Positions 1 through 64,000 of a stretch of DNA of 64,000 nt are shown in pieces (positions within the stretch are counted from its first letter, which is position 1; every line of letters starts with the position of its first letter). A model generated the notes under the pieces. The model was not told where the DNA came from. It worked only from the letters and a program-made list of their open reading frames with translations, and made no database searches. The translations under genes were made by a program, and so were the position numbers. The stretch comes from Marinospirillum perlucidum (GTDB lineage: Bacteria > Pseudomonadota > Gammaproteobacteria > Pseudomonadales > Halomonadaceae): positions 1-64,000 of the forward strand of contig NZ_QFWJ01000011.1 in NCBI RefSeq assembly GCF_003336805.1, in the 5' to 3' direction.

Positions 1-2
1 AC

Positions 3-563
3 TTCAAACAGGCTCACTTCTCGATGGAAAAACGCCTGGACGACTTCGATTACCGTCATCAGACCACCATCAATAAACGCCAGATCAGTGCACTGCTGGA
101 CTTCAACTTCCTGGATCAACGTCAGAATCTGGTGTTTATTGGGCCACCGGGGGTGGGCAAGACCCACCTGGCCATCGGCCTGGGTTACAAAGCCATCGAA
201 GCAGGTTATCGGGTGGTCTTCAAAACCGCCATGGCCCTGGTGGAAGAACTGGAACTGGCTGAAAAGCGAGGTGAACTGAAAAAGCGGATCAGCTTGCTGG
301 CCAAAAACGACTTGCTGATCATTGATGAGCTGGGCTATCTGCCCATGAGCCGCCAGTCCCGCTACAACCTCTTCCAACTGGTGAACAGTCTGTATGAATA
401 CCGCTCCATCATCCTGACCACCAACAAGGACTTCACCGACTGGGGTGAGTTCTTCCACAACGATAATGTGGCCATCCCCATCGTGGATCGGATCATCCAT
501 CACTCACACATCTTTATGCTGGGAGGAGAAAGCTATCGGCTGAAAGAAAAGTTAACCAACTAA
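3..563 (+). CDS. istB: IS21-family helper ATPase IstB (5'-truncated by window edge)
   Basis: IstB is the AAA+ ATPase that assists the IstA transposase of IS21-like elements. The frame is open from base 3, so the first visible ATG (24) is internal; IstB proteins are usually about 240-260 residues and only about 186 are visible. Counting from that ATG, the Walker A motif GPPGVGKT is at residues 40-47 and the Walker B region IIDELGYLP at about 99-107. The sensor-like LTTNKDF and the C-terminal arginine-rich DRIIHHSH segment are also recognisable. No frameshift is seen in the visible part. The transposase should lie immediately to the left. Confidence 0.9.
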   Translation, partial: FKQAHFSMEKRLDDFDYRHQTTINKRQISALLDFNFLDQRQNLVFIGPPGVGKTHLAIGLGYKAIEAGYRVVFKTAMALVEELELAEKRGELKKRISLLAKNDLLIIDELGYLPMSRQSRYNLFQLVNSLYEYRSIILTTNKDFTDWGEFFHNDNVAIPIVDRIIHHSHIFMLGGESYRLKEKLTN

Positions 564-570
564 CGCACCA

Positions 571-616
571 GGTGGGTCAATTTTATTGGCCAAAGGTGGG
601 TCAAAATAAATGGCCA
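571..616. repeat. Tandem terminal repeats of the IS21-family element
   Basis: Two 22-bp copies (571-592, 595-616) share GGTGGGTCAA at the start and TGGCCA at the end, with a 2-bp spacer. Multiple terminal repeats are typical of IS21-family ends and are transposase binding sites in known members. Confidence 0.8.
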
Positions 617-622
617 TTGACA

Positions 623-675
623 CCCAAACCAAAAATGCCAAGCGTGGTGAATCACTCTTAAATTGTTTGTTATGC
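623..675 (-). other. Truncated attC site of cassette 5, Vibrio-repeat-like
   Basis: On the minus strand this begins with the R'' box GCATAAC (675-669), followed by an AACAATTTAAGAG-like arm and then GCTTGGCATTTTTGG. From memory this is very like the long repeats of Vibrio superintegrons, which are about 120-130 bp. Only about 53 bp remain, because the IS21-type tip replaces the rest, including the R' core where recombination would occur. The site should therefore be non-functional as a whole attC. The similarity to Vibrio repeats needs a search to confirm. Confidence 0.7.
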
Positions 676-685
676 GTATTTTTGA

Positions 686-1357
686 CTATTCAACAAACTT
701 TTCCATTTTGACATTTAAAATACTGTTTGCGAAAACTCTTACTAACAAGGCCTCGACATTATTAATCATGTCGCCCTCAACTTCATAAGCTGAGAAATAA
801 GAAGCCATATCTGCTAGCTGTAAATTAGTTTTTTCTATTTTCCTTGGTGATTCAAAAGCAGGCTTGAAGCCTGTACCAGTATATGGATGAGATACTAATT
901 TAATTTTTTGAGTTTGCCTGTCTCGATTGAATGCACTCTTCATTTCATCCCATAGGCTTTGATCCTTGGCTTTACCAATGTATAAAGCCTCACCCCTCGA
1001 ATCATAGAATACATAAACACCGTAGCAATCTCTCAAGTAATCTTTGATGTCTTCCTGTCTCTTATTGCCACTAACATCAGAGTCAAACAACTCCCAATGC
1101 GCACCTTGTTTCGATTCTGCCACTTCAATAGGATAGTACTCAACTATTGGCTTAATTGAATATGAATGGGCATCAAACACAGATTGCTGGCTTACTTTTT
1201 CTATTACGCTCACTACTTGCTTAACAGTGAGGTTTCTAGGTTCATTACTCCATTTTTGCACTGTCGAATATGACAGTCCCAAACTTTCTGATAAGTGCTT
1301 GTTATTTGGAGAGTGGTATTTGATTCTCAACTCATCAACTAATTCTTTAGAGTTCAA
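686..1357 (-). CDS. Cassette 5: HTH plus GIY-YIG nuclease-fold protein
   Basis: A 223-residue protein with two parts. Residues about 15-58 look like a Cro/XRE-type helix-turn-helix (LSESLGLSYSTVQKW). Residues about 111-210 carry a GIY-YIG core: GVY at 113-115, YIG at 126-128, and a candidate metal-binding Glu at 202 (NNVEALLVR). The GIY-YIG family cleaves DNA with one divalent metal; the HTH suggests sequence-specific DNA binding. The start is TTG at 1357, with AGGAG just upstream. The gene fills its cassette, ending close to the attC R'' box. It could be a homing-like nuclease, a restriction enzyme or an inactive regulator. Its function is not known to me. Confidence 0.7.
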   Translation of the reverse strand: MNSKELVDELRIKYHSPNNKHLSESLGLSYSTVQKWSNEPRNLTVKQVVSVIEKVSQQSVFDAHSYSIKPIVEYYPIEVAESKQGAHWELFDSDVSGNKRQEDIKDYLRDCYGVYVFYDSRGEALYIGKAKDQSLWDEMKSAFNRDRQTQKIKLVSHPYTGTGFKPAFESPRKIEKTNLQLADMASYFSAYEVEGDMINNVEALLVRVFANSILNVKMEKFVE

Positions 1358-1372
1358 ATTTTTCTCCTATAC

Positions 1373-1444
1373 GCATAACGCCTTGGGTAAGCTGGCGGTG
1401 CGGAGCGCAGCGTAGTACCGGTCAGCTTCACCCACTTGTTATAA
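1373..1444 (-). other. attC site of cassette 4
   Basis: On the minus strand the site starts with R'' TTATAAC (1444-1438) and ends with the R' core GTTATGC (1379-1373). The arms AAGTGGGTGAAGCTG and CAGCTTACCCAAGG pair imperfectly, giving a classic 72-bp attC. The stop codon of the cassette gene (TAA, 1441-1439) lies inside R''. Confidence 0.88.
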
Positions 1445-2071
1445 CGGACGCCCCAAAAGGCTCCGATTGTGGTAATCAATGCTTTGCTGAGACACCTGAT
1501 GCCCTTCAACTTGCCGGAGAATTTGAAGATCCAGCCTAATCGCTCCGTAATCACAGAGCACATGATGATTCGGGCACAGCACAATGATGTTTCCTGGAAC
1601 ATCTGAGCCGTTGTGAGGTTTACCAAGTGGGATGATGTGGTGTGCCTCAGAATAAGTTTTACCGTCTGAAAGGGACACCGCCATACCGCATATTTGACAC
1701 TGGTCTTGGTGTATCACCTTTATTTTACGCGCAAGGGCCGTATCCCGCAGAACACGATATGTAAGCGTATATGCTCGACTCGGCTCTTCCACGCCTTCCG
1801 GTAAATCAGAAGCTGTTGGAGTCTCCCCCAAGTAAGACCTAAGCCCCCATACACCAGCCCCCAAACCTTCAACCGAAAAGAAAAGGTCTTTCCCGCCCTT
1901 GAATCCTGCGGAGTCCGAGGAGAGGTCTTGCACCCTGCGCCGCACAACGGATTTCCAACTTCCCGGGAGATTGGGACGAATACGCTCGATTTCAGCGTAC
2001 AGCGCACCATAATTGGCGCTGCCACCGAGGTTCTCAAACGCTTTCACAATGTCTTCATCCCATGTCGGCAT
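1439..2071 (-). CDS. Cassette 4: HNH endonuclease-fold protein
   Basis: A 210-residue protein with an N-terminal region of unknown function (1-100) and a C-terminal HNH (beta-beta-alpha-metal) nuclease domain. Zinc-type ligands are CxxC at 125-128 and CxxH at 166-169. The catalytic HH pair is at 144-145 (EAHHIIPL), and the Asn at 161 (NIIVLCPNHH) completes the motif. The key residues look intact. The N-terminal part resembles the winged-helix or target-recognition regions often fused to HNH restriction enzymes, but I cannot name it. ATG at 2071 is preceded by GAGGAAACCTG. The ribosome site lies directly next to the cassette core GTTATAAC, so the cassette carries almost no promoter space. Confidence 0.8.
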   Translation of the reverse strand: MPTWDEDIVKAFENLGGSANYGALYAEIERIRPNLPGSWKSVVRRRVQDLSSDSAGFKGGKDLFFSVEGLGAGVWGLRSYLGETPTASDLPEGVEEPSRAYTLTYRVLRDTALARKIKVIHQDQCQICGMAVSLSDGKTYSEAHHIIPLGKPHNGSDVPGNIIVLCPNHHVLCDYGAIRLDLQILRQVEGHQVSQQSIDYHNRSLLGRPL

Positions 2072-2083
2072 CAGGTTTCCTCG

Positions 2084-2138
2084 TTATAACGCCTCATTCA
2101 GGTGCGCCATAGGCGTCACTTGGAATGACTTGTTATGT
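2084..2138 (-). other. attC site of cassette 3
   Basis: On the minus strand, R'' ACATAAC (2138-2132) and R' GTTATAA (2090-2084) flank a short palindrome containing GACGCC / GGCGCACC. At 55 bp it is a minimal '59-base element'. The last eight or so codons of the 331-residue cassette gene are encoded inside this site. Confidence 0.87.
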
Positions 2139-3111
2139 TTTGATTTGGAAGTAATCCTTTAATATTAGACTCAAACTCTGCCTGCTCTTCACTATCTTCA
2201 TTAAAATAAGCGTCAGAATTTTTAAGCCTATCAAGCAACGAAAGTATTGAGTTTATATTTTCAAGTAACCTAGACAATATTTTGATTCTTTCAATTTTAT
2301 CGTCATCAGCCTTTGGAATACTTAAAGTGTACTTCCTATACTCTCGACTTCCTTGCCACTCAGTTTCCCATTTCGCTTGATTAATAATCTGTCTCTTAAT
2401 GTCTTCAACACTCATCTCGGAGTCAATGAGATGAACCAAAGCTTCAGCGTTTATCCCCAGATCTTCCATACAAATGTTATGGATGGAACTAGACCAAGAA
2501 AATTCTCTATTACGATAATCTGTCTCATTCTCTAATAGTTCCAATATATCGGCTCTAATAGATTGACAATGCTCCGTAATAATAAAATCTGACTTTAGTG
2601 AAGTAATATCGACTTTTGCAGTAGTATGAATATTGCACAGCAATACTTCAAAGAACACTTCTACATCATCTGAAAATCTCTTCAACGCCTCAGTCTTAGC
2701 GTTTGTATATGAATTAGGCTGTTGTACTGCTGCACTTATATTAAGCTTTAAATCAGGCAATCTTGTATGGATCCAGCTCAAAACCTCTTCTGAATCCTTC
2801 ATTATTTGAGAGCTAAGTTGACACAGTAAATTATCATTAGTAATCGTTCTCAACCTCATCCATGTGTTAAAAACAGTACCTCGTTTAATTATCAGATCTC
2901 GATGCTCTCTCTGTTTCAGTTTGCTTTCTAACTCACTATGAAAATACTGAACTATCGGAGTAAAATCAAAAATTTGAACTTTACGACCCTCTTCAGAATC
3001 TTTTGTCAGCAGTGGTAAATAGTCACACAAGTCCCTTTCATCAACCGCCTTAATGTATTTACCTGTCATTTTGTCAACCAACATAGACCGTACAGAAAGG
3101 TCATTCTTCAT
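2116..3111 (-). CDS. Cassette 3: AT-rich hypothetical protein
   Basis: A 331-residue protein that I do not recognise. It is rich in Leu, Ile, Glu and Lys, mostly helical in appearance, with no signal peptide, no clear membrane segment and no nuclease motif that I can defend. A helical segment near 275-300 (IERIKILSRLLENINSILSL) could form a coiled coil. Base composition is clearly more AT-rich than the chromosome around the array, as is common for integron cassettes of foreign origin. The C-terminus runs into attC (2116-2138). ATG at 3111 follows a GGAAGAAG sequence. By its company it may be a defence or interaction protein, but this is only a guess. Confidence 0.65.
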   Translation of the reverse strand: MKNDLSVRSMLVDKMTGKYIKAVDERDLCDYLPLLTKDSEEGRKVQIFDFTPIVQYFHSELESKLKQREHRDLIIKRGTVFNTWMRLRTITNDNLLCQLSSQIMKDSEEVLSWIHTRLPDLKLNISAAVQQPNSYTNAKTEALKRFSDDVEVFFEVLLCNIHTTAKVDITSLKSDFIITEHCQSIRADILELLENETDYRNREFSWSSSIHNICMEDLGINAEALVHLIDSEMSVEDIKRQIINQAKWETEWQGSREYRKYTLSIPKADDDKIERIKILSRLLENINSILSLLDRLKNSDAYFNEDSEEQAEFESNIKGLLPNQNITSHSK

Positions 3112-3177
3112 AATTGTTACTTCTTCCTTTGAAAAGTTAGTGTAATTTCTGGAGTTATTACTGGCTCACTCAAGAAA

Positions 3178-3248
3178 CATAATGTCGCGCTTTGCGGCTG
3201 CTTTGTAGCGCAGTGGAAAACCAGTCCGGCAAGAGCGCCTTGTTATGT
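3178..3248 (-). other. attC site of cassette 2 with a mutated R' core
   Basis: On the minus strand, R'' ACATAAC (3248-3242) is followed by an AAGGCGCTCTTGCCGG arm, a GGTTTTCC centre and a GCGCGAC arm. The R' box reads ATTATG (3183-3178) where G^TTRRRY is expected. The G needed at the crossover point is A, so this site is probably crippled for excision. The overall 71-bp architecture is otherwise normal. Confidence 0.78.
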
Positions 3249-3255
3249 GCTGGAT

Positions 3256-4074
3256 TCAATCTAATAAAGCAAAGTTCAAATCCACCAGAACTTCGTCTAA
3301 TGCTATATCTTCAGCCTCACAAAATTCCTTTAGGTCTTTTAGGAAAGGCCAGCCCCTCTCAATTTCGCATATTTCAATGACGGGCAGGTTAAAGTCATCA
3401 GGAAACCCTTCTTGAATGAACCCATACTTGTCCAGAACCTGAATAACTTTTCTTAGTTCTGATATATCAGCGCCGGTGGCTAGATTTATTTCATGTTCCG
3501 ATATATGAAGTCGATTAATATGATCATATGCAGACCTCTTGACCATCAGTGTGAGTATTTGCCGAGCTTGCATTGGAAGAGTCAGCAAGCGTTTAGAGAA
3601 GACTGATATATCTTCCAAAGTTTCTACAAGCTCATCACTTGTATTATTCCAGCTTAGAACTCGGTTAATTCGGTCTAAGGATGAAGGTCCTTGTACTTTG
3701 GAATGCTCGGTATGATCTGTGAAGGAATTCTGTATGGTTGAAACAATATCAGTAAACTTTGACTCATGCTGAGATTTAATGTCTTTCATTCTTTCAACAG
3801 GATATGCATTAACATCATCAGTGATTTTGTGGTGTGCATGGCACATCAAAAGTAGATTATCAAAAGAGCGTCGTTGTTCATTGGTCTGGTTTGGATTGAA
3901 TCTCTCTCCCCCTTCATTCGCAGCCTCTATATGACAAATCTGAGATAAGAAAACCCCTGAAGAAGAAATAATCTTGTGCGTACAACCTGGGTAAGCACAT
4001 TCATTGCCAGACTTCAAAAAAAGTTCTCTAAGGGTATCCTTTGTTGGCTCCAATCTTTTTACGGTTTCGGTCAT
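3256..4074 (-). CDS. Cassette 2: HNH-domain protein with unknown C-terminal region
   Basis: A 272-residue protein. Residues about 20-85 form an HNH module: CAYPGC at 26-31, the first His of the motif at 48 (ICHIEAA), Asn at 73 (FDNLLLMC), Cys at 78 and HH at 81-82. A second region (about 90-272) is largely helical. It includes a stretch at about 175-230 (LPMQARQILTLMVKR, then SEHEINLATG) that looks like a winged-helix fold. This HNH-plus-helical layout is often seen in uncharacterised restriction-like proteins. It is likely a nuclease, but its target and partner are unknown. The start ATG at 4074 has only a weak ribosome site. The gene ends 8 bp before its attC. Confidence 0.75.
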   Translation of the reverse strand: MTETVKRLEPTKDTLRELFLKSGNECAYPGCTHKIISSSGVFLSQICHIEAANEGGERFNPNQTNEQRRSFDNLLLMCHAHHKITDDVNAYPVERMKDIKSQHESKFTDIVSTIQNSFTDHTEHSKVQGPSSLDRINRVLSWNNTSDELVETLEDISVFSKRLLTLPMQARQILTLMVKRSAYDHINRLHISEHEINLATGADISELRKVIQVLDKYGFIQEGFPDDFNLPVIEICEIERGWPFLKDLKEFCEAEDIALDEVLVDLNFALLD

Positions 4075-4108
4075 TTATAATATCTCGAAAATCTCAACGA
4101 ATTTAAGC

Positions 4109-4168
4109 ACATAACGCTTGCAGCAGGGGCGCGACGTCAGGAGCGTCCGTTGCCTGCATTGGTTATAC
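4109..4168 (-). other. attC site of cassette 1
   Basis: On the minus strand the site opens with R'' GTATAAC (4168-4162) and closes with R' GTTATGT (4115-4109). The arms ATGCAGGCAACGGACGC and GCGCCCCTGCTGCAAGC pair imperfectly, as in a standard 60-bp attC. This is the first site in the array and should be the most recently inserted. Confidence 0.87.
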
Positions 4169-4173
4169 AGAAC

Positions 4174-5088
4174 TCACCCGCCGAACCTAGGGACCGGAAG
4201 GTAAGATTCACCGGTTTGTGAGGCATGCCGTCGGACCCTAGATATAATTTCACCAAACGACATGGCCCCCGACAAAAATAAGTAGAGGTGACTGGCGTCG
4301 AAAATTAGAAGGGTGGTTTTACTCCCTGACGCCTCAGAGATGGCGGTACTGCTGTAACCGGAGATGGAAACCATTATTCCCATAGTGTTATCCGCCATCT
4401 TATTAACCTTTGCCTTCAGGGAATCGATGTCTGTTGCTGTCGATTGCTCTCTTGTGAACTTCAATTCGACAAGATAAGTGGTCCCATCATGGGTCAGTGA
4501 ACCGTCAATTTGCCTTCCATCCGTTCTGTATGGTCGGCGGTTTGTAATTTCTGAGAAATCCAGTAACTGATAAAACCACTTCTCGAATTCGTAACCGCCC
4601 TCTTGAGTGCCGACCTGGACGTGCATTTCGTCAAGTTGATTCTGGAGTTTCGTTTTATCTGTCAGCGACTTCTGAATTTTCTTGCGTTCCTCGCTGGCCC
4701 GCTCCTGGGCCTCCCGCCTTTCCTTTTCACTTTTGACTTCTTGGTCTTGCTGCTTCAGATATGCTTTAAGTTCCTGCACCGCTTTGTGCGCTTCTTGGAT
4801 CTTCTTGTCAGAATCTTCCCAATTTCTGAGATCAGGAAAAGTGGTTTTCTCCGCAAGGCTTCGGGCCATTTGAACTATCAGGGCCTTGCCACGATCTGAT
4901 GTTTGCAGCTTCGGAAAGAGTCTATCCAGCAAGTCGCGCTTTGATTCCTCGGCACTCCAAGACTTCAGAAAGCTCTCAGAAACGTGAGAAGCGATCAGAA
5001 ATTTACGCAAAGCATTTCGCCGCCAATGAGAGGCAAGGAGTGCTTCGTATGTCAGCTCGATGAGCCTTGGAGTTATCTTCGCAGCCAA
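4174..5088 (-). CDS. Cassette 1: coiled-coil protein with PD-(D/E)xK restriction-like domain
   Basis: A 304-residue protein. The N-terminal helical domain (1-90) is unrecognised. Residues about 92-158 form a charged coiled coil (Lys/Glu/Gln rich). Residues about 165-255 form a restriction-endonuclease-like fold: Glu at 167-169 (YEFEK), Asp at 195 (RQIDGSL) and the ExK pair Glu 208 and Lys 210 (VELKF). This is the catalytic pattern of Mrr-like PD-(D/E)xK nucleases. The start is TTG at 5088 with GAGG upstream, 27 bp inside the cassette boundary, so expression probably depends on a promoter in the attI/intI region. It could be a restriction enzyme or a DNA-repair-type nuclease. The catalytic residues look intact. 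Confidence 0.72.
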   Translation of the reverse strand: MAAKITPRLIELTYEALLASHWRRNALRKFLIASHVSESFLKSWSAEESKRDLLDRLFPKLQTSDRGKALIVQMARSLAEKTTFPDLRNWEDSDKKIQEAHKAVQELKAYLKQQDQEVKSEKERREAQERASEERKKIQKSLTDKTKLQNQLDEMHVQVGTQEGGYEFEKWFYQLLDFSEITNRRPYRTDGRQIDGSLTHDGTTYLVELKFTREQSTATDIDSLKAKVNKMADNTMGIMVSISGYSSTAISEASGSKTTLLIFDASHLYLFLSGAMSFGEIISRVRRHASQTGESYLPVPRFGG

Positions 5089-5434
5089 ACTTTAGACTTC
5101 CTCTTTTCTGTATAACATTTTAATAGTAAGCATGCGCGTTTCCACGATCTGGATATCAGCCTACCTTTTACCCCAAGCTACTGTATCTACTGCTGATTTA
5201 CCAGAACCCAGATCAAGCTTCGCCGACAAACCGTGCGTGCCGCCTATCCTGATTAGTTGTGCGCACTCTATCCCGCTTTTTCTTTTTGTAACACTTTGAT
5301 TTTTATTTGTTGATCAGTTGATCTAAATGGCAGAACGCGCACTAGCTGCAGAGAAGTGAGCATCTTTTTGTGTCCTGGTCAAGATATACTGTTCATCCAT
5401 ACAGTTTTGTCTTAGTCCAATCAAGGAGAACCTT
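5089..5434. other. attI-like region between first cassette and intI
   Basis: This 346-bp non-coding stretch separates the first cassette from the divergent integrase gene. A core-like GTTATAC lies at 5116-5110 on the minus strand. It would be the attI x attC junction where new cassettes enter. A cassette promoter should read leftwards from here, but I cannot pick -35/-10 boxes for it with confidence. The intI promoter and LexA box are at 5385-5404. No other gene is visible. Confidence 0.6.
5389..5404 (+). promoter_or_regulatory. LexA (SOS) box controlling intI
   Basis: The sequence CTGT-TCATCCAT-ACAG is a perfect CTGT-N8-ACAG LexA operator. It overlaps a -10-like TATACT at 5385-5390 and lies 31 bp upstream of the intI ATG (5435). 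SOS control of intI through such a box is established for class 1 and Vibrio integrons. The ribosome site AAGGAG is at 5423-5428. Confidence 0.85.
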
Positions 5435-6393
5435 ATGTCAGCTAGCCCTTTTCTCAATTCGATTCGTCAGGATTTACGCCAGAAAGGTTACGCGCTCAAG
5501 ACAGAGAAAACCTACCTACACTGGATCAAGCGTTTCATCATTTTTAACCATAAACGTCACCCTAAAGACATGGGAGACGAGGAAATTCGCCTCTTTCTGT
5601 CTGACTTGGCCAATGGCAGAAATGTAACCATCAATACACAGAGAACGGCCTTGAATGCCCTAGCTTACTTATATAATCAGTTTTTGGATCAGCCTTTAGG
5701 TGATCTTGCCTTTAACCCAGCAAAAAAGACTCAGCGCTTGCCTGTGGTGCTATCTCCACAGGAGGTTCAGTTGCTTCTTTCTCATTTGGATAAACGTAAC
5801 CGGCTCATTTTTTCTTTACTCTATGGCGGCGGGCTTCGAGTCAATGAATGCTTACGGCTTAGAGTGAAGGATTTCGATTTTGATCACGGCAGTATCTTTG
5901 TCCATGATGGTAAAGGCGGCAAATCAAGAAGTACTTTATTACCCAATCGTTTGATTCCTGATATCCACTCATTGATTCAGGAAGTCATTGAAATACGGTT
6001 AAAGATAACGCTCAAGGTTTTGGACCTTCACTACCCTATGCTTTGGATCGTAAATATCCTTCTGCTTATCGGCAACCAGCTTGGATGTTTGTTTTTCCGT
6101 CAACAAGCTGGTGCCATCACCCTATAACAGGAAAAGTTTGCAGGCATCATTTGCATGACTCTGTAGTTCGCAAGGCGTTGAATGTTGCTGTACGCAAGGC
6201 CGGTATTAATCACAAGAGGATTACTTGCCACACCTTCCGGCATTCTTTTGCGACGCAGCTATTACAAGCAGGAAGGGATATTCGCACGGTGCAGGAATTA
6301 TTGGGACATACCGATGTAAAAACCACCCAGATTTACACCCATGTGATTGGTCAGCATTTCGCAGGAACTGCCAGCCCATTGGATAGGCTTTAG
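5435..6393 (+). pseudogene. intI: Integron integrase IntI with a one-base frameshift
   Basis: IntI is the tyrosine recombinase that inserts and excises cassettes at attI and attC. The first frame (5435 to about 6003) encodes the N-terminal SAM-like domain and the catalytic Arg (GGGLRVNECLRLR), with the beta-hairpin Lys region DGKGGKSR. The second frame (about 6004-6393) encodes the IntI-specific insert ([14 protein letters not shown]), [21 protein letters not shown] and the nucleophile Tyr in IYTHV. The break is at 6001-6003. Restoring one A there (TTAAAGAT to TTAAAAGAT) joins the frames into about 318 residues, the normal IntI length. No other lesion is seen, so the mutation is recent or a sequencing error. 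It resembles Vibrio-type IntIA. Confidence 0.85.
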
Positions 6394-6398
6394 AGAAG

Positions 6399-6456
6399 CC
6401 CGGCACGCTACCGCCGGGATGTTGGCAGCTTGGCGAACATCCTTGTTGGCTTTTTT
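6399..6456 (+). terminator. Possible terminator after intI
   Basis: Just after the intI stop there is a perfect 6-bp stem CCCGGC/GCCGGG (6399-6418). An overlapping stem GGATGTT/AACATCC (6417-6442) follows, then a T-run at 6451-6456. The gap between the stem and the T-run makes it a weak candidate. Confidence 0.35.
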
Positions 6457-6463
6457 CAAGCGG

Positions 6464-7033
6464 TCATTGATATTTAAGACAAAAGTCGGTGATGGTTTTG
6501 AGGTGGTTTTCAAACCCCTGGAAGCTGTGGTCGCCGCCTTCTTCGAGGATGGTTTCGGCGTGGGTATAGGCTTTGAGGGCTTTGTTGTAGTCCAGCACTT
6601 CGTCGCCGGTTTGCAGCAGGAGTAAGCACTTGCTGGTTTCCGGGTTATCAACCCGGTAGTTTTCCAGGCTGCGGGTGTGCTCGTGGGTCCATTCAAACCG
6701 GGCGCCATCATGGTAGTTTTCTACCAGTCCTTCGGCCTGGGCCAGGGTTACCCAGGCTTCTGCCGCCGGGTTGATCAGCACATAAGGCAGGTTAAAGTGG
6801 TGGGCCAGCCAGGTGGCGTAAAAGCCGCCCAGTGAGGAGCCTATCACGGCAACGGGTTCACCCAGCTCCTGATAGCTGACGACCAGATCGTGCAGGGTGT
6901 CGATGGCCAGTTCGGGGATATACGGCAGACTGGGGGCTACAAAAGGGATTTGTTCTTTTTGGCACCAGTCACGCAGCTGGCGGGCCTTGCTGCCGTGAGC
7001 GCTGGAGGCAAAACCGTGAATGTAGATCAGCAT
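6464..7033 (-). CDS. yqiA: YqiA/YcfP-type alpha/beta-hydrolase (esterase)
   Basis: A 189-residue alpha/beta-hydrolase of the YqiA family, small cytoplasmic esterases of unclear physiological substrate. The oxyanion-hole region HGFASS is at 6-11 and the nucleophile elbow GSSLGG at 65-70 (Ser 67). A late acid is in QTGDEVLDY and the catalytic His in GGDHSFQGFE, so the triad is complete. Length is normal for the family. The ATG lies two bases after the stop of the upstream ParE-like toxin gene, so the esterase is probably co-transcribed with the toxin-antitoxin pair. In enterobacteria yqiA usually sits near parE (topoisomerase IV), which is not the case here. Confidence 0.88.
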   Translation of the reverse strand: MLIYIHGFASSAHGSKARQLRDWCQKEQIPFVAPSLPYIPELAIDTLHDLVVSYQELGEPVAVIGSSLGGFYATWLAHHFNLPYVLINPAAEAWVTLAQAEGLVENYHDGARFEWTHEHTRSLENYRVDNPETSKCLLLLQTGDEVLDYNKALKAYTHAETILEEGGDHSFQGFENHLKTITDFCLKYQ

Positions 7034-7035
7034 GA

Positions 7036-7332
7036 TTATGTCCTGTACTTCCAGTTCATTGGGTCGCGACTTGCGTGCATCACTGCAATCACAAGCAGCT
7101 GTTTTTGTTTGATTAAGCAGAAGATAGCAAAAGGAAATTTGCGCGTAATGGCCCTGCGCACTTTGCGGTAGATGGTTGGATAGAGGCGTGGATTCTGTTG
7201 GATTCTTGTCAGGGTTGCGGTCACTTCATCAAGAAATTGTTGCCCTAAACCTGAAGCCTGCTCTTCATACCAGAAAGTGGCTTGTTCAAGATCTGCTTGT
7301 GCCTGCTTTGTTAAGTTTAATCCGTGACTCAC
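7036..7332 (-). CDS. RelE/ParE-family type II toxin
   Basis: A 98-residue protein with the ParE/RelE fold signature. It has an N-terminal helical part (LTKQAQADLEQATFWYEEQ), a central QNPRLYPTIYRKVRRAI and a C-terminal beta-rich FPFAIFCLI...VIAVMHASRDPMNW ending typical of this family. ParE-type proteins poison gyrase and RelE-type proteins cleave mRNA; sequence alone does not decide which applies. The start overlaps the antitoxin stop by 4 bp (7329-7332), the usual translationally coupled arrangement. Confidence 0.85.
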   Translation of the reverse strand: MSHGLNLTKQAQADLEQATFWYEEQASGLGQQFLDEVTATLTRIQQNPRLYPTIYRKVRRAITRKFPFAIFCLIKQKQLLVIAVMHASRDPMNWKYRT

Positions 7333-7538
7333 AGCTTCTTCCGAAGTTCATCCATGAATTCAAAAGCATCGCGACCCTGATCCACGCTTTGCTCCAAGGC
7401 ACTGAGTCTTTTGTCCAACTCTGCTTTTTGAGCAGTAGTGAGCCCAAGTGAATGCTGTTCTTCGGCAATGCTATCCCACAAGTCTTCGACCAGTTGTACT
7501 CGCTCTGGCAAGGGGAGTTCCTTGAGTTCAGGGTTCAT
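7329..7538 (-). CDS. Antitoxin of the RelE/ParE pair (addiction module component family)
   Basis: A 69-residue acidic, helical protein starting MNPELKELPLPERVQLVEDLWDSI. This pattern is characteristic of the small 'addiction module component' antitoxins (TIGR02574-like) paired with ParE/RelE toxins. It precedes and overlaps the toxin gene. AGAGG lies about 7 bp before the ATG at 7538. Such antitoxins usually neutralise the toxin by direct binding and may co-repress their operon. No operator was identified in the 45 bp upstream. Confidence 0.82.
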   Translation of the reverse strand: MNPELKELPLPERVQLVEDLWDSIAEEQHSLGLTTAQKAELDKRLSALEQSVDQGRDAFEFMDELRKKL

Positions 7539-7583
7539 GCGTGCCTCTCGAATTGAAGACCTCCTTGTCAGTTTAGCAGTTTT

Positions 7584-8336
7584 CTAGCCTTCCTGGATGG
7601 TGGGCCGGATCAGCAGTTCGTTAATGCCCACGTGCTCGGGCTGGCTGAGCGCATAGTGGATAGCATTGGCGATATCCTCGGATTTGAGGATGGGCATGTC
7701 TTCGCCGTACATGTTGGTTTTTACCGCCTTGTGAATCTTCTCGTGCTGGATGCTGTCCGGCAGTTCGGTATCCACCGAGCCGGGCTGGATATCGGTCACC
7801 CGCACGTTAAAGCGAATGGCTTCCTTACGCAGGGTATCGGAAATCGCGCGCACGGCAAACTTGGTGCCGGAATAAACGCCGGAGCTGGGGAAGGTCACCC
7901 GCGAAGCCACGGAGCTGATGTTGATGATATGCCCGGATTTGCGCTCGGCCATGCCGGGGTAAACGGCATTGATGGCATAGAGCACGCCCTTGATGTTGAC
8001 GTCGATCATCTGCTCCCACTCATCCACCCGGCCGTTGACGATGGGGCTGAGCGGCATGGTGCCGGCATTGTTGATGAGTACATCGATGCCTCCGGCGGCG
8101 TTAAGACGCTCACCCAGGGCTTCCATGTCGTCACGGCGGGAGACATCCACCGGTTCCAGGGTCACTTGGGTGCCCTGCTCTTTTAATTCAGCGGCCAGGG
8201 CTTCCAGCCGATCTTTACGCCGCGCAGAGAGCACTAGGCTGGCCCCTTCACTGGCCAGTTTGCGGGCGGTGGCTTCACCAATGCCGGAGCTGGCACCGGT
8301 AATCCAAATACGTTTGCCTTTTAGGGAAGTCGTCAT
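7584..8336 (-). CDS. SDR-family oxidoreductase (YdfG-like)
   Basis: A classical short-chain dehydrogenase of about 250 residues. The NAD(P)-binding TGASSGIG is at 15-22 (numbered from the alternative ATG at 8342), NNAG at 91-94, the catalytic Ser at 144 and YxxxK at 157-161. The Arg-rich ARRKDR after beta-2 suggests NADP preference. The ending is like that of YdfG-type enzymes, which reduce serine, 3-hydroxypropionate or small carbonyls. The substrate here is not determined by sequence. I prefer the ATG at 8336 over 8342; the two differ by two residues. It is a monocistronic unit with hairpins upstream. Confidence 0.87.
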   Translation of the reverse strand: MTTSLKGKRIWITGASSGIGEATARKLASEGASLVLSARRKDRLEALAAELKEQGTQVTLEPVDVSRRDDMEALGERLNAAGGIDVLINNAGTMPLSPIVNGRVDEWEQMIDVNIKGVLYAINAVYPGMAERKSGHIINISSVASRVTFPSSGVYSGTKFAVRAISDTLRKEAIRFNVRVTDIQPGSVDTELPDSIQHEKIHKAVKTNMYGEDMPILKSEDIANAIHYALSQPEHVGINELLIRPTIQEG

Positions 8337-8398
8337 GATCACCTCATCGGGTTTTAGTATTTATAGGAGAGGTCGGGCGAAGCGCCCTTAAATAAGCG

Positions 8399-8450
8399 GG
8401 GCAGTCAGCAGTGGACTGCCCGAGGAAGGCCCTGGCGTTAAAGCCAGGGC
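8399..8450. terminator. Two tandem strong hairpins after thrH
   Basis: Two perfect 8-bp stems follow each other: GGGCAGTC/GACTGCCC (8399-8421) and GCCCTGGC/GCCAGGGC (8429-8450). They start 8 bp after the thrH stop. Neither has a T-run, so they may act as 3' stabilisers, as Rho-associated ends, or as a repeated palindromic element rather than as intrinsic terminators. Confidence 0.5.
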
Positions 8451-8457
8451 GGCCCCA

Positions 8458-9075
8458 TCAAAGCTGCAGTTTTCTGTCGCTGGCGTTGATAAAGGCTTTT
8501 TTCAGATCTTCGTAGTTGTGAACAGCAGGGAATTGCGGGAATTCCTCGATCACATTCTGGGGTGCGTGGAAGAGAATGCCCTGCTCGGCCTGGGCCAGCA
8601 TGGTGGTGTCGTTGTAGGAATCACCTGCGGCAATCACGCGGTAGTTGAGCAATTGGAAGGCACGCACGCTCTGGCGCTTGGGATCGCGCTGACGCAGTTT
8701 GTAATCGACCACTCGCCCTTCGTCGTTGACTTCCAGCTTGTGGCACAGAAGCGTGGGGTGGCCCAGCTGCTTCATCAGTGGCATGGCGAATTCATAGAAG
8801 GTGTCGGAAAGGATCACCAGTTGGAAGCGCTCACGCAGCCAGTTGGTAAATTCAATCGCACCGGGCAGCGGCTCCAGCTCGGCAATCACGGCCTGGATAT
8901 CCGGCAGCTTGAGGCCGTTTTCATCCAGCAGACGCAGGCGTTGACGCATGAGCACGTCGTAATCAGGCACGTCGCGGGTGGTGGCTTTGAGTTCTTCGAT
9001 ACCGGTTTTTTCAGCGAAGGCGATCCAGATTTCCGGGATGAGTACCCCTTCCAGATCCAGGCAGGCCAGTTCCAT
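8458..9075 (-). CDS. thrH: Phosphoserine phosphatase / homoserine phosphotransferase ThrH
   Basis: A 205-residue HAD-superfamily enzyme. ThrH of Pseudomonas dephosphorylates phosphoserine and can transfer the phosphate to homoserine, bypassing ThrB in threonine synthesis. The family's DLEGVLIPE motif is at 7-15, with the nucleophile Asp 7 and Glu 9 where classical SerB has DxD. Motif II is in VILSDTF and motifs III/IV in AAGDSYNDTTML. Length and start match the family. It lies downstream of cysB on the same strand, separated by 124 bp. Closeness of thrH and cysB is also seen in pseudomonads, from memory. Hairpins follow the gene. Confidence 0.93.
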   Translation of the reverse strand: MELACLDLEGVLIPEIWIAFAEKTGIEELKATTRDVPDYDVLMRQRLRLLDENGLKLPDIQAVIAELEPLPGAIEFTNWLRERFQLVILSDTFYEFAMPLMKQLGHPTLLCHKLEVNDEGRVVDYKLRQRDPKRQSVRAFQLLNYRVIAAGDSYNDTTMLAQAEQGILFHAPQNVIEEFPQFPAVHNYEDLKKAFINASDRKLQL

Positions 9076-9199
9076 AATGATCCTTTATCTTATTCAGCTT
9101 TGATGGAGTTCAATAGGGTTTGGGTGCTAACCCGAGAGCAGCCGGGTAGGTACCCTTCCACTCTCCAGCATGTTTAAACCTGCCTAGTATAAAGGTTTT

Positions 9200-10171
9200 T
9201 TAACGCTTGGGCAGTTCCAGTCCATCAAAGAGCTGCTCGATCTCCTGGCGACTGGAGGTCATCAGGGCCTGATCCAGGGTATCCCGGTCGAGATGGGCCG
9301 CCAGTTTTTCGATAAAGTCATAGAAGTAGCCACGCATAAAGGTGCCCCGACGAATGCCCAGACGGGTGACGCTGGGTTCAAACAGATGGCTGGCATCCAG
9401 GACTTCCAGATCCTTTTCATCTTCGTCAGCAGCCATGTGGGCGACGATACCGATGCCCACCCCCAGGCGCACATAGGTCTTGATGACATCCGAGTCGGCT
9501 GCGGTAAAGACGATTTTCGGCTCCAGCTCGGCCTTGGCAAAGGCTTCATCCACCTTGGCCCGACCGGTAAAGCCACTGACGTAGGTCACCAGCGGGAATT
9601 CAGCCAGCTTTTCCAGGGTCAGGTTTTTCTCGCGCGCCAGTGGATGCCCCTTGGGCACCAGCACACAGCGGTTCCACTGGTAGCAGGGCAGAGTCACCAG
9701 GTCGTTGTAGTTGGCGATGGATTCTGTGGCGATGGCAAGGTCTGCCTCCCCATCAGCCACCATCTGGGCGATCTGCGGCGGTGTGCCCTGTTTGAGGCTG
9801 AGGGTCACATCGGGGTATTTTTCCATGAACTGGCTGATCACATCCGGCAGGATAAAGCGTGCCTGGGTGTGGGTGGTGGCCAGCACCAGACTGCCGCGTT
9901 TTTCGTTGCTGAATTCCTGCGCCACCTTCTTGATGTTATCGGCAGTACGCAGCATCTCACCAGCCAGATCGATCACCACCTGGCCTGCCGGGGTAATCCG
10001 GGTCAGGTGTTTGCCACTGCGGGCAAAGATTTCCACGCCCAGTTCGTCTTCCAGCAGGCGAATCTGTTTACTGATGCCCGGCTGGGAGGTAAACAGACTC
10101 TGTGCGGTTGCCGATACATTCAGATCATGGTGGGCCACTTCCCAGATATACCTGAGCTGTTGAAGCTTCAT
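9200..10171 (-). CDS. cysB: LysR-type regulator CysB
   Basis: CysB is the LysR-family activator of sulfate and cysteine assimilation genes, responding to N-acetylserine. The 323-residue length is exactly in the family range (about 324). The N-terminal winged HTH (1-60) opens MKLQQLRYIWEVAHHDLNVSATA and contains TSQPGISKQIRLLE, both hallmarks of CysB/Cbl. The effector domain contains TTHTQARFILPDVI and KQGTPPQIAQMV. The C-terminus is complete. No cys structural genes lie in the window, so it acts in trans. Confidence 0.96.
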   Translation of the reverse strand: MKLQQLRYIWEVAHHDLNVSATAQSLFTSQPGISKQIRLLEDELGVEIFARSGKHLTRITPAGQVVIDLAGEMLRTADNIKKVAQEFSNEKRGSLVLATTHTQARFILPDVISQFMEKYPDVTLSLKQGTPPQIAQMVADGEADLAIATESIANYNDLVTLPCYQWNRCVLVPKGHPLAREKNLTLEKLAEFPLVTYVSGFTGRAKVDEAFAKAELEPKIVFTAADSDVIKTYVRLGVGIGIVAHMAADEDEKDLEVLDASHLFEPSVTRLGIRRGTFMRGYFYDFIEKLAAHLDRDTLDQALMTSSRQEIEQLFDGLELPKR

Positions 10172-10258
10172 CCTGCGTCTCCGGTCTTTCTTAAAAAGTA
10201 ATAAGAAATATCATTTAAATTACAATGAAGAATATACAGAAAGACAAATGAACGCAAG

Positions 10259-12211
10259 TCAGCCTTGCAACAATTGCTCGGCTTGCTGTTTGAGCCAGTC
10301 AGGTTCCAGTGCACGCCAGTCCAGTGCCCAGGCAGCCAGCCCCGAGGATTTGCCCTTGAGGCTCAGTTCGCCCACGGGATAAAGCGGCAGGCGACCCTTC
10401 ACGGCCTCGTAGACGCCCTCACCCACCAGAATATCGACACTGGCGCAGGGTTTGGTTTCGCCCTCGGCAATCGCCGCCTTCCAGGCTTGATTGACTTCCT
10501 TGGTGGCACTTTCCAGACGTGCAGCAACGTTGACCACATCACCAATGGCGGTGTAGTTGAAACGCTGACGACCGCCGATATTGCCGACGACCCCTTCCCC
10601 GGTGTTGATACCGATGCCCATGGCCAGACGCCGGACATCCCCCTCGGGAAAGTCGGTATTGAAATCCTCCAGAGCCCACTGCATGGCCGCAGCCGCCAGA
10701 CAGGCATGGTAGCTGTGATCTTCATCGGCCAGGGGGGCATTGAAAAGCCCCATGACAGCATCACCAATCAGCTTGTCCAGGGTGCCGCGATAGGCCTGGA
10801 GCGCATTGATCATGGCATCAAAGTAGCGGTTCAAATGACGTACCAGCTCTTCGGTTTCCAGGGCTTCGGTGGTCGGGGTGAAGTTGCGCAGGTCAGAAAA
10901 GAGCAGGGTCATCTGCTGGCGTTGGCCGCCCAGTTTCAGCTCTCTTTCCTGGCCGACAATTTTTTCCACCAACGCCGGAGCAACATAGCTACCAAACGCC
11001 TGGCGCAGGTGGTCGGCCTTGGCCTTGTTAATCAGGAACAGCCAGAGTTCGCCACCGATGATACCCAGCACCAGGAAAAGCAGCGGATAGAAGACCTCCA
11101 GCCAGAGATCAGCCTGAACGTAAAGAACAACACCCCCGGCATAAACACCCAGGAGCAGGATCAGATAACCGGCAAAACGCAGCCAAGTCTGGTGCAATTG
11201 CAACAGCCCCAGTAGCCCAAGCAGGCAGAGAAGCAAGACACCCAGCAGGTGCCCCCCCTGCAGATCCTGCAAGAGGCTGGAATCCATCAAATTGCCAAGG
11301 AAGGTCAGGTGCACCAGCGGTCCGGCCAGTTGCCCCAGGGGCGTAGAGCGTAAATCGGTAATCCCGGCTTCACTGATGCCCAGGATCACCCACTTGCCTT
11401 GCAGGCGCTCCGGATTCCAGTCATCGGCCATCAGCTCGGCAAAAGTAATGCGCGGGTAGTCGCTACCCGAATAGAAATTGAGTTTGACCCGATTCAGCTC
11501 ATCCACCGGCAGGCTGCGCTCGCCCAGCAGGGCTTGGTCTTGGGTCAGTACCAAATCCTGCATTTGCGCCAGCCGCCACATTTGTACGCCCAGGTTGGGA
11601 AAGGCAGCATCCCTGACCCAAAAAGCCAGGGGATAGTGGCGAAAACGCTGGTCGGCATCCGGCTGGATATTCAGGGCCGAAAGAGCAGGATAGGCATCAC
11701 GTATCAGGGGGATGGGCAGTTCCAGCTCGCGGCTTTCCAATAACCGGGCACCCTGAGCCTGCATCAGCGCAGAATCCAGCACCCGGCCATAGGCGGCTTC
11801 GTCCAGCGCCTGGGCCTGGGGGCCATTGAGGAAGCTGCCCCCGATCACGGGCAGTTGATAGAGACTGGCGGCCAGGGCCTGATCTTCTTGCGGGCGGGTG
11901 GGTTCGGCAAAGGCGATATCCACCCCGATCACCCGAGCCTGATGCATTCGCTCCAGCCCGGCAGCCACCAGACTGCGCGGCCAGGGCCAGCGCCCGAACT
12001 GCTGCACACTGGTGTTTTCCACTTCCACAAACACCAGGTCATCCGGGTAGCTACGGGGGTTCCAGTCGTAGTAGGAATCGCTCAGGGCCGAGGAGAGCGC
12101 CTGCACCATCACCGGCGGCTTGAGGCTAAGCAGCATCAACGCCAGCAACAGACCGCTTAATAGTGCCCAGAGCTGCCACTGGTCACGCAGCAGCTTGAAT
12201 CCTGCTTGCAT
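10259..12211 (-). CDS. CHASE2-domain class III adenylate/guanylate cyclase
   Basis: A 650-residue membrane cyclase. TM1 is at about 13-30, a periplasmic CHASE2 sensor domain at about 40-310, and three closely spaced TM helices lie between about 320 and 395. A class III cyclase catalytic domain follows (about 425-620). Metal-binding Asp residues are seen in LLFSDLRNFT and KLIGDAVMGLF, and the dimer-interface motif in TAIGDVVNVAARLES. The Lys before IGDAV favours ATP as substrate, but this is inferred. Its ATG overlaps the stop of the upstream FecR-domain gene (TAATG), so the two are translationally coupled. FecR/CHASE2-cyclase pairs recur in proteobacteria. The periplasmic FecR partner may feed a signal to CHASE2. 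Confidence 0.9.
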   Translation of the reverse strand: MQAGFKLLRDQWQLWALLSGLLLALMLLSLKPPVMVQALSSALSDSYYDWNPRSYPDDLVFVEVENTSVQQFGRWPWPRSLVAAGLERMHQARVIGVDIAFAEPTRPQEDQALAASLYQLPVIGGSFLNGPQAQALDEAAYGRVLDSALMQAQGARLLESRELELPIPLIRDAYPALSALNIQPDADQRFRHYPLAFWVRDAAFPNLGVQMWRLAQMQDLVLTQDQALLGERSLPVDELNRVKLNFYSGSDYPRITFAELMADDWNPERLQGKWVILGISEAGITDLRSTPLGQLAGPLVHLTFLGNLMDSSLLQDLQGGHLLGVLLLCLLGLLGLLQLHQTWLRFAGYLILLLGVYAGGVVLYVQADLWLEVFYPLLFLVLGIIGGELWLFLINKAKADHLRQAFGSYVAPALVEKIVGQERELKLGGQRQQMTLLFSDLRNFTPTTEALETEELVRHLNRYFDAMINALQAYRGTLDKLIGDAVMGLFNAPLADEDHSYHACLAAAAMQWALEDFNTDFPEGDVRRLAMGIGINTGEGVVGNIGGRQRFNYTAIGDVVNVAARLESATKEVNQAWKAAIAEGETKPCASVDILVGEGVYEAVKGRLPLYPVGELSLKGKSSGLAAWALDWRALEPDWLKQQAEQLLQG

Positions 12212-13233
12212 TACAACCAGTCGCTCAGATCATCTTTGAGGGCTTCAAAGCCCTTGTCCACCGGTGCACCCACGGCTTCGGGCTGCCCATCAGCCTCACC
12301 CAGGGTCAGTTGGCGTCCCGGCTGCATGTCCACGTCTTCACAAAAAGTGGAAAACTCGGCCATGACCTGATCCTTGTAGTCCTGGAATTCCTGGTTAAAG
12401 CTGTCACGAAATTCCCGGAACTCGCGGCGCTGGTATTCCTGGTATTCGGCAAAGGTCATCTCATCGACCGATTTGGCCTGGTAGTAGGCCATTTCCGCGC
12501 CATCCTGACGACCGACATTCACCTCGCCACTGAAAAGCGCCACGTCGTTGCGCTCGTCATTACTGGCAACCAGAAAGCGGGTGCCTTTAACCCCGATCAC
12601 CACCAGCGGAGTACGGGCGGTAAAACGGCCCTCTTCACGGCGAGCTATATCAAACAGGGCGGCCCCCTCTTCGAGTTCCACCTCGTCAATGCTGTTGACC
12701 ACCAGCAGGCTGTTTTCCGACATCACCACCTGGCCACCGGGATGACCGATATGCGCACGAGCTCCGGAAACCGTCTGTACCTTGTCACCCGGGCAGAGAT
12801 CGTGGGGCAGACTGCTTACCCGCTGGGGAAAAGGCTGACCCGCCCGACTGACTCGGACCTGTCCTTCAGTACGTTCCAGCCGCGCAAAGACTTCACAGCG
12901 AGCTTCACCAGTATCCGAGCTGGCTGCTGAAGAAGCGTTTTCGGCTTGGGCAGCTGCCTGGCTGTTTCGGGCTTCCTGGGGAGCAGATCGGGAGGATCGG
13001 TTGGCTTCGCGATTGGCTTCACGGTTAGTTTCAGCCGCTTGGGCAGGTGAGTTTTCGACCGTTTCGCTTTCTTCCTCTTCAGACTCTGCCTGGTCAAATT
13101 GCAGGCGCTGGGAGAAGCTGCTGCCAGTATCCCGATCAAAAGAAAGTGAGCCGTTTTCAGCCAGTGCGGGAGGCATCCAGGCCAGACTGGCCAGCAGTAG
13201 ACTGGTCAAGGCCAGACGAGCTTTCTTGTTCAT
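12211..13233 (-). CDS. FecR-domain periplasmic protein
   Basis: A 340-residue secreted protein. The signal peptide (1-25, cleavage after PPALA) is followed by a low-complexity Ser/Ala/Glu/Gln/Asn-rich linker (about 26-110). A FecR domain runs from about 115 to 225 (VFARLERTEGQVRVSRAG ... TPLVVIGVKGTRFLV), then an acidic, aromatic-rich helical tail (EYQEYQRREFREFRDSF). The FecR domain here is the periplasmic sensor type without an anti-sigma N-terminus. No sigma factor is nearby. Its partner is most likely the coupled CHASE2 cyclase. The ligand is unknown. Confidence 0.85.
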   Translation of the reverse strand: MNKKARLALTSLLLASLAWMPPALAENGSLSFDRDTGSSFSQRLQFDQAESEEEESETVENSPAQAAETNREANREANRSSRSAPQEARNSQAAAQAENASSAASSDTGEARCEVFARLERTEGQVRVSRAGQPFPQRVSSLPHDLCPGDKVQTVSGARAHIGHPGGQVVMSENSLLVVNSIDEVELEEGAALFDIARREEGRFTARTPLVVIGVKGTRFLVASNDERNDVALFSGEVNVGRQDGAEMAYYQAKSVDEMTFAEYQEYQRREFREFRDSFNQEFQDYKDQVMAEFSTFCEDVDMQPGRQLTLGEADGQPEAVGAPVDKGFEALKDDLSDWL

Positions 13234-13293
13234 TCCTTCTATTCCTCAAGTTGTCATCTGCTAACTCTAGGTCGTGTTTTAGGCCGGGGTCAA

Positions 13294-13324
13294 CAAAAAA
13301 GACCCGCCGGTTTCCCGGCAGGTC
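13294..13324 (-). terminator. Intrinsic terminator of the liv transporter operon
   Basis: On the minus strand a near-perfect stem GACCTGCCGG / CCGGCGGGTC with a GAAA loop is followed by a run of six T (13300-13295). It lies 67 bp after the livM stop and before fecR, so it closes the transporter operon. Confidence 0.85.
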
Positions 13325-13391
13325 AAGCAAGGGCACAGAGACGTGACCCACTGAGCAACTGAGGATGAAGCTAAAATTAGTAAAACTCTGA

Positions 13392-14375
13392 TTAGTTGAA
13401 GTTCTTTTTCATGAATTTCTGCACTTCCCCGACGATACCGGCGCGGAAAGTCAGTACGCAGACCACAAAGATGACACCGAGGATGACATCCACCCAGTCA
13501 CCCAGGAAACTCTGGGACAACTGATGTTCCAGCGTGAGTACAAAGCCTGCACCCAGTACCGGACCAAAGAGGGTGCCGACACCACCGACCAGAGTCATGA
13601 GAATCACCTCACCGGACATGTGCCAGTGGGCATCACCCAATGAAGCCAACTGGAAGACCACGGTTTTGGTGGAACCGGCCAGACCGGCAATGGCTGCCGA
13701 GATGACAAAGGCCACCAGCTTGTAGACATCGGTGTTGTAACCCAGGGAAATCGCACGAGGCTCGTTTTCACGAATGGCCTTGAGCACCTGCCCGAAGGGC
13801 GAATGCACCGTCCGCTGGATCAGCAGAAACCCAAAGATGAAAACTGCCAGCACAAAGTAGTACATGGTCAGGTTATTGGACAGATCAAAGATGCCAAACA
13901 GGTTGCCACGCGGAACCCCCTGAAGACCATCTTCACCGCCGGTGAAATCAGCCTGCAGGTACATGAAGAAGACCATCTGGGCCAGTGCCAGGGTAATCAT
14001 GGCAAAGTAAATCCCCTGACGGCGGATCGACAAGATGCCAAAGAAGGTACCCAGCACCGTTGAAGCCAGAGTGCCCGTGATGATGCCGATTTCCGGTGTG
14101 ATCGAGTAGGTCGATAGCAGGAAGCCGGTCATGTAACCGCCGGTGGCCAGGAAGGCAGCATGCCCGAAGGACAGCAGACCGGCATAACCCAGCAGCAGGT
14201 TAAAGGCACAGGCAAAGAGTGCAAAGCACAGGATCTTCATCAAAAAGACCGGATAGGCAACAAAAGGGGCCACCAGTGCCAGTGCCAGAAGCACCAGATA
14301 GAAGATGTTACGGCGGCGGTTTTCAGCCTGCTTGGCAAGCTGGGCCGCAGATATTTTGGTATCGGTTGTGGCCAT
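13392..14375 (-). CDS. livM: Branched-chain amino acid ABC transporter permease LivM
   Basis: A 327-residue inner-membrane permease with about nine hydrophobic segments. The conserved LivM-type regions are present: LLLGYAGLLSFGHAAFLATGGY near 60-82, and the cytoplasmic coupling loop near 195-215 (AIRENEPRAISLGYN), which contacts the ATPases. With LivH it forms the membrane channel for branched-chain amino acids or a related substrate. It is the last gene of the five-gene set, 2 bp after livH, and a terminator follows. Confidence 0.93.
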   Translation of the reverse strand: MATTDTKISAAQLAKQAENRRRNIFYLVLLALALVAPFVAYPVFLMKILCFALFACAFNLLLGYAGLLSFGHAAFLATGGYMTGFLLSTYSITPEIGIITGTLASTVLGTFFGILSIRRQGIYFAMITLALAQMVFFMYLQADFTGGEDGLQGVPRGNLFGIFDLSNNLTMYYFVLAVFIFGFLLIQRTVHSPFGQVLKAIRENEPRAISLGYNTDVYKLVAFVISAAIAGLAGSTKTVVFQLASLGDAHWHMSGEVILMTLVGGVGTLFGPVLGAGFVLTLEHQLSQSFLGDWVDVILGVIFVVCVLTFRAGIVGEVQKFMKKNFN

Positions 14376-14377
14376 GA

Positions 14378-15265
14378 TTAAGCCCCCTTTCCAAACAAGC
14401 CGGCAGGACGAACCAGCAGAACTATAATCATCACCAGGAAGATCACCACATTGGAGGCTTCCGGGTAGTAAACCTTGGTCAGACCTTCGACGATGCCCAT
14501 CAGCAGCCCCGTCAGGATGGCGCCGACGATCGAACCCATCCCGCCGATAACCACCACGGCAAAGACCACGATCAGCAGGTTACTGCCCATGTCGGGTGAC
14601 ACCGAATACACCGGTGCGGCCAGAACCCCGCCGAGGGCGGCCAGACCCACCCCGAAACCATAGGTCAGGGTCACCAGCAGAGGAACATTGACACCAAAGG
14701 CCTGCATCAGCGCCGAGTTTTCGGTACCGGCACGCAGATAGCCGCCCAGCTTGGTCTTTTCAATCATGAACCAGACGCCAAAACAGACCACCAGGGCCAC
14801 CACCACGATCCAGGCGCGATAGATAGGCAGGAACATAAAGCCCAGGTTAATCCCACCCTGGAGCAGTTCAGGAACCGGATAACGGCTGCCGGACACACCA
14901 AACCAGTTGGTGAAGGTGCCCTGGATGACCAGAGCCAGACCAAAGGTCAACAGCAGGCCGTAGATATGATCGATATGTGCAATACGGCGCAACAGATAGC
15001 GCTCAATAAGAACACCCAGGAGGCCGACAATCAGGGGCGCCAAAAACAAAGCTGCCCAATAGTTGATGCCCAGAACACTAAGTAGCAGGTAGGCGGCAAA
15101 GGCCCCCAGCATGTATTGAGCACCATGAGAAAAGTTGATTATTTTCAGCAGGCCGAAAATGACCGCCAGCCCCAGGCTTAAAAGTGCGTAGAAAGCACCG
15201 TTGATTAACCCCAGCAGCAACTGCCCGTAAAATGCGGCTGCGGGCACTCCAAAAATCATGGTCAT
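14378..15265 (-). CDS. livH: Branched-chain amino acid ABC transporter permease LivH
   Basis: A 295-residue inner-membrane permease with eight or so hydrophobic helices. The family motif LLSLGLAVIFGLLKIINFSHGAQYMLGAF is present (about 27-57), and the coupling loop is RAGTENSALMQAFGVN. It pairs with LivM. The gene is separated from the upstream binding-protein gene by 94 bp holding a strong stem-loop, probably used to give less permease than binding protein. Confidence 0.93.
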   Translation of the reverse strand: MTMIFGVPAAAFYGQLLLGLINGAFYALLSLGLAVIFGLLKIINFSHGAQYMLGAFAAYLLLSVLGINYWAALFLAPLIVGLLGVLIERYLLRRIAHIDHIYGLLLTFGLALVIQGTFTNWFGVSGSRYPVPELLQGGINLGFMFLPIYRAWIVVVALVVCFGVWFMIEKTKLGGYLRAGTENSALMQAFGVNVPLLVTLTYGFGVGLAALGGVLAAPVYSVSPDMGSNLLIVVFAVVVIGGMGSIVGAILTGLLMGIVEGLTKVYYPEASNVVIFLVMIIVLLVRPAGLFGKGA

Positions 15266-15298
15266 CTGCGTACCATCCCCTAAGATGTTGGCTTGGAG

Positions 15299-15322
15299 AG
15301 CGGGGCCGGAGAAGGCCCCGCT
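15299..15322 (-). promoter_or_regulatory. Stem-loop between binding-protein gene and livH
   Basis: A perfect 9-bp GC-rich stem AGCGGGGCC/GGCCCCGCT with a 6-nt loop lies after the binding-protein stop codon and before livH. It lacks a T-run. Such intercistronic hairpins commonly protect the upstream mRNA and lower downstream expression in ABC transporter operons. That function is inferred here. Confidence 0.6.
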
Positions 15323-15359
15323 GAGTTACGAAGGTGTTACACCAATAAATGGGTATTTA

Positions 15360-16580
15360 TTAGCGCACCAGTGGACACTTACTTTCAGACAGAGGACGGA
15401 AGGCCTGGTCGCCTGGGATGGTGCGAACGATTTCGTACAGATCCCATTCGTTTTCAGACTCAGCCGGAGTTTTTACCTCGGCCAGGTACATGTCGTGGAC
15501 CATACGGCCGTCTTCACGTACATAGCCACCCTGGGCAAACATGTCGTTGATTTCGTTGTCCGCCATCCAGGCGCGAACATCAGCAGCCTTGTCGCTACCT
15601 GTGGCTTCTACGCCTTTCAGGTAGTGCATGGTGCTGGAGTAGATACCCGCGTGAACCATGGAAGGACGAGCGCCGGTTTCTTCATAGAAGCGATCAGCCC
15701 AGGCGCGAGCTTCCTCGTCCTTGTCCCAGTACCAACCGGTGGTCAGCTGGATACCCTGAGCGGTTTCTACACCCAGTGCGTGAACGTCGGTCAGGAAGAG
15801 CAACAGAGCGGCAACGGTTTGACCGGACTGGGCCAGACCAAACTCACCGGCTGTAATGATGGAGTTAACGGTATCGCCGCCAGCGTTGGCCAGACCGACA
15901 ACATCAGCACCGGAAGCCTGGGCTTGCAGCATGTAGGAAGAGAAGTCATCAGTGGACAGAGGATGGCGCACACCACCTACGATTTCACCACCGTTGGATT
16001 CCACAACCTTGGTGACGTCAGCTTCCAGAGCGTGGCCGAAAGCATAGTCGGCAGTGACCATGAACCAGCTATCACCACCTTCGGCAACAACAGCCTGGGC
16101 CGTACCGTTCGCCAGTGGGTAGGTGTCATAAGTCCAGTGGATGTGGTTGGGAGTACAGTGTTCGTTGGTGATACTGGAAGCAGCAGAACCATTGACCAGT
16201 GCCAGGGTATCGGTGCCATTGGTCACCTTGGTAGTGGCAATGGAAACCGAAGAGGCTACCAGACCCTGAACCATGTCGACCTTGTCGCTTTCGATCCATT
16301 CACGCACGGTGCTGGAAGCAACGTCAGGGCTGTTACGGTCATCGGCGCTCAGAACAGTAATCTCGCGGCCATTGACGCTGCCACCGAAATCTTCGATGGC
16401 CATGCGCATGGCGGTTTCACCATTGGGGCCAGCCAGGTCACGGTAGGTGCCGGACATGTCAGCCAGGTAACCGATACGCAGCTCGTTGTCGGACATGCCG
16501 TGGTCGTCGGCCTGCGCCGTGGCACCCATCACGAAACTGGACGCAATGGCGGTCGCTAGTACAGTTTTCATCATTTTCAT
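15360..16580 (-). CDS. Periplasmic branched-chain amino acid (Liv-type) binding protein
   Basis: A type I periplasmic binding protein of 406 residues from the chosen start. The ATG at 16580 is preferred over upstream candidates because GGAG lies about 8 nt before it. The protein then opens with a clean signal peptide (MKMMKTVLATAIASSFVMGATAQA, cleaved before DDHG). The mature N-terminus ELRIGYLADMSGTYRDLAGPNG is the family's ligand-binding lobe start. It should deliver ligand to LivHMGF. Closely related proteins bind leucine, amides or urea, so the exact ligand is uncertain. The setting next to valine catabolism favours branched-chain amino acids. Confidence 0.9.
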   Translation of the reverse strand: MKMMKTVLATAIASSFVMGATAQADDHGMSDNELRIGYLADMSGTYRDLAGPNGETAMRMAIEDFGGSVNGREITVLSADDRNSPDVASSTVREWIESDKVDMVQGLVASSVSIATTKVTNGTDTLALVNGSAASSITNEHCTPNHIHWTYDTYPLANGTAQAVVAEGGDSWFMVTADYAFGHALEADVTKVVESNGGEIVGGVRHPLSTDDFSSYMLQAQASGADVVGLANAGGDTVNSIITAGEFGLAQSGQTVAALLLFLTDVHALGVETAQGIQLTTGWYWDKDEEARAWADRFYEETGARPSMVHAGIYSSTMHYLKGVEATGSDKAADVRAWMADNEINDMFAQGGYVREDGRMVHDMYLAEVKTPAESENEWDLYEIVRTIPGDQAFRPLSESKCPLVR

Positions 16581-16695
16581 TATTTTTACTCCGTTGCCTT
16601 GCCAGGCTTTACTCATTGTTTTTGTTTTCTTTTTCATCATCCATGAATAGCCGGTAGCTAAAATAAATCCTTGTTTCGTATACCTGCAGGCTGCA

Positions 16696-17418
16696 TTAAA
16701 CCCCCAGGTAGGTATTCAGTATCTCCTGCTTGCTTTCCAGCTCATCCTTGCGAATTTCTTCCACGATCTGGCCGTGTTCCATCAGGTAATGACGGTCAGC
16801 AATCGGGGCTGCAAAGCGGAAGTTCTGTTCCACCAGCAGAATGGTCAGGCCCTTGGATTTCAGCTTCTCCAGCACTTCGGCCAGCTTCTGAACAATAACC
16901 GGAGCCAGACCCTCGGTAATTTCATCCAGCAGCAGGATGCGAGCACCAGTGCGCAGGATCCGCGCCATGGCCAGCATCTGCTGCTCACCACCGGAAAGGC
17001 GGGTTCCCACACTCTTGCGACGCTCAAGCAGGTTGGGGAACATATCGTAGATCTCGTCCAGGCTCATGCCGTCACTGCGCACCGTGGGCGGCAGCAGCAG
17101 GTTTTCTTCAACGTTGAGACTGGCAAAGATCCCCCTTTCCTCGGGACAGAAACCCACGCCCAGGCGGGCGATATGGTGAGGCAGGGTATTAATGGTTTCC
17201 TCACCATTGATCATGATGGAGCCGGTGCGCTTACCCACCATGTTCATGATGGATTTCAGGGTGGTGCTGCGCCCGGAGCCATTACGGCCCAGCAGGGTTA
17301 CCAGCTCGCCGCGCTTCACGTTCAGATCGATGCCGTGAAGAATATGGGATTCACCATAAAAGGAATGCAGATCGCTGATGCGCAGATCTTCAAAGGATTT
17401 ATCAGTGGCACTGGTCAT
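16696..17418 (-). CDS. livF: ABC transporter ATPase LivF with Arg in the Walker A Lys position
   Basis: A 240-residue ATPase subunit. Walker A reads GRNGSGRST, so the invariant Lys of GxxGxGK is Arg. The signature LSGGEQQMLAMARIL and Walker B ILLLDEITEGLAP are normal, as is the switch His region LLVEQNFRF. LivF normally heterodimerises with LivG to drive transport. Its start overlaps the livG stop (17418). From memory the Lys to Arg change occurs in some LivF relatives, so it may be tolerated because LivG supplies a full site. Confidence 0.92.
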   Translation of the reverse strand: MTSATDKSFEDLRISDLHSFYGESHILHGIDLNVKRGELVTLLGRNGSGRSTTLKSIMNMVGKRTGSIMINGEETINTLPHHIARLGVGFCPEERGIFASLNVEENLLLPPTVRSDGMSLDEIYDMFPNLLERRKSVGTRLSGGEQQMLAMARILRTGARILLLDEITEGLAPVIVQKLAEVLEKLKSKGLTILLVEQNFRFAAPIADRHYLMEHGQIVEEIRKDELESKQEILNTYLGV

Positions 17419-18191
17419 CAGTGGGCCCCCTCTACTTGAGTATCATCACTGCCCATATAGGCTTCACGCACTCGGGGGTCCTGGGAAACAGTCGCGTAAT
17501 CGCCTTCGGCCAGAACAGCACCGCGTGCCAGAACGGTAATCTTGTCGCACAGTTTGCTCACCACGCTCAGGTTGTGCTCGACCATGAGAACGGTACGCCC
17601 CTTGGCCGCTTCACGAATCAGCTCGACCACGCGATCGACATCCTCGTGACCCATGCCCTGGGTGGGCTCATCCAGCAGCATCACTGTGGGTTCCAGCGCC
17701 AGGGTGGTTGCCAGCTCCAGGGCGCGCTTGCGCCCGTAGGGCAGCTCAACCGTGGTGATATCGGCATAGTCCGCCAGACCCACTGAATCCAGCAGCTCCA
17801 AAGCGCGGTCATTCAGTTTGTTGAGAACCCGCTCGTGCTTCCAGAAGTGAAAGGAATTGCCCAGAGGACGCTGCAGAGCTACCCGGACATTTTCCAGCAC
17901 AGTCATGTGAGGAAAGACCGCAGAAATCTGGAAGGAGCGCACCATGCCCAGACGAGCAATCTCGTTGGAGCTCATGGCATTGATGGATTTGTCGCGATAA
18001 CGGATATCGCCACGGGTGGGTGTCAGGTATTTGGTCAGGAGGTTGAAGACCGTGGTTTTGCCCGCACCATTAGGGCCAATCAGGGCGTGAATCGTCCCTT
18101 CCTTGACCTGCAGGTCGACAGAGTCAACTGCGGTGAAGCCGCGAAACTCTTTGGTCAGACCTCGCGCTTCTAACACGAACTCCTGGCTCAT
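17418..18191 (-). CDS. livG: ABC transporter ATPase LivG
   Basis: A 257-residue ATPase. Walker A GPNGAGKTT, the long LivG-type Q-loop insert (SFQISAVFPHMTVLENV), Walker B VMLLDEPTQGMG and the switch His in LMVEHNLSVV are all present. The signature is LPYGRKRALE instead of LSGGQ, a common LivG variant. It is the first gene of the transporter operon. AGAGG precedes the ATG, and a LiuR-like palindrome lies about 90 bp upstream. Confidence 0.93.
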   Translation of the reverse strand: MSQEFVLEARGLTKEFRGFTAVDSVDLQVKEGTIHALIGPNGAGKTTVFNLLTKYLTPTRGDIRYRDKSINAMSSNEIARLGMVRSFQISAVFPHMTVLENVRVALQRPLGNSFHFWKHERVLNKLNDRALELLDSVGLADYADITTVELPYGRKRALELATTLALEPTVMLLDEPTQGMGHEDVDRVVELIREAAKGRTVLMVEHNLSVVSKLCDKITVLARGAVLAEGDYATVSQDPRVREAYMGSDDTQVEGAH

Positions 18192-18278
18192 AGTGAATCC
18201 TCTTGCTGTGGGCAGGTGCCCTGTTGTTTTTATTGCAGCTATTGATTGAGCTTGTCGAACCAGTCTTTTTTAATGACC

Positions 18279-18294
18279 TTGACGTAAACGTAAA
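18279..18294 (-). promoter_or_regulatory. Predicted LiuR-type operator upstream of the liv operon
   Basis: The 16-bp sequence TTGACGTAAACGTAAA differs by two central bases from the copy at 25902-25917 read on the minus strand (TTGACGTTTACGTAAA). It resembles the published LiuR motif of gammaproteobacteria, from memory. It lies about 90 bp before livG, in the only gap between livG and the synthetase gene. Confidence 0.7.
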
Positions 18295-18350
18295 CCATAA
18301 CAACTGGCTCGACAAGGGTATTTTTGGACTTTTTTGCGATCTGGATCAAT

Positions 18351-20249
18351 TTATCCCTTTTTTGTAATGCCAGCTTCAGTCAAGGCATCACTGATTTCGG
18401 GAAGAATCGAAACATCATCAATGGTGGAAGGCGTTGCATACTCCTCACCTTCGGCGATTTTGCGCAGGATAGCGCGCAAGATCTTGCCCGAACGCGTCTT
18501 GGGCAAGCGCTTGACCACCAGCGCCCGCTGGAAGCAGGCCAGGGCACCGATTTTTTCACGCACCAAAGCCACTAACTCCTTCTCCAGGGCTTCATGGCTG
18601 ATATCCGCACCATCCTTAAGCAGGATCAGACCCACGGGCAACTGCCCTTTCAGCTCGTCAGAAACGCCGATCACGGCACATTCCGCCACAGCCGAGTGGG
18701 TAGCGACCACCTCTTCCATCTCGCCGGTAGAAAGGCGATGACCGGAGACGTTGATCACATCATCGGTGCGCCCCATGATGTAGACAAAGCCTTCTGCATC
18801 GATATACCCCCCATCACCGGTGTGATAGTAGCCAGGGAAGGTGCTCAGATAGGATTTGAGATAACGCTCGTGATCACCCCAGAGCGTCTGGGCCACACCC
18901 GGCGGCAAAGGCAGCTTGATAGCAATGGAGCCCATCTCATCGGCTTCGGCCTGGGAGCCATCGGGGCGCAGCACCTGAACATCATAGCCAGGCACTGATT
19001 TATTGGTGGAGCCCACCTGGATGGCAGTCTCACCCAGCCCCGTCAGAGGTGCAGTGACCGGCCAGCCGGTTTCTGTTTGCCACCAGTGATCAAAGACCGG
19101 CTTGTTGGATAGCTCGTGCAGCCAGTGGTAGGTCGGTGAGTCCAGCTTTTCACCGGCCACAAAAATGTGCTTGAGCGAGGAAACATCATACTGGCGGAAG
19201 AGCTCGCCTTCGGGGTCTTCCTTGCGAATGGCCCGAAAGGCGGTCGGCGCACAGAAAATACCATTAACCTGGTATTCCTGAATCACCCGCCAGAAGGCAC
19301 CGGCATCAGGGGTGCGGACCGGCTTGCCTTCGTAGAAAACCGTGGTGCAGCCACCCATCAGTGGGCCGTAAATAATAAAGGAATGCCCCACGACCCAGCC
19401 GATGTCGGAAATCCCCCACCAGACGTCGCCATCCTGCATATTGTAGACGTTTCTAAGGGCATAATTCAGGGCCACGGCATGACCGCCATTTTCCCGCAAG
19501 ACCCCCTTGGGTTTGCCGGTGGTGCCGGAGGTATACATGATATAAAGCGGATCGGTCGCTGCCAGGGGCACGCAAGCTGCTGGCTCCACGCCCTGCTGAA
19601 CTTCGTGCCAATCCAGATCGCGACCTTCCTGCATGCTTGCCTGCGCCTGGGGACGCTGCAGCAAAATGACTTTTTCCGGCTTGTGAGTGGCTTCTTCAAT
19701 GGCGGCATCCACCAACGGCTTGTATTCGATCACCTTGGTGAATTCAATGCCGCAGGAAGCAGTCAGTACCACCTTGGAGCGCGAGTCATCGATACGAACC
19801 GCCAGTTCATGGGGCGCAAAGCCACCAAAAACCACTGAATGCACGGCACCCAGGCGGGCGCAGGCGAGCATGGCAATACCCGCTTCGGGCACCATGGGCA
19901 TGTAGATGATCACCCCATCGCCCTTGCCTACGCCCTGCGCCTTGAGAGCACCGGCAAACAGGGCCACGGCATCCCGCAATTCAGTGTAGGTGTAGGTTTT
20001 CTTGGTATCGGTGACCGGCGAATCATAAATTAGGGCCAGACGGTCGCCCTTGCCTTCCTCGATGTGCCGATCCAGGGACAGATAGCAGGAATTCAACTCA
20101 CCATCGGCATACCACTGGTGAGTGCCATCGCTGTTTTCCTTGAGTATTTCAGTGGGCTTTTTATGCCAGACAATTTGATCCGCCTGCTCGGCCCAGAAGC
20201 TTTCAGGATTGGTTAAGGCACGCTCGCGTGCATCTTGCGCTAGTTGCAT
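18351..20249 (-). CDS. prpE: Propionyl-CoA synthetase (PrpE-like)
   Basis: A 632-residue acyl-CoA synthetase of the acetyl/propionyl-CoA synthetase group. It makes acyl-CoA from a short carboxylic acid, ATP and CoA. The P-loop YTSGTTGKPKGV, the DIGWVVGHSF segment, the acid-binding WWQTETGW and the C-terminal catalytic Lys in KTRSGKILR are intact. The N-terminus (ERALTNPESFWAEQA) and length fit PrpE better than Acs, which has a different start. It sits downstream of the valine-degradation genes, whose end product is propionyl-CoA. A role in recapturing propionate, or in activating a related acid, is inferred. The ATG has GAGG 6 bp upstream. Confidence 0.88.
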   Translation of the reverse strand: MQLAQDARERALTNPESFWAEQADQIVWHKKPTEILKENSDGTHQWYADGELNSCYLSLDRHIEEGKGDRLALIYDSPVTDTKKTYTYTELRDAVALFAGALKAQGVGKGDGVIIYMPMVPEAGIAMLACARLGAVHSVVFGGFAPHELAVRIDDSRSKVVLTASCGIEFTKVIEYKPLVDAAIEEATHKPEKVILLQRPQAQASMQEGRDLDWHEVQQGVEPAACVPLAATDPLYIMYTSGTTGKPKGVLRENGGHAVALNYALRNVYNMQDGDVWWGISDIGWVVGHSFIIYGPLMGGCTTVFYEGKPVRTPDAGAFWRVIQEYQVNGIFCAPTAFRAIRKEDPEGELFRQYDVSSLKHIFVAGEKLDSPTYHWLHELSNKPVFDHWWQTETGWPVTAPLTGLGETAIQVGSTNKSVPGYDVQVLRPDGSQAEADEMGSIAIKLPLPPGVAQTLWGDHERYLKSYLSTFPGYYHTGDGGYIDAEGFVYIMGRTDDVINVSGHRLSTGEMEEVVATHSAVAECAVIGVSDELKGQLPVGLILLKDGADISHEALEKELVALVREKIGALACFQRALVVKRLPKTRSGKILRAILRKIAEGEEYATPSTIDDVSILPEISDALTEAGITKKG

Positions 20250-20548
20250 GGGGAACCTCGTCTCTGTCTTGTTTTTGTTTTTTGACGTTTTGATTGGCTG
20301 GGTGTCGGCTCGATTGCGTTAAAACCCAGCTCAATATCATTGGTGGCTACTTTTCAAGTTCACACAAACCTCAGCCGACACCCTGCCCCTTTCAACTTTC
20401 CAGTATCGACTCAGCTTTAGGGCTGCGGTCAGGTTGTCTGCGTCAAGCGTAGCAGGGACTGCGCAGCGCGGCGCTTGAGGCAAGGAAAGCCGAATGCGCC
20501 GAATAGCAGATTACCTGAAAAAGCAGCCCAGTACCGGACAGGTTAAGC
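20250..20548. other. 299-bp intergenic region with an 11-bp inverted repeat
   Basis: This is the longest gap in the catabolic cluster. It holds GGGTGTCGGCT (20300-20310) and its perfect inverse AGCCGACACCC (20373-20383), 62 bp apart. A TTTGACGTTTT stretch at 20281-20291 resembles half of the LiuR motif. A prpE promoter could be here. No ORF of note is visible. Confidence 0.45.
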
Positions 20549-21433
20549 CTACTCAGCAAACATCTTCTGGATGCTGGAGAAGTCCAGACCACCATTGCCC
20601 TTTTGAGCATGCAGGGCAAAGAGGTTACGAGCCAGACTGCCCATGGGCACGGAGGATTTGCTGCCCACCGCTGTATCCATGGCCAGACCCAAATCCTTGG
20701 CCATCAGATCCACCTGGAAACCGCCCTGGTAGTCGTTGGAAGAAGGCACACCCTCCATCACACCGGGCCAGGGGTTGTAGACGTTCAGAGTCCAGTTGCC
20801 GCCCGAGCTTTGTTTGATAATTTCCGAGAGTACGGCTGGGTCCAGACCATTCTTGACGCCCATAGCCAGAGATTCAGTGGTTCCCGCCATGAGTACGGCC
20901 AGCAGCATGTTGTTGCAGATTTTGGCAATCTGGCCGGCACCGGCTTCACCGGCATGGAAGATATTCTTGGCCATGGGCTCCAGCAAGGGCTTGGCCTGAT
21001 CAAAAGCTTCCTTTTCGCCGCCGCAGATAAAGGTCAGCGTACCGGCTTTGGCACCGCCCACCCCACCGGATACCGGCGTATCCATAAAGCGGATTTTCTT
21101 CTCGGCTGCCACTTCGGCCACCTTGCGCGCGGTTTCCGCTGCAATGGTGGAAGAATCCAGCACCAGCGTACCGGCTGGCAGTTGATTAAAAAGGCCGTCA
21201 TCGCCCAGATAGAGGCTTTCCACATGCTGACCGGCAGGCAACATGGAAACCACGGCTTCAGCACCTTCAACCGCAGCAGCAGCGGAAGAGGCCGTCTTGC
21301 CACCGGCTGCTTCCAGTTCCTTGAGAGCGGCGTCACTTAGGTCAAACCCGGTGACATCATGGCCTGCCTTGACCAGATTTTGCGCCATGGGACCACCCAT
21401 GTTGCCAAGACCGATAAATGCGATTTTTGTCAT
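20549..21433 (-). CDS. mmsB: 3-Hydroxyisobutyrate dehydrogenase MmsB
   Basis: A 294-residue NAD-dependent enzyme that oxidises 3-hydroxyisobutyrate to methylmalonate semialdehyde in valine degradation. The Rossmann motif GLGNMGGPMA is at about 7-16. The substrate-binding DTPVSGGVGGAKAGTLTF is near 118-135 and the catalytic Lys lies in GQIAKICNNML (about 168). Length is typical. It is the fourth catabolic step in gene order. The usual partner mmsA (methylmalonate-semialdehyde dehydrogenase) is not adjacent and is not in the window. Confidence 0.94.
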   Translation of the reverse strand: MTKIAFIGLGNMGGPMAQNLVKAGHDVTGFDLSDAALKELEAAGGKTASSAAAAVEGAEAVVSMLPAGQHVESLYLGDDGLFNQLPAGTLVLDSSTIAAETARKVAEVAAEKKIRFMDTPVSGGVGGAKAGTLTFICGGEKEAFDQAKPLLEPMAKNIFHAGEAGAGQIAKICNNMLLAVLMAGTTESLAMGVKNGLDPAVLSEIIKQSSGGNWTLNVYNPWPGVMEGVPSSNDYQGGFQVDLMAKDLGLAMDTAVGSKSSVPMGSLARNLFALHAQKGNGGLDFSSIQKMFAE

Positions 21434-21472
21434 TATTTTTCTCCGGTTGATGCGATTTTTTAAGTTGTAGGT

Positions 21473-21489
21473 GGCCTGCAGTGCAGGCC
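21473..21489. promoter_or_regulatory. 17-bp perfect palindrome upstream of mmsB
   Basis: GGCCTGCA-G-TGCAGGCC lies between the hydrolase gene and mmsB, 40 bp before the mmsB start. It could be a protein-binding operator or an intercistronic hairpin. Nothing in the sequence decides between these. Confidence 0.4.
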
Positions 21490-21518
21490 TGAAAGCCGAT
21501 TAATTGGCCTGCGCCCGG

Positions 21519-22637
21519 CTAAAGATCATTCAGAGGATTGATCCCCCAGAGCGGCTTGAAGAAGCTGTCGATCCATTCCTGCTCGACGCTGCCCACGGTG
21601 GGATAGTGCCAACGTGGCTTTTTATCCTTGTCGATCAAAAGGGCCCGGATGCCTTCGGCAAATTCACCCTTGAGCGCACAGTTAACCGAAACCACCAGCT
21701 CCTGCTGGAACACCTCTTTCAGGGAGGCATGACGGGTACGCTCCAGCTCCTCCTGAATCAACAGCATGGAGGTGGGCGAACCGGCGGCCAGGGTAGAGAC
21801 CGCTTTTTGCAGCCACTTGTCTTCGCCGTCATAACTAGTGATTTTCTTGACCCTTTCCACCGGGGAGTCGGCGTCGGTCAGGTACTGAATCTGCTGATAA
21901 TGATCCTGTACCGGGGAATCGGGCACTTCAGCCAGACAGGGCGCTTCAAACTCGCGCAGGGTCTGATTGACTGTCTTCCAGGGATCTTCCCAACCGGCCT
22001 CTTCCAGTGCACCCAGCACCCGATTACGCTGCTCATGCTTGATAAAGCGATCAGCCAGACCCGTGAAGAGAGCATCACCGGCATTGAGATGAGCACCCGT
22101 CAGGCCCAGGAAAAGCCCCGTGCGCCCGGGCATGCGATTGAGGAACCAGCTACCGCCCACATCAGGGTAAAGACCGATGGTAATTTCCGGCATGGCCAGG
22201 CGTGAGCTTTCGGTCACGACACGATAGGCCGCCCCGGCCATCAGGCCCATGCCGCCGCCCATGACGATGCCATTGCCCCAGACGATCAGAGGCTTGGGGT
22301 AGGTATGAATCAGGTAGTCCAACCGATACTCGGTGGAAAAGAAGGTTTCGGCGTAGGCATTCACCTGGGAAGGATCGCCACCACCGGAATATTCGGTCAT
22401 GGAACGATAAAGGGCGACGATATCGCCACCCGCACAAAAAGCCTTGTCACCACTACCTTCCAGCCAGACTGCAGCGATGCGCTTGTCATCCGCCCAGCTA
22501 CGAAACTTGGGCAGCAGCTGCTCGATCATTTCCAGCGACAGGGCATTGAGGGCCTTGGGCGCATTCAGAGTCGCCACCCCCAGGAGTTGACCGTTATTAA
22601 GCGGCAGTTCGCTGAAAATTACCGGTAAATCACTCAT
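21519..22637 (-). CDS. 3-Hydroxyisobutyryl-CoA hydrolase
   Basis: A 372-residue crotonase-fold enzyme. The length, well above the 260 residues of ordinary hydratases, and the motifs fit the 3-hydroxyisobutyryl-CoA hydrolase group. SGDKAFCAGGDIVALY forms an oxyanion hole near 62-77. WGNGIVMGGGMGLMAGAAYRVV and MPEITIGLYPDVGGSWFLNRMPG carry the active-site acid residues. It releases CoA from 3-hydroxyisobutyryl-CoA, a step specific to valine breakdown. It lies between the hydratase and mmsB genes, matching the reaction order. Confidence 0.9.
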   Translation of the reverse strand: MSDLPVIFSELPLNNGQLLGVATLNAPKALNALSLEMIEQLLPKFRSWADDKRIAAVWLEGSGDKAFCAGGDIVALYRSMTEYSGGGDPSQVNAYAETFFSTEYRLDYLIHTYPKPLIVWGNGIVMGGGMGLMAGAAYRVVTESSRLAMPEITIGLYPDVGGSWFLNRMPGRTGLFLGLTGAHLNAGDALFTGLADRFIKHEQRNRVLGALEEAGWEDPWKTVNQTLREFEAPCLAEVPDSPVQDHYQQIQYLTDADSPVERVKKITSYDGEDKWLQKAVSTLAAGSPTSMLLIQEELERTRHASLKEVFQQELVVSVNCALKGEFAEGIRALLIDKDKKPRWHYPTVGSVEQEWIDSFFKPLWGINPLNDL

Positions 22638-22698
22638 GGCTTGCCCTCTTTATTGATTATTACTCTTACTACTTTCAAAAGCTGCTCGCTTCAGCAAG

Positions 22699-22737
22699 GA
22701 AGCCGGGTGTTCTGGTCAGGCCATCCAGGCTTCCCAT
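22699..22737. promoter_or_regulatory. Intercistronic inverted repeat between hydratase and hydrolase genes
   Basis: GGAAGCC and GGCTTCC form a 7-bp stem around a 25-nt loop in the 112-bp gap. It may be an mRNA-processing or stabilising structure. There is no T-run. Confidence 0.35.
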
Positions 22738-22749
22738 GACTGCTTCAAG

Positions 22750-23529
22750 CTACCTGTTTTTCCATTCAGCCTGACGCTTCTCCAGGAAAGCCTGAACGCC
22801 TTCAGTCTGATCTTCGGTATCAAACAGATCCACAAACAGCTCTCGCTCCAGACGCCAGCCTTCCGTATGCGCCTTGCCTTCACGCGCATTCATGACCAGC
22901 GTTTTGCAGGAGGCAATCGAGGAAGGAGACTGCTGACAGGCCATTTCCGCCAGTTCCAGGGCTTTCTCCAGACTCTTGCCCTGAGGGACAACTTCTTCAA
23001 CCAGACCGATTTCCAACGCCTTGTCAGCCTTGATGCGCTCGCCGCAAAGAATCATGCGCTTGGCCCAGCCTTCACCCACCAGCCAGGGCAGATTCTGGGT
23101 ACCTCCGGCGCAGGGCAGCAGACCAACCTTGGCTTCGGGCAATGCCATCTGGGCCTGCTCTTCGGCAATACGGATATCACAGGAAAGCGCACACTCCAGG
23201 CCGCCACCCATGGCAAAACCGTTGATGGCTGCGATGGAAACACCGCGGAAGTTGGTCAGGGCCTCAAAAGCCAGACCGAAATGACGCGCCATATCTCTGG
23301 CAACGGCCTTGTCGCCATCAGCAAACTTGTTGAGGTCAGCGCCTGCAGAAAAGAATTTCTCGCCTTCACCGGTAATCACCAGAGCAAAAATATCCAGGTC
23401 GGCATTCAGCTCTTCGACCAGCTTTTTCAGGCCGGACAGGGATTCTTCATTCCAGGTGTTGGCCGGTGGGTTGTTGATGGTAACCAGCGCCACATGGCCC
23501 TTTTTTTCGTACTTGAGCAGATCGGTCAT
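22750..23529 (-). CDS. Enoyl-CoA hydratase (methacrylyl-CoA step of valine catabolism)
   Basis: A 259-residue crotonase. The oxyanion-hole motif FFSAGADLNKF, the GGGLECALSCDIRIA region with the first catalytic Glu and LPEAKVGLLPCAGGTQNLP with the second Glu are all intact. It should hydrate methacrylyl-CoA to 3-hydroxyisobutyryl-CoA. This assignment rests on its position between the acyl-CoA dehydrogenase and the hydrolase. Its ATG overlaps the dehydrogenase stop (TAATG at 23529), so translation is coupled. Confidence 0.9.
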   Translation of the reverse strand: MTDLLKYEKKGHVALVTINNPPANTWNEESLSGLKKLVEELNADLDIFALVITGEGEKFFSAGADLNKFADGDKAVARDMARHFGLAFEALTNFRGVSIAAINGFAMGGGLECALSCDIRIAEEQAQMALPEAKVGLLPCAGGTQNLPWLVGEGWAKRMILCGERIKADKALEIGLVEEVVPQGKSLEKALELAEMACQQSPSSIASCKTLVMNAREGKAHTEGWRLERELFVDLFDTEDQTEGVQAFLEKRQAEWKNR

Positions 23530-24695
23530 TATTGAATAGCCTCCAAAACGCCTGCTTCCAGAACCCGACGCGCCACGATCAGGCGCATGATCTCGTTGGT
23601 TCCTTCAAGAATTCGATGCACACGGGCATCCCTTAGATATCTTTCCAGCGGATACTCACGGATATAACCATAGCCGCCATGCAGCTGCAGGGCCTCATCA
23701 ATCACATTGAAGCAGACATCCGTGGCAAAACGTTTTGCCATAGCGCAATAAAGGGTCGCTTCATGATCACCCTGATCCAGCTTAAAAGCAGCCAGGCGCA
23801 CCATCTGCCGCGCTGCGGTGAGATCGGTGGCCATATCCGCCAGTTTGAACTGCAAAGCCTGAAAACCAGCCAGCTCGCGACCAAACTGCTTGCGCTCGTG
23901 CAGGTATTCACGGCTGCGGGTCAAGGCCGCCTGAGCCGCACCCACCGAGCAGGTGGCAATATTGATACGCCCGCCATCCAGACCTTTCATGGCAAATTTA
24001 AAGCCTTCGCCCTCACGACCCATCAGATATTTCGCGGGCACTCTCACCCGATCTAGGGTTACCAGGCGTGTCGGCTGGCTGTTCCAGCCCATTTTTTCTT
24101 CCGACTTGCCGTATTCAATCCCTTCGGCATCTCCGGGCACAATAAAGGCGGAAACCCCCTTGGCCCCTTCTTCTTGCGTACCGGTACGAGCCATGACCAC
24201 CAGAATATCCGTGGAACCGGCACCGGAGATAAACATCTTCGAGCCTTCCAGGATATAGTCGTCACCTTCACGGGTCGCCTTGGTTCTCAGGCTGCCGGCA
24301 TCGGAACCCGCACCCGGTTCGGTCAGGCAATAGGAACCCAGGTATTCGCCGCTGGCCAGCAGAGGGCCGAGTTCATCAGCCACTTCAGGCTGGGCGAAGC
24401 TGGAGACCATCCAGCTGACCATGTTATGGATGGTGATGTAAGCAGTGGTAGACGGACAGGCCGCAGCCAGTTCTTCCACGATTACGCTGGTATCCAGCCG
24501 CGAGAGCTGCATACCGCCCTGGGCTTCAGGGGTATAGAGACCACAGAAGCCCATTTCACCGGCTTCCCGGATTACATCAACGGGAAAAATATGTTCGGCA
24601 TCCCACTGGGCGGCATGGGGAGCCATGGATTTTTCGGCAAAGGCTTTTGCCGCATCACGAAACGCCAGTTGATCTTCTGTCAGGTTAAAGTCCAT
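23529..24695 (-). CDS. Acyl-CoA dehydrogenase (isobutyryl-CoA dehydrogenase candidate)
   Basis: A 388-residue FAD-dependent dehydrogenase with the standard three-domain fold. YCLTEPGAGSDAGSLRTKA is the substrate/FAD loop, and LHGGYGYIREYPLERYLRDARVHRILEGTNEIMR carries the catalytic Glu in EGTNE. In the context of valine genes it should convert isobutyryl-CoA to methacrylyl-CoA, passing electrons to electron-transfer flavoprotein. It is the first gene of the catabolic run. AGGAC precedes the ATG, and the divergent AraC regulator and a LiuR-like site lie just upstream. Confidence 0.9.
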   Translation of the reverse strand: MDFNLTEDQLAFRDAAKAFAEKSMAPHAAQWDAEHIFPVDVIREAGEMGFCGLYTPEAQGGMQLSRLDTSVIVEELAAACPSTTAYITIHNMVSWMVSSFAQPEVADELGPLLASGEYLGSYCLTEPGAGSDAGSLRTKATREGDDYILEGSKMFISGAGSTDILVVMARTGTQEEGAKGVSAFIVPGDAEGIEYGKSEEKMGWNSQPTRLVTLDRVRVPAKYLMGREGEGFKFAMKGLDGGRINIATCSVGAAQAALTRSREYLHERKQFGRELAGFQALQFKLADMATDLTAARQMVRLAAFKLDQGDHEATLYCAMAKRFATDVCFNVIDEALQLHGGYGYIREYPLERYLRDARVHRILEGTNEIMRLIVARRVLEAGVLEAIQ

Positions 24696-24764
24696 GCTTT
24701 GTCCTCAGGATTATCGTCAGCAAAAACCGAGCACCTGCTAGGTTAGATTCAAAACTAGCAGCAG

Positions 24765-24780
24765 TTGACGCGCACGTAAA
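24765..24780. promoter_or_regulatory. Predicted LiuR-type operator between the dehydrogenase and AraC genes
   Basis: TTGACGCGCACGTAAA shares both arms (TTGACG and ACGTAAA) with the two better LiuR-like sites and differs in the centre. It sits in the 105-bp divergent region, 70 bp before the acyl-CoA dehydrogenase start. It is the weakest of the three copies. Confidence 0.5.
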
Positions 24781-24800
24781 TTGACTAAATTGTTCGCAAG

Positions 24801-25697
24801 ATGGATTATATTGCGATGTCGACTACATCTGATTGGCCACTGCCCCCTGACAGCCTGCGCTATGTTTTGCCACAAAGGCTTGTTCAACTGCTGCAAAAGC
24901 ATCCCCTCACCCGGGATATCTACCCACTATCCTTCGGCCACTATCGCCGGGCGCGTGGTCACCGCATGCATCGCGACCGCCATGATGATGAACTCCTCAT
25001 CTATTGCACCGAAGGTGAGGCCGTGCTCACAACCGGCAACCAGAAGATCCAGGTGGAAGCAGGCGACCTGCTGCTTCTCCCCAGTGGCGAAGCCCATCGC
25101 TATGCCACGCCGGATGCCAACCCCTGGACCATCTACTGGATTCACTATTCCGGCCCCCTGGCTCCCTATTTCCGCCAGTACCTGGGCTTTAGCGGCCAGA
25201 CCCGCCGCCTCCACCTGGGACGTCAGCCGCGCCTACTGGTCGACTTTAACGGCCTTCTCTCGGTACAGGACAGCGGTTTTCGTGAGCAGCCCCTTATTCA
25301 TGCTGCCAACCGCCTGCGCCAACTACTGACCGCCCTGCCTCTGTCTCACTCGGGCATTCAACCCAAACAACAGACCGAGCTGGATCTGGATGAACTCCAT
25401 CAACAGATGCGCCAAAACCTGGAAGGCCGCCTGGATCTGGACAGCCTGGCAGCAACGGCCGGTCTTTCCCGTTATCACTTTATCGCCCGCTACAAGCAAA
25501 TGACCGGACAGACACCAATCCAGCACTACCTGCATATGAAAATAGAACGCGCCTGCTATCTACTGGATTCCGGCGAGTCTTCAATTCGCAGCATTGCCGA
25601 GCAACTGGGCTATGAAGACAGCTACTACTTTTCGCGTCTGTTCAAAAAGGTTATGGGGGTGAGTCCGGCCAATTACCGCCGCGTCAATCGTTACTGA
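24801..25697 (+). CDS. AraC-family regulator (MmsR-like)
   Basis: A 298-residue regulator. The N-terminal cupin-like sensing domain (about 20-130) contains YCTEGEAVLTTGNQ and DLLLLPSGEAHRY. The C-terminal double HTH (about 195-295) contains LAATAGLSRYHFIARYKQMTG and IAEQLGYEDSYYFSRLFKK, the standard AraC signature. It is divergent from the valine-degradation run, as MmsR is from mmsAB in Pseudomonas, so activation of that operon is inferred. Neither ATG 24801 nor 24816 has a good ribosome site. I kept the first. Confidence 0.85.
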   Translation: MDYIAMSTTSDWPLPPDSLRYVLPQRLVQLLQKHPLTRDIYPLSFGHYRRARGHRMHRDRHDDELLIYCTEGEAVLTTGNQKIQVEAGDLLLLPSGEAHRYATPDANPWTIYWIHYSGPLAPYFRQYLGFSGQTRRLHLGRQPRLLVDFNGLLSVQDSGFREQPLIHAANRLRQLLTALPLSHSGIQPKQQTELDLDELHQQMRQNLEGRLDLDSLAATAGLSRYHFIARYKQMTGQTPIQHYLHMKIERACYLLDSGESSIRSIAEQLGYEDSYYFSRLFKKVMGVSPANYRRVNRY

Positions 25698-25724
25698 TTA
25701 ACGCCCTTAGCTTGGTAATACTGC

Positions 25725-25878
25725 GTTAAAACCGATCTCAAAATGCTCATTTACTCGTTGTAAACTCCGCTTATTTCGATCAGTTTTGCTGGTGACCTAC
25801 ATGGATGTAGGAAATGCAGAAAAGCATCTGGAATAAATTCTGCTCTGACCTGCGCTTATGACGTTAATAGCATCTTAG
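25725..25878. repeat. Possible intergenic repeat element
   Basis: The non-coding stretch between the AraC and MerR genes begins GCGTTAAAACCGATCTCAAAAT. Eighteen of 22 of these bases recur at 20318-20339 in another gap of this window. A palindrome CCTACATGGATGTAGG is at about 25797-25812. It looks like a conserved non-coding family element. I cannot name it or count copies. Confidence 0.3.
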
Positions 25879-25901
25879 TTTAAAAAAATCGCTCATTTTC
25901 C

Positions 25902-25917
25902 TTTACGTAAACGTCAA
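25902..25917 (+). promoter_or_regulatory. Predicted LiuR operator upstream of liuR
   Basis: TTTACGTAAACGTCAA is, on the other strand, TTGACGTTTACGTAAA, a near-palindrome like the known LiuR motif. It lies 47 bp before the liuR ATG at 25964, consistent with autoregulation. Confidence 0.72.
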
Positions 25918-25963
25918 CCTTGATTAGAGTTAGCGAAAAGCCCTTTTTCAATCTAAGAAAATC

Positions 25964-26389
25964 ATGAACACAACCCCTAAACTTCGTACTTACAGTATCA
26001 GCGACCTGGCCAAGGAGTTCGATGTCACCACTCGAACCATCCGCTTTTATGAGCAGCAGGGACTCTTAAACCCTGCCCGCCAGGGACAGACCCGGATCTA
26101 CAGCCCCAAGGACCGGGTGCGTCTGATGCTGACGTTGCGTGGCAAGCGTCTGGGATTCAGCCTGGCCGAGAGCAAAGAGCTCTTCGACATGTATGACTCC
26201 ACGACCGAGGGCGATGAAAAACAACTGCTTTACATGCTCAATATTCTGGAAAAGAAGCAGGCCGACATGCGCCAGCAACTCAGGGATATCCAGCGTCTTC
26301 AGGAAGAACTCAATAACGCCGAAGAACGCTGCCGTGATGCCCTGAGCAAGGTGCGCGTGGGAAAACGACAAAAACAGAAAACCGGCTAG
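25964..26389 (+). CDS. liuR: MerR-family regulator LiuR
   Basis: A 141-residue MerR-type regulator. The winged HTH runs from about 9 to 75 (YSISDLAKEFDVTTRTIRFYEQQGLL ... RLMLTLRGKRLGFSLAESKEL). A coiled-coil dimerisation helix (about 90-130) follows. It lacks the Cys set of metal-sensing MerR proteins. The sequence matches LiuR, which controls branched-chain amino acid degradation in many gammaproteobacteria. The operator-like sites near this gene, the liv operon and the valine operon support that. The leucine genes liuABCD are not in the window. Confidence 0.88.
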   Translation: MNTTPKLRTYSISDLAKEFDVTTRTIRFYEQQGLLNPARQGQTRIYSPKDRVRLMLTLRGKRLGFSLAESKELFDMYDSTTEGDEKQLLYMLNILEKKQADMRQQLRDIQRLQEELNNAEERCRDALSKVRVGKRQKQKTG

Positions 26390-26521
26390 GCCGCTAAACT
26401 GAACCCGTCCAACCCTGCAACAACCAGAAATTGGAGAGAGAACCCTCTTAAACTTCTCAATAAAAATAACTGAAAAAAAGCTCTTCACAGCCAACACACA
26501 ACAAACACAAAAGGTGGTTTT

Positions 26522-28201
26522 ATGAGCAAACAACCTAGCTACGTCAGTGGCATTAGTGACAAGCCTCTTTTAGGCATGACCATCGGTGATCTTTTCGATC
26601 AGACCGTGGCCGAATTCCCCGACAATGACGCCTTGATTTCCCGTCACCAGAAGCTGCGTTACACCTACAAGGAACTGCAGCAGGAAGTCAATCGCTGCGC
26701 GCGTGGTCTGATGAAGCTGGGCGTACAAAAAGGCGACCGGGTCGGCATCTGGTCACCTAACAATGCCCAGTGGTGCATTACCCAGTTTGCCACCGCCAAG
26801 ATCGGCGCCATCCTGGTAAACATCAATCCCAGCTACCGCACCCATGAGCTGGAATATGCCCTCAAGCATTCCGGTACCAGCACCCTGATCCTCGAAGGGG
26901 TCTTCAAGGTTTCCCAGTATGCTGAAATGCTTTGTGAACTGGCTCCTGAACTGAAAACCAGCACCCCACAGAACTTCAAATCAGCCAAATTGCCTGAGCT
27001 GAAGCGTGTTATCTGCCTGGATGATGAGTTGGCTACCGAGGGGATGCACACCTGGTCCGACCTGATGGCGCTTTATGACCAGGTAACTGAAGCCCAGCTG
27101 TACGAGATTCAGAAAACCCTGCAATTTGACGACCCTATCAACATCCAGTACACCTCCGGCACCACCGGTGCACCCAAGGGCGCAACCCTGTCTCACCACA
27201 ATATCCTCAATAACGGCTATTTCGTGGGCGAAGGCATGAACCTGACGCACAAGGATCGCATGGTCATCCCTGTGCCTCTCTACCACTGCTTTGGCATGGT
27301 CATGGGTAATCTGGGCTGTATCACCCATGGTTCCACCATGATCTACCCTTCCGATGGCTTTGATCCCGAGCTGACCCTGAAAGCCGTGGAAGAAGAAAAG
27401 GCCACCACCCTCTATGGTGTGCCCACCATGTTCATCGCCGAGCTGGAGCATCCGGATTTTGATAAATTCGACCTGCGCCACCTGCGCACCGGCATCATGG
27501 CAGGTTCCAACTGCCCCATCGAGGTGATGAAAAAAGTCATCGACAAGATGAACATGAAGGATGTCACCATCTGCTACGGCATGACCGAAACCAGCCCGGT
27601 CAGCTTCCAGACACGTATGGATGCCCCCATCGAAAAACGGGTTTCCACCGTGGGCACCATCCACCCCCACCTTGAAGTCAAACTGGTCGATCCCGAATCC
27701 GGTCGCGTCGTGGAAAGAGGCGAAAAAGGCGAACTCTGCACCCGGGGTTACAGCGTCATGCTGGGCTACTGGAACAACGAGAAGGAAACCGAAAAATCCA
27801 TCGTCAACCGCTGGATGCACACCGGTGACCTGGCGGAAATGGATGAAGAAGGTTATGTCGCCATTACCGGTCGCATCAAGGACATGATCATCCGTGGCGG
27901 TGAGAACATCTACCCCCGCGAGCTGGAAGAGTTCTTCTACACCCACCCGGATGTCTCCGATGTTCAGGTGATTGGTGTGCCCGACCAAAAATACGGCGAA
28001 GAAGTCATGGCCTGGATCAAGCTGCATGAAGGCAAAGAGATGGGCGAAGAAGAAATGCGTGAATTCTGCAAGGGCAAGATCGCCCACTTCAAAATTCCGC
28101 GTTACTTCAAGTTCACCCAGGACTTCCCCATGACTGTCACGGGTAAAATCCAGAAGTTCAAGATGCGTGATCAGAGTATCGAAGAACTGGGCCTGCGTTA
28201 A
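26522..28201 (+). CDS. Acyl-CoA synthetase, FadD-type AMP-binding protein
   Basis: A 559-residue adenylate-forming enzyme. It carries the P-loop [16 protein letters not shown], the A5-type [12 protein letters not shown], the hinge-region [34 protein letters not shown] and the C-terminal catalytic Lys in [11 protein letters not shown]. It belongs to the medium/long-chain acyl-CoA synthetase group often found next to liuR in branched-chain or fatty-acid degradation clusters. The substrate is uncertain. AGGTGG lies 6 bp before the ATG. A strong terminator follows. The 132-bp gap after liuR may hold its own promoter. Confidence 0.87.
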
Positions 28202-28218
28202 AACCGCTGGCTAAATGC

Positions 28219-28255
28219 AAAAAAGCCCGCCTGTGCAAGCAGAGCGGGCTTTTTT
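28219..28255. terminator. Bidirectional intrinsic terminator
   Basis: A perfect stem AAAAAAGCCCGC / GCGGGCTTTTTT has a 13-nt loop and T-runs on both strands. It lies between the convergent acyl-CoA synthetase and receiver-ankyrin genes, so it ends both transcripts, including the 11-gene signalling operon. Confidence 0.92.
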
Positions 28256-28321
28256 AGGACTGAATTTTATGACCGAGAAAAAACCTGCTGGGCAGGCATT
28301 CGGTCGACACTGCTCCCTGCC

Positions 28322-28978
28322 TTAAATATCCAACTCCATGGCTCGGGCCATGGCTCCGACTCTCATGCCGGTGGCGGGGTGGCGCAGGTCGGGGTTGGCC
28401 CCCTGGCGGATAAGATAGCGGGCGGCTTCTTCCTGGCGCATCATTACGGCGTACATCAGCGGGGTGTTGCCCTGGTCATCCAGTTGGTCGATATCACCAA
28501 TCCGTTCAGCTTCTCGCTTTAAGCCATCCAGGTCGCCGTTCACTGCGGCCAGATAAATCAGGAGGTCGTCGCTCGCACGTCGGGCATGCAAGCCGGTCAG
28601 GGATTCATGCTTGCCCAGACGCAATTCAATGGCAGCCACCAACTGGTCACGACTGGCAGGTTTGGTCAGGTAATCATCGGCTCCCAACTCTCGGCCCAGT
28701 TGCTGGTCTTCACTTGAATCCAGGCCGGTCAGAAAAATAAAGGGGAGTTGTTGCCAGTCGGCACGGGTACGTACTGCCTTGAGAAATTCAAAACCATCCA
28801 TCACCGGCATCTGAATATCACAAATTACCAGATCCGGTAGCCAGGATTCCAGCTTATCCAGAGCCCTGGCCCCGTTACTGGCGGTTTTCAGCTCATAGCC
28901 TTCCTGTTCCAGAATTGTGGCCAGTAGGCGACGAAGGGAGTCATCGTCCTCTACCAGCAGTAGCTTCTTGTCTGTCAC
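28322..28978 (-). CDS. Receiver-ankyrin fusion protein
   Basis: A 218-residue protein with a CheY-like receiver domain (4-120) and a C-terminal ankyrin repeat region (about 140-215). In the receiver the acidic triad is D11/D12, the phosphate-accepting Asp is D54 (VICDIQMPVMDG), the Thr is in FLTG and the Lys in LTKP; all are intact. The ankyrin part reads NGDLDGLKREAERIGDIDQLDDQGNTPLMYAVMMRQEEAARYLIRQGANPD, covering about two repeats. Ankyrin repeats bind proteins, so this may be an output by protein sequestration instead of DNA binding. It is the last gene of the long kinase/binding-protein operon, 44 bp after the diguanylate cyclase. Confidence 0.88.
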   Translation of the reverse strand: MTDKKLLLVEDDDSLRRLLATILEQEGYELKTASNGARALDKLESWLPDLVICDIQMPVMDGFEFLKAVRTRADWQQLPFIFLTGLDSSEDQQLGRELGADDYLTKPASRDQLVAAIELRLGKHESLTGLHARRASDDLLIYLAAVNGDLDGLKREAERIGDIDQLDDQGNTPLMYAVMMRQEEAARYLIRQGANPDLRHPATGMRVGAMARAMELDI

Positions 28979-29022
28979 TCAATGCCTCTTGTCATAATTC
29001 TATAGCCTTGCGAGTTGACCGC

Positions 29023-30318
29023 TTATTCAGCCGCAGAAGGATGGATGGAATAGCGATTCTTACCTTCCTGCTTAGCTGTATACATTGCCTCATCTGCCTG
29101 ATGCATTAATTGCGACATATCAACTTCCTGTGCCTGAGGGTAAAAGGTCACCCCGATACTGGCTGTTACCCGCAGTTTCTCGCCTTCCCAGAGAACCGGT
29201 TCACTGATTACGGCTTCCAGGCGATCCAGCAGGCCGCCTAATTGGTCGGGCACAGCCACGGATTCCAGCACCAGAGAAAACTCATCACCACCCAGGCGGG
29301 CCAGGGTGTCTTCATCTCTCAGGCAGTCTTGCATGCGCCGTGCCACCTCTTGCAGGACAACGTCGCCAGCGGCGTGGCCATGGGTGTCATTAACCGGCTT
29401 GAAACCATCCAGATCCAGGTAGCCTACGGCAATGCGGGTGCCGTGGCGGTCAGCATAGGCCATGGATTGCTTTAGACGGTAATTATACAACACTCGGTTG
29501 GGTAATCCTGTCAGGGCATCAAAATGCGCCAGGTGTTCCAGCTGGGTCTGCTGTTCTTTTTGTTCGGTAATATCGGTGAAAAGGGCGACAAATTGAACGA
29601 TTTCACCGGAAGGATCACGAACACCATTCACGGTCATGTTTTCTACAAAAATTTCGCCATTTTTGCGTCGATTCCAGATTTCGCCTTCCCAGTGACCGTC
29701 GCGGAAGAGATCCTCCCAGAATTGCCGATAAAATTCGCCTGTCTGGTGACCAGAGCTGAGAATGCTCGGGTTTTTACCCAGCACCTCTTCGCGGCTGTAG
29801 CCGGTAATGCGGGTAAAGGAAGCATTCACTTCCAGAATGATTCCGTCAGCCGAGGTAATCATGATGCCTTCTCGGGCATAGTTGAAGACCGTCAAGGCAA
29901 GGCGTTCACTGGCATCCCTTTCGTGCCTCAGCAGTGCGTAGCGGATGGCTTTGCGCAGGCTGGCACCCTCTTCACCCTTGGACAGGTAATCCTCGGCACC
30001 GGCTTCTATCGCCACTTCGGTTGCCTGGTGATCATCCAATCCAGTTAGAACGATCACGGGAACATCCGGTGCCAGCTGGCGACAGCGCTTGACGGTATCA
30101 GGGCCAGTTGAGTCAGGCAGATTCAGATCCAGCAGGATCACATCGGGATGAAAACTCTGATCCCGCAACAAGGATGCGGCCTCTTCGAGACTGGCCACCA
30201 TTTCAACGGCAAAAGCCTCGCGGTCTTTTTCCTGCAGCTGCAGGCGAACCAACTGGGCATCACCCGGCTCATCCTCGATGACCAGTACCCGGGGCTGTTT
30301 AATCTTGTTATCCGGCAC
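29023..30318 (-). CDS. REC-PAS-GGDEF response regulator (diguanylate cyclase)
   Basis: A 431-residue protein with a receiver (about 9-128, phospho-Asp D64), PAS plus PAC (about 140-260) and GGDEF (about 268-425) domains. The active site reads RLGGDEFSLVL and a product-inhibition site RxxD (RDED) lies five residues before it, so it is predicted to be active and feedback-controlled. It makes c-di-GMP when phosphorylated, by analogy with WspR/PleD-type regulators. The start is GTG at 30318 with GGGGAG upstream. It closely resembles the protein at 53094-54410 and follows a receiver gene by the same 26-nt gap. Confidence 0.92.
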   Translation of the reverse strand: MPDNKIKQPRVLVIEDEPGDAQLVRLQLQEKDREAFAVEMVASLEEAASLLRDQSFHPDVILLDLNLPDSTGPDTVKRCRQLAPDVPVIVLTGLDDHQATEVAIEAGAEDYLSKGEEGASLRKAIRYALLRHERDASERLALTVFNYAREGIMITSADGIILEVNASFTRITGYSREEVLGKNPSILSSGHQTGEFYRQFWEDLFRDGHWEGEIWNRRKNGEIFVENMTVNGVRDPSGEIVQFVALFTDITEQKEQQTQLEHLAHFDALTGLPNRVLYNYRLKQSMAYADRHGTRIAVGYLDLDGFKPVNDTHGHAAGDVVLQEVARRMQDCLRDEDTLARLGGDEFSLVLESVAVPDQLGGLLDRLEAVISEPVLWEGEKLRVTASIGVTFYPQAQEVDMSQLMHQADEAMYTAKQEGKNRYSIHPSAAE

Positions 30319-30344
30319 CTTCAGCTCCCCTTTTCAAATAGGTT

Positions 30345-30773
30345 TCAGACAGGTCGTCTGACCAGCTCAAACCAGTAGTCTTCAAGCTTTCTGATCTGGT
30401 GAATAAAATCATCAATACTCACTGGTTTGACGACAAAACCTGCTGCCCCCTGGTCATAGGAAGCATAGATATCACTTTCTGCATCCGAGGTGGTCAAGAC
30501 CACGACGGGGATGGCGCGCAAATGATCCAGCTTTTTCACTTCACGCAGGAATTCACGGCCATCCATACGGGGCATATTCAGGTCAAGCAACACCAGATCG
30601 GGGGTGTCTTTGCCCGCATAGGGGCCTTCTCCCTGTAGGTAAGCCAAGGCTTCCTCACCGTTTTCAACGTGCTCCAGATTGACCCGGACATGCCCTTCTT
30701 CAAAGGCCATGCGGGTCAGATGGGCATCTGCCGGGTCATCTTCGACCAGCAAAATACAACAGGGCTTGCTCAT
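30345..30773 (-). CDS. Single-domain response regulator, Rcp1-like
   Basis: A 142-residue stand-alone receiver. The acidic pair is E11-D12-D13, the phospho-Asp is D64 (LLDLNMPRMDG), the Thr is in VLTT and the Lys in VVKP. The C-terminal tail (DFIHQIRKLEDYWFELVRRP) is shared with the receivers at 33557-33997 and 54437-54859 and is typical of Rcp1-type regulators that partner phytochrome-like kinases. It starts immediately after the stop of the kinase at 30774-32627, which should be its phosphodonor. It probably relays phosphate or binds a target protein. Confidence 0.92.
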   Translation of the reverse strand: MSKPCCILLVEDDPADAHLTRMAFEEGHVRVNLEHVENGEEALAYLQGEGPYAGKDTPDLVLLDLNMPRMDGREFLREVKKLDHLRAIPVVVLTTSDAESDIYASYDQGAAGFVVKPVSIDDFIHQIRKLEDYWFELVRRPV

Positions 30774-32627
30774 TCAGGACTCCTGATCGGGAAAACGCAG
30801 GACAAAGGTGGTACCTCCATCCAGGCCATCTTCAATGAAAACATCGCCACCGGCCTGGCGCAGCAGGCGGCGTACCAGTGCCAGCCCCATGCCGGTTCCG
30901 GGATGGTCGGGCGTATTGGGCACCAGGCGGTTGAATAAATCAAAAACCTGCAGACGGTATTTAGGCGCTATACCGCTGCCGTTGTCCTTGACCAGCAGCA
31001 AGAGGTTATCTTTCTCTTTGCTGCTGTCAATCTCGATTCTCAGGGGTTTGTGCCGGTCCCGGTAGGCGACGGCATTGCCCAGCAGGGCATAAAAAATTTC
31101 CTGCAGGCGTTTTTCGGGAAAATACACTCGGGGTAGCTTCAGCAAGCGCACTTCGGCCTGGGCCTCTTGCAACTTGTCTTTGAGTTCAGGGGCTTCCAGC
31201 AGTTCTTCCAGGAGGTCTTGCAGATCCACCCACCGGGGTTTCAGCTGCACTCGATCCAGCTCCAGGTAACGCTGTACATCCTGCACCAGACGACTGAGGC
31301 GGCCTGCCTGTTCATGAATGAAGTTGACAGAGATACGGGCCTCACCCTCCAGGTCTGCATGCTGGTTAAGACGCTCGGCAAAGACCTGCAGACGCCGTGT
31401 TGGCTCCTGAAAATGGTGCGCCATGACTTCACTCAATCGCTGCAATTCCTGGTTACTGGCGGTCAGTTTTTCCTGGCGCTCATGCAGTTGCCCGGCCATG
31501 CGATTGATGGCACCGGCCAGCTGACCCAGCTCGTCTGCTGTGTCCAGCTCAACCGGCTCCAAGAGTTCACCCTGGCGAATACGCCCTATGCCTTCCAGCA
31601 GGCGTCCCAGGGGCAGGGTCATCTGCTGGCGTACCAACCAGATGCTCAAGGGAACAATCAACAGAGCAGTAATCAGCGAGGCAACCAGTATCCCGCTGCG
31701 GGTACTCTGGCTGGCTTTCTGATAGATCGCCATGGGGTAAAGCAGAGCCAGATAGACGGGCTCACCGGTATGCAAATCCAATTTCTGGAACCCCCAGAAA
31801 CCGCCGGCTTTTTGCAGTATCTTCTGGTCATCCAGATTCAGGTTTTGCAGGTAGGGGTAAAGGGAGGCATCCAGCGTTTGCTTGGCCGTCAGGGAAGCCA
31901 GCAACTGGCCCTCGGCATCAAGCAGGACCGCCTGGATACCCGCAGGTGCCATAGCCGTAAAGAAATCCTCTTCCAGCTCGCGCACGACCAGCAGTGAGCC
32001 CAGCTCACCCAGGGGGTATTTGATTTCCAGAATCAACTGTTGTTGGTGGAAATCATAACTGGCTCCTGCAGGTAGCTGGCTATGCAGGCTGGCCAGGTCT
32101 TCTACCTCTTGCTTGATGGCATTCAGGCGTGAGTTCAGTTCGGTATCGCCACCGGTCACCAGGCGCATCAAGGGCTGGCCTTCACGGTAACTGAGATATC
32201 CCTGATAGAAGCGCTCATTATCTTCCAGAGCAAAACTAACCAGCTGCCCACGGGAACCAAACAGGTAGATGCCACTACTCTGGCCGGTCTGGATGGCGGT
32301 CAAAAGTCGCAGGGCCAGACTGCGTTTTTCTTCATCAAAGAGAATGGCCTGGTAATCTTCAGGATCTTCAAAATCGCGTATCAATTCCATGCTGGCCAAC
32401 AGCCATTCATCCTGACGCAGCCAGAGGGCCTGTTCATCCAGACGCTGCTGCAGCGATTGGTGAAAACTGGCAAAGTCATCAAAGCCTTCGCCAATTAATT
32501 CCCGTGCCGTATTCTCGTGATAATTGAGCAGGCTGCGATCGATCAGGTAACCGGCCAGCAACAGCGACAGCAGAGTCACCAGCAGTGGAAAGAATAGCAG
32601 CTTGGCCTTGAGCGAATTCAGCTTCAT
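30774..32627 (-). CDS. Membrane histidine kinase with AHHFQEP H-box (module A)
   Basis: A 617-residue kinase. TM1 is at about 10-29, a large periplasmic Cache-like sensor region at about 30-305, TM2 at about 311-333, HAMP at about 334-387, a dimerisation helix pair from about 395, and an ATPase domain at about 490-615. The H-box reads VMAHHFQEPTRR. Aligned to the usual SHDLRQP, the phospho-His would be H404, and the acidic residue after it is replaced by His. The N-box LLGNAVAY, G1 DNGSGI and G2 GTGMGLAL are intact. It overlaps the upstream binding-protein stop by one base and abuts the receiver gene downstream, implying binding protein, kinase, receiver as a signalling chain. Confidence 0.88.
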   Translation of the reverse strand: MKLNSLKAKLLFFPLLVTLLSLLLAGYLIDRSLLNYHENTARELIGEGFDDFASFHQSLQQRLDEQALWLRQDEWLLASMELIRDFEDPEDYQAILFDEEKRSLALRLLTAIQTGQSSGIYLFGSRGQLVSFALEDNERFYQGYLSYREGQPLMRLVTGGDTELNSRLNAIKQEVEDLASLHSQLPAGASYDFHQQQLILEIKYPLGELGSLLVVRELEEDFFTAMAPAGIQAVLLDAEGQLLASLTAKQTLDASLYPYLQNLNLDDQKILQKAGGFWGFQKLDLHTGEPVYLALLYPMAIYQKASQSTRSGILVASLITALLIVPLSIWLVRQQMTLPLGRLLEGIGRIRQGELLEPVELDTADELGQLAGAINRMAGQLHERQEKLTASNQELQRLSEVMAHHFQEPTRRLQVFAERLNQHADLEGEARISVNFIHEQAGRLSRLVQDVQRYLELDRVQLKPRWVDLQDLLEELLEAPELKDKLQEAQAEVRLLKLPRVYFPEKRLQEIFYALLGNAVAYRDRHKPLRIEIDSSKEKDNLLLLVKDNGSGIAPKYRLQVFDLFNRLVPNTPDHPGTGMGLALVRRLLRQAGGDVFIEDGLDGGTTFVLRFPDQES

Positions 32628-33541
32628 CAGAAAATGGGTTCCAGCGTTTCAGCCAGCTCGGGGGTAACCGCCTGGGTCTCCAGTTCGACACGAGCGGGCA
32701 CCTTGCCCCCTTCCAGTATTTCCAGAGCCAGCAGAGCGCCCTCATGACCGCCCGTCGGATAAGTAAAACTGAGATCCTGCTCACCGGCCAGCAAAGCCTC
32801 TCGGGCTTCAGCAATATAATCAATGCCCACGATCAGCAGATCAGCCGGATCCAATCCCGCCTGGGTCAGGGCCATGCGCGCACCCGTGGCCATGCTGTCA
32901 CTGTGAGCATAGATGGCATCAAAGCTTTCTCCCTGGCTAAGCAGGTGGCGTAGCACCTGGATGGCATCGGCACGCAAATAATTGGCCGTTCTTGTCACCA
33001 CCTGAATGCCGGGATACTCCGCCATCACCTGCAGGAACCCCTGACTTCTGGCCTGGGTTGTACTGGCACCGGCTACTCCTTCAAGCATCAGCACCCGCCC
33101 CTGCCCTGCCAGTTGTTCGGCCAGATATTCACCCGCCTGGCGGGCAATGGCTGTATTATTGGCAGTGACAAGACTGGTATAGCCTTCCCCCTCGATCGTG
33201 CGGCTGAGAAGAATCACAGGGATGCCCTGCTCATGGACCTGACGAATCACTTGGCCAAGGATCACCTGATCCCTGGGACTGGTAATCAAGAGGTCGATCC
33301 CCCTGTCCACCAGTTGACGGATCTGACGGGCCTGCAGGGAAACCTCGCCCCGGGCGTCAGTGACCACAAATTCCACATCCGGGTGCGACTCCAGGACAGC
33401 ACGCACTTCTTCCACCTGCTTTAGACGCCAGTCATTGCCCAGCGTATCCTGGGCAAAACCCACCAGCCACTGGGCTGACAAGGCTGAAAAAGGCAGCCCC
33501 AGGAGACTAACCAGCAGAAAAGAGCGCAGTTTCATGACCAT
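32627..33541 (-). CDS. Periplasmic type I (ribose/LuxP-like) binding protein
   Basis: A periplasmic sugar-binding-type protein of about 304 residues. The signal peptide ends ALSA before QWLVGFAQ. The fold is like RbsB, TorT and LuxP: VGFAQDTLGNDWR, IDLLITSPRD, IPVILLSRTI, and a hinge region with YAHSDSMATGARMALTQAG. There is no lipobox. No ABC permease or ATPase is nearby; instead its stop overlaps the start of a Cache-type kinase. It therefore probably presents a ligand to that kinase, as LuxP does to LuxQ or TorT to TorS. The ATG at 33541 (GGAG 5 nt upstream) or 33535 may be the start. Confidence 0.85.
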   Translation of the reverse strand: MVMKLRSFLLVSLLGLPFSALSAQWLVGFAQDTLGNDWRLKQVEEVRAVLESHPDVEFVVTDARGEVSLQARQIRQLVDRGIDLLITSPRDQVILGQVIRQVHEQGIPVILLSRTIEGEGYTSLVTANNTAIARQAGEYLAEQLAGQGRVLMLEGVAGASTTQARSQGFLQVMAEYPGIQVVTRTANYLRADAIQVLRHLLSQGESFDAIYAHSDSMATGARMALTQAGLDPADLLIVGIDYIAEAREALLAGEQDLSFTYPTGGHEGALLALEILEGGKVPARVELETQAVTPELAETLEPIF

Positions 33542-33556
33542 CAATTCTCCGTTTGT

Positions 33557-33997
33557 TCACTTTTCCGGGCGCTTGACCAGTTTAAACCAGTAGTGTTCAA
33601 GTTGTTGAACCTGTTCAATAAAATCATTGATATCCACTGGCTTGACGATAAAACCGGCAGCGCCCAAATGGTAGGAAGACTGGATATCGGTTTCTGCTTC
33701 TGAAGTCGTTAAAACCACCACGGGGATGGATTTAAGGGCTTCATCAGCCTTGATCTCACGCAAAAATTCCTGGCCATTCATGCGTGGCATATTCAGATCC
33801 AGCAGGATTAGATCGGGGCGTTCAGCCTGGGTGAAGGGCGGCTGCCGACGCAGGTACTCGAGTGCTTCCACACCATCACGCACCTCGTGAAGATCGATCA
33901 TGACCCGACCTTCTTCAAATGAAAGGCGAACCAGATGAGCATCTGCAGGTTCGTCTTCTACCAGCAGGACTTTAAATAGCGCTTGTTGACTCGGCAT
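33557..33997 (-). CDS. Single-domain response regulator, Rcp1-like
   Basis: A 146-residue receiver with phospho-Asp D67 (LLDLNMPRMNG), acidic pair E14/D15, Thr in VLTT and Lys in IVKP. The tail DFIEQVQQLEHYWFKLVKRP matches the other Rcp1-like receivers here. It overlaps the 3' end of the kinase at 33972-35387 by 26 bp, with AGGAGG just upstream of the ATG, so it is the obvious partner of that kinase. There is no output domain. Confidence 0.92.
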   Translation of the reverse strand: MPSQQALFKVLLVEDEPADAHLVRLSFEEGRVMIDLHEVRDGVEALEYLRRQPPFTQAERPDLILLDLNMPRMNGQEFLREIKADEALKSIPVVVLTTSEAETDIQSSYHLGAAGFIVKPVDINDFIEQVQQLEHYWFKLVKRPEK

Positions 33998-35387
33998 CCT
34001 TCTCTCCCTCCTTAGCAGGCAGATCTAAAACCACTGCGGCCCCTTGTGTCGGAGAATCCACAAAAGCCACCTGGCCGTGATATTGGATCACCAGTTTCTT
34101 GACCAGTGCCAACCCCATGCCGGTGCCCGGATAGGCCGAAGAATTGGGAACCAGACGGGTAAAAATATCAAAAACTTTCTGGCGGTATTCAGGATCAATG
34201 CCGGGACCATTATCCACCAATCGAAGCCGGGTGGTCTGCTCATCCCCATCAATATATAAATCGATTTCCAGCACCGGCTCCAGCGAATACTTTAGGCAAT
34301 TGTTGATCAATTGCACAAAGATTTCTTGCAAGCGTCTTGCAGAAAAATAAACGCCATAATCTGCATCCTGATGTATACGTATACGGGCACTGCCGAGTTC
34401 TTCTGCCAAGCTGGAACAGGCCTGGTCAAAGACTTGGCGTGGATCCAGCTGCTCAGCGGGCAGGTGCAACTGATCCAGAGCCAGATAAGCTTGCACATCA
34501 CGCACCAGATGACTCAAGCGCAATGCCTGCTCCTGAATAAAACCCAACGCGGGATCTTCTTCGCTGCCCGCCTGGGTCACTGGCGTTTTTGTTTGCAAAC
34601 GCTGGGCATAGATGGCCATGCGTCGAACCGGCTCCTGAAAATGATGAGCCATGACTTCATTCAAGCGCGCCTTTTCCTCCTGGGAAGCCTGCAATGATGC
34701 CGTCAACTCGTTGAACGCACGAACCACCTGACCGATTTCATCTCTTTCGTGACCGGGCAAATACTTCAGCGGTTTGAGCTCTTCGCGCTCTCTACGCTGA
34801 TCCAGGGCTTGAGCCAACTGGCTGAGCGGACGGGTCAATAACTGCTTGGCAATGGCCAGAAGCACAAAGGCCAAGACTACATTGCGAACCAACCCGAAGA
34901 GTAACTCCCAGATCACCCTTCGAATAAAGTCGCTACCGGCCAGACCCCCGTTCAGGGTGATTCTCAGCTCGCCCACTGCCTGCCGCTCATCGGTATAATT
35001 GTTGTGCCACACCAGCGGGTGGGTAAACACCAACTCTTCACCCAGCAAATGTGCGTACCAGGGGCTTTGAATTGAAGCCCGCCGGTCGCGGTTGGCCAGC
35101 ACCCGCCCACGCTCGGTGATCAGGTGGCCGGAACTGACGGCCTGAACGGCAAAAAGCCCTTCCAGCACCTCTTCAGCCAGGGTGGCATCCAGGGTATAGG
35201 CAGCCTGGGTTGCTGCATTTGCTGTTGTTTTAAGCAACTCCTGTGTGGATTCGCGAATATTTTCACGTGTCTGCTGAAAATCCACAAAGATCAATAGCAG
35301 ACTCATGCCCAAGCCCAGGACAACAGCCACCAGCAGAGTCAGACGGGTATGGCGCCAGGCCAGGCTTCGTGCCCAGTCACGCATCAT
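33972..35387 (-). CDS. Membrane histidine kinase with AHHFQEP H-box (module C)
   Basis: A 471-residue kinase from the chosen ATG at 35387, where ATG overlaps the upstream TGA stop; an ATG at 35384 is also possible. It has TM1 (about 15-35), a periplasmic region of about 115 residues, TM2 (about 160-182), HAMP (about 183-235), the H-box region VMAHHFQEPVRR with the phospho-His candidate H248, and an ATPase domain with LINNCLKY, DNGPGI and GTGMGLAL. The acidic residue following the phospho-His is His. It follows a family 3 binding-protein gene and precedes a receiver gene. Confidence 0.88.
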   Translation of the reverse strand: MMRDWARSLAWRHTRLTLLVAVVLGLGMSLLLIFVDFQQTRENIRESTQELLKTTANAATQAAYTLDATLAEEVLEGLFAVQAVSSGHLITERGRVLANRDRRASIQSPWYAHLLGEELVFTHPLVWHNNYTDERQAVGELRITLNGGLAGSDFIRRVIWELLFGLVRNVVLAFVLLAIAKQLLTRPLSQLAQALDQRREREELKPLKYLPGHERDEIGQVVRAFNELTASLQASQEEKARLNEVMAHHFQEPVRRMAIYAQRLQTKTPVTQAGSEEDPALGFIQEQALRLSHLVRDVQAYLALDQLHLPAEQLDPRQVFDQACSSLAEELGSARIRIHQDADYGVYFSARRLQEIFVQLINNCLKYSLEPVLEIDLYIDGDEQTTRLRLVDNGPGIDPEYRQKVFDIFTRLVPNSSAYPGTGMGLALVKKLVIQYHGQVAFVDSPTQGAAVVLDLPAKEGEKDAESTSAI

Positions 35388-36136
35388 GAGGAAGGCTCCC
35401 CGACCCGCCAATCCGGTCCTGCCCAGGCATCCAGCACGGCTTGAATACGGCCTTGTGCACGCAGATCTTCAATGCCCTGCCGCATGACAGGCAGCAGCTC
35501 CAAGGCGCCACTTGAGCGCGAAAACTGCAGGGTGACCGGGGTTACCTGTAAAATCAGGCGGTCGCCCAGTAGCGCATCCAGTTGTCTTTTTTCCTGCAGA
35601 TAGGCCAGGGACAGGCTGTTGCCGGCAATGGCATCCAGACGTCCCGCTTCCAGCATATTCAGCTGGGTTTCATAATTACGCACGGAAATCTTGTGCAAAC
35701 GCTTATCCTGATCAAAACGCGGAGACAAGCGAATGCCCTGAAGCACACCGATACGTAGCCCCAGAAGATCTTCATAATCATTTAATCGAATCCCCTGGCG
35801 GGCCTGAACCACGGAACCAAAATGAAACAGCAGACCGGCATGGAGCACTTCATCATCACGATCAGGAGAGCGGATCAAATAACTGATATCAGCATCGCCC
35901 AAGGCCAGACTCTCCATGACCCGGGCATAGGGGGCCAGGCGTTTTTGCTGCTCAATTCCGGTTTCATCCTCGAGCAGGCGAGCAATATCGATCCAGATTC
36001 CCTGGAGTTCCCCTTGCTCGGGCTGATAAAACCCCCAGGGCTCGGTCTCCATGATCAGAGCGCGCAAACGTTCGGAGCTGTCAGCCCAGACAAGCCCACC
36101 AGCTAAAAGGAGACAGGCACCGAGCAAAGCTTTCAT
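35384..36136 (-). CDS. Periplasmic family 3 solute-binding protein
   Basis: A 250-residue secreted protein with a short signal peptide ending VWA before DSSERL. The fold is that of amino-acid-type (family 3) binding proteins: RALIMETEPWGFYQPE, GIWIDIARLLEDETG, LRIGVLQGIRLSP and RLDAIAGNSLSLAYLQ. No transporter subunits are adjacent. Both neighbours are histidine kinase genes with ATGA overlaps, so it is more likely a sensor input than a transport protein. The canonical carboxylate-binding Arg is not clear to me. Confidence 0.83.
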   Translation of the reverse strand: MKALLGACLLLAGGLVWADSSERLRALIMETEPWGFYQPEQGELQGIWIDIARLLEDETGIEQQKRLAPYARVMESLALGDADISYLIRSPDRDDEVLHAGLLFHFGSVVQARQGIRLNDYEDLLGLRIGVLQGIRLSPRFDQDKRLHKISVRNYETQLNMLEAGRLDAIAGNSLSLAYLQEKRQLDALLGDRLILQVTPVTLQFSRSSGALELLPVMRQGIEDLRAQGRIQAVLDAWAGPDWRVGEPSS

Positions 36137-37701
36137 TCATCCACCTTGTTCTTTGCAGGTGCCAAGGGCAGGGTGAAGGTAAAACGACTCCCCTCACCTT
36201 TACCCTGGGATTCGACCCAGATATGGCCACCATGGCCTTCAACAATCTTGCGGCATACCGCCAGGCCGACGCCACTGCCTTCGTACTCCTGCTGGGTATG
36301 CAGACGCTGAAAAACCTGGAAAAGCCGGTCCTGCATGTTCGGCTGAATACCGATGCCCTGATCCTGCACACTGAATTCATGGCGATTTTCCAGGGTACGT
36401 ACCTGAATATGAATACTGGGCGGCGTTTCACCTGCATGATATTTCAGTGCATTGCCCACAAGATTCTGGAACAGGCGGGTCAGTTCGTCATGACTGGCAT
36501 AGACCTGGGGCCAACTTTCTCCCTCGATGATAATTTCAGCGCCCCGAGCTTCAATATCAGGTCGCAGATAAATCAAAGCTTCATTCAGAGCTTCACGACT
36601 AGCCAACCAGCGCCTGGGCTGCCCTTTGCGCCCGACCCGTGAATATTCAAGCAGGGAAACCAGCATTTGATCCAGACGCCGGGCACCATCGGAAGCAAAA
36701 TCCATCATCACCCTGGCTTCTTCATCCAATTGGCTATCCAGGCGTTTTTCCAGAAGTTTCAAGTAGCTAGTGATCATTCTCAGCGGTTGACGCAAATCAT
36801 GACTGGCGACATAGGCAAACTGCTCCAGCTCGGCATTAGAGGCCCGCAACTCAGCTGTTCTTTCGTTGACTCTTTCTTCCAGACTCGCTTGAGCCTGCTG
36901 GAGGGCTTCTTCCCGGCTTTTGATGCGGGTTTGCAGCAGATTAAAAGCCTGGGCCAGTTGCGCCAGTTCATCCTGCCCCTGATCATCCAGGGGTTGCGGA
37001 CGGTTGGTCAAAGCCAACTCACGAGCCCCATCTCTTAGCAGCAGCAAACGTTTTAGAAGCCCCAGAGTCACCCAGGCTAAAAGCCCTCCCAGTAACACTA
37101 AGCTCACCAGGGCAATCCACAAAAAGAGGTGAAACTGCCAATCGCGGCGCTCAAGCAGCAGGCTGTAGATGTCCTCGGACTGCTGTTGACGCTGCCAGGA
37201 GAAAGTCTGGAAAGCATTGATTAAGTTCTGAAAACTGCTTGTTGACTGGTAAACGGAAATATCCAGCGCCTGATCAGGACGTTTCGCAGCGGCCGCTGTA
37301 AGCAGCTCGTCAAGATCCTGGCGGTAAGCCTGCCAGCCTTCTTCAAGCAGGCGTATCTGCAGGGCAGGAATAGCCGGCAACGCCTCTAGCACCTGGTGTA
37401 GCTGCTGATCAAAATCACGGCTATCCGCTTCCAGGGCAAAAGCCTGGTTGACCAGAGCAAACTCATCCCGGACCCGCACTAGAGTGACTTCTTTCTCCCG
37501 TAGCTTTAGCAGTTCTGCCTGGAGGTCATTAATTTCCACCAGAGGAATCAACTGACCATCCAGCAGGCGCTGAGTATCCCTGATGGCTTCTCGCAGGCTA
37601 CTTTCGGCAAAAAAAAGCAGCATCAGCATGATGGTTACGCCCAGTAAAAAACTACTGATCAGACGAAAGCCCAATCCCTGGTGCCAACGTGGAGCTTTCA
37701 C
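36133..37701 (-). CDS. Membrane histidine kinase with SHDLRQP H-box
   Basis: A 522-residue kinase. TM1 is at about 14-32, a helical periplasmic domain (about 33-188, four-helix-bundle-like), TM2 at about 192-214, HAMP (about 215-265), a coiled coil, HisKA with phospho-His H301 in ASHDLRQPLRM, and an ATPase domain with LVGNALKYH, DQGIGI and GSGVGLAV. The kinase core is closely related to those at 51196-53094 and 56163-58292. The start is GTG at 37701, overlapping the upstream stop (GTGA). It sits between two binding-protein genes. No dedicated receiver follows it directly, so it may share the Rcp1-like receivers of the operon. Confidence 0.9.
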   Translation of the reverse strand: MKAPRWHQGLGFRLISSFLLGVTIMLMLLFFAESSLREAIRDTQRLLDGQLIPLVEINDLQAELLKLREKEVTLVRVRDEFALVNQAFALEADSRDFDQQLHQVLEALPAIPALQIRLLEEGWQAYRQDLDELLTAAAAKRPDQALDISVYQSTSSFQNLINAFQTFSWQRQQQSEDIYSLLLERRDWQFHLFLWIALVSLVLLGGLLAWVTLGLLKRLLLLRDGARELALTNRPQPLDDQGQDELAQLAQAFNLLQTRIKSREEALQQAQASLEERVNERTAELRASNAELEQFAYVASHDLRQPLRMITSYLKLLEKRLDSQLDEEARVMMDFASDGARRLDQMLVSLLEYSRVGRKGQPRRWLASREALNEALIYLRPDIEARGAEIIIEGESWPQVYASHDELTRLFQNLVGNALKYHAGETPPSIHIQVRTLENRHEFSVQDQGIGIQPNMQDRLFQVFQRLHTQQEYEGSGVGLAVCRKIVEGHGGHIWVESQGKGEGSRFTFTLPLAPAKNKVDE

Positions 37702-39113
37702 TGGGCCACTCTCCTTGCTTGCTGGTCCTGTGCCCGATCAGGCAGGATCTCTTGTTCACGGCTGATCTGCTGCCAGGCCGCTTCGATTCTCTGAAGAGTC
37801 ACTTCCTCACTGAGATGCTGCTCTATCGCTTCGGCAAGCAGTTGGTTAAAAGCCTCAATGTAAAGCCCACTGCCTTCCTGATCCAATGCCGGATTCACGG
37901 TGTTAGGCAGGCTGGTAGCTATGGCATCCAGAGTAGCCTGGCCGTAGACTGCAGCCAGCTCCGGGGCTTGTAAATGCGATTCGCGAAAAGGATCGGCAAA
38001 ACTTCGGGTCAAAACCAGTCCTTCTTCGGAAACATCGGCAGAAGTAATCCAAAGTGCATATAGCAGCGCCAGCAGGGGGTAACGGCTTTGGGCCGGAATC
38101 ACCAAATTATTGCCAAAAGCCAAAACCGAAGAGCGAACCAGGGATTGGTTATGGTAAACACCGGGCAAAGGGTGCACAGAAAAACGGTCAGAAATGGGCA
38201 GAGGCCGATTACGGAACAACTTGCTGGCAGCGGGAGTGATCATCAGGGCATAAGCCTGTCCCTTATAAAAATAGGGTAAGGCTGCATCATAACCGGAGCC
38301 AGCTAAGCGCACGCTGTCAGGAGTCATGTCCAGTGTTGCCAGATAGCTGGATAGAGCTGCCTGCCCTGCCGGGGTATTGATTCTCGGGCGCCCCTGGTCA
38401 TCAAACAAACGCGTATCCGGCCAGCTAAAAGCCATAAAGCGCGCCAGCCAGAAGGGCCAGGCCAAGTGGGGGTCACGTAATTCCACACTACCCCAAAGCC
38501 CTTGTTCCGGGCGGTGAAAGAAACTGACCTGGTCCTGGTATTCTTGCCAGGTCTGCGGTGCCTTGAGGGGGTAGCCAAAACGTGCCTGAAAGGCGCTTTT
38601 CTCTTCGGGATCATCCAGCAAATCCTGACGCAGGTACAACAAAAGCAGATCAGCATCACCCGGCACGGCTAACCGCTGGTCATGAAAAACCGTTTGCGCT
38701 TCACCCAGGAACCAGTCTTCATCTTCGGGATAAAACCCCAATTCAGCATAGAAGTCGTTAAGACTCAGAATCAGACCCCGGGAAAAGAGATCCGGGTATT
38801 CCTGATTACGGGCAACCAGCAAATCAACCTGGCCATCTCTTTGCAGGGCTTCACCAGCCGTTTGCTGAGGCATCAAACGAATATCCAGCAAGATGCCTGT
38901 AGCCATTTCCCAGCGTTCTTTCAGTGCCTGGTCTGCTCCAAGAAAATAAGCCTGATTACCTTCTTTGACCTGAAGGTGTAAACGTGCTTCCTGCGGCAGT
39001 CGGCCACTGGCTTGCAACTGGCGAACCTGCTCTAGCAGGCGATCGTAAGGCGTTGAGGCCTGAGCGATGGACAGCCCCCAACCCAGTACCAGAGCCAAGA
39101 CTACCCGGATCAT
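37698..39113 (-). CDS. Periplasmic family 1 solute-binding protein
   Basis: A 471-residue secreted protein with a signal peptide ending IAQA before STPYD. The fold matches extracellular family 1 (sugar/oligosaccharide) binding proteins: VKEGNQAYFLGADQALKERWEMATGI, GQVDLLVARNQEYPDLFSRG, a central GYPLKAPQTWQEYQDQV and YKGQAYALMITPAASKLF. A C-terminal helical extension (about 415-471) is unusual. No permease is nearby. ATGA overlaps tie it to kinase genes on both sides, suggesting a sensing role. Confidence 0.82.
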   Translation of the reverse strand: MIRVVLALVLGWGLSIAQASTPYDRLLEQVRQLQASGRLPQEARLHLQVKEGNQAYFLGADQALKERWEMATGILLDIRLMPQQTAGEALQRDGQVDLLVARNQEYPDLFSRGLILSLNDFYAELGFYPEDEDWFLGEAQTVFHDQRLAVPGDADLLLLYLRQDLLDDPEEKSAFQARFGYPLKAPQTWQEYQDQVSFFHRPEQGLWGSVELRDPHLAWPFWLARFMAFSWPDTRLFDDQGRPRINTPAGQAALSSYLATLDMTPDSVRLAGSGYDAALPYFYKGQAYALMITPAASKLFRNRPLPISDRFSVHPLPGVYHNQSLVRSSVLAFGNNLVIPAQSRYPLLALLYALWITSADVSEEGLVLTRSFADPFRESHLQAPELAAVYGQATLDAIATSLPNTVNPALDQEGSGLYIEAFNQLLAEAIEQHLSEEVTLQRIEAAWQQISREQEILPDRAQDQQARRVAQ

Positions 39114-41107
39114 TCTTGGGGCTCCTTATTGGTACTGGCCAAGGGTAAATCGATCACCACAGCCAAACCTCCAAGCCTACTAGACTCAAGGAAAAGCTTC
39201 CCCTCCATCTGTAGCACCAGTTTTCTGGCCAGAGGCAAACCCATGCCCAGTTGACGTCCTTTGATTTCATCCAGGTGAACCATCAGATCCAGGGCCTGCT
39301 CATACTGATCCGGGTGCAGACCCACCCCGTTATCGCTGAAAGTTACTTCCAGACGATCACCCAGACAGCGTGCGGAAATTTCAACCCGCAGCGAACCTTC
39401 ACAGTGACTATGCTGCCAAGCATTGTTAAGAAGCTCTTTGACGAGGCGTTGAAGTTTACGCTGCGGGCCTTCAATCTCAGGCCAGGGGGTGGCGACCAAG
39501 GTGACGTATGAACGAAGATCGACCACCAGTTCATCCGAAGCCAGCAGATTTTCGATCAATTGGGGCAAAGACAATTTCTTGGGAGGCTCCAGGTAGCTTC
39601 CCGCTTGCATGTAGGTTTGAATCGATTGCACCAAAGCACGCAGGTAGCTGGCCTGTTCGCGAATAAAATCGATTGCCTGGCGTGAACGGTAACCGACTTG
39701 CAGACTGGAATCCTGGCGCAGCTGATCGGCAAAAATCATCAGGCGACGTGAGGGTTCCTGAAAATGATGAGCCATGATGTAGTTCAGGCGTTCTTCTTCT
39801 TTTTTGGCTGCTAAGAGTCGAGCTTCTTCCTGGCGCCTTGACGTTATATCTTCATTGATGCCGACCAGTTGCTCTACTTCACCATCCTGCCCTCGAATAA
39901 TCCGGGCATGGTTACGAATCAAACGTAATTTACCGTCAGGCCGCCTGATCCGAAATTCATCTTCAAAGTCTCCACCGCTCTCAAGATAGCGGCTTAATTT
40001 GCTGTAAATCCGCTCTTTTTCACCGGGCAGGAGGGCTGCTTCCCACTCTTGATTGGTTCCACTAAAGTGAGCCGGATCCTGTTGAAAAATACTGAACATG
40101 CCAGCATCCCAGTGTATTTCACCGGTTTTAAGGTTAAGATCCCAGATTCCCATACCCGCTGCCTGAGTGGCCAATTGCAAGCGCTCACCGGCTTCAGCCG
40201 CATCGCGGCGCTTTTCATTCAATTGCATCTGTTGCAGCAACAACTGTCGGGTAAGCCGGAAAGTGAGCCAAGCCACCAGCAACCCGATCAAGATACAAGC
40301 CACTAGCAAGAGTGACCAAAGCGGGGTGGCAGTAACCGGACGCAGAGCCAGCTGCCATTCACCATCCAGGGCTCGAACCGCCATTTTGAGTGTGCTCGGG
40401 CTGGAGAAGAAATCATCCGAACCCAGAAAGGTCGCCCCGTCTGATCCCTGGCCATCTTGTCCACGGATGGCGAGGTCTCCTTGATCCAGCAAGGCTTGGG
40501 CACCAGATTTTTCAAGCAGATATTCCAGGCGAATGGCGGTTCCAACAGTACCCCAGTAGTCACTGCCTCCATCAGCAAGGTTAATAAACACTGGCACCCG
40601 GTGAATGATCGCTGAACCGCCCTGGACTAAATCAATGGGGCCTGCCAGCACCGGACGGCGAGATTGTTTTAAAAGATCCAGTGCCCGGGCCTGTTCAGGT
40701 ATCGCAGCCAGGTTCAAACCGTGGGTGGAGCTGTTTTCAGCGACCGGAAAATTCCAGAGGATAATATTATCCGGTGCCAAAGCCATATTACGGATCATGG
40801 GGTGACGAGCCAGCAGTTGCTCTGCCAGAGCCTGGAAGCGAGAGAAATCCAAATCACTAACCGGTTGGCTGGCAATATAAAAACTGAAACTGGCCGAAGC
40901 ATTACTGGCCTGATTGAGGGTGGATTCCAGCCGACTGCGCACCTCGGCGAGCTTGCGCTCTTCCTGTGACAGAAGATTGCTTTTGAAGAGGCTCAGTAGC
41001 AGGAAGAGTAGTAAAAAGGTGATAAGACCTGAAGCCAAACCACTAAGAAGAGGGAGGCGCCTTTGCAAGGCTTCCATTTTTTCAAGCCAAGAATTCAAGC
41101 TGTTCAC
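39110..41107 (-). CDS. CHASE-PAS histidine kinase with AHHFQEP H-box
   Basis: A 665-residue kinase that opens the 11-gene operon. TM1 is at about 22-42 and a periplasmic CHASE-like domain at about 50-255 (MIRNMALAPDNIILWNFP, GPIDLVQGGSAIIHRVPVF). TM2 is at about 263-285, PAS/PAC at about 305-425, and the H-box region IMAHHFQEPSRR has phospho-His candidate H447. The ATPase domain has LLNNAWQH, DNGVGL and QLGMGLPL. It lacks an adjacent receiver, unlike the other three AHHFQEP kinases. The start is GTG at 41107 with AGGGG close upstream. CHASE domains bind small extracellular ligands; the ligand here is unknown. Confidence 0.87.
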   Translation of the reverse strand: MNSLNSWLEKMEALQRRLPLLSGLASGLITFLLLFLLLSLFKSNLLSQEERKLAEVRSRLESTLNQASNASASFSFYIASQPVSDLDFSRFQALAEQLLARHPMIRNMALAPDNIILWNFPVAENSSTHGLNLAAIPEQARALDLLKQSRRPVLAGPIDLVQGGSAIIHRVPVFINLADGGSDYWGTVGTAIRLEYLLEKSGAQALLDQGDLAIRGQDGQGSDGATFLGSDDFFSSPSTLKMAVRALDGEWQLALRPVTATPLWSLLLVACILIGLLVAWLTFRLTRQLLLQQMQLNEKRRDAAEAGERLQLATQAAGMGIWDLNLKTGEIHWDAGMFSIFQQDPAHFSGTNQEWEAALLPGEKERIYSKLSRYLESGGDFEDEFRIRRPDGKLRLIRNHARIIRGQDGEVEQLVGINEDITSRRQEEARLLAAKKEEERLNYIMAHHFQEPSRRLMIFADQLRQDSSLQVGYRSRQAIDFIREQASYLRALVQSIQTYMQAGSYLEPPKKLSLPQLIENLLASDELVVDLRSYVTLVATPWPEIEGPQRKLQRLVKELLNNAWQHSHCEGSLRVEISARCLGDRLEVTFSDNGVGLHPDQYEQALDLMVHLDEIKGRQLGMGLPLARKLVLQMEGKLFLESSRLGGLAVVIDLPLASTNKEPQE

Positions 41108-41134
41108 CTGCCCCTGATAAAGTTAATCCAACAA

Positions 41135-41165
41135 GGCTGCTACCCTTTTCATCAGAGTAGCAGCC
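41135..41165. terminator. Stem-loop between the Aer-like gene and the 11-gene operon
   Basis: GGCTGCTAC/GTAGCAGCC is a perfect 9-bp stem with a 13-nt loop, placed after the chemoreceptor stop and before the first kinase. It has no T-run. It may attenuate read-through into the operon or end the chemoreceptor transcript. Confidence 0.5.
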
Positions 41166-41204
41166 CTAGCTCAGCAGAAAGCAGGTTGGGTGACTCTTAA
41201 CCTG

Positions 41205-42854
41205 TCAATCCACGTAAACCTTGAACTGTCGACGCAACTCATCCAGCACTCGGGTAGTGCCTTGTACATGCTGACTGGCAACATGTGCCTGTTCAGCCTG
41301 AGCCGCATTACTATCAGCCAGATTAGCAATGCCTTCGACGGTTTCAGCCACCTCTCTTGCCGCCAGGGTCTGCTCACGCAGCACCTGCTGAATATCTTGG
41401 GTAGCTTCCACCACGCGCAGGGTCTGCTGCTGGATATCAGCAACCGACTGGCCAGCATTTTTGGCTTTTTCCACGCCCGATTCCACCTTCTCGACGCTGG
41501 CCTGCATCTCATCGGCAGCCGCTTCTGTACGCTGCTGAATCTGAGTCACCATGTCGGTAATCTCTACAGTAGACTGAGCGGTGCGCTCGGCAAGATTGCG
41601 GACCTCATCGGCCACCACGGCAAAACCGCGACCGTGTTCACCGGCCCGCGCAGCTTCAATGGCTGCATTCAACGCCAACAGATTTGTCTGTTCGGCAATC
41701 TCGCGAATGGTGGAAACGATCTGACCGATACTGGCAGACACGGCTTCCAGTTCTTTCAGTTGGGCCGCAGATTCTTTGACGGTATCGGCAATAGCAGCAA
41801 TTTCCTGGGTACTAGCATAGACTGCCTCGGCACCGGAGCGAGCTACCTCACCGGCATTTTGAGAAGCCTCATGAGCATTATCCGCATTGTGACCGATCTG
41901 CTCTACCGAAGCGGTCAATTCTTCCAAAGCCGCCGCCATGCTTGCCGATGCAGAGGATTGCTCTTGCGCTCCGCGTGAGGTTTCCTCGCTGGCGCTGAGC
42001 ATTTCTTCTGCTGACTGTTTCAAGCTTTTGGCCGACTGGGTCATCTGGAAAGCGATTTCAAACAGGCGATTGCGCATTACCTGTACGGCATTGAAGACGC
42101 TACCGATTTCATCCTGATGTCCCATAGGTGCCTCGGCCACCAGGTTTCCCGAACCGATTTCGCGAGCGGCGCGAACCAGTTTGTTCAAACGACTGGACTG
42201 TTCCCTTAACACCAACCACTGCCAGACAAAAGCCACGCCCCCAAAAACACCCAGGCTGGCCAGCATGGGCAGAAGAACCGCTTCAGTTTGCGCGTGCTTG
42301 GTGACCATCCATTGCCAGCCAGCAACTCCCGCCAGGGCAAAAAAGAGGAAAAATAAAGGCAATAAAGCCGTCACCGTAAGACTCAGGTTACTGTAGCCGT
42401 GTTTGAAACGTGCAACCAGACCGGGCAGATGGTAGCCACCGGAAAGGCGATCACTGCTGCCTTCACGCATACGCTTGTACAAGGCTTCAGCGGCACTGAC
42501 TTCTTCACGGGTCGGACGCAGACGCACACTCATGTAACCGCCATCAGGACGTGGAGTGGCAGTAGCCTTAACCCAGTAGTGGTCACCATTTTTACGCCGG
42601 TTCTTAACCAGCCCCTGCCAGGCCCTGCCTTGCTTCAGGGTTGCCCACATGTCGCGAAAGGCTTCCTGGGGCATATCCGGGTGACGGATAATATTGTGGG
42701 GTTTGCCAATCAGTTCTTCCCGGGTAAAACCGGCGTATTCGACAAATTCATCGTTAACGTAGGTGATCTGACCCTTGGTGTCAGTATGAGAAATAATCGC
42801 GCAATCCTGGCGCACTGGATATTCATTCTGGGTGACAGGCTGATTATTGCGCAT
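41205..42854 (-). CDS. Aer-like PAS-containing chemoreceptor
   Basis: A 549-residue methyl-accepting chemotaxis protein. The N-terminal PAS (about 15-125) carries the Aer-type motif [12 protein letters not shown], which in Aer binds FAD for redox/energy taxis. A short hydrophobic hairpin (about 160-215) anchors it to the membrane, followed by a HAMP-like region. The signalling domain contains the highly conserved hairpin tip [35 protein letters not shown]. It lacks a C-terminal CheR-tethering pentapeptide. No che genes are in the window. Confidence 0.92.
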
Positions 42855-42996
42855 CTGCTGCGACCTCTTTCCCGCTAAGTGTTGTATTCAATTTATACCT
42901 ACCTTGTCCATTTATCATACTAACGTCCCTATTGTAAAAATAAAACAACCACTTAACAAAATACTTCCAGTGTTAACAATTCTTGAAACAATCACG

Positions 42997-43386
42997 TTAC
43001 ATTTGTTTTGACGCGTCGAACAAGGTATGCAACTGGCTTGCCAGGTTGACCGGATTAAAGGGCTTTTCAATCAAACCCAGAATGCCTGGCTGTTTCCAGG
43101 TTTCCGGATAATCAGCACTGACCTTGGCCGTCAAAAGAACAGCAGGCACCTCTGCCAACTCGGGATCCTGACGGGTCAACTGGAAAAACTCCAGGCCTGT
43201 CATACCCGGCAGCATTACATCGAGCAAAAAAAGATCGGGTTTAAAGGCTGCGGCCTCCTGTTGGGCAATTTCAGCCGATTCCACCAGGCAAACCTCCAAC
43301 CCACCCAGTTTTGCTAATGCCATCTGCACCAGCATACGGATATCGGGATCGTCTTCAACACAAAACACTCTGCGCAGCTCTACCAC
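42997..43386 (-). CDS. Single-domain response regulator
   Basis: A 129-residue receiver with acidic cluster E11-D12-D13, phospho-Asp D56 (LLDVMLPGMTG), Thr in LLTA and Lys in IEKP. It lacks the Rcp1-like tail and is closer to the receivers of hybrid phosphorelays. The start is GTG at 43386 with GGAG 7 nt upstream. It is the third gene of an HPt, kinase, receiver operon, so phosphate flow among the three is likely. Confidence 0.9.
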   Translation of the reverse strand: MVELRRVFCVEDDPDIRMLVQMALAKLGGLEVCLVESAEIAQQEAAAFKPDLFLLDVMLPGMTGLEFFQLTRQDPELAEVPAVLLTAKVSADYPETWKQPGILGLIEKPFNPVNLASQLHTLFDASKQM

Positions 43387-43398
43387 GGGCTAACTCCA

Positions 43399-45192
43399 TC
43401 AACTTTCTTCTGTTGTCGACAATCCATACCTGGGCAGCTCCAAATAAAAACAACTGCCCTGATGTGGCAGGGAACTAAAACCCATACGCCCTTGCATAGC
43501 GGCTACGAGCTCGCGGGTAATGGACAGGCCCAAACCGGTTCCCCCATGGCGGCGGCGATCGGAAGCATCGGCCTGGGCAAAGCGCTCAAAAACCCGGGAT
43601 TGAAACCCCAGAGGGATACCTTCACCTTCATCTTTGACACTGATACGTACCCATTCATCTTTATCAGTAGAAACCTGGATACTCACCCGAGTACCTTCAG
43701 GCGAGAATTTAACCGCATTGGAAAGCAGGTTATTCATGACCTGCTGCAAGCGTGCGTAATCGACCTTGACCTGGATATCCTCAGCGGCCATTTCTAAATC
43801 CAGCTCGATTTGTTTTGCCTTGGCCTGAGGAGAAAAATCACACAAGACTTCATCAAGAATCGGCTTAAGCGATTGCTGACGCATCTCCAGTCGCAAGCTT
43901 CCGCGCGCCAGACTGGCCAGATCCAAGAGGTCGTTTACCAGGGCCAGCAAACGCCCGGTATTGCGCTCGGCAATACTCAACATTTCTTCGCGTTCAGGCT
44001 CACCCAGTTGAGCTGAAGTCAGTAAGGAAAGACTACCCTGAATCGAAGTCAAAGGGGTGCGTAACTCGTGGCTCACCAGGGAAATAAATTCTTCCTTCAT
44101 GCGATCCTGACGGTCGCGCATCTGCTCCAGCGCATTAAAGGCCTGCAATAACTGACCGATTTCATCTTGACGCTGGATGGCGAAGGGCTGCAACCCCCCG
44201 CCCTGGTTTACTGCAGTATTGATCTGGGCGATAGCCTGGCGCACCGGTCGCAGTAAATAATGCACCAGGTAAATGGTCAAGCAGCCCATGATCACCAACA
44301 TCAAGAGCGTCAAAAGCAGATACTGGCTAATCAGGTTACGAACCGGCATCAACACTGCTCGCTCCGAAGCCAGTTTAACCACCAGCCAGTGCATGGGCTC
44401 CATATATTCGTTGACAAAGATCCAGGCCTCACCCTGTTCATCCTCGAGAGTACCCCGCGAAGTCGAGTCCAGAAGGCGATCCAACAAAGGCTCGGCACCC
44501 GGCTCCGGCAGAGGCTGTAACACCTGATCGGGATTACTCGAAGCAATATAAAGCCGGTTAATCGGATCCAGCACCAGCAGACGGCTGTCCTGGTCCTGCA
44601 TTTCTTCACCCAGCCGCTTGAAAAGTGCTTCTTCACGCAGATCAGTACTGGCGACCAGCAAGCCGACCAGTTCTTCCCGTTCATCAAAAATCGGGGCAGC
44701 CATCACATACATGGGGCGACGGGTTTTGGCACCAATTAAAAGGGAGCTGATGACAGAGGTTTTTTCAGTCAAGGAACGACTAATAAAGGAACGAAACGAG
44801 TAGTCGGTCCCTACCCGTCCGGGAAAGACCGGCTGATCTATCAGAACGACACCTTCAGGATTCATCACCGAAAGATCGCTGAAGCCACTGCCAACTTGTG
44901 CTGCTTTAAGGTGTTCTCGGATACTGGCAAGGGGCAACAAACCTTCTACATCGGCCAAACGGTCAGCATGGGCTTCGACCCAGCGCAGACGTGTTTCCAG
45001 GTTCTGCTCGATCCGTTGCACGACCAGCCTTATCTGCTCCTGCTCACGCTTTAAAAACAGGCTACGGTATTCATTCTCGAAATAGGCTTTGACCAGAATA
45101 GCTGACAAGACAGTAATGATGATAAAACAGCCAGCGAGCAACAAGCTGAGACGTTTTTGTAGTGACCAGTTGCGTGGATGAAAGGCAGCCAT
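43399..45192 (-). CDS. Cache-HAMP histidine kinase
   Basis: A 597-residue kinase from ATG 45192 (AAGGG upstream; the TTG at 45198 is less likely). TM1 is at about 15-36, a double-Cache periplasmic sensor at about 40-285 (LINRLYIASSNPDQV, WIFVNEYMEPMHWLVVKLA), TM2 at about 290-315 and HAMP at about 316-370. HisKA has a canonical SHELRTPLTSIQGSL, and the ATPase domain has NNLLSNAVKFS, DEGEGI and GGTGLGLSI. The preceding gene encodes an HPt protein and the following one a receiver, so this operon is a complete phosphorelay without an output domain. Confidence 0.93.
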   Translation of the reverse strand: MAAFHPRNWSLQKRLSLLLAGCFIIITVLSAILVKAYFENEYRSLFLKREQEQIRLVVQRIEQNLETRLRWVEAHADRLADVEGLLPLASIREHLKAAQVGSGFSDLSVMNPEGVVLIDQPVFPGRVGTDYSFRSFISRSLTEKTSVISSLLIGAKTRRPMYVMAAPIFDEREELVGLLVASTDLREEALFKRLGEEMQDQDSRLLVLDPINRLYIASSNPDQVLQPLPEPGAEPLLDRLLDSTSRGTLEDEQGEAWIFVNEYMEPMHWLVVKLASERAVLMPVRNLISQYLLLTLLMLVIMGCLTIYLVHYLLRPVRQAIAQINTAVNQGGGLQPFAIQRQDEIGQLLQAFNALEQMRDRQDRMKEEFISLVSHELRTPLTSIQGSLSLLTSAQLGEPEREEMLSIAERNTGRLLALVNDLLDLASLARGSLRLEMRQQSLKPILDEVLCDFSPQAKAKQIELDLEMAAEDIQVKVDYARLQQVMNNLLSNAVKFSPEGTRVSIQVSTDKDEWVRISVKDEGEGIPLGFQSRVFERFAQADASDRRRHGGTGLGLSITRELVAAMQGRMGFSSLPHQGSCFYLELPRYGLSTTEES

Positions 45193-45201
45193 GAACAACC
45201 C

Positions 45202-45540
45202 TTAAGCCCCGGCTGCCAGCTCATCAAGGCGTTGAATCAAAGCCGAGACCAAGGCATCAAGATGGGCAGGGTCCAGAGGCGAGCTGTCACTGCCTTCTTG
45301 TACCCGGGGGCGCAAATAACGCTCCACCTCTCTAGCCTGCTGACTCAACTCTGGCAGTTGATAGCTGCCGGCCGCCCCGGTCAGGTTATGAATCTCAGTA
45401 TGCAGCGCCTTCAATAGCGGTTCGGTAGATGAAGAGGGAAAAGCCTGCAGGTATTCATCCAGGCTGGTTCGCATACGTTCACCCCTTTGAGGTAAACGAC
45501 TGATAAAACCACGCTGTAATTGCAAAAATTCTTGTTCCAT
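45202..45540 (-). CDS. HPt phosphotransfer protein
   Basis: A 112-residue helical protein. The HPt-type motif ALHTEIHNLTGAAGSYQLPEL is at about 45-65, with phospho-His candidate H51. The usual Lys three residues later is Thr. HPt proteins shuttle phosphate between receivers. It is encoded just upstream of a kinase and a receiver on the same strand, and divergently from the OmpR-type regulator at 45722, any of which may be its partner. Confidence 0.8.
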   Translation of the reverse strand: MEQEFLQLQRGFISRLPQRGERMRTSLDEYLQAFPSSSTEPLLKALHTEIHNLTGAAGSYQLPELSQQAREVERYLRPRVQEGSDSSPLDPAHLDALVSALIQRLDELAAGA

Positions 45541-45721
45541 GCCGACCTTCTAATGAGTTGACCGCCTTGAGTGTAATACTTTATCTCGCCCTGATCCGTT
45601 TTTTTGCCCTACGGCTTAAAACAAAAAAGTTGAGCTAATACCATCTGATACATTTTGCCCGTCAGGAGAAAACCTGATAATTTAAAGCGATATATCACTT
45701 TACTCATAATGAAAACCTTGC

Positions 45722-46402
45722 ATGCCCCAAGTTGCGATTATTGAAGATGATCAGGATCAAGCCCGCCTGCTGGCCAGCTGGCTGCACAACTATGGCTACC
45801 AGGCCACCCTCTTTGTATCGGCCGAGATTTTTCGCGACAGCTATCAGCCTGAAAAATTTGATCTTCTCCTGATCGACTGGCTGCTGCCCGGCATGAGTGG
45901 CCTGCAATTAATGAAAAAGTTGGCTGACGACCCTGAACGTCCACCCACCATTTTTCTGACCTCCCTGGATGGTGAGGATGATCTGGCCGAAGCCCTGCAT
46001 TCCGGTGCCGATGATTTTATTTCCAAGCCCATCAATAAAACCATTTTGATGGCCCGGATTCGCGCGGTCACCCGGCGCGCCCAGGCTTCCAATTCAAAAA
46101 ACCGTAACTTCGAACCGCTGGAACTGGATGCCGCTCATTTTCAGCTGGGCTTTGCCGGTCAGAAGCAGCGCCTGACACCGGCTGAATTCCGTTTGATGCA
46201 ACTCTTTGTTCATTCCGAAAGCACCCTCTTTAGTCGTGAAGAGCTGGCCGATAGTATCTGGGGCGATGTTCACAAAGCCCAGGAAGGCCGAGCACTGGAT
46301 CTTTTAATCAGCCGCCTGCGCAAAAAACTGGCGGCTTTTGATCCCAGCCCCGGCCAGGTGGTCAGCCACTATGGTCAGGGCTATGCCTTCCAGCGCGCTT
46401 AA
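45722..46402 (+). CDS. OmpR/PhoB-family response regulator
   Basis: A 226-residue DNA-binding regulator. The receiver (about 3-120) has phospho-Asp D52 (LLIDWLLPGMSG), Thr in FLTS and Lys in ISKP. The winged HTH (about 130-225) has RLTPAEFRLMQLFV and the recognition region EGRALDLLISRLRKKLA. It is the only gene on the plus strand of the island and the only regulator here with a DNA-binding domain. It is divergent from the HPt operon across a 181-bp AT-rich gap that should hold both promoters. The ribosome site is weak. Confidence 0.92.
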   Translation: MPQVAIIEDDQDQARLLASWLHNYGYQATLFVSAEIFRDSYQPEKFDLLLIDWLLPGMSGLQLMKKLADDPERPPTIFLTSLDGEDDLAEALHSGADDFISKPINKTILMARIRAVTRRAQASNSKNRNFEPLELDAAHFQLGFAGQKQRLTPAEFRLMQLFVHSESTLFSREELADSIWGDVHKAQEGRALDLLISRLRKKLAAFDPSPGQVVSHYGQGYAFQRA

Positions 46403-46420
46403 CAACCACCAACCTTCTCT

Positions 46421-47497
46421 TTAAGCTGGCTGGGGCTGGCCCTGTTCTTCCTGGGTATATTCCTGGCGTATCGCCAGCAGCTGAGGCAGGCATTTTTGAA
46501 AATGCTCGACCACTTCCGGGTCAAAATGCTGGCCTGACTCCGAAACGATTAGATCAACTGCACTCTTGATGCTCCAAGCCTGCTTATAGGGTCTGGCCGA
46601 GGTCAGAGCATCAAAGACATCGGCCACGGCCGCAATACGCGCTGCCTGGGGAATGGCTTCGCCGGCCAGGCCTTGGGGGTAGCCTTCACCATTCCATTTT
46701 TCATGGTGCCCCAGGGCAATGTCTTGGGCCATTTTGAACAGGGGCGCTTCCACGCCTTTAAGCAGGTTGGCCCCCAGACGTGCATGTTCTTTCATGACAC
46801 TGTATTCAGCGGCTGTCAGCTTGCCGGGTTTTTGCAGGATGGCATCAGGAATGCCGATTTTGCCGATATCGTGCATGGGGCTGGCATTGAGCAAAAGTTC
46901 GCACTCATCTTTTGACCATCCCAGGCTGGCAGCCAGAATCGCAGAATAGCGGCTCATACGCAGGATATGATCCCCGGTTTCGTTATCGCGAAACTCGGCA
47001 GCCTGACCCAGGCGTCTGACTACTTCCAGACGGGTTCTTTCCAGCTCACAGGTTCTTTTACGCACTTCTTCTTCAAGAAAAGCTTTCTGGTCCCGCAACA
47101 GACAATGAGCCTGATGGACCTCTATCAGATTGGCCACACGCATCAAGAGCTCATGCTGATCAAAAGGCTTGCTCAGGTAGTCCCTAGCACCCAGCTTAAG
47201 TGCTTTAAGCAGACAATCCCTTTCCTGCTGGGCTGTCAGGATCAGAACCGGAGGCAAGAGGGGGTCATCCAGTGTCTGCAGTTGTTCCAGCACTTGAAAA
47301 CCGTCCAGATGCGGCATATTCAAGTCCAACAGAATGACATCCGGACGCTGGCGTTGGTAACTCTTCATCACCTGGCGCGAGTCCTGGATAACCTCACAGC
47401 TGACGTAGCCTTCTCTAGCCAGTATTTTCTGCAGCAGTTTGAGGTTAGCAGGTTCATCATCCACCAATAGCAGATGAGCGGTTTGTTTATTCAACAT
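46421..47497 (-). CDS. REC-HD-GYP response regulator (c-di-GMP phosphodiesterase)
   Basis: A 358-residue RpfG-like protein. The receiver (about 7-125) has phospho-Asp D58 (LLDLNMPHLDG) and Lys in LSKP. The HD-GYP domain (about 160-345) has HDIGKIGIPDAILQKPGKLT, HARLGANLL and HHEKWNGEGYPQGL, so the metal ligands and the GYP motif are complete. It should hydrolyse c-di-GMP and oppose the three GGDEF proteins of the island. It starts 3 bp after the stop of the double-receiver kinase, which is likely its phosphodonor. Confidence 0.94.
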   Translation of the reverse strand: MLNKQTAHLLLVDDEPANLKLLQKILAREGYVSCEVIQDSRQVMKSYQRQRPDVILLDLNMPHLDGFQVLEQLQTLDDPLLPPVLILTAQQERDCLLKALKLGARDYLSKPFDQHELLMRVANLIEVHQAHCLLRDQKAFLEEEVRKRTCELERTRLEVVRRLGQAAEFRDNETGDHILRMSRYSAILAASLGWSKDECELLLNASPMHDIGKIGIPDAILQKPGKLTAAEYSVMKEHARLGANLLKGVEAPLFKMAQDIALGHHEKWNGEGYPQGLAGEAIPQAARIAAVADVFDALTSARPYKQAWSIKSAVDLIVSESGQHFDPEVVEHFQKCLPQLLAIRQEYTQEEQGQPQPA

Positions 47498-47499
47498 GC

Positions 47500-49860
47500 T
47501 TATTTAATTTCCTTGATACTGTCCACAGAAGTCCTGCCCGGTTCAAAAACCTCCTTCACGGGTAACTCCACCCAGAACACCGATCCCAATCCCATCTGGC
47601 TATTCACACCCAGCTGCCCTCCCATTTGCACAACCAGCTGGCGGCTGATGGTTAAACCGATCCCCGTGCCCTTGATGCCACGCGCTTCAGCATCCAGGCG
47701 ATTGAAGGGTTGGCTTAATTCCTCCAGATATTGCGGAGCTATGCCTGGCCCGGTATCTTCAATTTGTAAACGCAGCCAGCCAGCTTGGGGAGCCCAGGTG
47801 GAAACGATCACCTGGCCACCCTCACGGTTGTATTTGATGGCATTGGATAACAGGTTGATCAAAACCTGCTTCAAACGGAAAGGGTCGGCAAAAATCACCT
47901 CCTGTTCTGAGAGGAGATTTTCCAGAGTTACCTGGGTCTCGCTGGCTTCTCCTTGCAGCAAGCGCAGCGCCTCGGTCACCAGGGGGTTGAGCGCAACCTC
48001 CTGCAGAGACAAGCGCACCTTGCCTGCTTCCACCCGGGCCAGATCCAAAACATCATCCAGCAATTGCTGTAAATGCTGACCGGCCTTTAGAATTTCATTG
48101 ACACTGTCTTTTTGGTCTCCGCTCAATTCCCCCTCATACTCCAGCATCTGGGCAAACCCCAGAATGGCATTCATGGGCGTACGGATTTCATGGCTTAGAT
48201 TGGAAAGAAAATTGGATTTGGCCTTACTGGCTCTTTTGGCCAGATCCCGGGCTTCCCGGGTGGCCTGGTGATCCCTTGTGCGCCCCAGTGCCAGCAGAAG
48301 TTGTTGAGCTAGCTGATCCTGCAGATGCAGCTCTTCTTCCAGAAATTCAGGCGCACTCGGCTGTAGGCAAACCAGGATTTCCAAGTGTTCATCCTCACCA
48401 TCCAGACCTTCCAGGGTTTTCTCCACGCGATGAGCCAAGGGGGTGAGTACAAAATCCTCGCTGGTGTAGGTCTGACCCTGATAAGTGATACACACACCGG
48501 TCAATTCCGGCAGTTGCCAGGCCGCGGGAATACGATCAGCAGCAGTTTGCAGCAATTGCGCTTCATCCTGAGAAAAATCTGTCATCAGGTAGAGGAGGTC
48601 ACTCAAACAGGCAAATTCCTTAAGGCGCTTGCCTCTCTCCCAGGCCAATTGTCGCTGCCATTCCTCCGTATTCTTGAGTTCCTGTTCTACTTCTTTCTGG
48701 TGGGTAATATCGGTACGGATAGAAACGTATTCGCGGATTTGCCCGTTTTCATCAAAGAAGGGGGTAATCGTGGATTCCACCCAATAAAGGCGACCATCCT
48801 TGCGTCGGTTGCAGATTTCACCCTGCCAGACCAGACCAGCACTCAATCGCCGCCAGAGATCCTGATAAAACTCCGGGGGGTGTTGACCGGATTTCAAAAG
48901 GCGGTGGTCCTGCCCCAGCAGCTCTTCCTGAGAATAACCGGAAATCTGGCAAAAACGCTCATTGACGTAGATAATTTCACCCTGGCGATTAGCCACGCTG
49001 ACAATGGCATGGCGATCCAGGGTTTCCTGCTGTTGCTGGCGCAATTGATAGAGTTGACGCATCTCCCGATAGCGTTCATCCAGACGCTCACTTAAGCGCC
49101 GACTGCGTCTGACACGCTCGGCTCTGGAGCGCAGAATGCCGGTCAGGTAGCGATCATCGACCGGCCGAATCAGAAAATCATCGGCCCCATAGCTAAGTGC
49201 TTCTTCCTGAAGATCGGCATCCTCTTCATCGGCCAGAAAAACCAACGCCGCCTGCTGCAGCCCCTTGTATTCGTATAGAAGCGCGGCCAATTCCGGCCCG
49301 GTCATCTCCGGCAGGCGGGCATCCAGCAGCAGGACTTCCGGCTGCCATTGATCATAAAGATTTAAAAAATTAGAGCTGGATTCACAGCATTTAACCTGCA
49401 TACCCTGACTTTCAAGCTGACCCAGCGTCGTTTCGGCCACCGCAGCATCGGATTGCATGAGGAGTACCCGATAGGACCCGGGCATTTCCAGTAATTTTTC
49501 TATTCGCTGGATTAGAAGATCACTATCTAAAGGCTTGGAGAAATAAGCCGAAGCTCCGGCTCGATGCGCAGCCAGACGAGCTTCCAGATCGTCCCTGGCC
49601 GACAAAAAGATCAGTGGGTAATGACTGCCTGTCTGGTGGATATCCGCCATGACCTGGCTGCCAGCCAGCTCACCTTCAGGAAACATCTGATCCATGATAA
49701 CCACGAGTGAACGCTCACCGGCATCCCGGGCAAACTGCTGGAAGGACAGGGTATCGTTGAAAACCCGGGTGGAATAACCGCGTTTATGCAAGCGCAGCTT
49801 CAAGAGGTTAGCCTGGTCTTCATCGTCATCAACAATACAAATCAAAGGGTTAGAATCCAA
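47500..49860 (-). CDS. REC-REC-PAS soluble histidine kinase
   Basis: A 786-residue cytoplasmic kinase. REC1 (about 5-122) has phospho-Asp D57 (VIMDQMFPEGE) and Lys in FSKP. REC2 (about 130-250) keeps an Asp in LLLDARLPEMTG, but the acidic pair is reduced to QSD and the conserved Lys is Arg (LIRP), so it is probably a degenerate receiver. PAS/PAC spans about 285-400 (GYSQEELLGQDHRLLKSGQHPPEF), followed by an untyped region with GAF-like length (about 410-530). HisKA is canonical (SHEIRTPMNAILGFAQML) and the ATPase has NLLSNAIKYN and GTGIGLTI. The start is TTG at 49860. The two N-terminal receivers suggest it integrates signals from other kinases. Confidence 0.9.
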   Translation of the reverse strand: MDSNPLICIVDDDEDQANLLKLRLHKRGYSTRVFNDTLSFQQFARDAGERSLVVIMDQMFPEGELAGSQVMADIHQTGSHYPLIFLSARDDLEARLAAHRAGASAYFSKPLDSDLLIQRIEKLLEMPGSYRVLLMQSDAAVAETTLGQLESQGMQVKCCESSSNFLNLYDQWQPEVLLLDARLPEMTGPELAALLYEYKGLQQAALVFLADEEDADLQEEALSYGADDFLIRPVDDRYLTGILRSRAERVRRSRRLSERLDERYREMRQLYQLRQQQQETLDRHAIVSVANRQGEIIYVNERFCQISGYSQEELLGQDHRLLKSGQHPPEFYQDLWRRLSAGLVWQGEICNRRKDGRLYWVESTITPFFDENGQIREYVSIRTDITHQKEVEQELKNTEEWQRQLAWERGKRLKEFACLSDLLYLMTDFSQDEAQLLQTAADRIPAAWQLPELTGVCITYQGQTYTSEDFVLTPLAHRVEKTLEGLDGEDEHLEILVCLQPSAPEFLEEELHLQDQLAQQLLLALGRTRDHQATREARDLAKRASKAKSNFLSNLSHEIRTPMNAILGFAQMLEYEGELSGDQKDSVNEILKAGQHLQQLLDDVLDLARVEAGKVRLSLQEVALNPLVTEALRLLQGEASETQVTLENLLSEQEVIFADPFRLKQVLINLLSNAIKYNREGGQVIVSTWAPQAGWLRLQIEDTGPGIAPQYLEELSQPFNRLDAEARGIKGTGIGLTISRQLVVQMGGQLGVNSQMGLGSVFWVELPVKEVFEPGRTSVDSIKEIK

Positions 49861-49872
49861 TTTTACACCTGT

Positions 49873-51120
49873 TTATCTTTCCAAAGCTGTTAGTAAATAA
49901 CGCCCTTTACCGGCCCTTTTGGCCTCATACATCTTTTTATCCGCCTGGCTGATTATTTGATCCTTGTCACCGGCCAACCCGGTGAAGAGGGCTCCACCAA
50001 TACTGGCCCCCAGCTGCGCTTGGCCAGCTTTCAACGTCAGAGGGGAGTCCAGACAGGCCAGCAGCTTTTCAGCGACCAGCGCAGCGAGTTCAGGATCGGG
50101 TAAGGAGGAAAGCAGCACCACAAATTCATCCCCGCCCAGGCGTGCCAGAAAATCCTGTTTACGTAAAACCCGACGTAATCTCTGGGCAACCTGTTGCAAG
50201 GCTTCATCCCCAGCCTCATGACCCAAGTCATCGTTAATAGGCTTGAAACCATCCAGATCAATAAACAGCAGGGCATGTTCTTCAGGGTGAGCTAGATCCA
50301 GTAGCTGCTGAAGGTGCTCGAGGAAAGCAGCCCGGTTATATAAACCGGTCAGGGCATCATGCCAGGCCAGATACTCAATCTTCTTCCTGGCTTTCTCTTC
50401 TTCAGAGACATCCTTGACCAAACCAATAAAGAGACTCCCCTCAGGCTGATTGATTTCGGTAATGGCTAGCTGCATGGGAAAAATCTCACCGTTTTTGCGT
50501 CTACCCTGCACACGACGACCGCTACCGATCACCCTCGGCTTGCCTTCCTTAAGGTAACGGCTGAGATAGCCATCATGTTCTTCCGCGTAGGGGCTGGGCA
50601 TCAGCAGTTTGACGTTGCGGCCTCGGCATTCAAAAGCGCTGTAACCAAAAATCTGTTCAGCTGCTTTATTAAACTGTTCGATCAACCCGCGGCTGTTAAT
50701 CGTAATAATCCCTTCATAGACATGATCCAAAACACCCGCCAGGCTCTGTTGCAGGGTTGAGATGCGTTGAAAAACATCGATGCGTGCTTGCAAGACATCA
50801 AAATCGATCGGCTTGAATAAATAATCATCCGCACCCGCCTTCAGACCTTCCAGCATGCCATCGCGGCTATCCAGAGCCGTCAAGATGATAATGGGCGTCC
50901 AGGTATGGGGTTCCAGTTCACGAATCAACCGTGTGGCTGTTGCACCATCCAGTTCCGGCATGATGCCGTCCATCAGTATCAGATCAGGTTGATGCGCCTG
51001 ATAAGCATCCACGGCAGCTCGACCATCCAGCACGTGGATGACTTCATGGCCTTTTTGAGCCAGGGTTGCTTTGACCGGTGCGGCGGTAGTGCGGGAATCA
51101 TCAGCAAGGAGTATCAGCAT
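49873..51120 (-). CDS. REC-PAS-GGDEF response regulator (diguanylate cyclase)
   Basis: A 415-residue protein with a receiver (about 1-120, phospho-Asp D51 in ILMDGIMPELDG, Lys in LFKP), a PAS/PAC (about 125-245, LIEQFNKAAEQIFGYSAFEC) and a GGDEF domain (about 255-412, ARLGGDEFVVLL). An RxxD inhibition site (RKQD) lies five residues before GGDEF. It is predicted to be active. The PAS is of the FixL-like type (NVKLLMPSPYAEEHDGYL). It differs from the duplicated pair at 29023 and 53094, so it is a separate lineage. Confidence 0.92.
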   Translation of the reverse strand: MLILLADDSRTTAAPVKATLAQKGHEVIHVLDGRAAVDAYQAHQPDLILMDGIMPELDGATATRLIRELEPHTWTPIIILTALDSRDGMLEGLKAGADDYLFKPIDFDVLQARIDVFQRISTLQQSLAGVLDHVYEGIITINSRGLIEQFNKAAEQIFGYSAFECRGRNVKLLMPSPYAEEHDGYLSRYLKEGKPRVIGSGRRVQGRRKNGEIFPMQLAITEINQPEGSLFIGLVKDVSEEEKARKKIEYLAWHDALTGLYNRAAFLEHLQQLLDLAHPEEHALLFIDLDGFKPINDDLGHEAGDEALQQVAQRLRRVLRKQDFLARLGGDEFVVLLSSLPDPELAALVAEKLLACLDSPLTLKAGQAQLGASIGGALFTGLAGDKDQIISQADKKMYEAKRAGKGRYLLTALER

Positions 51121-51195
51121 AGTTCATCCTGTGTTTTTTAACAGGCTAGCAAAACTCCCCTTTTTAGAAAGTAAAAAGGTAGGCAGAATCAGCGT

Positions 51196-53094
51196 TCAAT
51201 CGCTCTGATTGTTACTCTTGGATACACTTGCACCCGGCAGATAAAAATAAAAACAGCTGCCCTGGCCTTCACCCGCAGATTCCACCCAGATTTCACCGCC
51301 GTGTCTTTCCACGATCTTGCGGGCCACCGCCAGCCCCACACCGGTGCCTTCATATTCGCCACGCGGGTGTAAGCGCTGGAAGACCTTGAAGAGGCGATCT
51401 TGCTGGCCAGGGTCGATTCCCAGGCCCGCATCACGAATATAAAAGCGCCAGCCCTCCCGAAGCGGTTCAAACCCGATTTGAATCCGTGGCGGCTGACCCC
51501 GGAGGGTATATTTGATGGCATTACTCAAAAGATTTTGCCAGAGACGGGTATATTCATTGCTACTAACGACTAGCTCTGGCCAGTGGTCACTCTGGATTGC
51601 AATGTCTGCCTGGCTGGCCTGAATATCCGGTTGCAGGAACTGCAGGGCTTCATCCAGCCCCCGGCGGCTGGACATGCATTCTTGCGGCTCGCCCTTGCGA
51701 CCGACACGCGAATACTCCAGCAGCGAGAGCAGCATCTGATCCAAACGGGTGGCGCCACCCCGGGCAAAGTCCAACAACTCACGGTGGCGGTCGTCCAGCT
51801 TCGGTCCCAGCCCTTTTTCCAGCAGCTGCAGATAGCTGTTTACCATACGCAGCGGCTGGCGCAGGTCATGGGAGGCCACATAGGCAAACTGTTCCAACTC
51901 GGCATTGGAGGCTGCCAAGGCTTTTTGCTGCTCCTGCAAATGCTGGCGGGCCTCTTCTTCACGGGTAATGTCGGCAGCAATGCCTGCCATACGCTCCAGT
52001 TCTCCGCGTTCATTAAGCACCGGGTAATTGCGGGCGTGAATCCAGCGATGACTGCCATCCGGCCTGATAATGCGATAGGTCTCGTCAAAATAACCCTGGG
52101 CTTCGGGAAGGTGACTAAAGGCCGCCTGAACACGGGGCAGATCCTGCGGATGAATGCTTTCCAGAAAGCTGTCGGGCTGGTCGTAAAGACTCTGGCAACT
52201 GCGCTGCCAGATGCTTTCATAGGCTGGGTTGATATAAAGCATTTCCCTGGCTGTTCTGACCCAGAAAACCACCTCGGTGTTTTCGGCCAGCTGGCGAAAA
52301 CGCAACTCGCTTTCTTCGACCTGGGCCTGGATCTTTTTGCGCTGGGTCGTTTCAAAAATATAGCCGTGCCAGAGACAACCACCGTCAGGCAGCCGCTCCG
52401 GGGTGGCCTGCCCCTCGACCCAGATTTCGCCTTTTTGCGGGTGTTGCACCCGGTATTCATCCTGCCAGACTTCCAGGCTCTCGGCAGAAGCCGCAATACT
52501 GGCCGCTACTCGCGCCTTGTCTCTGGGGTCCAGCACTTGAAAAACCGGTTCGGCTGTCTGTTTAACGGCTTCGGGCGTTGTACCATAGATCGTGGCAATG
52601 CCCGGGCTGGCATAGGGAAAGGAAGCCTGTCCCTGAGCATCAACCCGATACTGGTAGACTACGCCGGGCAGTTGTGCCGCCAGCTTTTGGCTGGAAGTAA
52701 GAAGCTCCTGGATTCTCGCTTCAGCCTGACGATGCGGCGTCAGATTCTGCCAACCACCCAGAAGGATGCGTTGATGACGGCACTGAAACTCCGTCAGAGT
52801 AACCTCCAGAATCAGCACCTCCCCCTGACGGGTCAAATGCTGCCATTCAAAACGCACCCAGCCCTGCTCTGCCAGAGCATTCAGATGGCGACTGACCATC
52901 TCGCTAGAGGGCCCACCATCAGCTTGTAACGGGGGTGATATGGCCTCGGGGCGTTTACCCAGCAATGCCTCTTTGGAATCCATGCCCAGAAGATCCAGCA
53001 CAGCCTGGTTACAATCCAAAAAGCAGCCTTCTTCCATCAGGAAAACTGGCGAGGGGAGTTTTTCAAAGGCACGTGCCAGATCGACAGGATGCAT
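51196..53094 (-). CDS. Multi-PAS soluble histidine kinase with SHDLRQP H-box
   Basis: A 632-residue cytoplasmic kinase with three PAS domains (about 8-125, 135-255, 265-390) and no membrane segment. HisKA has VASHDLRQPLRMVNSY, and the ATPase domain has LLSNAIKYT, DAGLGI and GTGVGLAV. The core is very similar to the kinase at 56163-58292, including the segment LLSLLEYSRVGR. This phytochrome-like kinase core often pairs with Rcp1-type receivers. Its ATG overlaps the stop of the REC-PAS-GGDEF gene (53094), so it is the last member of the module B operon. A 75-bp gap separates it from the next gene. Confidence 0.91.
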   Translation of the reverse strand: MHPVDLARAFEKLPSPVFLMEEGCFLDCNQAVLDLLGMDSKEALLGKRPEAISPPLQADGGPSSEMVSRHLNALAEQGWVRFEWQHLTRQGEVLILEVTLTEFQCRHQRILLGGWQNLTPHRQAEARIQELLTSSQKLAAQLPGVVYQYRVDAQGQASFPYASPGIATIYGTTPEAVKQTAEPVFQVLDPRDKARVAASIAASAESLEVWQDEYRVQHPQKGEIWVEGQATPERLPDGGCLWHGYIFETTQRKKIQAQVEESELRFRQLAENTEVVFWVRTAREMLYINPAYESIWQRSCQSLYDQPDSFLESIHPQDLPRVQAAFSHLPEAQGYFDETYRIIRPDGSHRWIHARNYPVLNERGELERMAGIAADITREEEARQHLQEQQKALAASNAELEQFAYVASHDLRQPLRMVNSYLQLLEKGLGPKLDDRHRELLDFARGGATRLDQMLLSLLEYSRVGRKGEPQECMSSRRGLDEALQFLQPDIQASQADIAIQSDHWPELVVSSNEYTRLWQNLLSNAIKYTLRGQPPRIQIGFEPLREGWRFYIRDAGLGIDPGQQDRLFKVFQRLHPRGEYEGTGVGLAVARKIVERHGGEIWVESAGEGQGSCFYFYLPGASVSKSNNQSD

Positions 53095-54410
53095 CAGTTG
53101 ATCACCTTGGAAGGCTCATAGTGGACCAGCTTAATCTTGTTCTTACCGCCTTTTTTAGCGGCATACATGGATTCATCGGCCAACTCCAGCAAGTGCTCAC
53201 CATCAAATTCACGACAGAAAGTCAGGGCACCCCCAATACTGGCCGACACGCTGAGGAGTTGATCACGCCAGTTAACCGCCTGGCTGATAGTCTGACGACA
53301 GGCTTCGAGCAGGTCATAGAGCTGTTCTTCCCCGCCATGCTCCATTTCCACCAGAATGGCAAATTCGTCACCCCCTAGCCGCGCCAGGGTGTCTTCTTCA
53401 CGAATCAACTGTTGCATTCGCTCGGCGACAGCGACCAGAAGCGCATCGCCGGCGACATGGCCATGGGTATCATTGACCGGTTTGAAGCCATCCAGATCCA
53501 GATAAATCACGGCCTTCAAACCAGCATGACGTTTGGCGCGGATCTGCATCTGTTGAAGACGCTCATTAAAGAGAGTGCGATTGCCCAACCCCGTCAAGGG
53601 GTCACGATAGGCCAGGCTTTCCACCCGATTCTGGGCTTCTTTTTGCTGGGTGATATCACTGAACAGCCCCACATACTGAAGAGTATTGCCGGCAGCATCT
53701 TCAACCCGGGTAATGGAATAGCTGGCGACAAAAAGGCGACCATCCTTGCGGCGATTCCAAAATTCACCTTCCCAGTGCCCCTTGCCATTCAAGGTTTTCC
53801 AGAAATCCTCGTAAAAGGCAGCATCATGGTGACCCGAACGTAAAATCGTTGGCGTTGCACCCAGAACTTCTTCTGCAGAAAAACCTGTAATCCCGGTAAA
53901 GGCCTGGTTGACCGAGATAATCCGATCCTCGGCATCAGTAACTATAATCGCTTCACGCGAGTGCTGGAAAACGGTATAGGCCAGACGCTCATGGGCATCG
54001 CGTTGATGACGGATGAGGGCATAGCGCACGGCCTTGCGCAGTATCCAGGCCTCCACCCCCTTGGTGAGGTAGTCTTCAGCCCCGGATTCTAGGGCAATAT
54101 TGGCCGCTTCGACGTCATCCAGCCCGGTCAATACCACAATCGGCACATCGCGAAAATACCCCCGACAGCGGCTGACGGTTTCCGCGCCCGTGGAATCAGG
54201 CAGGTTTAAATCCAGCAGGATGACTTCGGGCAAAAAGGCTTTGGCACGACAAAGCGAATCGGCTTCTTTCAGGCTGGTCGCAGTGCGAACTTCAAAGGCA
54301 TCCTGGGTTTTTTCCTGCAATTGCCAGTCGATCAGAAAGGCCTCGTCGGGATCATCCTCGATCAATAAGACATTGAGGTTGGGTAAAGCGGAGTTGTTTG
54401 AAAGTGTCAT
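53094..54410 (-). CDS. REC-PAS-GGDEF response regulator (diguanylate cyclase), paralogue of 29023-30318
   Basis: A 438-residue protein from ATG 54410, chosen over the TTG at 54428 because AGGAG lies between them. Receiver (about 12-130, phospho-Asp D67 in LLDLNLPDSTG; KGV in place of the usual KP), PAS/PAC (about 145-265) and GGDEF (about 275-430, ARLGGDEFAILV) are present, with inhibition site REED five residues earlier. It matches the protein at 29023-30318 closely across its whole length, including LLDLNLPDSTG, VLTGLDD and YLDLDGFKPVNDTHGH. Both lie 26 nt after an Rcp1-like receiver gene. Confidence 0.92.
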   Translation of the reverse strand: MTLSNNSALPNLNVLLIEDDPDEAFLIDWQLQEKTQDAFEVRTATSLKEADSLCRAKAFLPEVILLDLNLPDSTGAETVSRCRGYFRDVPIVVLTGLDDVEAANIALESGAEDYLTKGVEAWILRKAVRYALIRHQRDAHERLAYTVFQHSREAIIVTDAEDRIISVNQAFTGITGFSAEEVLGATPTILRSGHHDAAFYEDFWKTLNGKGHWEGEFWNRRKDGRLFVASYSITRVEDAAGNTLQYVGLFSDITQQKEAQNRVESLAYRDPLTGLGNRTLFNERLQQMQIRAKRHAGLKAVIYLDLDGFKPVNDTHGHVAGDALLVAVAERMQQLIREEDTLARLGGDEFAILVEMEHGGEEQLYDLLEACRQTISQAVNWRDQLLSVSASIGGALTFCREFDGEHLLELADESMYAAKKGGKNKIKLVHYEPSKVIN

Positions 54411-54436
54411 GATCAGCGACTCCTGCAAGTAAACAC

Positions 54437-54859
54437 TTAAACCGCCAACTGGGGCAGGCGTACCAACTCCAGCCAGTAATTTTCCAGCCCTCTCAAGGCC
54501 TGAATAAAATCATTCATATCCACGGGCTTGGTCAAAAAACCCACGGCACCCAGGGCATAAGCCCGGTTTATATCCTCGCTGGAACTGGAGGTGGTCAAAA
54601 CCACGACAGGCAGCGGTTTAAAGCAATCCTGCTGTTTCATTTGCTGTAAAAACTCAAAGCCCGACATCCGTGGCATGTTCAAATCCAGCAGAATCAAATC
54701 CGGTGTCTCGCCTTGCTGCAGACGTTCCAGAGCCTCCTGACCATTCTGACAAACCTCGACCTCCAGCAGAAAACGGGCTTCTTCCAGGGCCATGCGTGTC
54801 AGAAAAGCATCGGCTTCATCATCGTCAATTAACAGCAAACGAAAGTCCTTTTTGCTCAT
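54437..54859 (-). CDS. Single-domain response regulator, Rcp1-like
   Basis: A 140-residue receiver with acidic cluster D12-D13-D14, phospho-Asp D59 (LLDLNMPRMSG), Thr in VLTT and Lys in LTKP. The tail DFIQALRGLENYWLELVRLP is shared with the receivers at 30345 and 33557. Its ATG overlaps the stop of the AHHFQEP kinase upstream (ATGA), so the pair is translationally coupled. It has no output domain. Confidence 0.92.
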   Translation of the reverse strand: MSKKDFRLLLIDDDEADAFLTRMALEEARFLLEVEVCQNGQEALERLQQGETPDLILLDLNMPRMSGFEFLQQMKQQDCFKPLPVVVLTTSSSSEDINRAYALGAVGFLTKPVDMNDFIQALRGLENYWLELVRLPQLAV

Positions 54860-56169
54860 TCAGGCTTTTCCTCTTTGGCCAGGGGTAATTCCAGTCGAAA
54901 GCAGGCCCCTCCCAGGTGCTTGGCTGCAACCAGAGTCAACTGGCCACCGCCTGCTTGTATCAGTTTTCTGGCCAGAGCCAGCCCCATGCCCGCTCCGGGA
55001 TGGGTGGCCACGGGTACTAAACGGGTTACGGGTTCAAAAACCTTGTCGCGGTAGCTTTCGGGAATCCCTTGGCCGGCATCTTCAAGATCCAATAAAAAGT
55101 AACCATCTCGGATTTGCCCGGTTAGTTGTAACTGCAGCCCTTCGGGCGTTTGACCATAAGCCTGGGCATTTTCCAGGAGAATCGCCAGTACCTCCTGCAG
55201 GCCTCGTTCGGAAAAAGCCACACGCGGCCAGGGATGACCGACCACTTGCCAGTGCACCTTTTTTTCCTTTGCCAGCTCGCTCAGTAAGTGGGTCACCAAG
55301 GCCTCGACATCCAGCGGTGATGACTTAAAAGCTAGGCTATCCAGCTCCAGGTAGCGTTGCATCCCCTGTAGCAGCGCTCTTAAATAAGCTGCCTGCTGGT
55401 GAATAAAACGCATGGCCGTGGTTTTGAGTTCCTGATTGCCAGCTTCCAGGGCTGTTTCCAGTTGCCCGACAAAGCTGCTGATCCGCCGGACCGGCTCCTG
55501 AAAATGATGGGCCATCATCTGATTGATATGAGAGAGCTCTGTATTCTGGGCGTTGACCTGAACCAGCAGCTGTTCTTTTTCTTTGGACAGCTTGCGCAGA
55601 TAAAAAAGCCCCAGAACCAATGCCAGGATAAACAGCATTTGAACCGCCAGGGCGAGTATAAACATATTTTTCTGGCGCTCCTTGGCCTCGGTCAAGGCTT
55701 GGGTTTGCAAGTCCACCTGCTCTTCCAGTTGCGCGTGGTAATACCAGAGGTGCTCGCCCGAGAGTCTTTCACGGCTTAAGTCCTGGATGACGGAAACCAG
55801 AAACTGGCCCTCGGCAAATTCATAGGGTGCCGAATGAACACTGACGGTTTTTATCCGGCCATCAGCCAAGCGATGGCGGAAAATGAAGAAATCCCGCCCG
55901 CCTTCAGTCGCTCGCTGGCGTTCATCTTCCACCTGCTCTGGAGTCAGGGTATTGATCTCTTGAATCTGCATCTGCGCGAGCTGCTCAGGCGTATAGCCAT
56001 AGAAGTCAGCCGCTGCCGGGTTGGCTGCTAAAATCTGCCCACTGCTTGGATCAATGATCAGCATCTTACTGGGCTGGCGTTCAAAAAAGGTGGCAAAATC
56101 CAGAGCCTGAGTCGCAGCCTGAACCGCACCAGTCATTAAAACCAGCAATAACAAAAGACGGGCTAGCAT
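54856..56169 (-). CDS. Histidine kinase with extracytoplasmic PAS and AHHFQEP H-box (module B)
   Basis: A 437-residue kinase. I chose ATG 56169, which overlaps the upstream TAG and has AGGA before it. The longer reading from 56214 would put 15 polar residues before the signal sequence. From this start there is a signal peptide or TM (1-18), a PAS domain (about 20-130, LIIDPSSGQILAANPAAADFYGY) that must be periplasmic, TM2 (about 169-190), the H-box MMAHHFQEPVRR (phospho-His candidate H221) and an ATPase domain with LLENAQAY and GAGMGLAL. G1 reads DAGQGI. A receiver gene overlaps its end. Confidence 0.87.
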   Translation of the reverse strand: MLARLLLLLVLMTGAVQAATQALDFATFFERQPSKMLIIDPSSGQILAANPAAADFYGYTPEQLAQMQIQEINTLTPEQVEDERQRATEGGRDFFIFRHRLADGRIKTVSVHSAPYEFAEGQFLVSVIQDLSRERLSGEHLWYYHAQLEEQVDLQTQALTEAKERQKNMFILALAVQMLFILALVLGLFYLRKLSKEKEQLLVQVNAQNTELSHINQMMAHHFQEPVRRISSFVGQLETALEAGNQELKTTAMRFIHQQAAYLRALLQGMQRYLELDSLAFKSSPLDVEALVTHLLSELAKEKKVHWQVVGHPWPRVAFSERGLQEVLAILLENAQAYGQTPEGLQLQLTGQIRDGYFLLDLEDAGQGIPESYRDKVFEPVTRLVPVATHPGAGMGLALARKLIQAGGGQLTLVAAKHLGGACFRLELPLAKEEKPE

Positions 56170-58292
56170 TCCTGGTCCTCGCGCAAATCGGTCGGCCAAG
56201 TAAAATAAAAACAACTGCCCTGGCCTTCACCTTCAGATTCCACCCAAATACGTCCACCGTGTCGCTCGACGATCTTGCGCGCCACAGCCAGGCCAACACC
56301 CGTGCCTTCGTAATCGCTACGGCTCTGCAAGCGTTGAAAAACCTGGAAGAGACGATCCATCTGGTCTGGATCAATACCCACGCCATTATCCCGGATGCTG
56401 AAAAGCCAACCGCCTTCTGCAGGTTTGACGGCCAGCTGAATTCTCGGCGTTCGATCCGCTGGCGTGTATTTGATGGCATTACCGATCAGATTCTGCCAAA
56501 GGCGGGTGTATTCATTGCTACTCGCCAGAATCACTGGCCAGTCACCGCTTTGAATCTCTATCTCGGCCTGGCGTCGCTGGATATCCGGTTGCAGGAACTG
56601 CAGGGCTTCATCGATACCCTGGCGGCTGGGCAGGCTTTGTTGAGGTTCACCCTGACGACCCACACGGGAATACTCCAGCAGGGAAAGCAGCATTTGATCC
56701 AGACGGGTCGCACCACCCCGGGCAAATTCCAACAGTTGCTGATGGCGCTCATCCAGTTGCTCGCCCAGGCCTCTTTCCAATAGCTGAAGGTAGCTGTTGA
56801 CCATCCGCAGCGGCTGGCGCAAATCATGGGAGGCAGCATAGGCAAAGTGCTCCAGTTCATTATTGGAGGCCTCCAATTCCTGGCTGTTGGCTTCCAGGGC
56901 CAGAAAGGCTTCCTGCTGGGCCGTGATATCCAGGTGGGTACCGGCTATCCATTCCGGCTCCCCTTCGGGAGTGCGAGAAACAACTCGTCCGCGATCCAGC
57001 ACCCAGATCCAGTGGCCGTCTTTATGCAGCATTCGGCAACGGGCTTCGTAGTAATCCTTTTTTCCGGAAAAATGTGCCTCCAAAGCCTGACCGGATTTTT
57101 CCAGATCACGGGGATGCGCCAGCCTCTCCCAGGTGTGAATATTGACCGGTTGCAGTTCTTCCAGGGTATAACCCGCCATCTCAGCCCAGCGCTGGTTAAA
57201 GCGGGTTTCACCTGTTTGTAGATTCCATTCCCAGGTACCGACCCCGGTACCCCAGACGATGTTGCTCAAACGCTGGCGTTCCTCTTCCAACTGCAGTTGA
57301 TAGCTGTTCACTGCTGCAAGATTTTTACGCATCAAGTGAGTAACCAGAAAGCCCGCAGAAAATAGAAGCAAGGCCAGCCAGATAAAAATCCAGGTCTGGT
57401 CATACCAGCTGGCCATATAATGACTGCGGGCCAGGGAAACCTGGGTATAAAAGGGAAAATCCTCCATGACCTGAAAATAACCCAGACGCTCGACCCCATC
57501 CGTGGAAGCGGTATATTCCAGACTGCCCCGAGTCTGGCCCTGGGTGATCCTCTGGCGAATCGGGTTGTCTTCGGGTAGAGGGCGGTTGAAATCCGTGCGA
57601 TCAAAAACCGGATAGCGAGCCAGCAGGATACTGGAATCAGAGCGGCGCAACAGGCTCACACCACCCTCGCCCACCTCGATATCGGCTAAAATATTTTGGA
57701 TGCGGCCCAGATTAAGTGGCGCATTGATACTCCCCAGAAAGCGGCCTTCACCATCTTCCAGTCGGTGGCTGATTACCAGTATCTGCTCACCGTTGGCCCG
57801 CGAGCGGATCACTCCGGAAAAAGCAAGATGCTCATCGTCCTTTTCCTGAACCCGATGAAAGTGAGGACGGTCGGCAATGCTCATGCTGGTGGGGCGCTGT
57901 CTGGGAGCCAGGCTGCTGACATAAAGACGCCCCTGGTGATCAAAGATATTCAGGTAGTCAACCAGGGGGAAGCTGGCGACCAGCCGTGCCAGGGAGGTCT
58001 GAAGCTGGCGATAGCTTTGCAGATCCATCTCGCGCAGGCTTTCTTCATCCTGCACCTTGTCGGCTGCATAATGAAGCAGATTACTCACCCGCATCAGATC
58101 AGCATGCAGATGAGCATCCAGAAGACCGGTCAGGTTACGCACCTCGGTTCGAGCCTGGGCCTCAGACTGGCGATATTCAAAAACCTGAACCAGCCCCATG
58201 ATCAAATAGACCAGAAGCAGGACCAGCCAGATAATCCTGGGTTTGAGCCAGAAGCGCGAGGCTAACAAAGAGGGCTGGATAGCAGAGGACAT
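56163..58292 (-). CDS. Cache-PAS membrane histidine kinase with SHDLRQP H-box
   Basis: A 709-residue kinase. TM1 is at about 18-38, a large periplasmic double-Cache-like region at about 40-300 (VDYLNIFDHQGRLYVSSL, GSINAPLNLGRIQNILA), TM2 at about 302-324, and PAS/PAC at about 345-470 (GVGTWEWNLQTGETRFNQRW). HisKA has AASHDLRQPLRMVNSY, and the ATPase has LIGNAIKYT, DNGVGI and GTGVGLAV. It opens the second large operon (58292 to about 46421). AAGGAAAGG precedes the ATG. The kinase core is nearly the same as that at 51196-53094. Confidence 0.92.
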   Translation of the reverse strand: MSSAIQPSLLASRFWLKPRIIWLVLLLVYLIMGLVQVFEYRQSEAQARTEVRNLTGLLDAHLHADLMRVSNLLHYAADKVQDEESLREMDLQSYRQLQTSLARLVASFPLVDYLNIFDHQGRLYVSSLAPRQRPTSMSIADRPHFHRVQEKDDEHLAFSGVIRSRANGEQILVISHRLEDGEGRFLGSINAPLNLGRIQNILADIEVGEGGVSLLRRSDSSILLARYPVFDRTDFNRPLPEDNPIRQRITQGQTRGSLEYTASTDGVERLGYFQVMEDFPFYTQVSLARSHYMASWYDQTWIFIWLALLLFSAGFLVTHLMRKNLAAVNSYQLQLEEERQRLSNIVWGTGVGTWEWNLQTGETRFNQRWAEMAGYTLEELQPVNIHTWERLAHPRDLEKSGQALEAHFSGKKDYYEARCRMLHKDGHWIWVLDRGRVVSRTPEGEPEWIAGTHLDITAQQEAFLALEANSQELEASNNELEHFAYAASHDLRQPLRMVNSYLQLLERGLGEQLDERHQQLLEFARGGATRLDQMLLSLLEYSRVGRQGEPQQSLPSRQGIDEALQFLQPDIQRRQAEIEIQSGDWPVILASSNEYTRLWQNLIGNAIKYTPADRTPRIQLAVKPAEGGWLFSIRDNGVGIDPDQMDRLFQVFQRLQSRSDYEGTGVGLAVARKIVERHGGRIWVESEGEGQGSCFYFTWPTDLREDQEC

Positions 58293-58348
58293 AGATACCT
58301 TTCCTTAATCACCCACTAGAGGCTAACAGCTTTCCCTGGAATACCAAC

Positions 58349-58386
58349 AAAAAGGCAGGCGAAATTATATTCGCCTGCCTTTTTTT
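58349..58386. terminator. Strong intrinsic terminator after the CZB chemoreceptor
   Basis: A 13-bp perfect stem AAAGGCAGGCGAA / TTCGCCTGCCTTT has a 6-nt loop, with A- and T-runs on both sides. It ends the minus-strand chemoreceptor transcript and insulates the kinase operon that starts at 58292. Confidence 0.92.
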
Positions 58387-58471
58387 GATACATTTTGACT
58401 AGATTAGTGACACCTTTCAATCGCAATAAAACCCAGCTTAACAAAGCCTCTGCTTTTAAACAAACACTTGA

Positions 58472-59560
58472 TTAGCCGGTAATTTCTGCCTGTAGCCGAT
58501 CGATCAGTTCCACCACCTGATGGCTGGCATCTTCCATGGCTTCCAGGGCTGCCACCATGGCTTCCTGATCCCCTCGGCTACCAGCTTCCAACGCCTGATT
58601 GCCATAGTCATGCACGGATTTGTGGGGGATGTTCAAATCGCGAAAACTTTGCAGATGCTGGTAATGCCTGGAACCATAGCCTTCAAAGTACCATTTGCCT
58701 AAACGGCAGCAGGTATGATCACCCAGGCGTTCACCGAAATCCCCCTGCTGAACTCGGCGGTAAACGTTGTTTTTCCAGACAGCATGATCCAGCTTGACCG
58801 TATTCAGAAAAGCATTGGTAGTGGTTTCATAGATAATCGCCTGCATTCTCTCAGAACGCTGAATCACCTCATCTACCATGGCATCGATCTGCACTGAAGA
58901 GGCCGAGACTTCTTCCGCGCCTTCCAGACTGGTGTCGATCCGCTGCTTGATAACACGGGTCTGATCACTAATCTGTTGGATCATTCTGCCAATTTGCTCA
59001 CTGGCTTCCCTGGCCTTGCCTGCTAGCTGGCGCACTTCATCGGCCACCACAGCAAAGCCCCGACCCTGCTCACCGGCTCTGGCCGCTTCAATGGCCGCAT
59101 TCAGGGAAAGTAAATTGGTTTGATCGGAAATTTCCTGGATCGAGGTGATCAGGTCACCTATTCCTTCAGCCTTTTCGGCCAGTTCTTCTGCCTGATGTGC
59201 ACTGTCTTCAGCCTGGCTCTTAATATTGCCGGCACGCAGGTCAAGCTTTTCAACGGCTGTTCGTGTCTGAGCAAAAACATCATCCAATTGCTTGAGCGCC
59301 TTGCGCTCTTCAATCAGGGCTCCGGCACTGGCTGCCAAGCCTTCACGAATTGCTTCCAGCATATCGGCACCTTTCAAGGAGGTCGCCGTAACATCACAAT
59401 GACCTTTGGAGTCCAGCGACTGATGCAAAGCCTGCTTTTCTTGCTGCTCCTGGTGCAATTGCAGTTCCAGCTCCTCCACTCGGCGCGCAAAATCCTGCTC
59501 TTGTTGTTGCAGTTGTTGCCGGAGTTGGTTCACCTCTTTTTTCAAGCCTTGATTAAACAT
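58472..59560 (-). CDS. Cytosolic chemoreceptor with CZB zinc-binding domain
   Basis: A 362-residue soluble chemoreceptor. ATG 59560 (AGGGTG upstream) is preferred to a TTG at 59614. A coiled coil (about 1-50, Gln/Glu rich) is followed by the signalling hairpin ([39 protein letters not shown]). The C-terminal CZB domain has [24 protein letters not shown] and [13 protein letters not shown], giving the His/Cys zinc site. CZB receptors sense zinc or hypochlorous-acid-type oxidants in characterised members. Such proteins often act on diguanylate cyclases or the chemotaxis array; which applies here is unknown. A strong terminator follows. Confidence 0.91.
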
Positions 59561-59630
59561 AGACACCCTGTCTTTATTGTTAATAGTTGTTAATCCTGGC
59601 CGGAAGGACTCCAAGAGTTCATCCCAGCCT

Positions 59631-60002
59631 TTACACTCGGGACTGGCCTGAACCGCTAAAAGGAAGCAGTCGCCCAGGTTGTTTTGACGTCTTCGTGGCC
59701 TCTACTGACCGGTCAGAGTGACCTGCGTCAGGAAAAGCATGCAAGAGTTGATTAAGCTCCTGGAAATGCTCATGCATGAGTGCAGAAATATCCAGAGCCG
59801 CGCCCAGCCCCTTCCCTGATGCCCGGGCACGAATGGCCTGCATCTTGAAAAGCAGATAGCGGGGGTGATCCTGCCTGTCTTCAGGAATCAGATCCAGCGT
59901 CTGCTGGTTCATCTTCTGACAATAATCATCCAGGCGTCCTTCCTGGTGCATCGCAAGCAATTCATCAAAACTGGCTAAAACGGGCCATTTCCTGATCGCC
60001 AT
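59631..60002 (-). CDS. Small hypothetical protein (DUF3135-like)
   Basis: A protein of about 123 residues with the N-terminal pattern [32 protein letters not shown] and [15 protein letters not shown]. From memory this resembles DUF3135 proteins of gammaproteobacteria. The C-terminal 25 residues are polar and low in complexity. No membrane segment or catalytic motif is visible. ATG 60002 is preferred to the GTG at 60011 because GAGG is placed better. It lies 70 bp before the CZB chemoreceptor on the same strand and may be co-expressed. Function unknown. Confidence 0.6.
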
Positions 60003-60106
60003 AACCTGCACCTCACAGTATCAGTTCTAGTCGTTGGCTAGTCACCAAGTAACTAAATGTTATCTGCAAAATGCTTGTACAGGAAATGTAAATGTATCTC
60101 TTTGTA

Positions 60107-61264
60107 TTATTCTGCTATGGCGTTACTGACCTTGATACGCCAGAAAAGAAAAGGCTGCAGCGGCTTGAGAATATCCTTGCTGAGAATTTTCTTGATCATC
60201 AGTTCGGGATCACTGGTATCCCGGCGCGGTGGATGCATGTAGATCTGCCCGGTTGCTGCACGAATGCCGGCACAAATAGGCGCATGAATGGCGCTGCCTT
60301 TTTCCACCACCACGGCTTGATCACCATTTTTCAACTGCACGGGGGTTCCCGGTGGATAGATGCCCAGCTGACTCAAAAACACCTTGCCCAGACGCGCATC
60401 CAACAACTGGGAATCTTCACCCAGCATCTGCTTCATGGCCTGACGGGGCGTTAAAAGAGGTCGATATTCGCGAGGTGCCGTCAGGGCAGCATAGCTGTCG
60501 GCCAGAGCAACCAGTCTTGCGGTATTGGTTATTGCCTTGCCCTTGAGGCCTTCAGGATAGCCGCTTCCATCCAGGCGCTCATGGTGCTGGGCTACGGCAC
60601 GCAACCAGATACTGTCTTCCACCCCCATTAATTCCAGCAGCAGCAAAGACCGTTCAGGATGGTTATGGATGGCTTCTTTCTGCTCTTCGGTCAAGGGAGT
60701 CTGCTGCTTGTTAAGCTTCTCCTGCAATTGCAACATGCCCAAATTGGCCGTCAGGGTTGCCGCCAGGGCAGAGGTTAACTTCTCTTTACTGGCCTGGAGA
60801 GGACGCGCCACCACCGCCAGAATAACGGCACAACGCATGGGATGATCTAGCCAGGAAGGAATTTCTCTGGGCCAATGAGCAGCACCGAGCAAGGCATCCG
60901 GTTGCTTATTGGCCAGAAACATCAAGGTTTCACAGATATCGCGGATACGCCGTTCAAAGCCCTTGCCGCTGGTATGCTTTTCCACTTCGTCAAATGCCAG
61001 ACGCAGCTCTTCATAGAGGCTTTCCAGCTCCAGAAAGGGATTGACGTTGCGGCTGTAACGATGGCGTTTAAAGTCCGTTTCGTCCTGACGGACGATGGTT
61101 CTTTCCTTGGGATTGATATACCCCTGAGCCAGCAGTGCCTGAACCTGCTGTTCACTTTCCACTGGCGATCCCTTGGTGAGGAGAACCACGCCACTGCGGG
61201 CATAGACATTCAAGGGCGCACGATCGCCAACAATCAGTTGCCCTTTGGCCAGTTTTTCCAGCAT
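60107..61264 (-). CDS. Degenerate HD-GYP-type protein
   Basis: A protein of about 385 residues from ATG 61264 (AAGGAG upstream; a GTG at 61288 is in frame). An N-terminal domain with an RxxD-like start (about 1-75) resembles the DUF3391-type lead of HD-GYP proteins. Residues about 105-320 follow the HD-GYP pattern: DHPMRCAVI, HNHPERSLLLLELMG, QHHERLDGSGYPEGL and ADSYAALTAPREYRPL. The central HD doublet is replaced by AN (TANLGML where HDIGK is expected). The metal site is therefore probably broken and the protein may only bind c-di-GMP or a partner. The numbering here is from the longer start. Confidence 0.82.
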   Translation of the reverse strand: MLEKLAKGQLIVGDRAPLNVYARSGVVLLTKGSPVESEQQVQALLAQGYINPKERTIVRQDETDFKRHRYSRNVNPFLELESLYEELRLAFDEVEKHTSGKGFERRIRDICETLMFLANKQPDALLGAAHWPREIPSWLDHPMRCAVILAVVARPLQASKEKLTSALAATLTANLGMLQLQEKLNKQQTPLTEEQKEAIHNHPERSLLLLELMGVEDSIWLRAVAQHHERLDGSGYPEGLKGKAITNTARLVALADSYAALTAPREYRPLLTPRQAMKQMLGEDSQLLDARLGKVFLSQLGIYPPGTPVQLKNGDQAVVVEKGSAIHAPICAGIRAATGQIYMHPPRRDTSDPELMIKKILSKDILKPLQPFLFWRIKVSNAIAE

Positions 61265-61481
61265 CGGCTTCCTGCTCCTTGCCTGCACCCAGTGCCGCTT
61301 GCCATTTATTCAGGTAAAACAGGCAACTGGGGCAAAGTAATTAATCGGTTCTTAAAGAAACCAGATTAGCGAATTCAACTTCAAAATGACAGTTGCATTA
61401 CGCGGCCTTTTTTAACAAAAGGTAACTGGATCTTGCTAAAACCTAATCAAACCAGGACAGGAAATGCCTTGTATTTAACAA

Positions 61482-61522
61482 GACAAAACCCCGGCCACCT
61501 AAAAGTGAACCGGGGTTTTGTC
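61482..61522. terminator. Intrinsic terminator after metZ
   Basis: A 13-bp perfect stem GACAAAACCCCGG / CCGGGGTTTTGTC with a 15-nt loop lies 17 bp after the metZ stop. The T-rich arm on the minus strand makes it a good end for the purF-metZ transcript. Confidence 0.85.
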
Positions 61523-61538
61523 AGCAACTGATTTAAAT

Positions 61539-62723
61539 TTAAGCCGAGAAGCCCCTGGCCAAATCAGCCTGGATATCTTCGATATCCTCCAGGCCAACAG
61601 CGACCCGCAGAAGGCCTTCGCTGATTCCGGCAGCCGCCCGGGCTTCCGGGGTCAAGCGGGCATGGGTGGTGGTGGCAGGATGGGTAATGGTGGTCTTGGC
61701 ATCACCCAGATTTGCGGTAATAGACAGCATTTGTGTGGCATTGACCAGCTTCCAGGCGGCTTCACGTCCACCTTGCATTGCAAAGGAAAGCACCCCGCCA
61801 AAGTCACGCATCTGCTTTTTAGCCAACTCATGCTGGGGATGCTCGGGCAAACCGGCATAGTGTACAGCCGCCACGCCGGGCTGTTGTTGCAGCCACTGGG
61901 CCAGCTTCAGGGCATTGGCTGAATGGGCCTGCATACGCAGCTTGAGGGTTTCCAAGCCTTTGAGGAATACCCAGGCATTAAAGGGGCTCATGCAAGGACC
62001 TGCCGTGCGCACCACGCCAAAGACTTCGGCCATATCCTTGTCATTGCCCACGACAGCGCCACCCAGCATGCGGCCCTGACCATCTAGGTATTTGGTGGCC
62101 GAATGAACGACAATATCCGCTCCCAAAGCCAGGGGTTTCTGAAGTGCAGGCGTACAGAAACAATTATCCACGACCAGGCGCAGTCCGCGTTTTTTGGCCA
62201 AAGCCGAGAGAGCTTCCAGATCAGCCAGCTCACACAGGGGATTGGAAGGTGTTTCAGCAAACAACAGGCGCGTCTTGTCATTGCAAGCCGCTTCCCAGGC
62301 CGACAGATCCTGCAGGTCAACAAAGTGAACACTGATGCCAAAACGTGCCATAAAACGGCCAAAGAGGCCGATCGTGGAACCAAAAACACTACGCGAGCAG
62401 ACGATTTCATCGCCCTGGTTCAAAAACGCCATACACACGGAGAGGATAGCGGCCATCCCCGAACTGGTGGCAACGGCCCGATCAGCCCCTTCCAGGGCAG
62501 CCAGGCGCTCTTCAAAACAGGCCACCGTAGGGTTGGTAAAGCGTGAATAGATATTCACTTCCCCGGTTTCGTTGGCAAAGCAGTCAGCAGCCTGCTCGGC
62601 TGATTCAAAAACAAAGCTGGAGGTAGTAAAAATCGGCTCGGCATGCTCGCGTTCAGCAGTGCGTCGATGACCGGTACGCAGGGCCTGTGTAGCAGGACCC
62701 CAGGGTTTATCCTGTTCAGACAT
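61539..62723 (-). CDS. metZ: O-succinylhomoserine sulfhydrylase MetZ
   Basis: A 394-residue PLP enzyme of the Cys/Met metabolism family. It makes homocysteine from O-succinylhomoserine and sulfide, by direct sulfhydrylation. The PLP Lys is in HSATKYLDGQGR, the DNCFCTPALQKPLALGAD segment supplies the ring-stacking and Asp contacts, and NIYSRFTNPTV is the phosphate-binding loop. Motifs and length fit MetZ rather than MetB. It lies 62 bp after purF, the order also known in pseudomonads. A terminator follows. Confidence 0.94.
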   Translation of the reverse strand: MSEQDKPWGPATQALRTGHRRTAEREHAEPIFTTSSFVFESAEQAADCFANETGEVNIYSRFTNPTVACFEERLAALEGADRAVATSSGMAAILSVCMAFLNQGDEIVCSRSVFGSTIGLFGRFMARFGISVHFVDLQDLSAWEAACNDKTRLLFAETPSNPLCELADLEALSALAKKRGLRLVVDNCFCTPALQKPLALGADIVVHSATKYLDGQGRMLGGAVVGNDKDMAEVFGVVRTAGPCMSPFNAWVFLKGLETLKLRMQAHSANALKLAQWLQQQPGVAAVHYAGLPEHPQHELAKKQMRDFGGVLSFAMQGGREAAWKLVNATQMLSITANLGDAKTTITHPATTTHARLTPEARAAAGISEGLLRVAVGLEDIEDIQADLARGFSA

Positions 62724-62785
62724 AAGCTTCTCTTGGTTACAGACCCCGCCCCCGGCAAAGCTAGGGACCTTGGGAGTATCCCGGC

Positions 62786-64000
62786 CTAGTCAGCCGAGCT
62801 GTCGTTATGCAAATCGATGGCCGAGTTATCAGCAGTATCCTTGCTGCTCTTGGCCGCATCATTGCGCTGGTTTTCCAGGCGTTCCAGGTAGGCTGCATCA
62901 ATACCGCCGGTTACATAGTGGCCATCGAAGACCGAGCAATCAAAACCATCAACCTGGGGATTCAATTCCTTGCAAGCGGCAACCAGATCGTCAATATCCT
63001 GATAAACCAGCCAGTCGGCACCGATCAGATCACCCACTTCCTGCTCGGTACGCCCATGAGCAATCAGCTCCTGAGCAGCCGGCATATCTATGCCATAGAC
63101 ATTGGGATAGCGTACGGCTGGAGCCGCCGAGGCAAAATAAACCTTCTTGGCACCTGCATCACGAGCCATCTGGATAATTTCATTACAGGTGGTACCGCGA
63201 ACGATGGAGTCATCCACCAACATGACCGTCTTGTCTTTGAACTCCATGGAAATGGCATTGAGCTTCTGACGCACGGATTTTTTACGCTGCGTCTGACCGG
63301 GCATGATAAAGGTACGGCCGATGTAGCGGTTCTTGATAAAACCTTCGCGATAGGTCACACCCAGATGCTGGGCCAGCTCCAGGGCTGAGGTACGACTGGT
63401 GTCGGGGATGGGAATGACCACATCAATATCATGCTCGGGCATAACCCGGCGAATTTTTTCGGCCAGCTTTTCACCCATCTGCATGCGCGCATGGTAGATA
63501 TTGATGCCATCCATGATGGAGTCAGGACGAGCCAGGTACACATGCTCGAAAATACAGGGAGTCAGTTTGGGGGCAGCCGCACAGACTCGGGTGTGAAGTT
63601 CGCCATCACGGTCAATATAAATGGCTTCACCGGGTTGGAGATCACGAACCAGTTCAAATCCGGCCACATCCAGCGCTACGCTTTCCGAGGCGATCATATA
63701 CTCGGTGCCTTGGCTGGATTCGCGCTTGCCGTAGACTATCGGACGTATGCCATAGGGATCACGAAAACCCACCAGACCGTAACCACTGATCATGGCGACA
63801 GCAACATAGCCGCCTTCACACCGCTCGTAAACACGAGCAATCGCTGAAAACATGTCATCCGGGGTCAGGGTCATGCCCTGCTTGCCCAGCTCATGGGCAA
63901 ACACATTCAAGAGGACTTCGGAATCGGAATTGGTGTTGATATGACGCAGATCCGTACGATACAACTCTTCTGTCAGGGCTTCAGAGTTGGTCAGATTACC
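62786..64000 (-). CDS. purF: Amidophosphoribosyltransferase PurF (N-terminus beyond window)
   Basis: PurF catalyses the first step of purine synthesis: glutamine plus PRPP to phosphoribosylamine. About 404 of some 505 residues are visible; the frame is open to the right edge (NLTNSEALTEELYRTDLRH). The N-terminal catalytic Cys and the start are outside the window. Visible parts include the glutaminase segment NTNSDSEVLL and FRDPYGIRPIVYG. The phosphoribosyltransferase PRPP loop VMLVDDSIVRGTT and YFASAAPAVRYPNVYGIDMP follow. The C-terminal helical tail is normal. It is the first gene of the purF-metZ pair. Confidence 0.95.
   Translation of the reverse strand, partial: GNLTNSEALTEELYRTDLRHINTNSDSEVLLNVFAHELGKQGMTLTPDDMFSAIARVYERCEGGYVAVAMISGYGLVGFRDPYGIRPIVYGKRESSQGTEYMIASESVALDVAGFELVRDLQPGEAIYIDRDGELHTRVCAAAPKLTPCIFEHVYLARPDSIMDGINIYHARMQMGEKLAEKIRRVMPEHDIDVVIPIPDTSRTSALELAQHLGVTYREGFIKNRYIGRTFIMPGQTQRKKSVRQKLNAISMEFKDKTVMLVDDSIVRGTTCNEIIQMARDAGAKKVYFASAAPAVRYPNVYGIDMPAAQELIAHGRTEQEVGDLIGADWLVYQDIDDLVAACKELNPQVDGFDCSVFDGHYVTGGIDAAYLERLENQRNDAAKSSKDTADNSAIDLHNDSSAD

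Follow-up and report, generated by a model that had tools for sequence, protein, structure and literature searches.

An array of eleven genes in Marinospirillum perlucidum, encoded on the minus strand at 28,322-41,107 of the window (the whole 64,000-nucleotide stretch that was analysed), most probably (about 0.7) forms a binding-protein-gated multi-input kinase array, in which shared Rcp1-like receivers and a diguanylate cyclase would integrate periplasmic solutes. Comparison among genomes supports the gene content, its conservation and the assignment of each of three binding proteins to the sensor of one neighbouring kinase.

Gene content and conservation of the operon

The ORF list of the window and Pfam assigned eleven co-directional, tightly packed genes to this span: three for binding proteins, four for histidine kinases, two for single-domain receivers, and one each for a REC-PAS-GGDEF and a REC-ankyrin protein. 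The gene order put forward by the sequence-only reading was confirmed, with every open reading frame recovered in place and with Pfam support. In the order of transcription, the features are as follows.

41205..42854, minus strand: PAS-HAMP methyl-accepting chemoreceptor, 97 bp upstream of HK1 (Pfam)
39110..41107, minus strand: HK1, CHASE sensor, PAS and HHFQEP-type kinase (Pfam CHASE 43 bits, PAS, HATPase)
37698..39113, minus strand: SBP1, family 1-like periplasmic binding protein (Pfam SBP_bac_1 18 bits, below cut-off)
36133..37701, minus strand: HK2, 4HB_MCP_1 four-helix-bundle sensor, HAMP, HisKA, H-box HDLRQP (Pfam)
35384..36136, minus strand: SBP3, family 3 periplasmic binding protein (Pfam SBP_bac_3 35 bits)
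33972..35411, minus strand: HK3, short PAS-like periplasmic sensor, HAMP, HHFQEP kinase (Pfam)
33557..33997, minus strand: RECa, Rcp1-like single-domain receiver with C-terminal extension (Pfam 86 bits)
32627..33544, minus strand: RBP, ribose-type binding protein (Pfam Peripla_BP_4 162 bits)
30774..32627, minus strand: HK4, tandem-PDC periplasmic sensor, HAMP, HHFQEP kinase (Pfam HAMP/HATPase)
30345..30773, minus strand: RECb, Rcp1-like single-domain receiver (Pfam 81 bits)
29023..30318, minus strand: REC-PAS-GGDEF diguanylate cyclase, RxxD and GGDEF motifs intact (Pfam GGDEF 158 bits; RDEDTLARLGGDEF)
28322..28978, minus strand: REC-ankyrin protein (Pfam REC 102 bits, Ank)
28283..28297, minus strand: terminator-like hairpin and T run just 3' of the REC-ankyrin gene (consensus scan)

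From HK1 to the REC-ankyrin gene, the junction gaps were -4, -4, -4, -28, -26, +12, -1, 0, +26, and +44 bp, and the earlier description of junctions that overlap or lie within 12 bp thus fits eight of the ten but not the last two. Promoter and terminator calls come from consensus scans only, which gave no good promoter match at the internal junctions of the operon, and the eleven genes are presumably co-transcribed. As had been claimed, the gene list and Pfam gave no permease or ATPase within the span. The N-termini of SBP1, SBP3, and RBP are signal-peptide-like, and each of the four kinases has two membrane helices flanking a periplasmic domain, as judged by simple hydropathy and reading rather than a dedicated predictor. 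Although SBP1, SBP3, and RBP come from different families, all are Venus-flytrap proteins, so that their earlier description as structurally unrelated was too strong.

Gene-neighbourhood comparison recovered the matching gene order in Marinospirillum celere and part of it in the congener G002. The order in M. celere is that of the window except for an additional REC-PAS-GGDEF-EAL gene that separates RECa from RBP, and the arrangement is therefore not due to chance; its REC-ankyrin gene is 66% identical. G002 retains the chemoreceptor, the HK2 core, SBP3, HK3, a receiver, RBP, HK4, a receiver, and the cyclase, and lacks HK1, SBP1, and the REC-ankyrin gene. The absence of both HK1 and SBP1 from this genome leaves some room for a role of SBP1 at HK1. 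In genome G076, RBP-HK4-REC-cyclase was found at a contig edge, while searches of four other congeners recovered no RBP or SBP3 at the thresholds used. The stack is so far restricted to part of one genus. In M. celere and G002, too, a chemoreceptor gene directly precedes the operon (74-83% identity), and because it is kept there, the gene at 41205-42854 probably belongs to the operon as the first gene of the transcription unit.

Pairing of binding proteins with kinase sensors

The proposal that the binding proteins feed the neighbouring kinases was supported by sensors elsewhere, which adjoin the same binding-protein families on other outputs. Across genera, binding-protein family and sensor type co-occur while the output changes between GGDEF, GGDEF-EAL, and hybrid kinase. 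This co-occurrence, and the position of the binding-protein genes next to membrane kinase genes with no transporter genes, are as expected of binding protein-dependent kinase (three-component) systems, to which the pairs would belong.

For RBP, the partnership with HK4 is well supported by sequence comparison. RBP relatives of at least 36% identity directly precede membrane proteins with GGDEF or GGDEF-EAL domains in Thiodiazotropha, Pseudothauera, Azoarcus, Thauera, Hydrogenovibrio, and a further three members of the family, and they precede kinases in G131, G128, and a gammaproteobacterial MAG; a further relative (L035) lies at a contig end with no readable downstream neighbour. An HK4-type sensor was present on the RBP-adjoining receptors wherever these were aligned, the betaproteobacterial ones being left out of the alignment. 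Searching with the HK4 sensor only gave matches in 10 of 151 family genomes, nine of which adjoin RBP, while the remaining one is a GGDEF protein of G056 (L128) with no RBP beside it. In the tree, which has some long branches, receptor-linked RBPs formed one clade separate from those with transporter or undetermined neighbours (support 97/92).

The AlphaFold model of the HK4 sensor (pLDDT 83.5, pTM 0.75) has a tandem-PDC fold, with fold matches that include vpHK1S-Z8 (Z 12.5), DctB (11.8), and the LuxQ periplasmic domain both free (11.3) and with LuxP (10.7). The modelled fold supports compatibility with a LuxPQ-like mode; as tandem-PDC folds are common, a binding-protein partner is not implied by the fold alone. 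The closest solved structure to RBP was 2x7x (E 1.3e-38), from the periplasmic domain of a sensor that is presumably BT1754, the fructose sensor of Bacteroides thetaiotaomicron, and the alignment of the two has a YPTxG segment in common. At what are presumably the ribose-contact positions, RBP retains two arginines and one aspartate but not the equivalents of Asn190 or Gln235. Tentatively, these features suggest that the ligand of RBP is probably a sugar, perhaps in furanose form.

SBP3 is likewise a well-supported candidate partner of HK3. The HK3 sensor is widespread, occurring in 50 of 151 family genomes. Outside the genus, its relatives were located on GGDEF proteins in all nine loci examined, an arbitrary sample, and SBP_bac_3 adjoined in eight of them, two of these eight scoring slightly below the Pfam cut-off in the tested copy. 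The adjoining SBP_bac_3 was encoded by one or two genes, often in tandem, or as a double fused protein. The exception was a GGDEF protein of G004 (L133) that carries an HK3-type sensor with no binding protein beside it. In G024, a relative of SBP3 (47-49%) precedes a GGDEF-EAL protein with an HK3-type sensor, while a search of 369 sampled genomes of the class at E 1e-22 returned only the SBP3 of the window. The fold search with the HK3 sensor gave a weak match to a LapD-like periplasmic domain (E 4e-4).

The sub-threshold family assignment of SBP1 is complemented by a relative in L108, which matches SBP_bac_1 at 59 bits. In G361, an SBP1 relative of 40% lies directly before a hybrid kinase; the sensor of this kinase matched the HK2 4HB sensor with 51-79 bits including HAMP and 18-36 bits for the sensor only. 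In G002, the HK2 sensor is swapped for a fused Phosphonate-bd domain and SBP1 is gone, while the kinase core is kept (58% over 262 aa); the fused domain also occurs on HDLRQP kinases in G124 and G128. Outside the genus, the SBP1-HK2 pairing was thus seen at one locus, G361, with the exchange in G002 in addition, and together the comparisons argue for SBP1 as the partner of HK2. Distant SBP1 relatives precede a kinase (G340), a hybrid kinase (G028), and a GGDEF-EAL protein (G368, where the relative is fused to an RBP-type domain). No homology to the HK2 sensor was found in these three receptors, that of G028 matching in the HAMP part only. In G142, the sole weak relative (26%) whose neighbourhood was read lies among transporter-like genes.

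The CHASE sensor of HK1 is kept in M. celere (216 bits, sensor only). SBP1 was also considered as the partner of HK1 and disfavoured, as it is the 4HB sensor of HK2 and not the CHASE sensor of HK1 that recurs beside the SBP1 relative in G361. The claim of three inputs into the kinases therefore stood for SBP1-HK2, SBP3-HK3, and RBP-HK4 and not for HK1, which has its own CHASE domain and no assigned partner, so that three binding-protein inputs for four kinases is the more exact description.

Sensor-only queries against 83 kinase and GGDEF N-termini matched the expected partners only, with all other matches below 6 bits. The best matches were L105 at 36 bits for the HK2 sensor (M. celere query), L064 at 31.5 bits for the HK3 sensor, and the RBP-linked receptors at 35-169 bits for the HK4 sensor. 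This set was enriched for loci fetched via binding proteins, and the genome-wide sensor searches are therefore the less biased evidence. Among characterised couples of binding protein and kinase, 10 of 11 are encoded side by side (PMC11113362). In Pseudomonas aeruginosa, however, AgtS and AruS were not bound by the binding proteins of nearby genes (PMC11113362), so that adjacency alone can mislead. In strain PAO1, which has 58 kinases, two-component genes were found close to binding-protein genes in two cases only (PMC11113362), which suggests that three pairs in one operon are unusual.

Proposed signal flow and alternative readings

HK1, HK3, and HK4 have the phosphoacceptor helix HHFQEP in common (38-45% identity), with a histidine in place of the acidic residue after the phosphoacceptor histidine, while HK2 carries a second type of H-box, HDLRQP, with the canonical acidic residue present. 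HK1 and HK4 gave no HisKA match in Pfam. The receivers RECa and RECb show 61% identity and closely agree in the alpha-1 region, and each is about 29-30% identical to the REC domain of the cyclase. Given the likeness of the two receivers and the helix common to the three kinases, HK1, HK3, and HK4 are likely to cross-phosphorylate RECa and RECb. Shared receivers and a c-di-GMP output, as the sequence-only reading had proposed, would agree with the domains present and with the duplication of kinase and receiver types. A module of an HDLRQP kinase, an HHFQEP kinase, and a receiver with a REC-GGDEF protein, free binding proteins being absent, was found in G124, G141, and G024, and a paralogous HK-HK-REC and REC-GGDEF cluster of this kind lies in the window itself at 53.1-58.3 kb. 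As the module recurs without binding proteins, the operon can be read as the same module enlarged by binding protein-sensor cassettes.

In the proposed mechanism, SBP1, SBP3, and RBP, which come without transporters, would each bind a small solute and dock on a dedicated kinase sensor. The predicted docking sites are the helical HK2 sensor for SBP1, the short PAS-like HK3 sensor for SBP3, and the tandem PDC of HK4 for RBP, the last in the manner of LuxP on LuxQ, while HK1 would sense via its own CHASE domain. The three HHFQEP kinases may then phosphorylate RECa and RECb as a shared hub, and phosphate flow via HK2, the hub, or both would set how active the REC-PAS-GGDEF cyclase and the REC-ankyrin protein are. 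Several external solutes would in this way be converted into a c-di-GMP level and, as the putative physiological output, into motility or biofilm behaviour. Ligands, docking contacts, and phosphotransfer routes are predictions of this scheme.

It is very improbable that the binding proteins instead serve ABC transporters encoded elsewhere and that their place among the kinases is incidental or only regulatory, even though proteins of this kind mostly act in transport and some encoded near kinases do not bind them (PMC11113362). The host genome (3.07 Mb, 99% complete) contains six BPD_transp_2 permease genes, all in pairs and with best matches to LivH/LivM or UrtB/UrtC, and no ribose-type permease for RBP was found in it, on which ground a transport role was rejected for this protein. 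BPD_transp_1 permeases are present and could in principle be used by SBP1 or SBP3, for which the absence of permease and ATPase was checked in the operon only, so that the argument from permease absence covers RBP and not the other two. A service to distant transporters is further opposed by the joint travel of binding protein and sensor type across genera with changed outputs, and by the receptor-linked RBP relatives examined, none of which showed an adjoining permease.

Less improbable, but still unlikely, is a set of parallel insulated pathways, namely SBP3-HK3-RECa, RBP-HK4-RECb, and HK2 with REC-PAS-GGDEF, which the operon would merely co-express with no integration. HK3 and HK4 would then each have a receiver of their own, RBP-HK4-REC-REC/GGDEF stands alone in G131, and every pair of binding protein and sensor was found alone elsewhere; the likely cross-phosphorylation outlined above and the lack of a receiver belonging to HK1 nevertheless speak against insulation. 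Integration on shared receivers is thus retained as the preferred reading. About as likely as not is the fuller proposal that this one operon is a multi-ligand integration device, in which three binding protein-gated kinases of different sensor folds and a CHASE kinase act on interchangeable receivers and one diguanylate cyclase. It may have been assembled by joining to kinase cores ready-made binding protein-sensor cassettes that elsewhere belong to GGDEF or hybrid-kinase receptors, with the exchange in G002 as a trace.

Comparison with known systems

For most periplasmic kinase sensors, no ligand is known. In this operon, three sensor types arrive with binding proteins, so that the search for ligands can be made with soluble proteins. 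Cassettes that occur naturally with kinase as well as GGDEF outputs serve as ready-made chimeras for the study of transmembrane signalling by binding proteins, and the stack is a compact case of multi-signal integration into c-di-GMP. The movement of cassettes among kinase, hybrid-kinase, and c-di-GMP outputs may prove more broadly useful than the stack. In the literature searched, with incomplete coverage and no systematic genome survey, no description was found of several binding protein-kinase pairs in one operon, nor of Marinospirillum kinases or multikinase networks with binding proteins.

RBP-HK4 resembles LuxP-LuxQ, the AI-2 receptor of Vibrio, in combining a ribose-type binding protein with a tandem-PDC kinase sensor (PMC8534201). 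LuxQ, however, is a hybrid kinase feeding LuxU, whereas HK4 has no receiver domain and is followed by a single-domain receiver. Unlike LuxPQ, RBP-HK4 is stacked with two other binding protein-kinase pairs, and the nearest solved relative of RBP is 2x7x. SBP1-HK2 is similar to TorT-TorS in placing a periplasmic binding protein on an all-helical kinase sensor (PMC8534201), although TorT is ribose-type and SBP1 family 1-like, and the output of TorS, a hybrid kinase, is a transcriptional regulator.

Control of c-di-GMP from the periplasm by a binding protein is known from NspS-MbaA. The receptors of NspS-MbaA and ScrB-ScrC are GGDEF-EAL proteins, and relatives of the sensors described here occur on GGDEF, GGDEF-EAL, or hybrid-kinase receptors. 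In both systems, the binding protein acts directly on a cyclase/phosphodiesterase, whereas in the operon the sensors are on kinases and c-di-GMP would lie downstream of the receivers. In Cph1-Rcp1, a small receiver with a C-terminal extension is encoded directly after the kinase; Cph1 is a phytochrome, while the operon kinases are membrane sensors, of which HK1, HK3, and HK4 carry the HHFQEP H-box. For RECa and RECb, a model is provided by MrrA of Caulobacter, a single-domain receiver that acts as an integration knot and is phosphorylated by at least six kinases, although MrrA serves the general stress response and involves no binding proteins (PMC5964349). Each pair of the operon is of a known kind, represented by LuxPQ, TorTS, and NspS-MbaA, while their stacked arrangement seems to be new.

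Kinases of the operon and of a paralogous cluster

A paralogous second signalling cluster was found in the window at 46421-58292, and together with the operon it forms a signalling island of ~30 kb. Its genes are listed below.

within 46421-58292, HDLRQP kinase
54856-56214, HHFQEP kinase
54437-54859, Rcp1-like receiver
53094-54428, REC-PAS-GGDEF protein
within 46421-58292, remaining genes: second HDLRQP kinase, second REC-PAS-GGDEF protein, hybrid kinase, REC-HD-GYP protein

One kinase subfamily has the H-box HHFQEP, where the phosphoacceptor His is followed by a second His instead of an acidic residue. In the window it is represented by the operon's kinases HK1, HK3, and HK4 (within 30774-41107) as well as by the kinase at 54856-56214. 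Among the loci examined, this H-box was present in a dozen kinases, in most cases followed by an Rcp1-like receiver. Pfam HisKA had no match in HK1 or HK4. The G2 box of HK1 (39110-41107) lacks its first glycine (RQLGMGL, compared to GTGLGL in M. celere), and judging from this missing residue the kinase activity of HK1 may be reduced.

Sensor and binding-domain arrangements at other loci

Family 3 binding proteins, in tandem or fused, adjoin a GGDEF protein of ~425 aa at L129, L130, L131, L132, L134, L135, L136, and L137. The HK3-type sensor of these GGDEF proteins, a short PAS-like periplasmic sensor, occurred in 50 of the 151 family genomes searched with the sensor queries. At the G368 locus, a single protein (L108:7580-10024), followed by a GGDEF-EAL protein, fuses a family 1 binding domain to a ribose-type binding domain; both binding families occur as separate proteins in the window operon. 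Three HDLRQP kinases carry a fused periplasmic Phosphonate-bd domain, which occupies the place of the helical sensor of HK2, the operon's own HDLRQP kinase.

L038:11629-13845, HDLRQP kinase with Phosphonate-bd domain
L044:3096-6098, HDLRQP kinase with Phosphonate-bd domain
L083:5992-8550, HDLRQP kinase with Phosphonate-bd domain

Neighbouring genes and the M. celere operon

The operon's neighbours at 42997-46402 are a receiver, a Cache-type HisKA kinase, an Hpt protein, and a divergent OmpR-type regulator. Their relatives also adjoin the partial operon of the congener genome G002, where the kinase is duplicated. Elsewhere in the window, 10259-13233 appears on reading alone to encode a membrane protein resembling a CHASE2-adenylate cyclase, beside a FecR-like protein.

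The M. celere operon contains an additional gene (L039:9016-11532) for a REC-PAS-GGDEF-EAL protein with a zinc-binding CZB domain. At this position, G002 encodes a REC-only protein of 161 aa, possibly a remnant of the REC-PAS-GGDEF-EAL gene.
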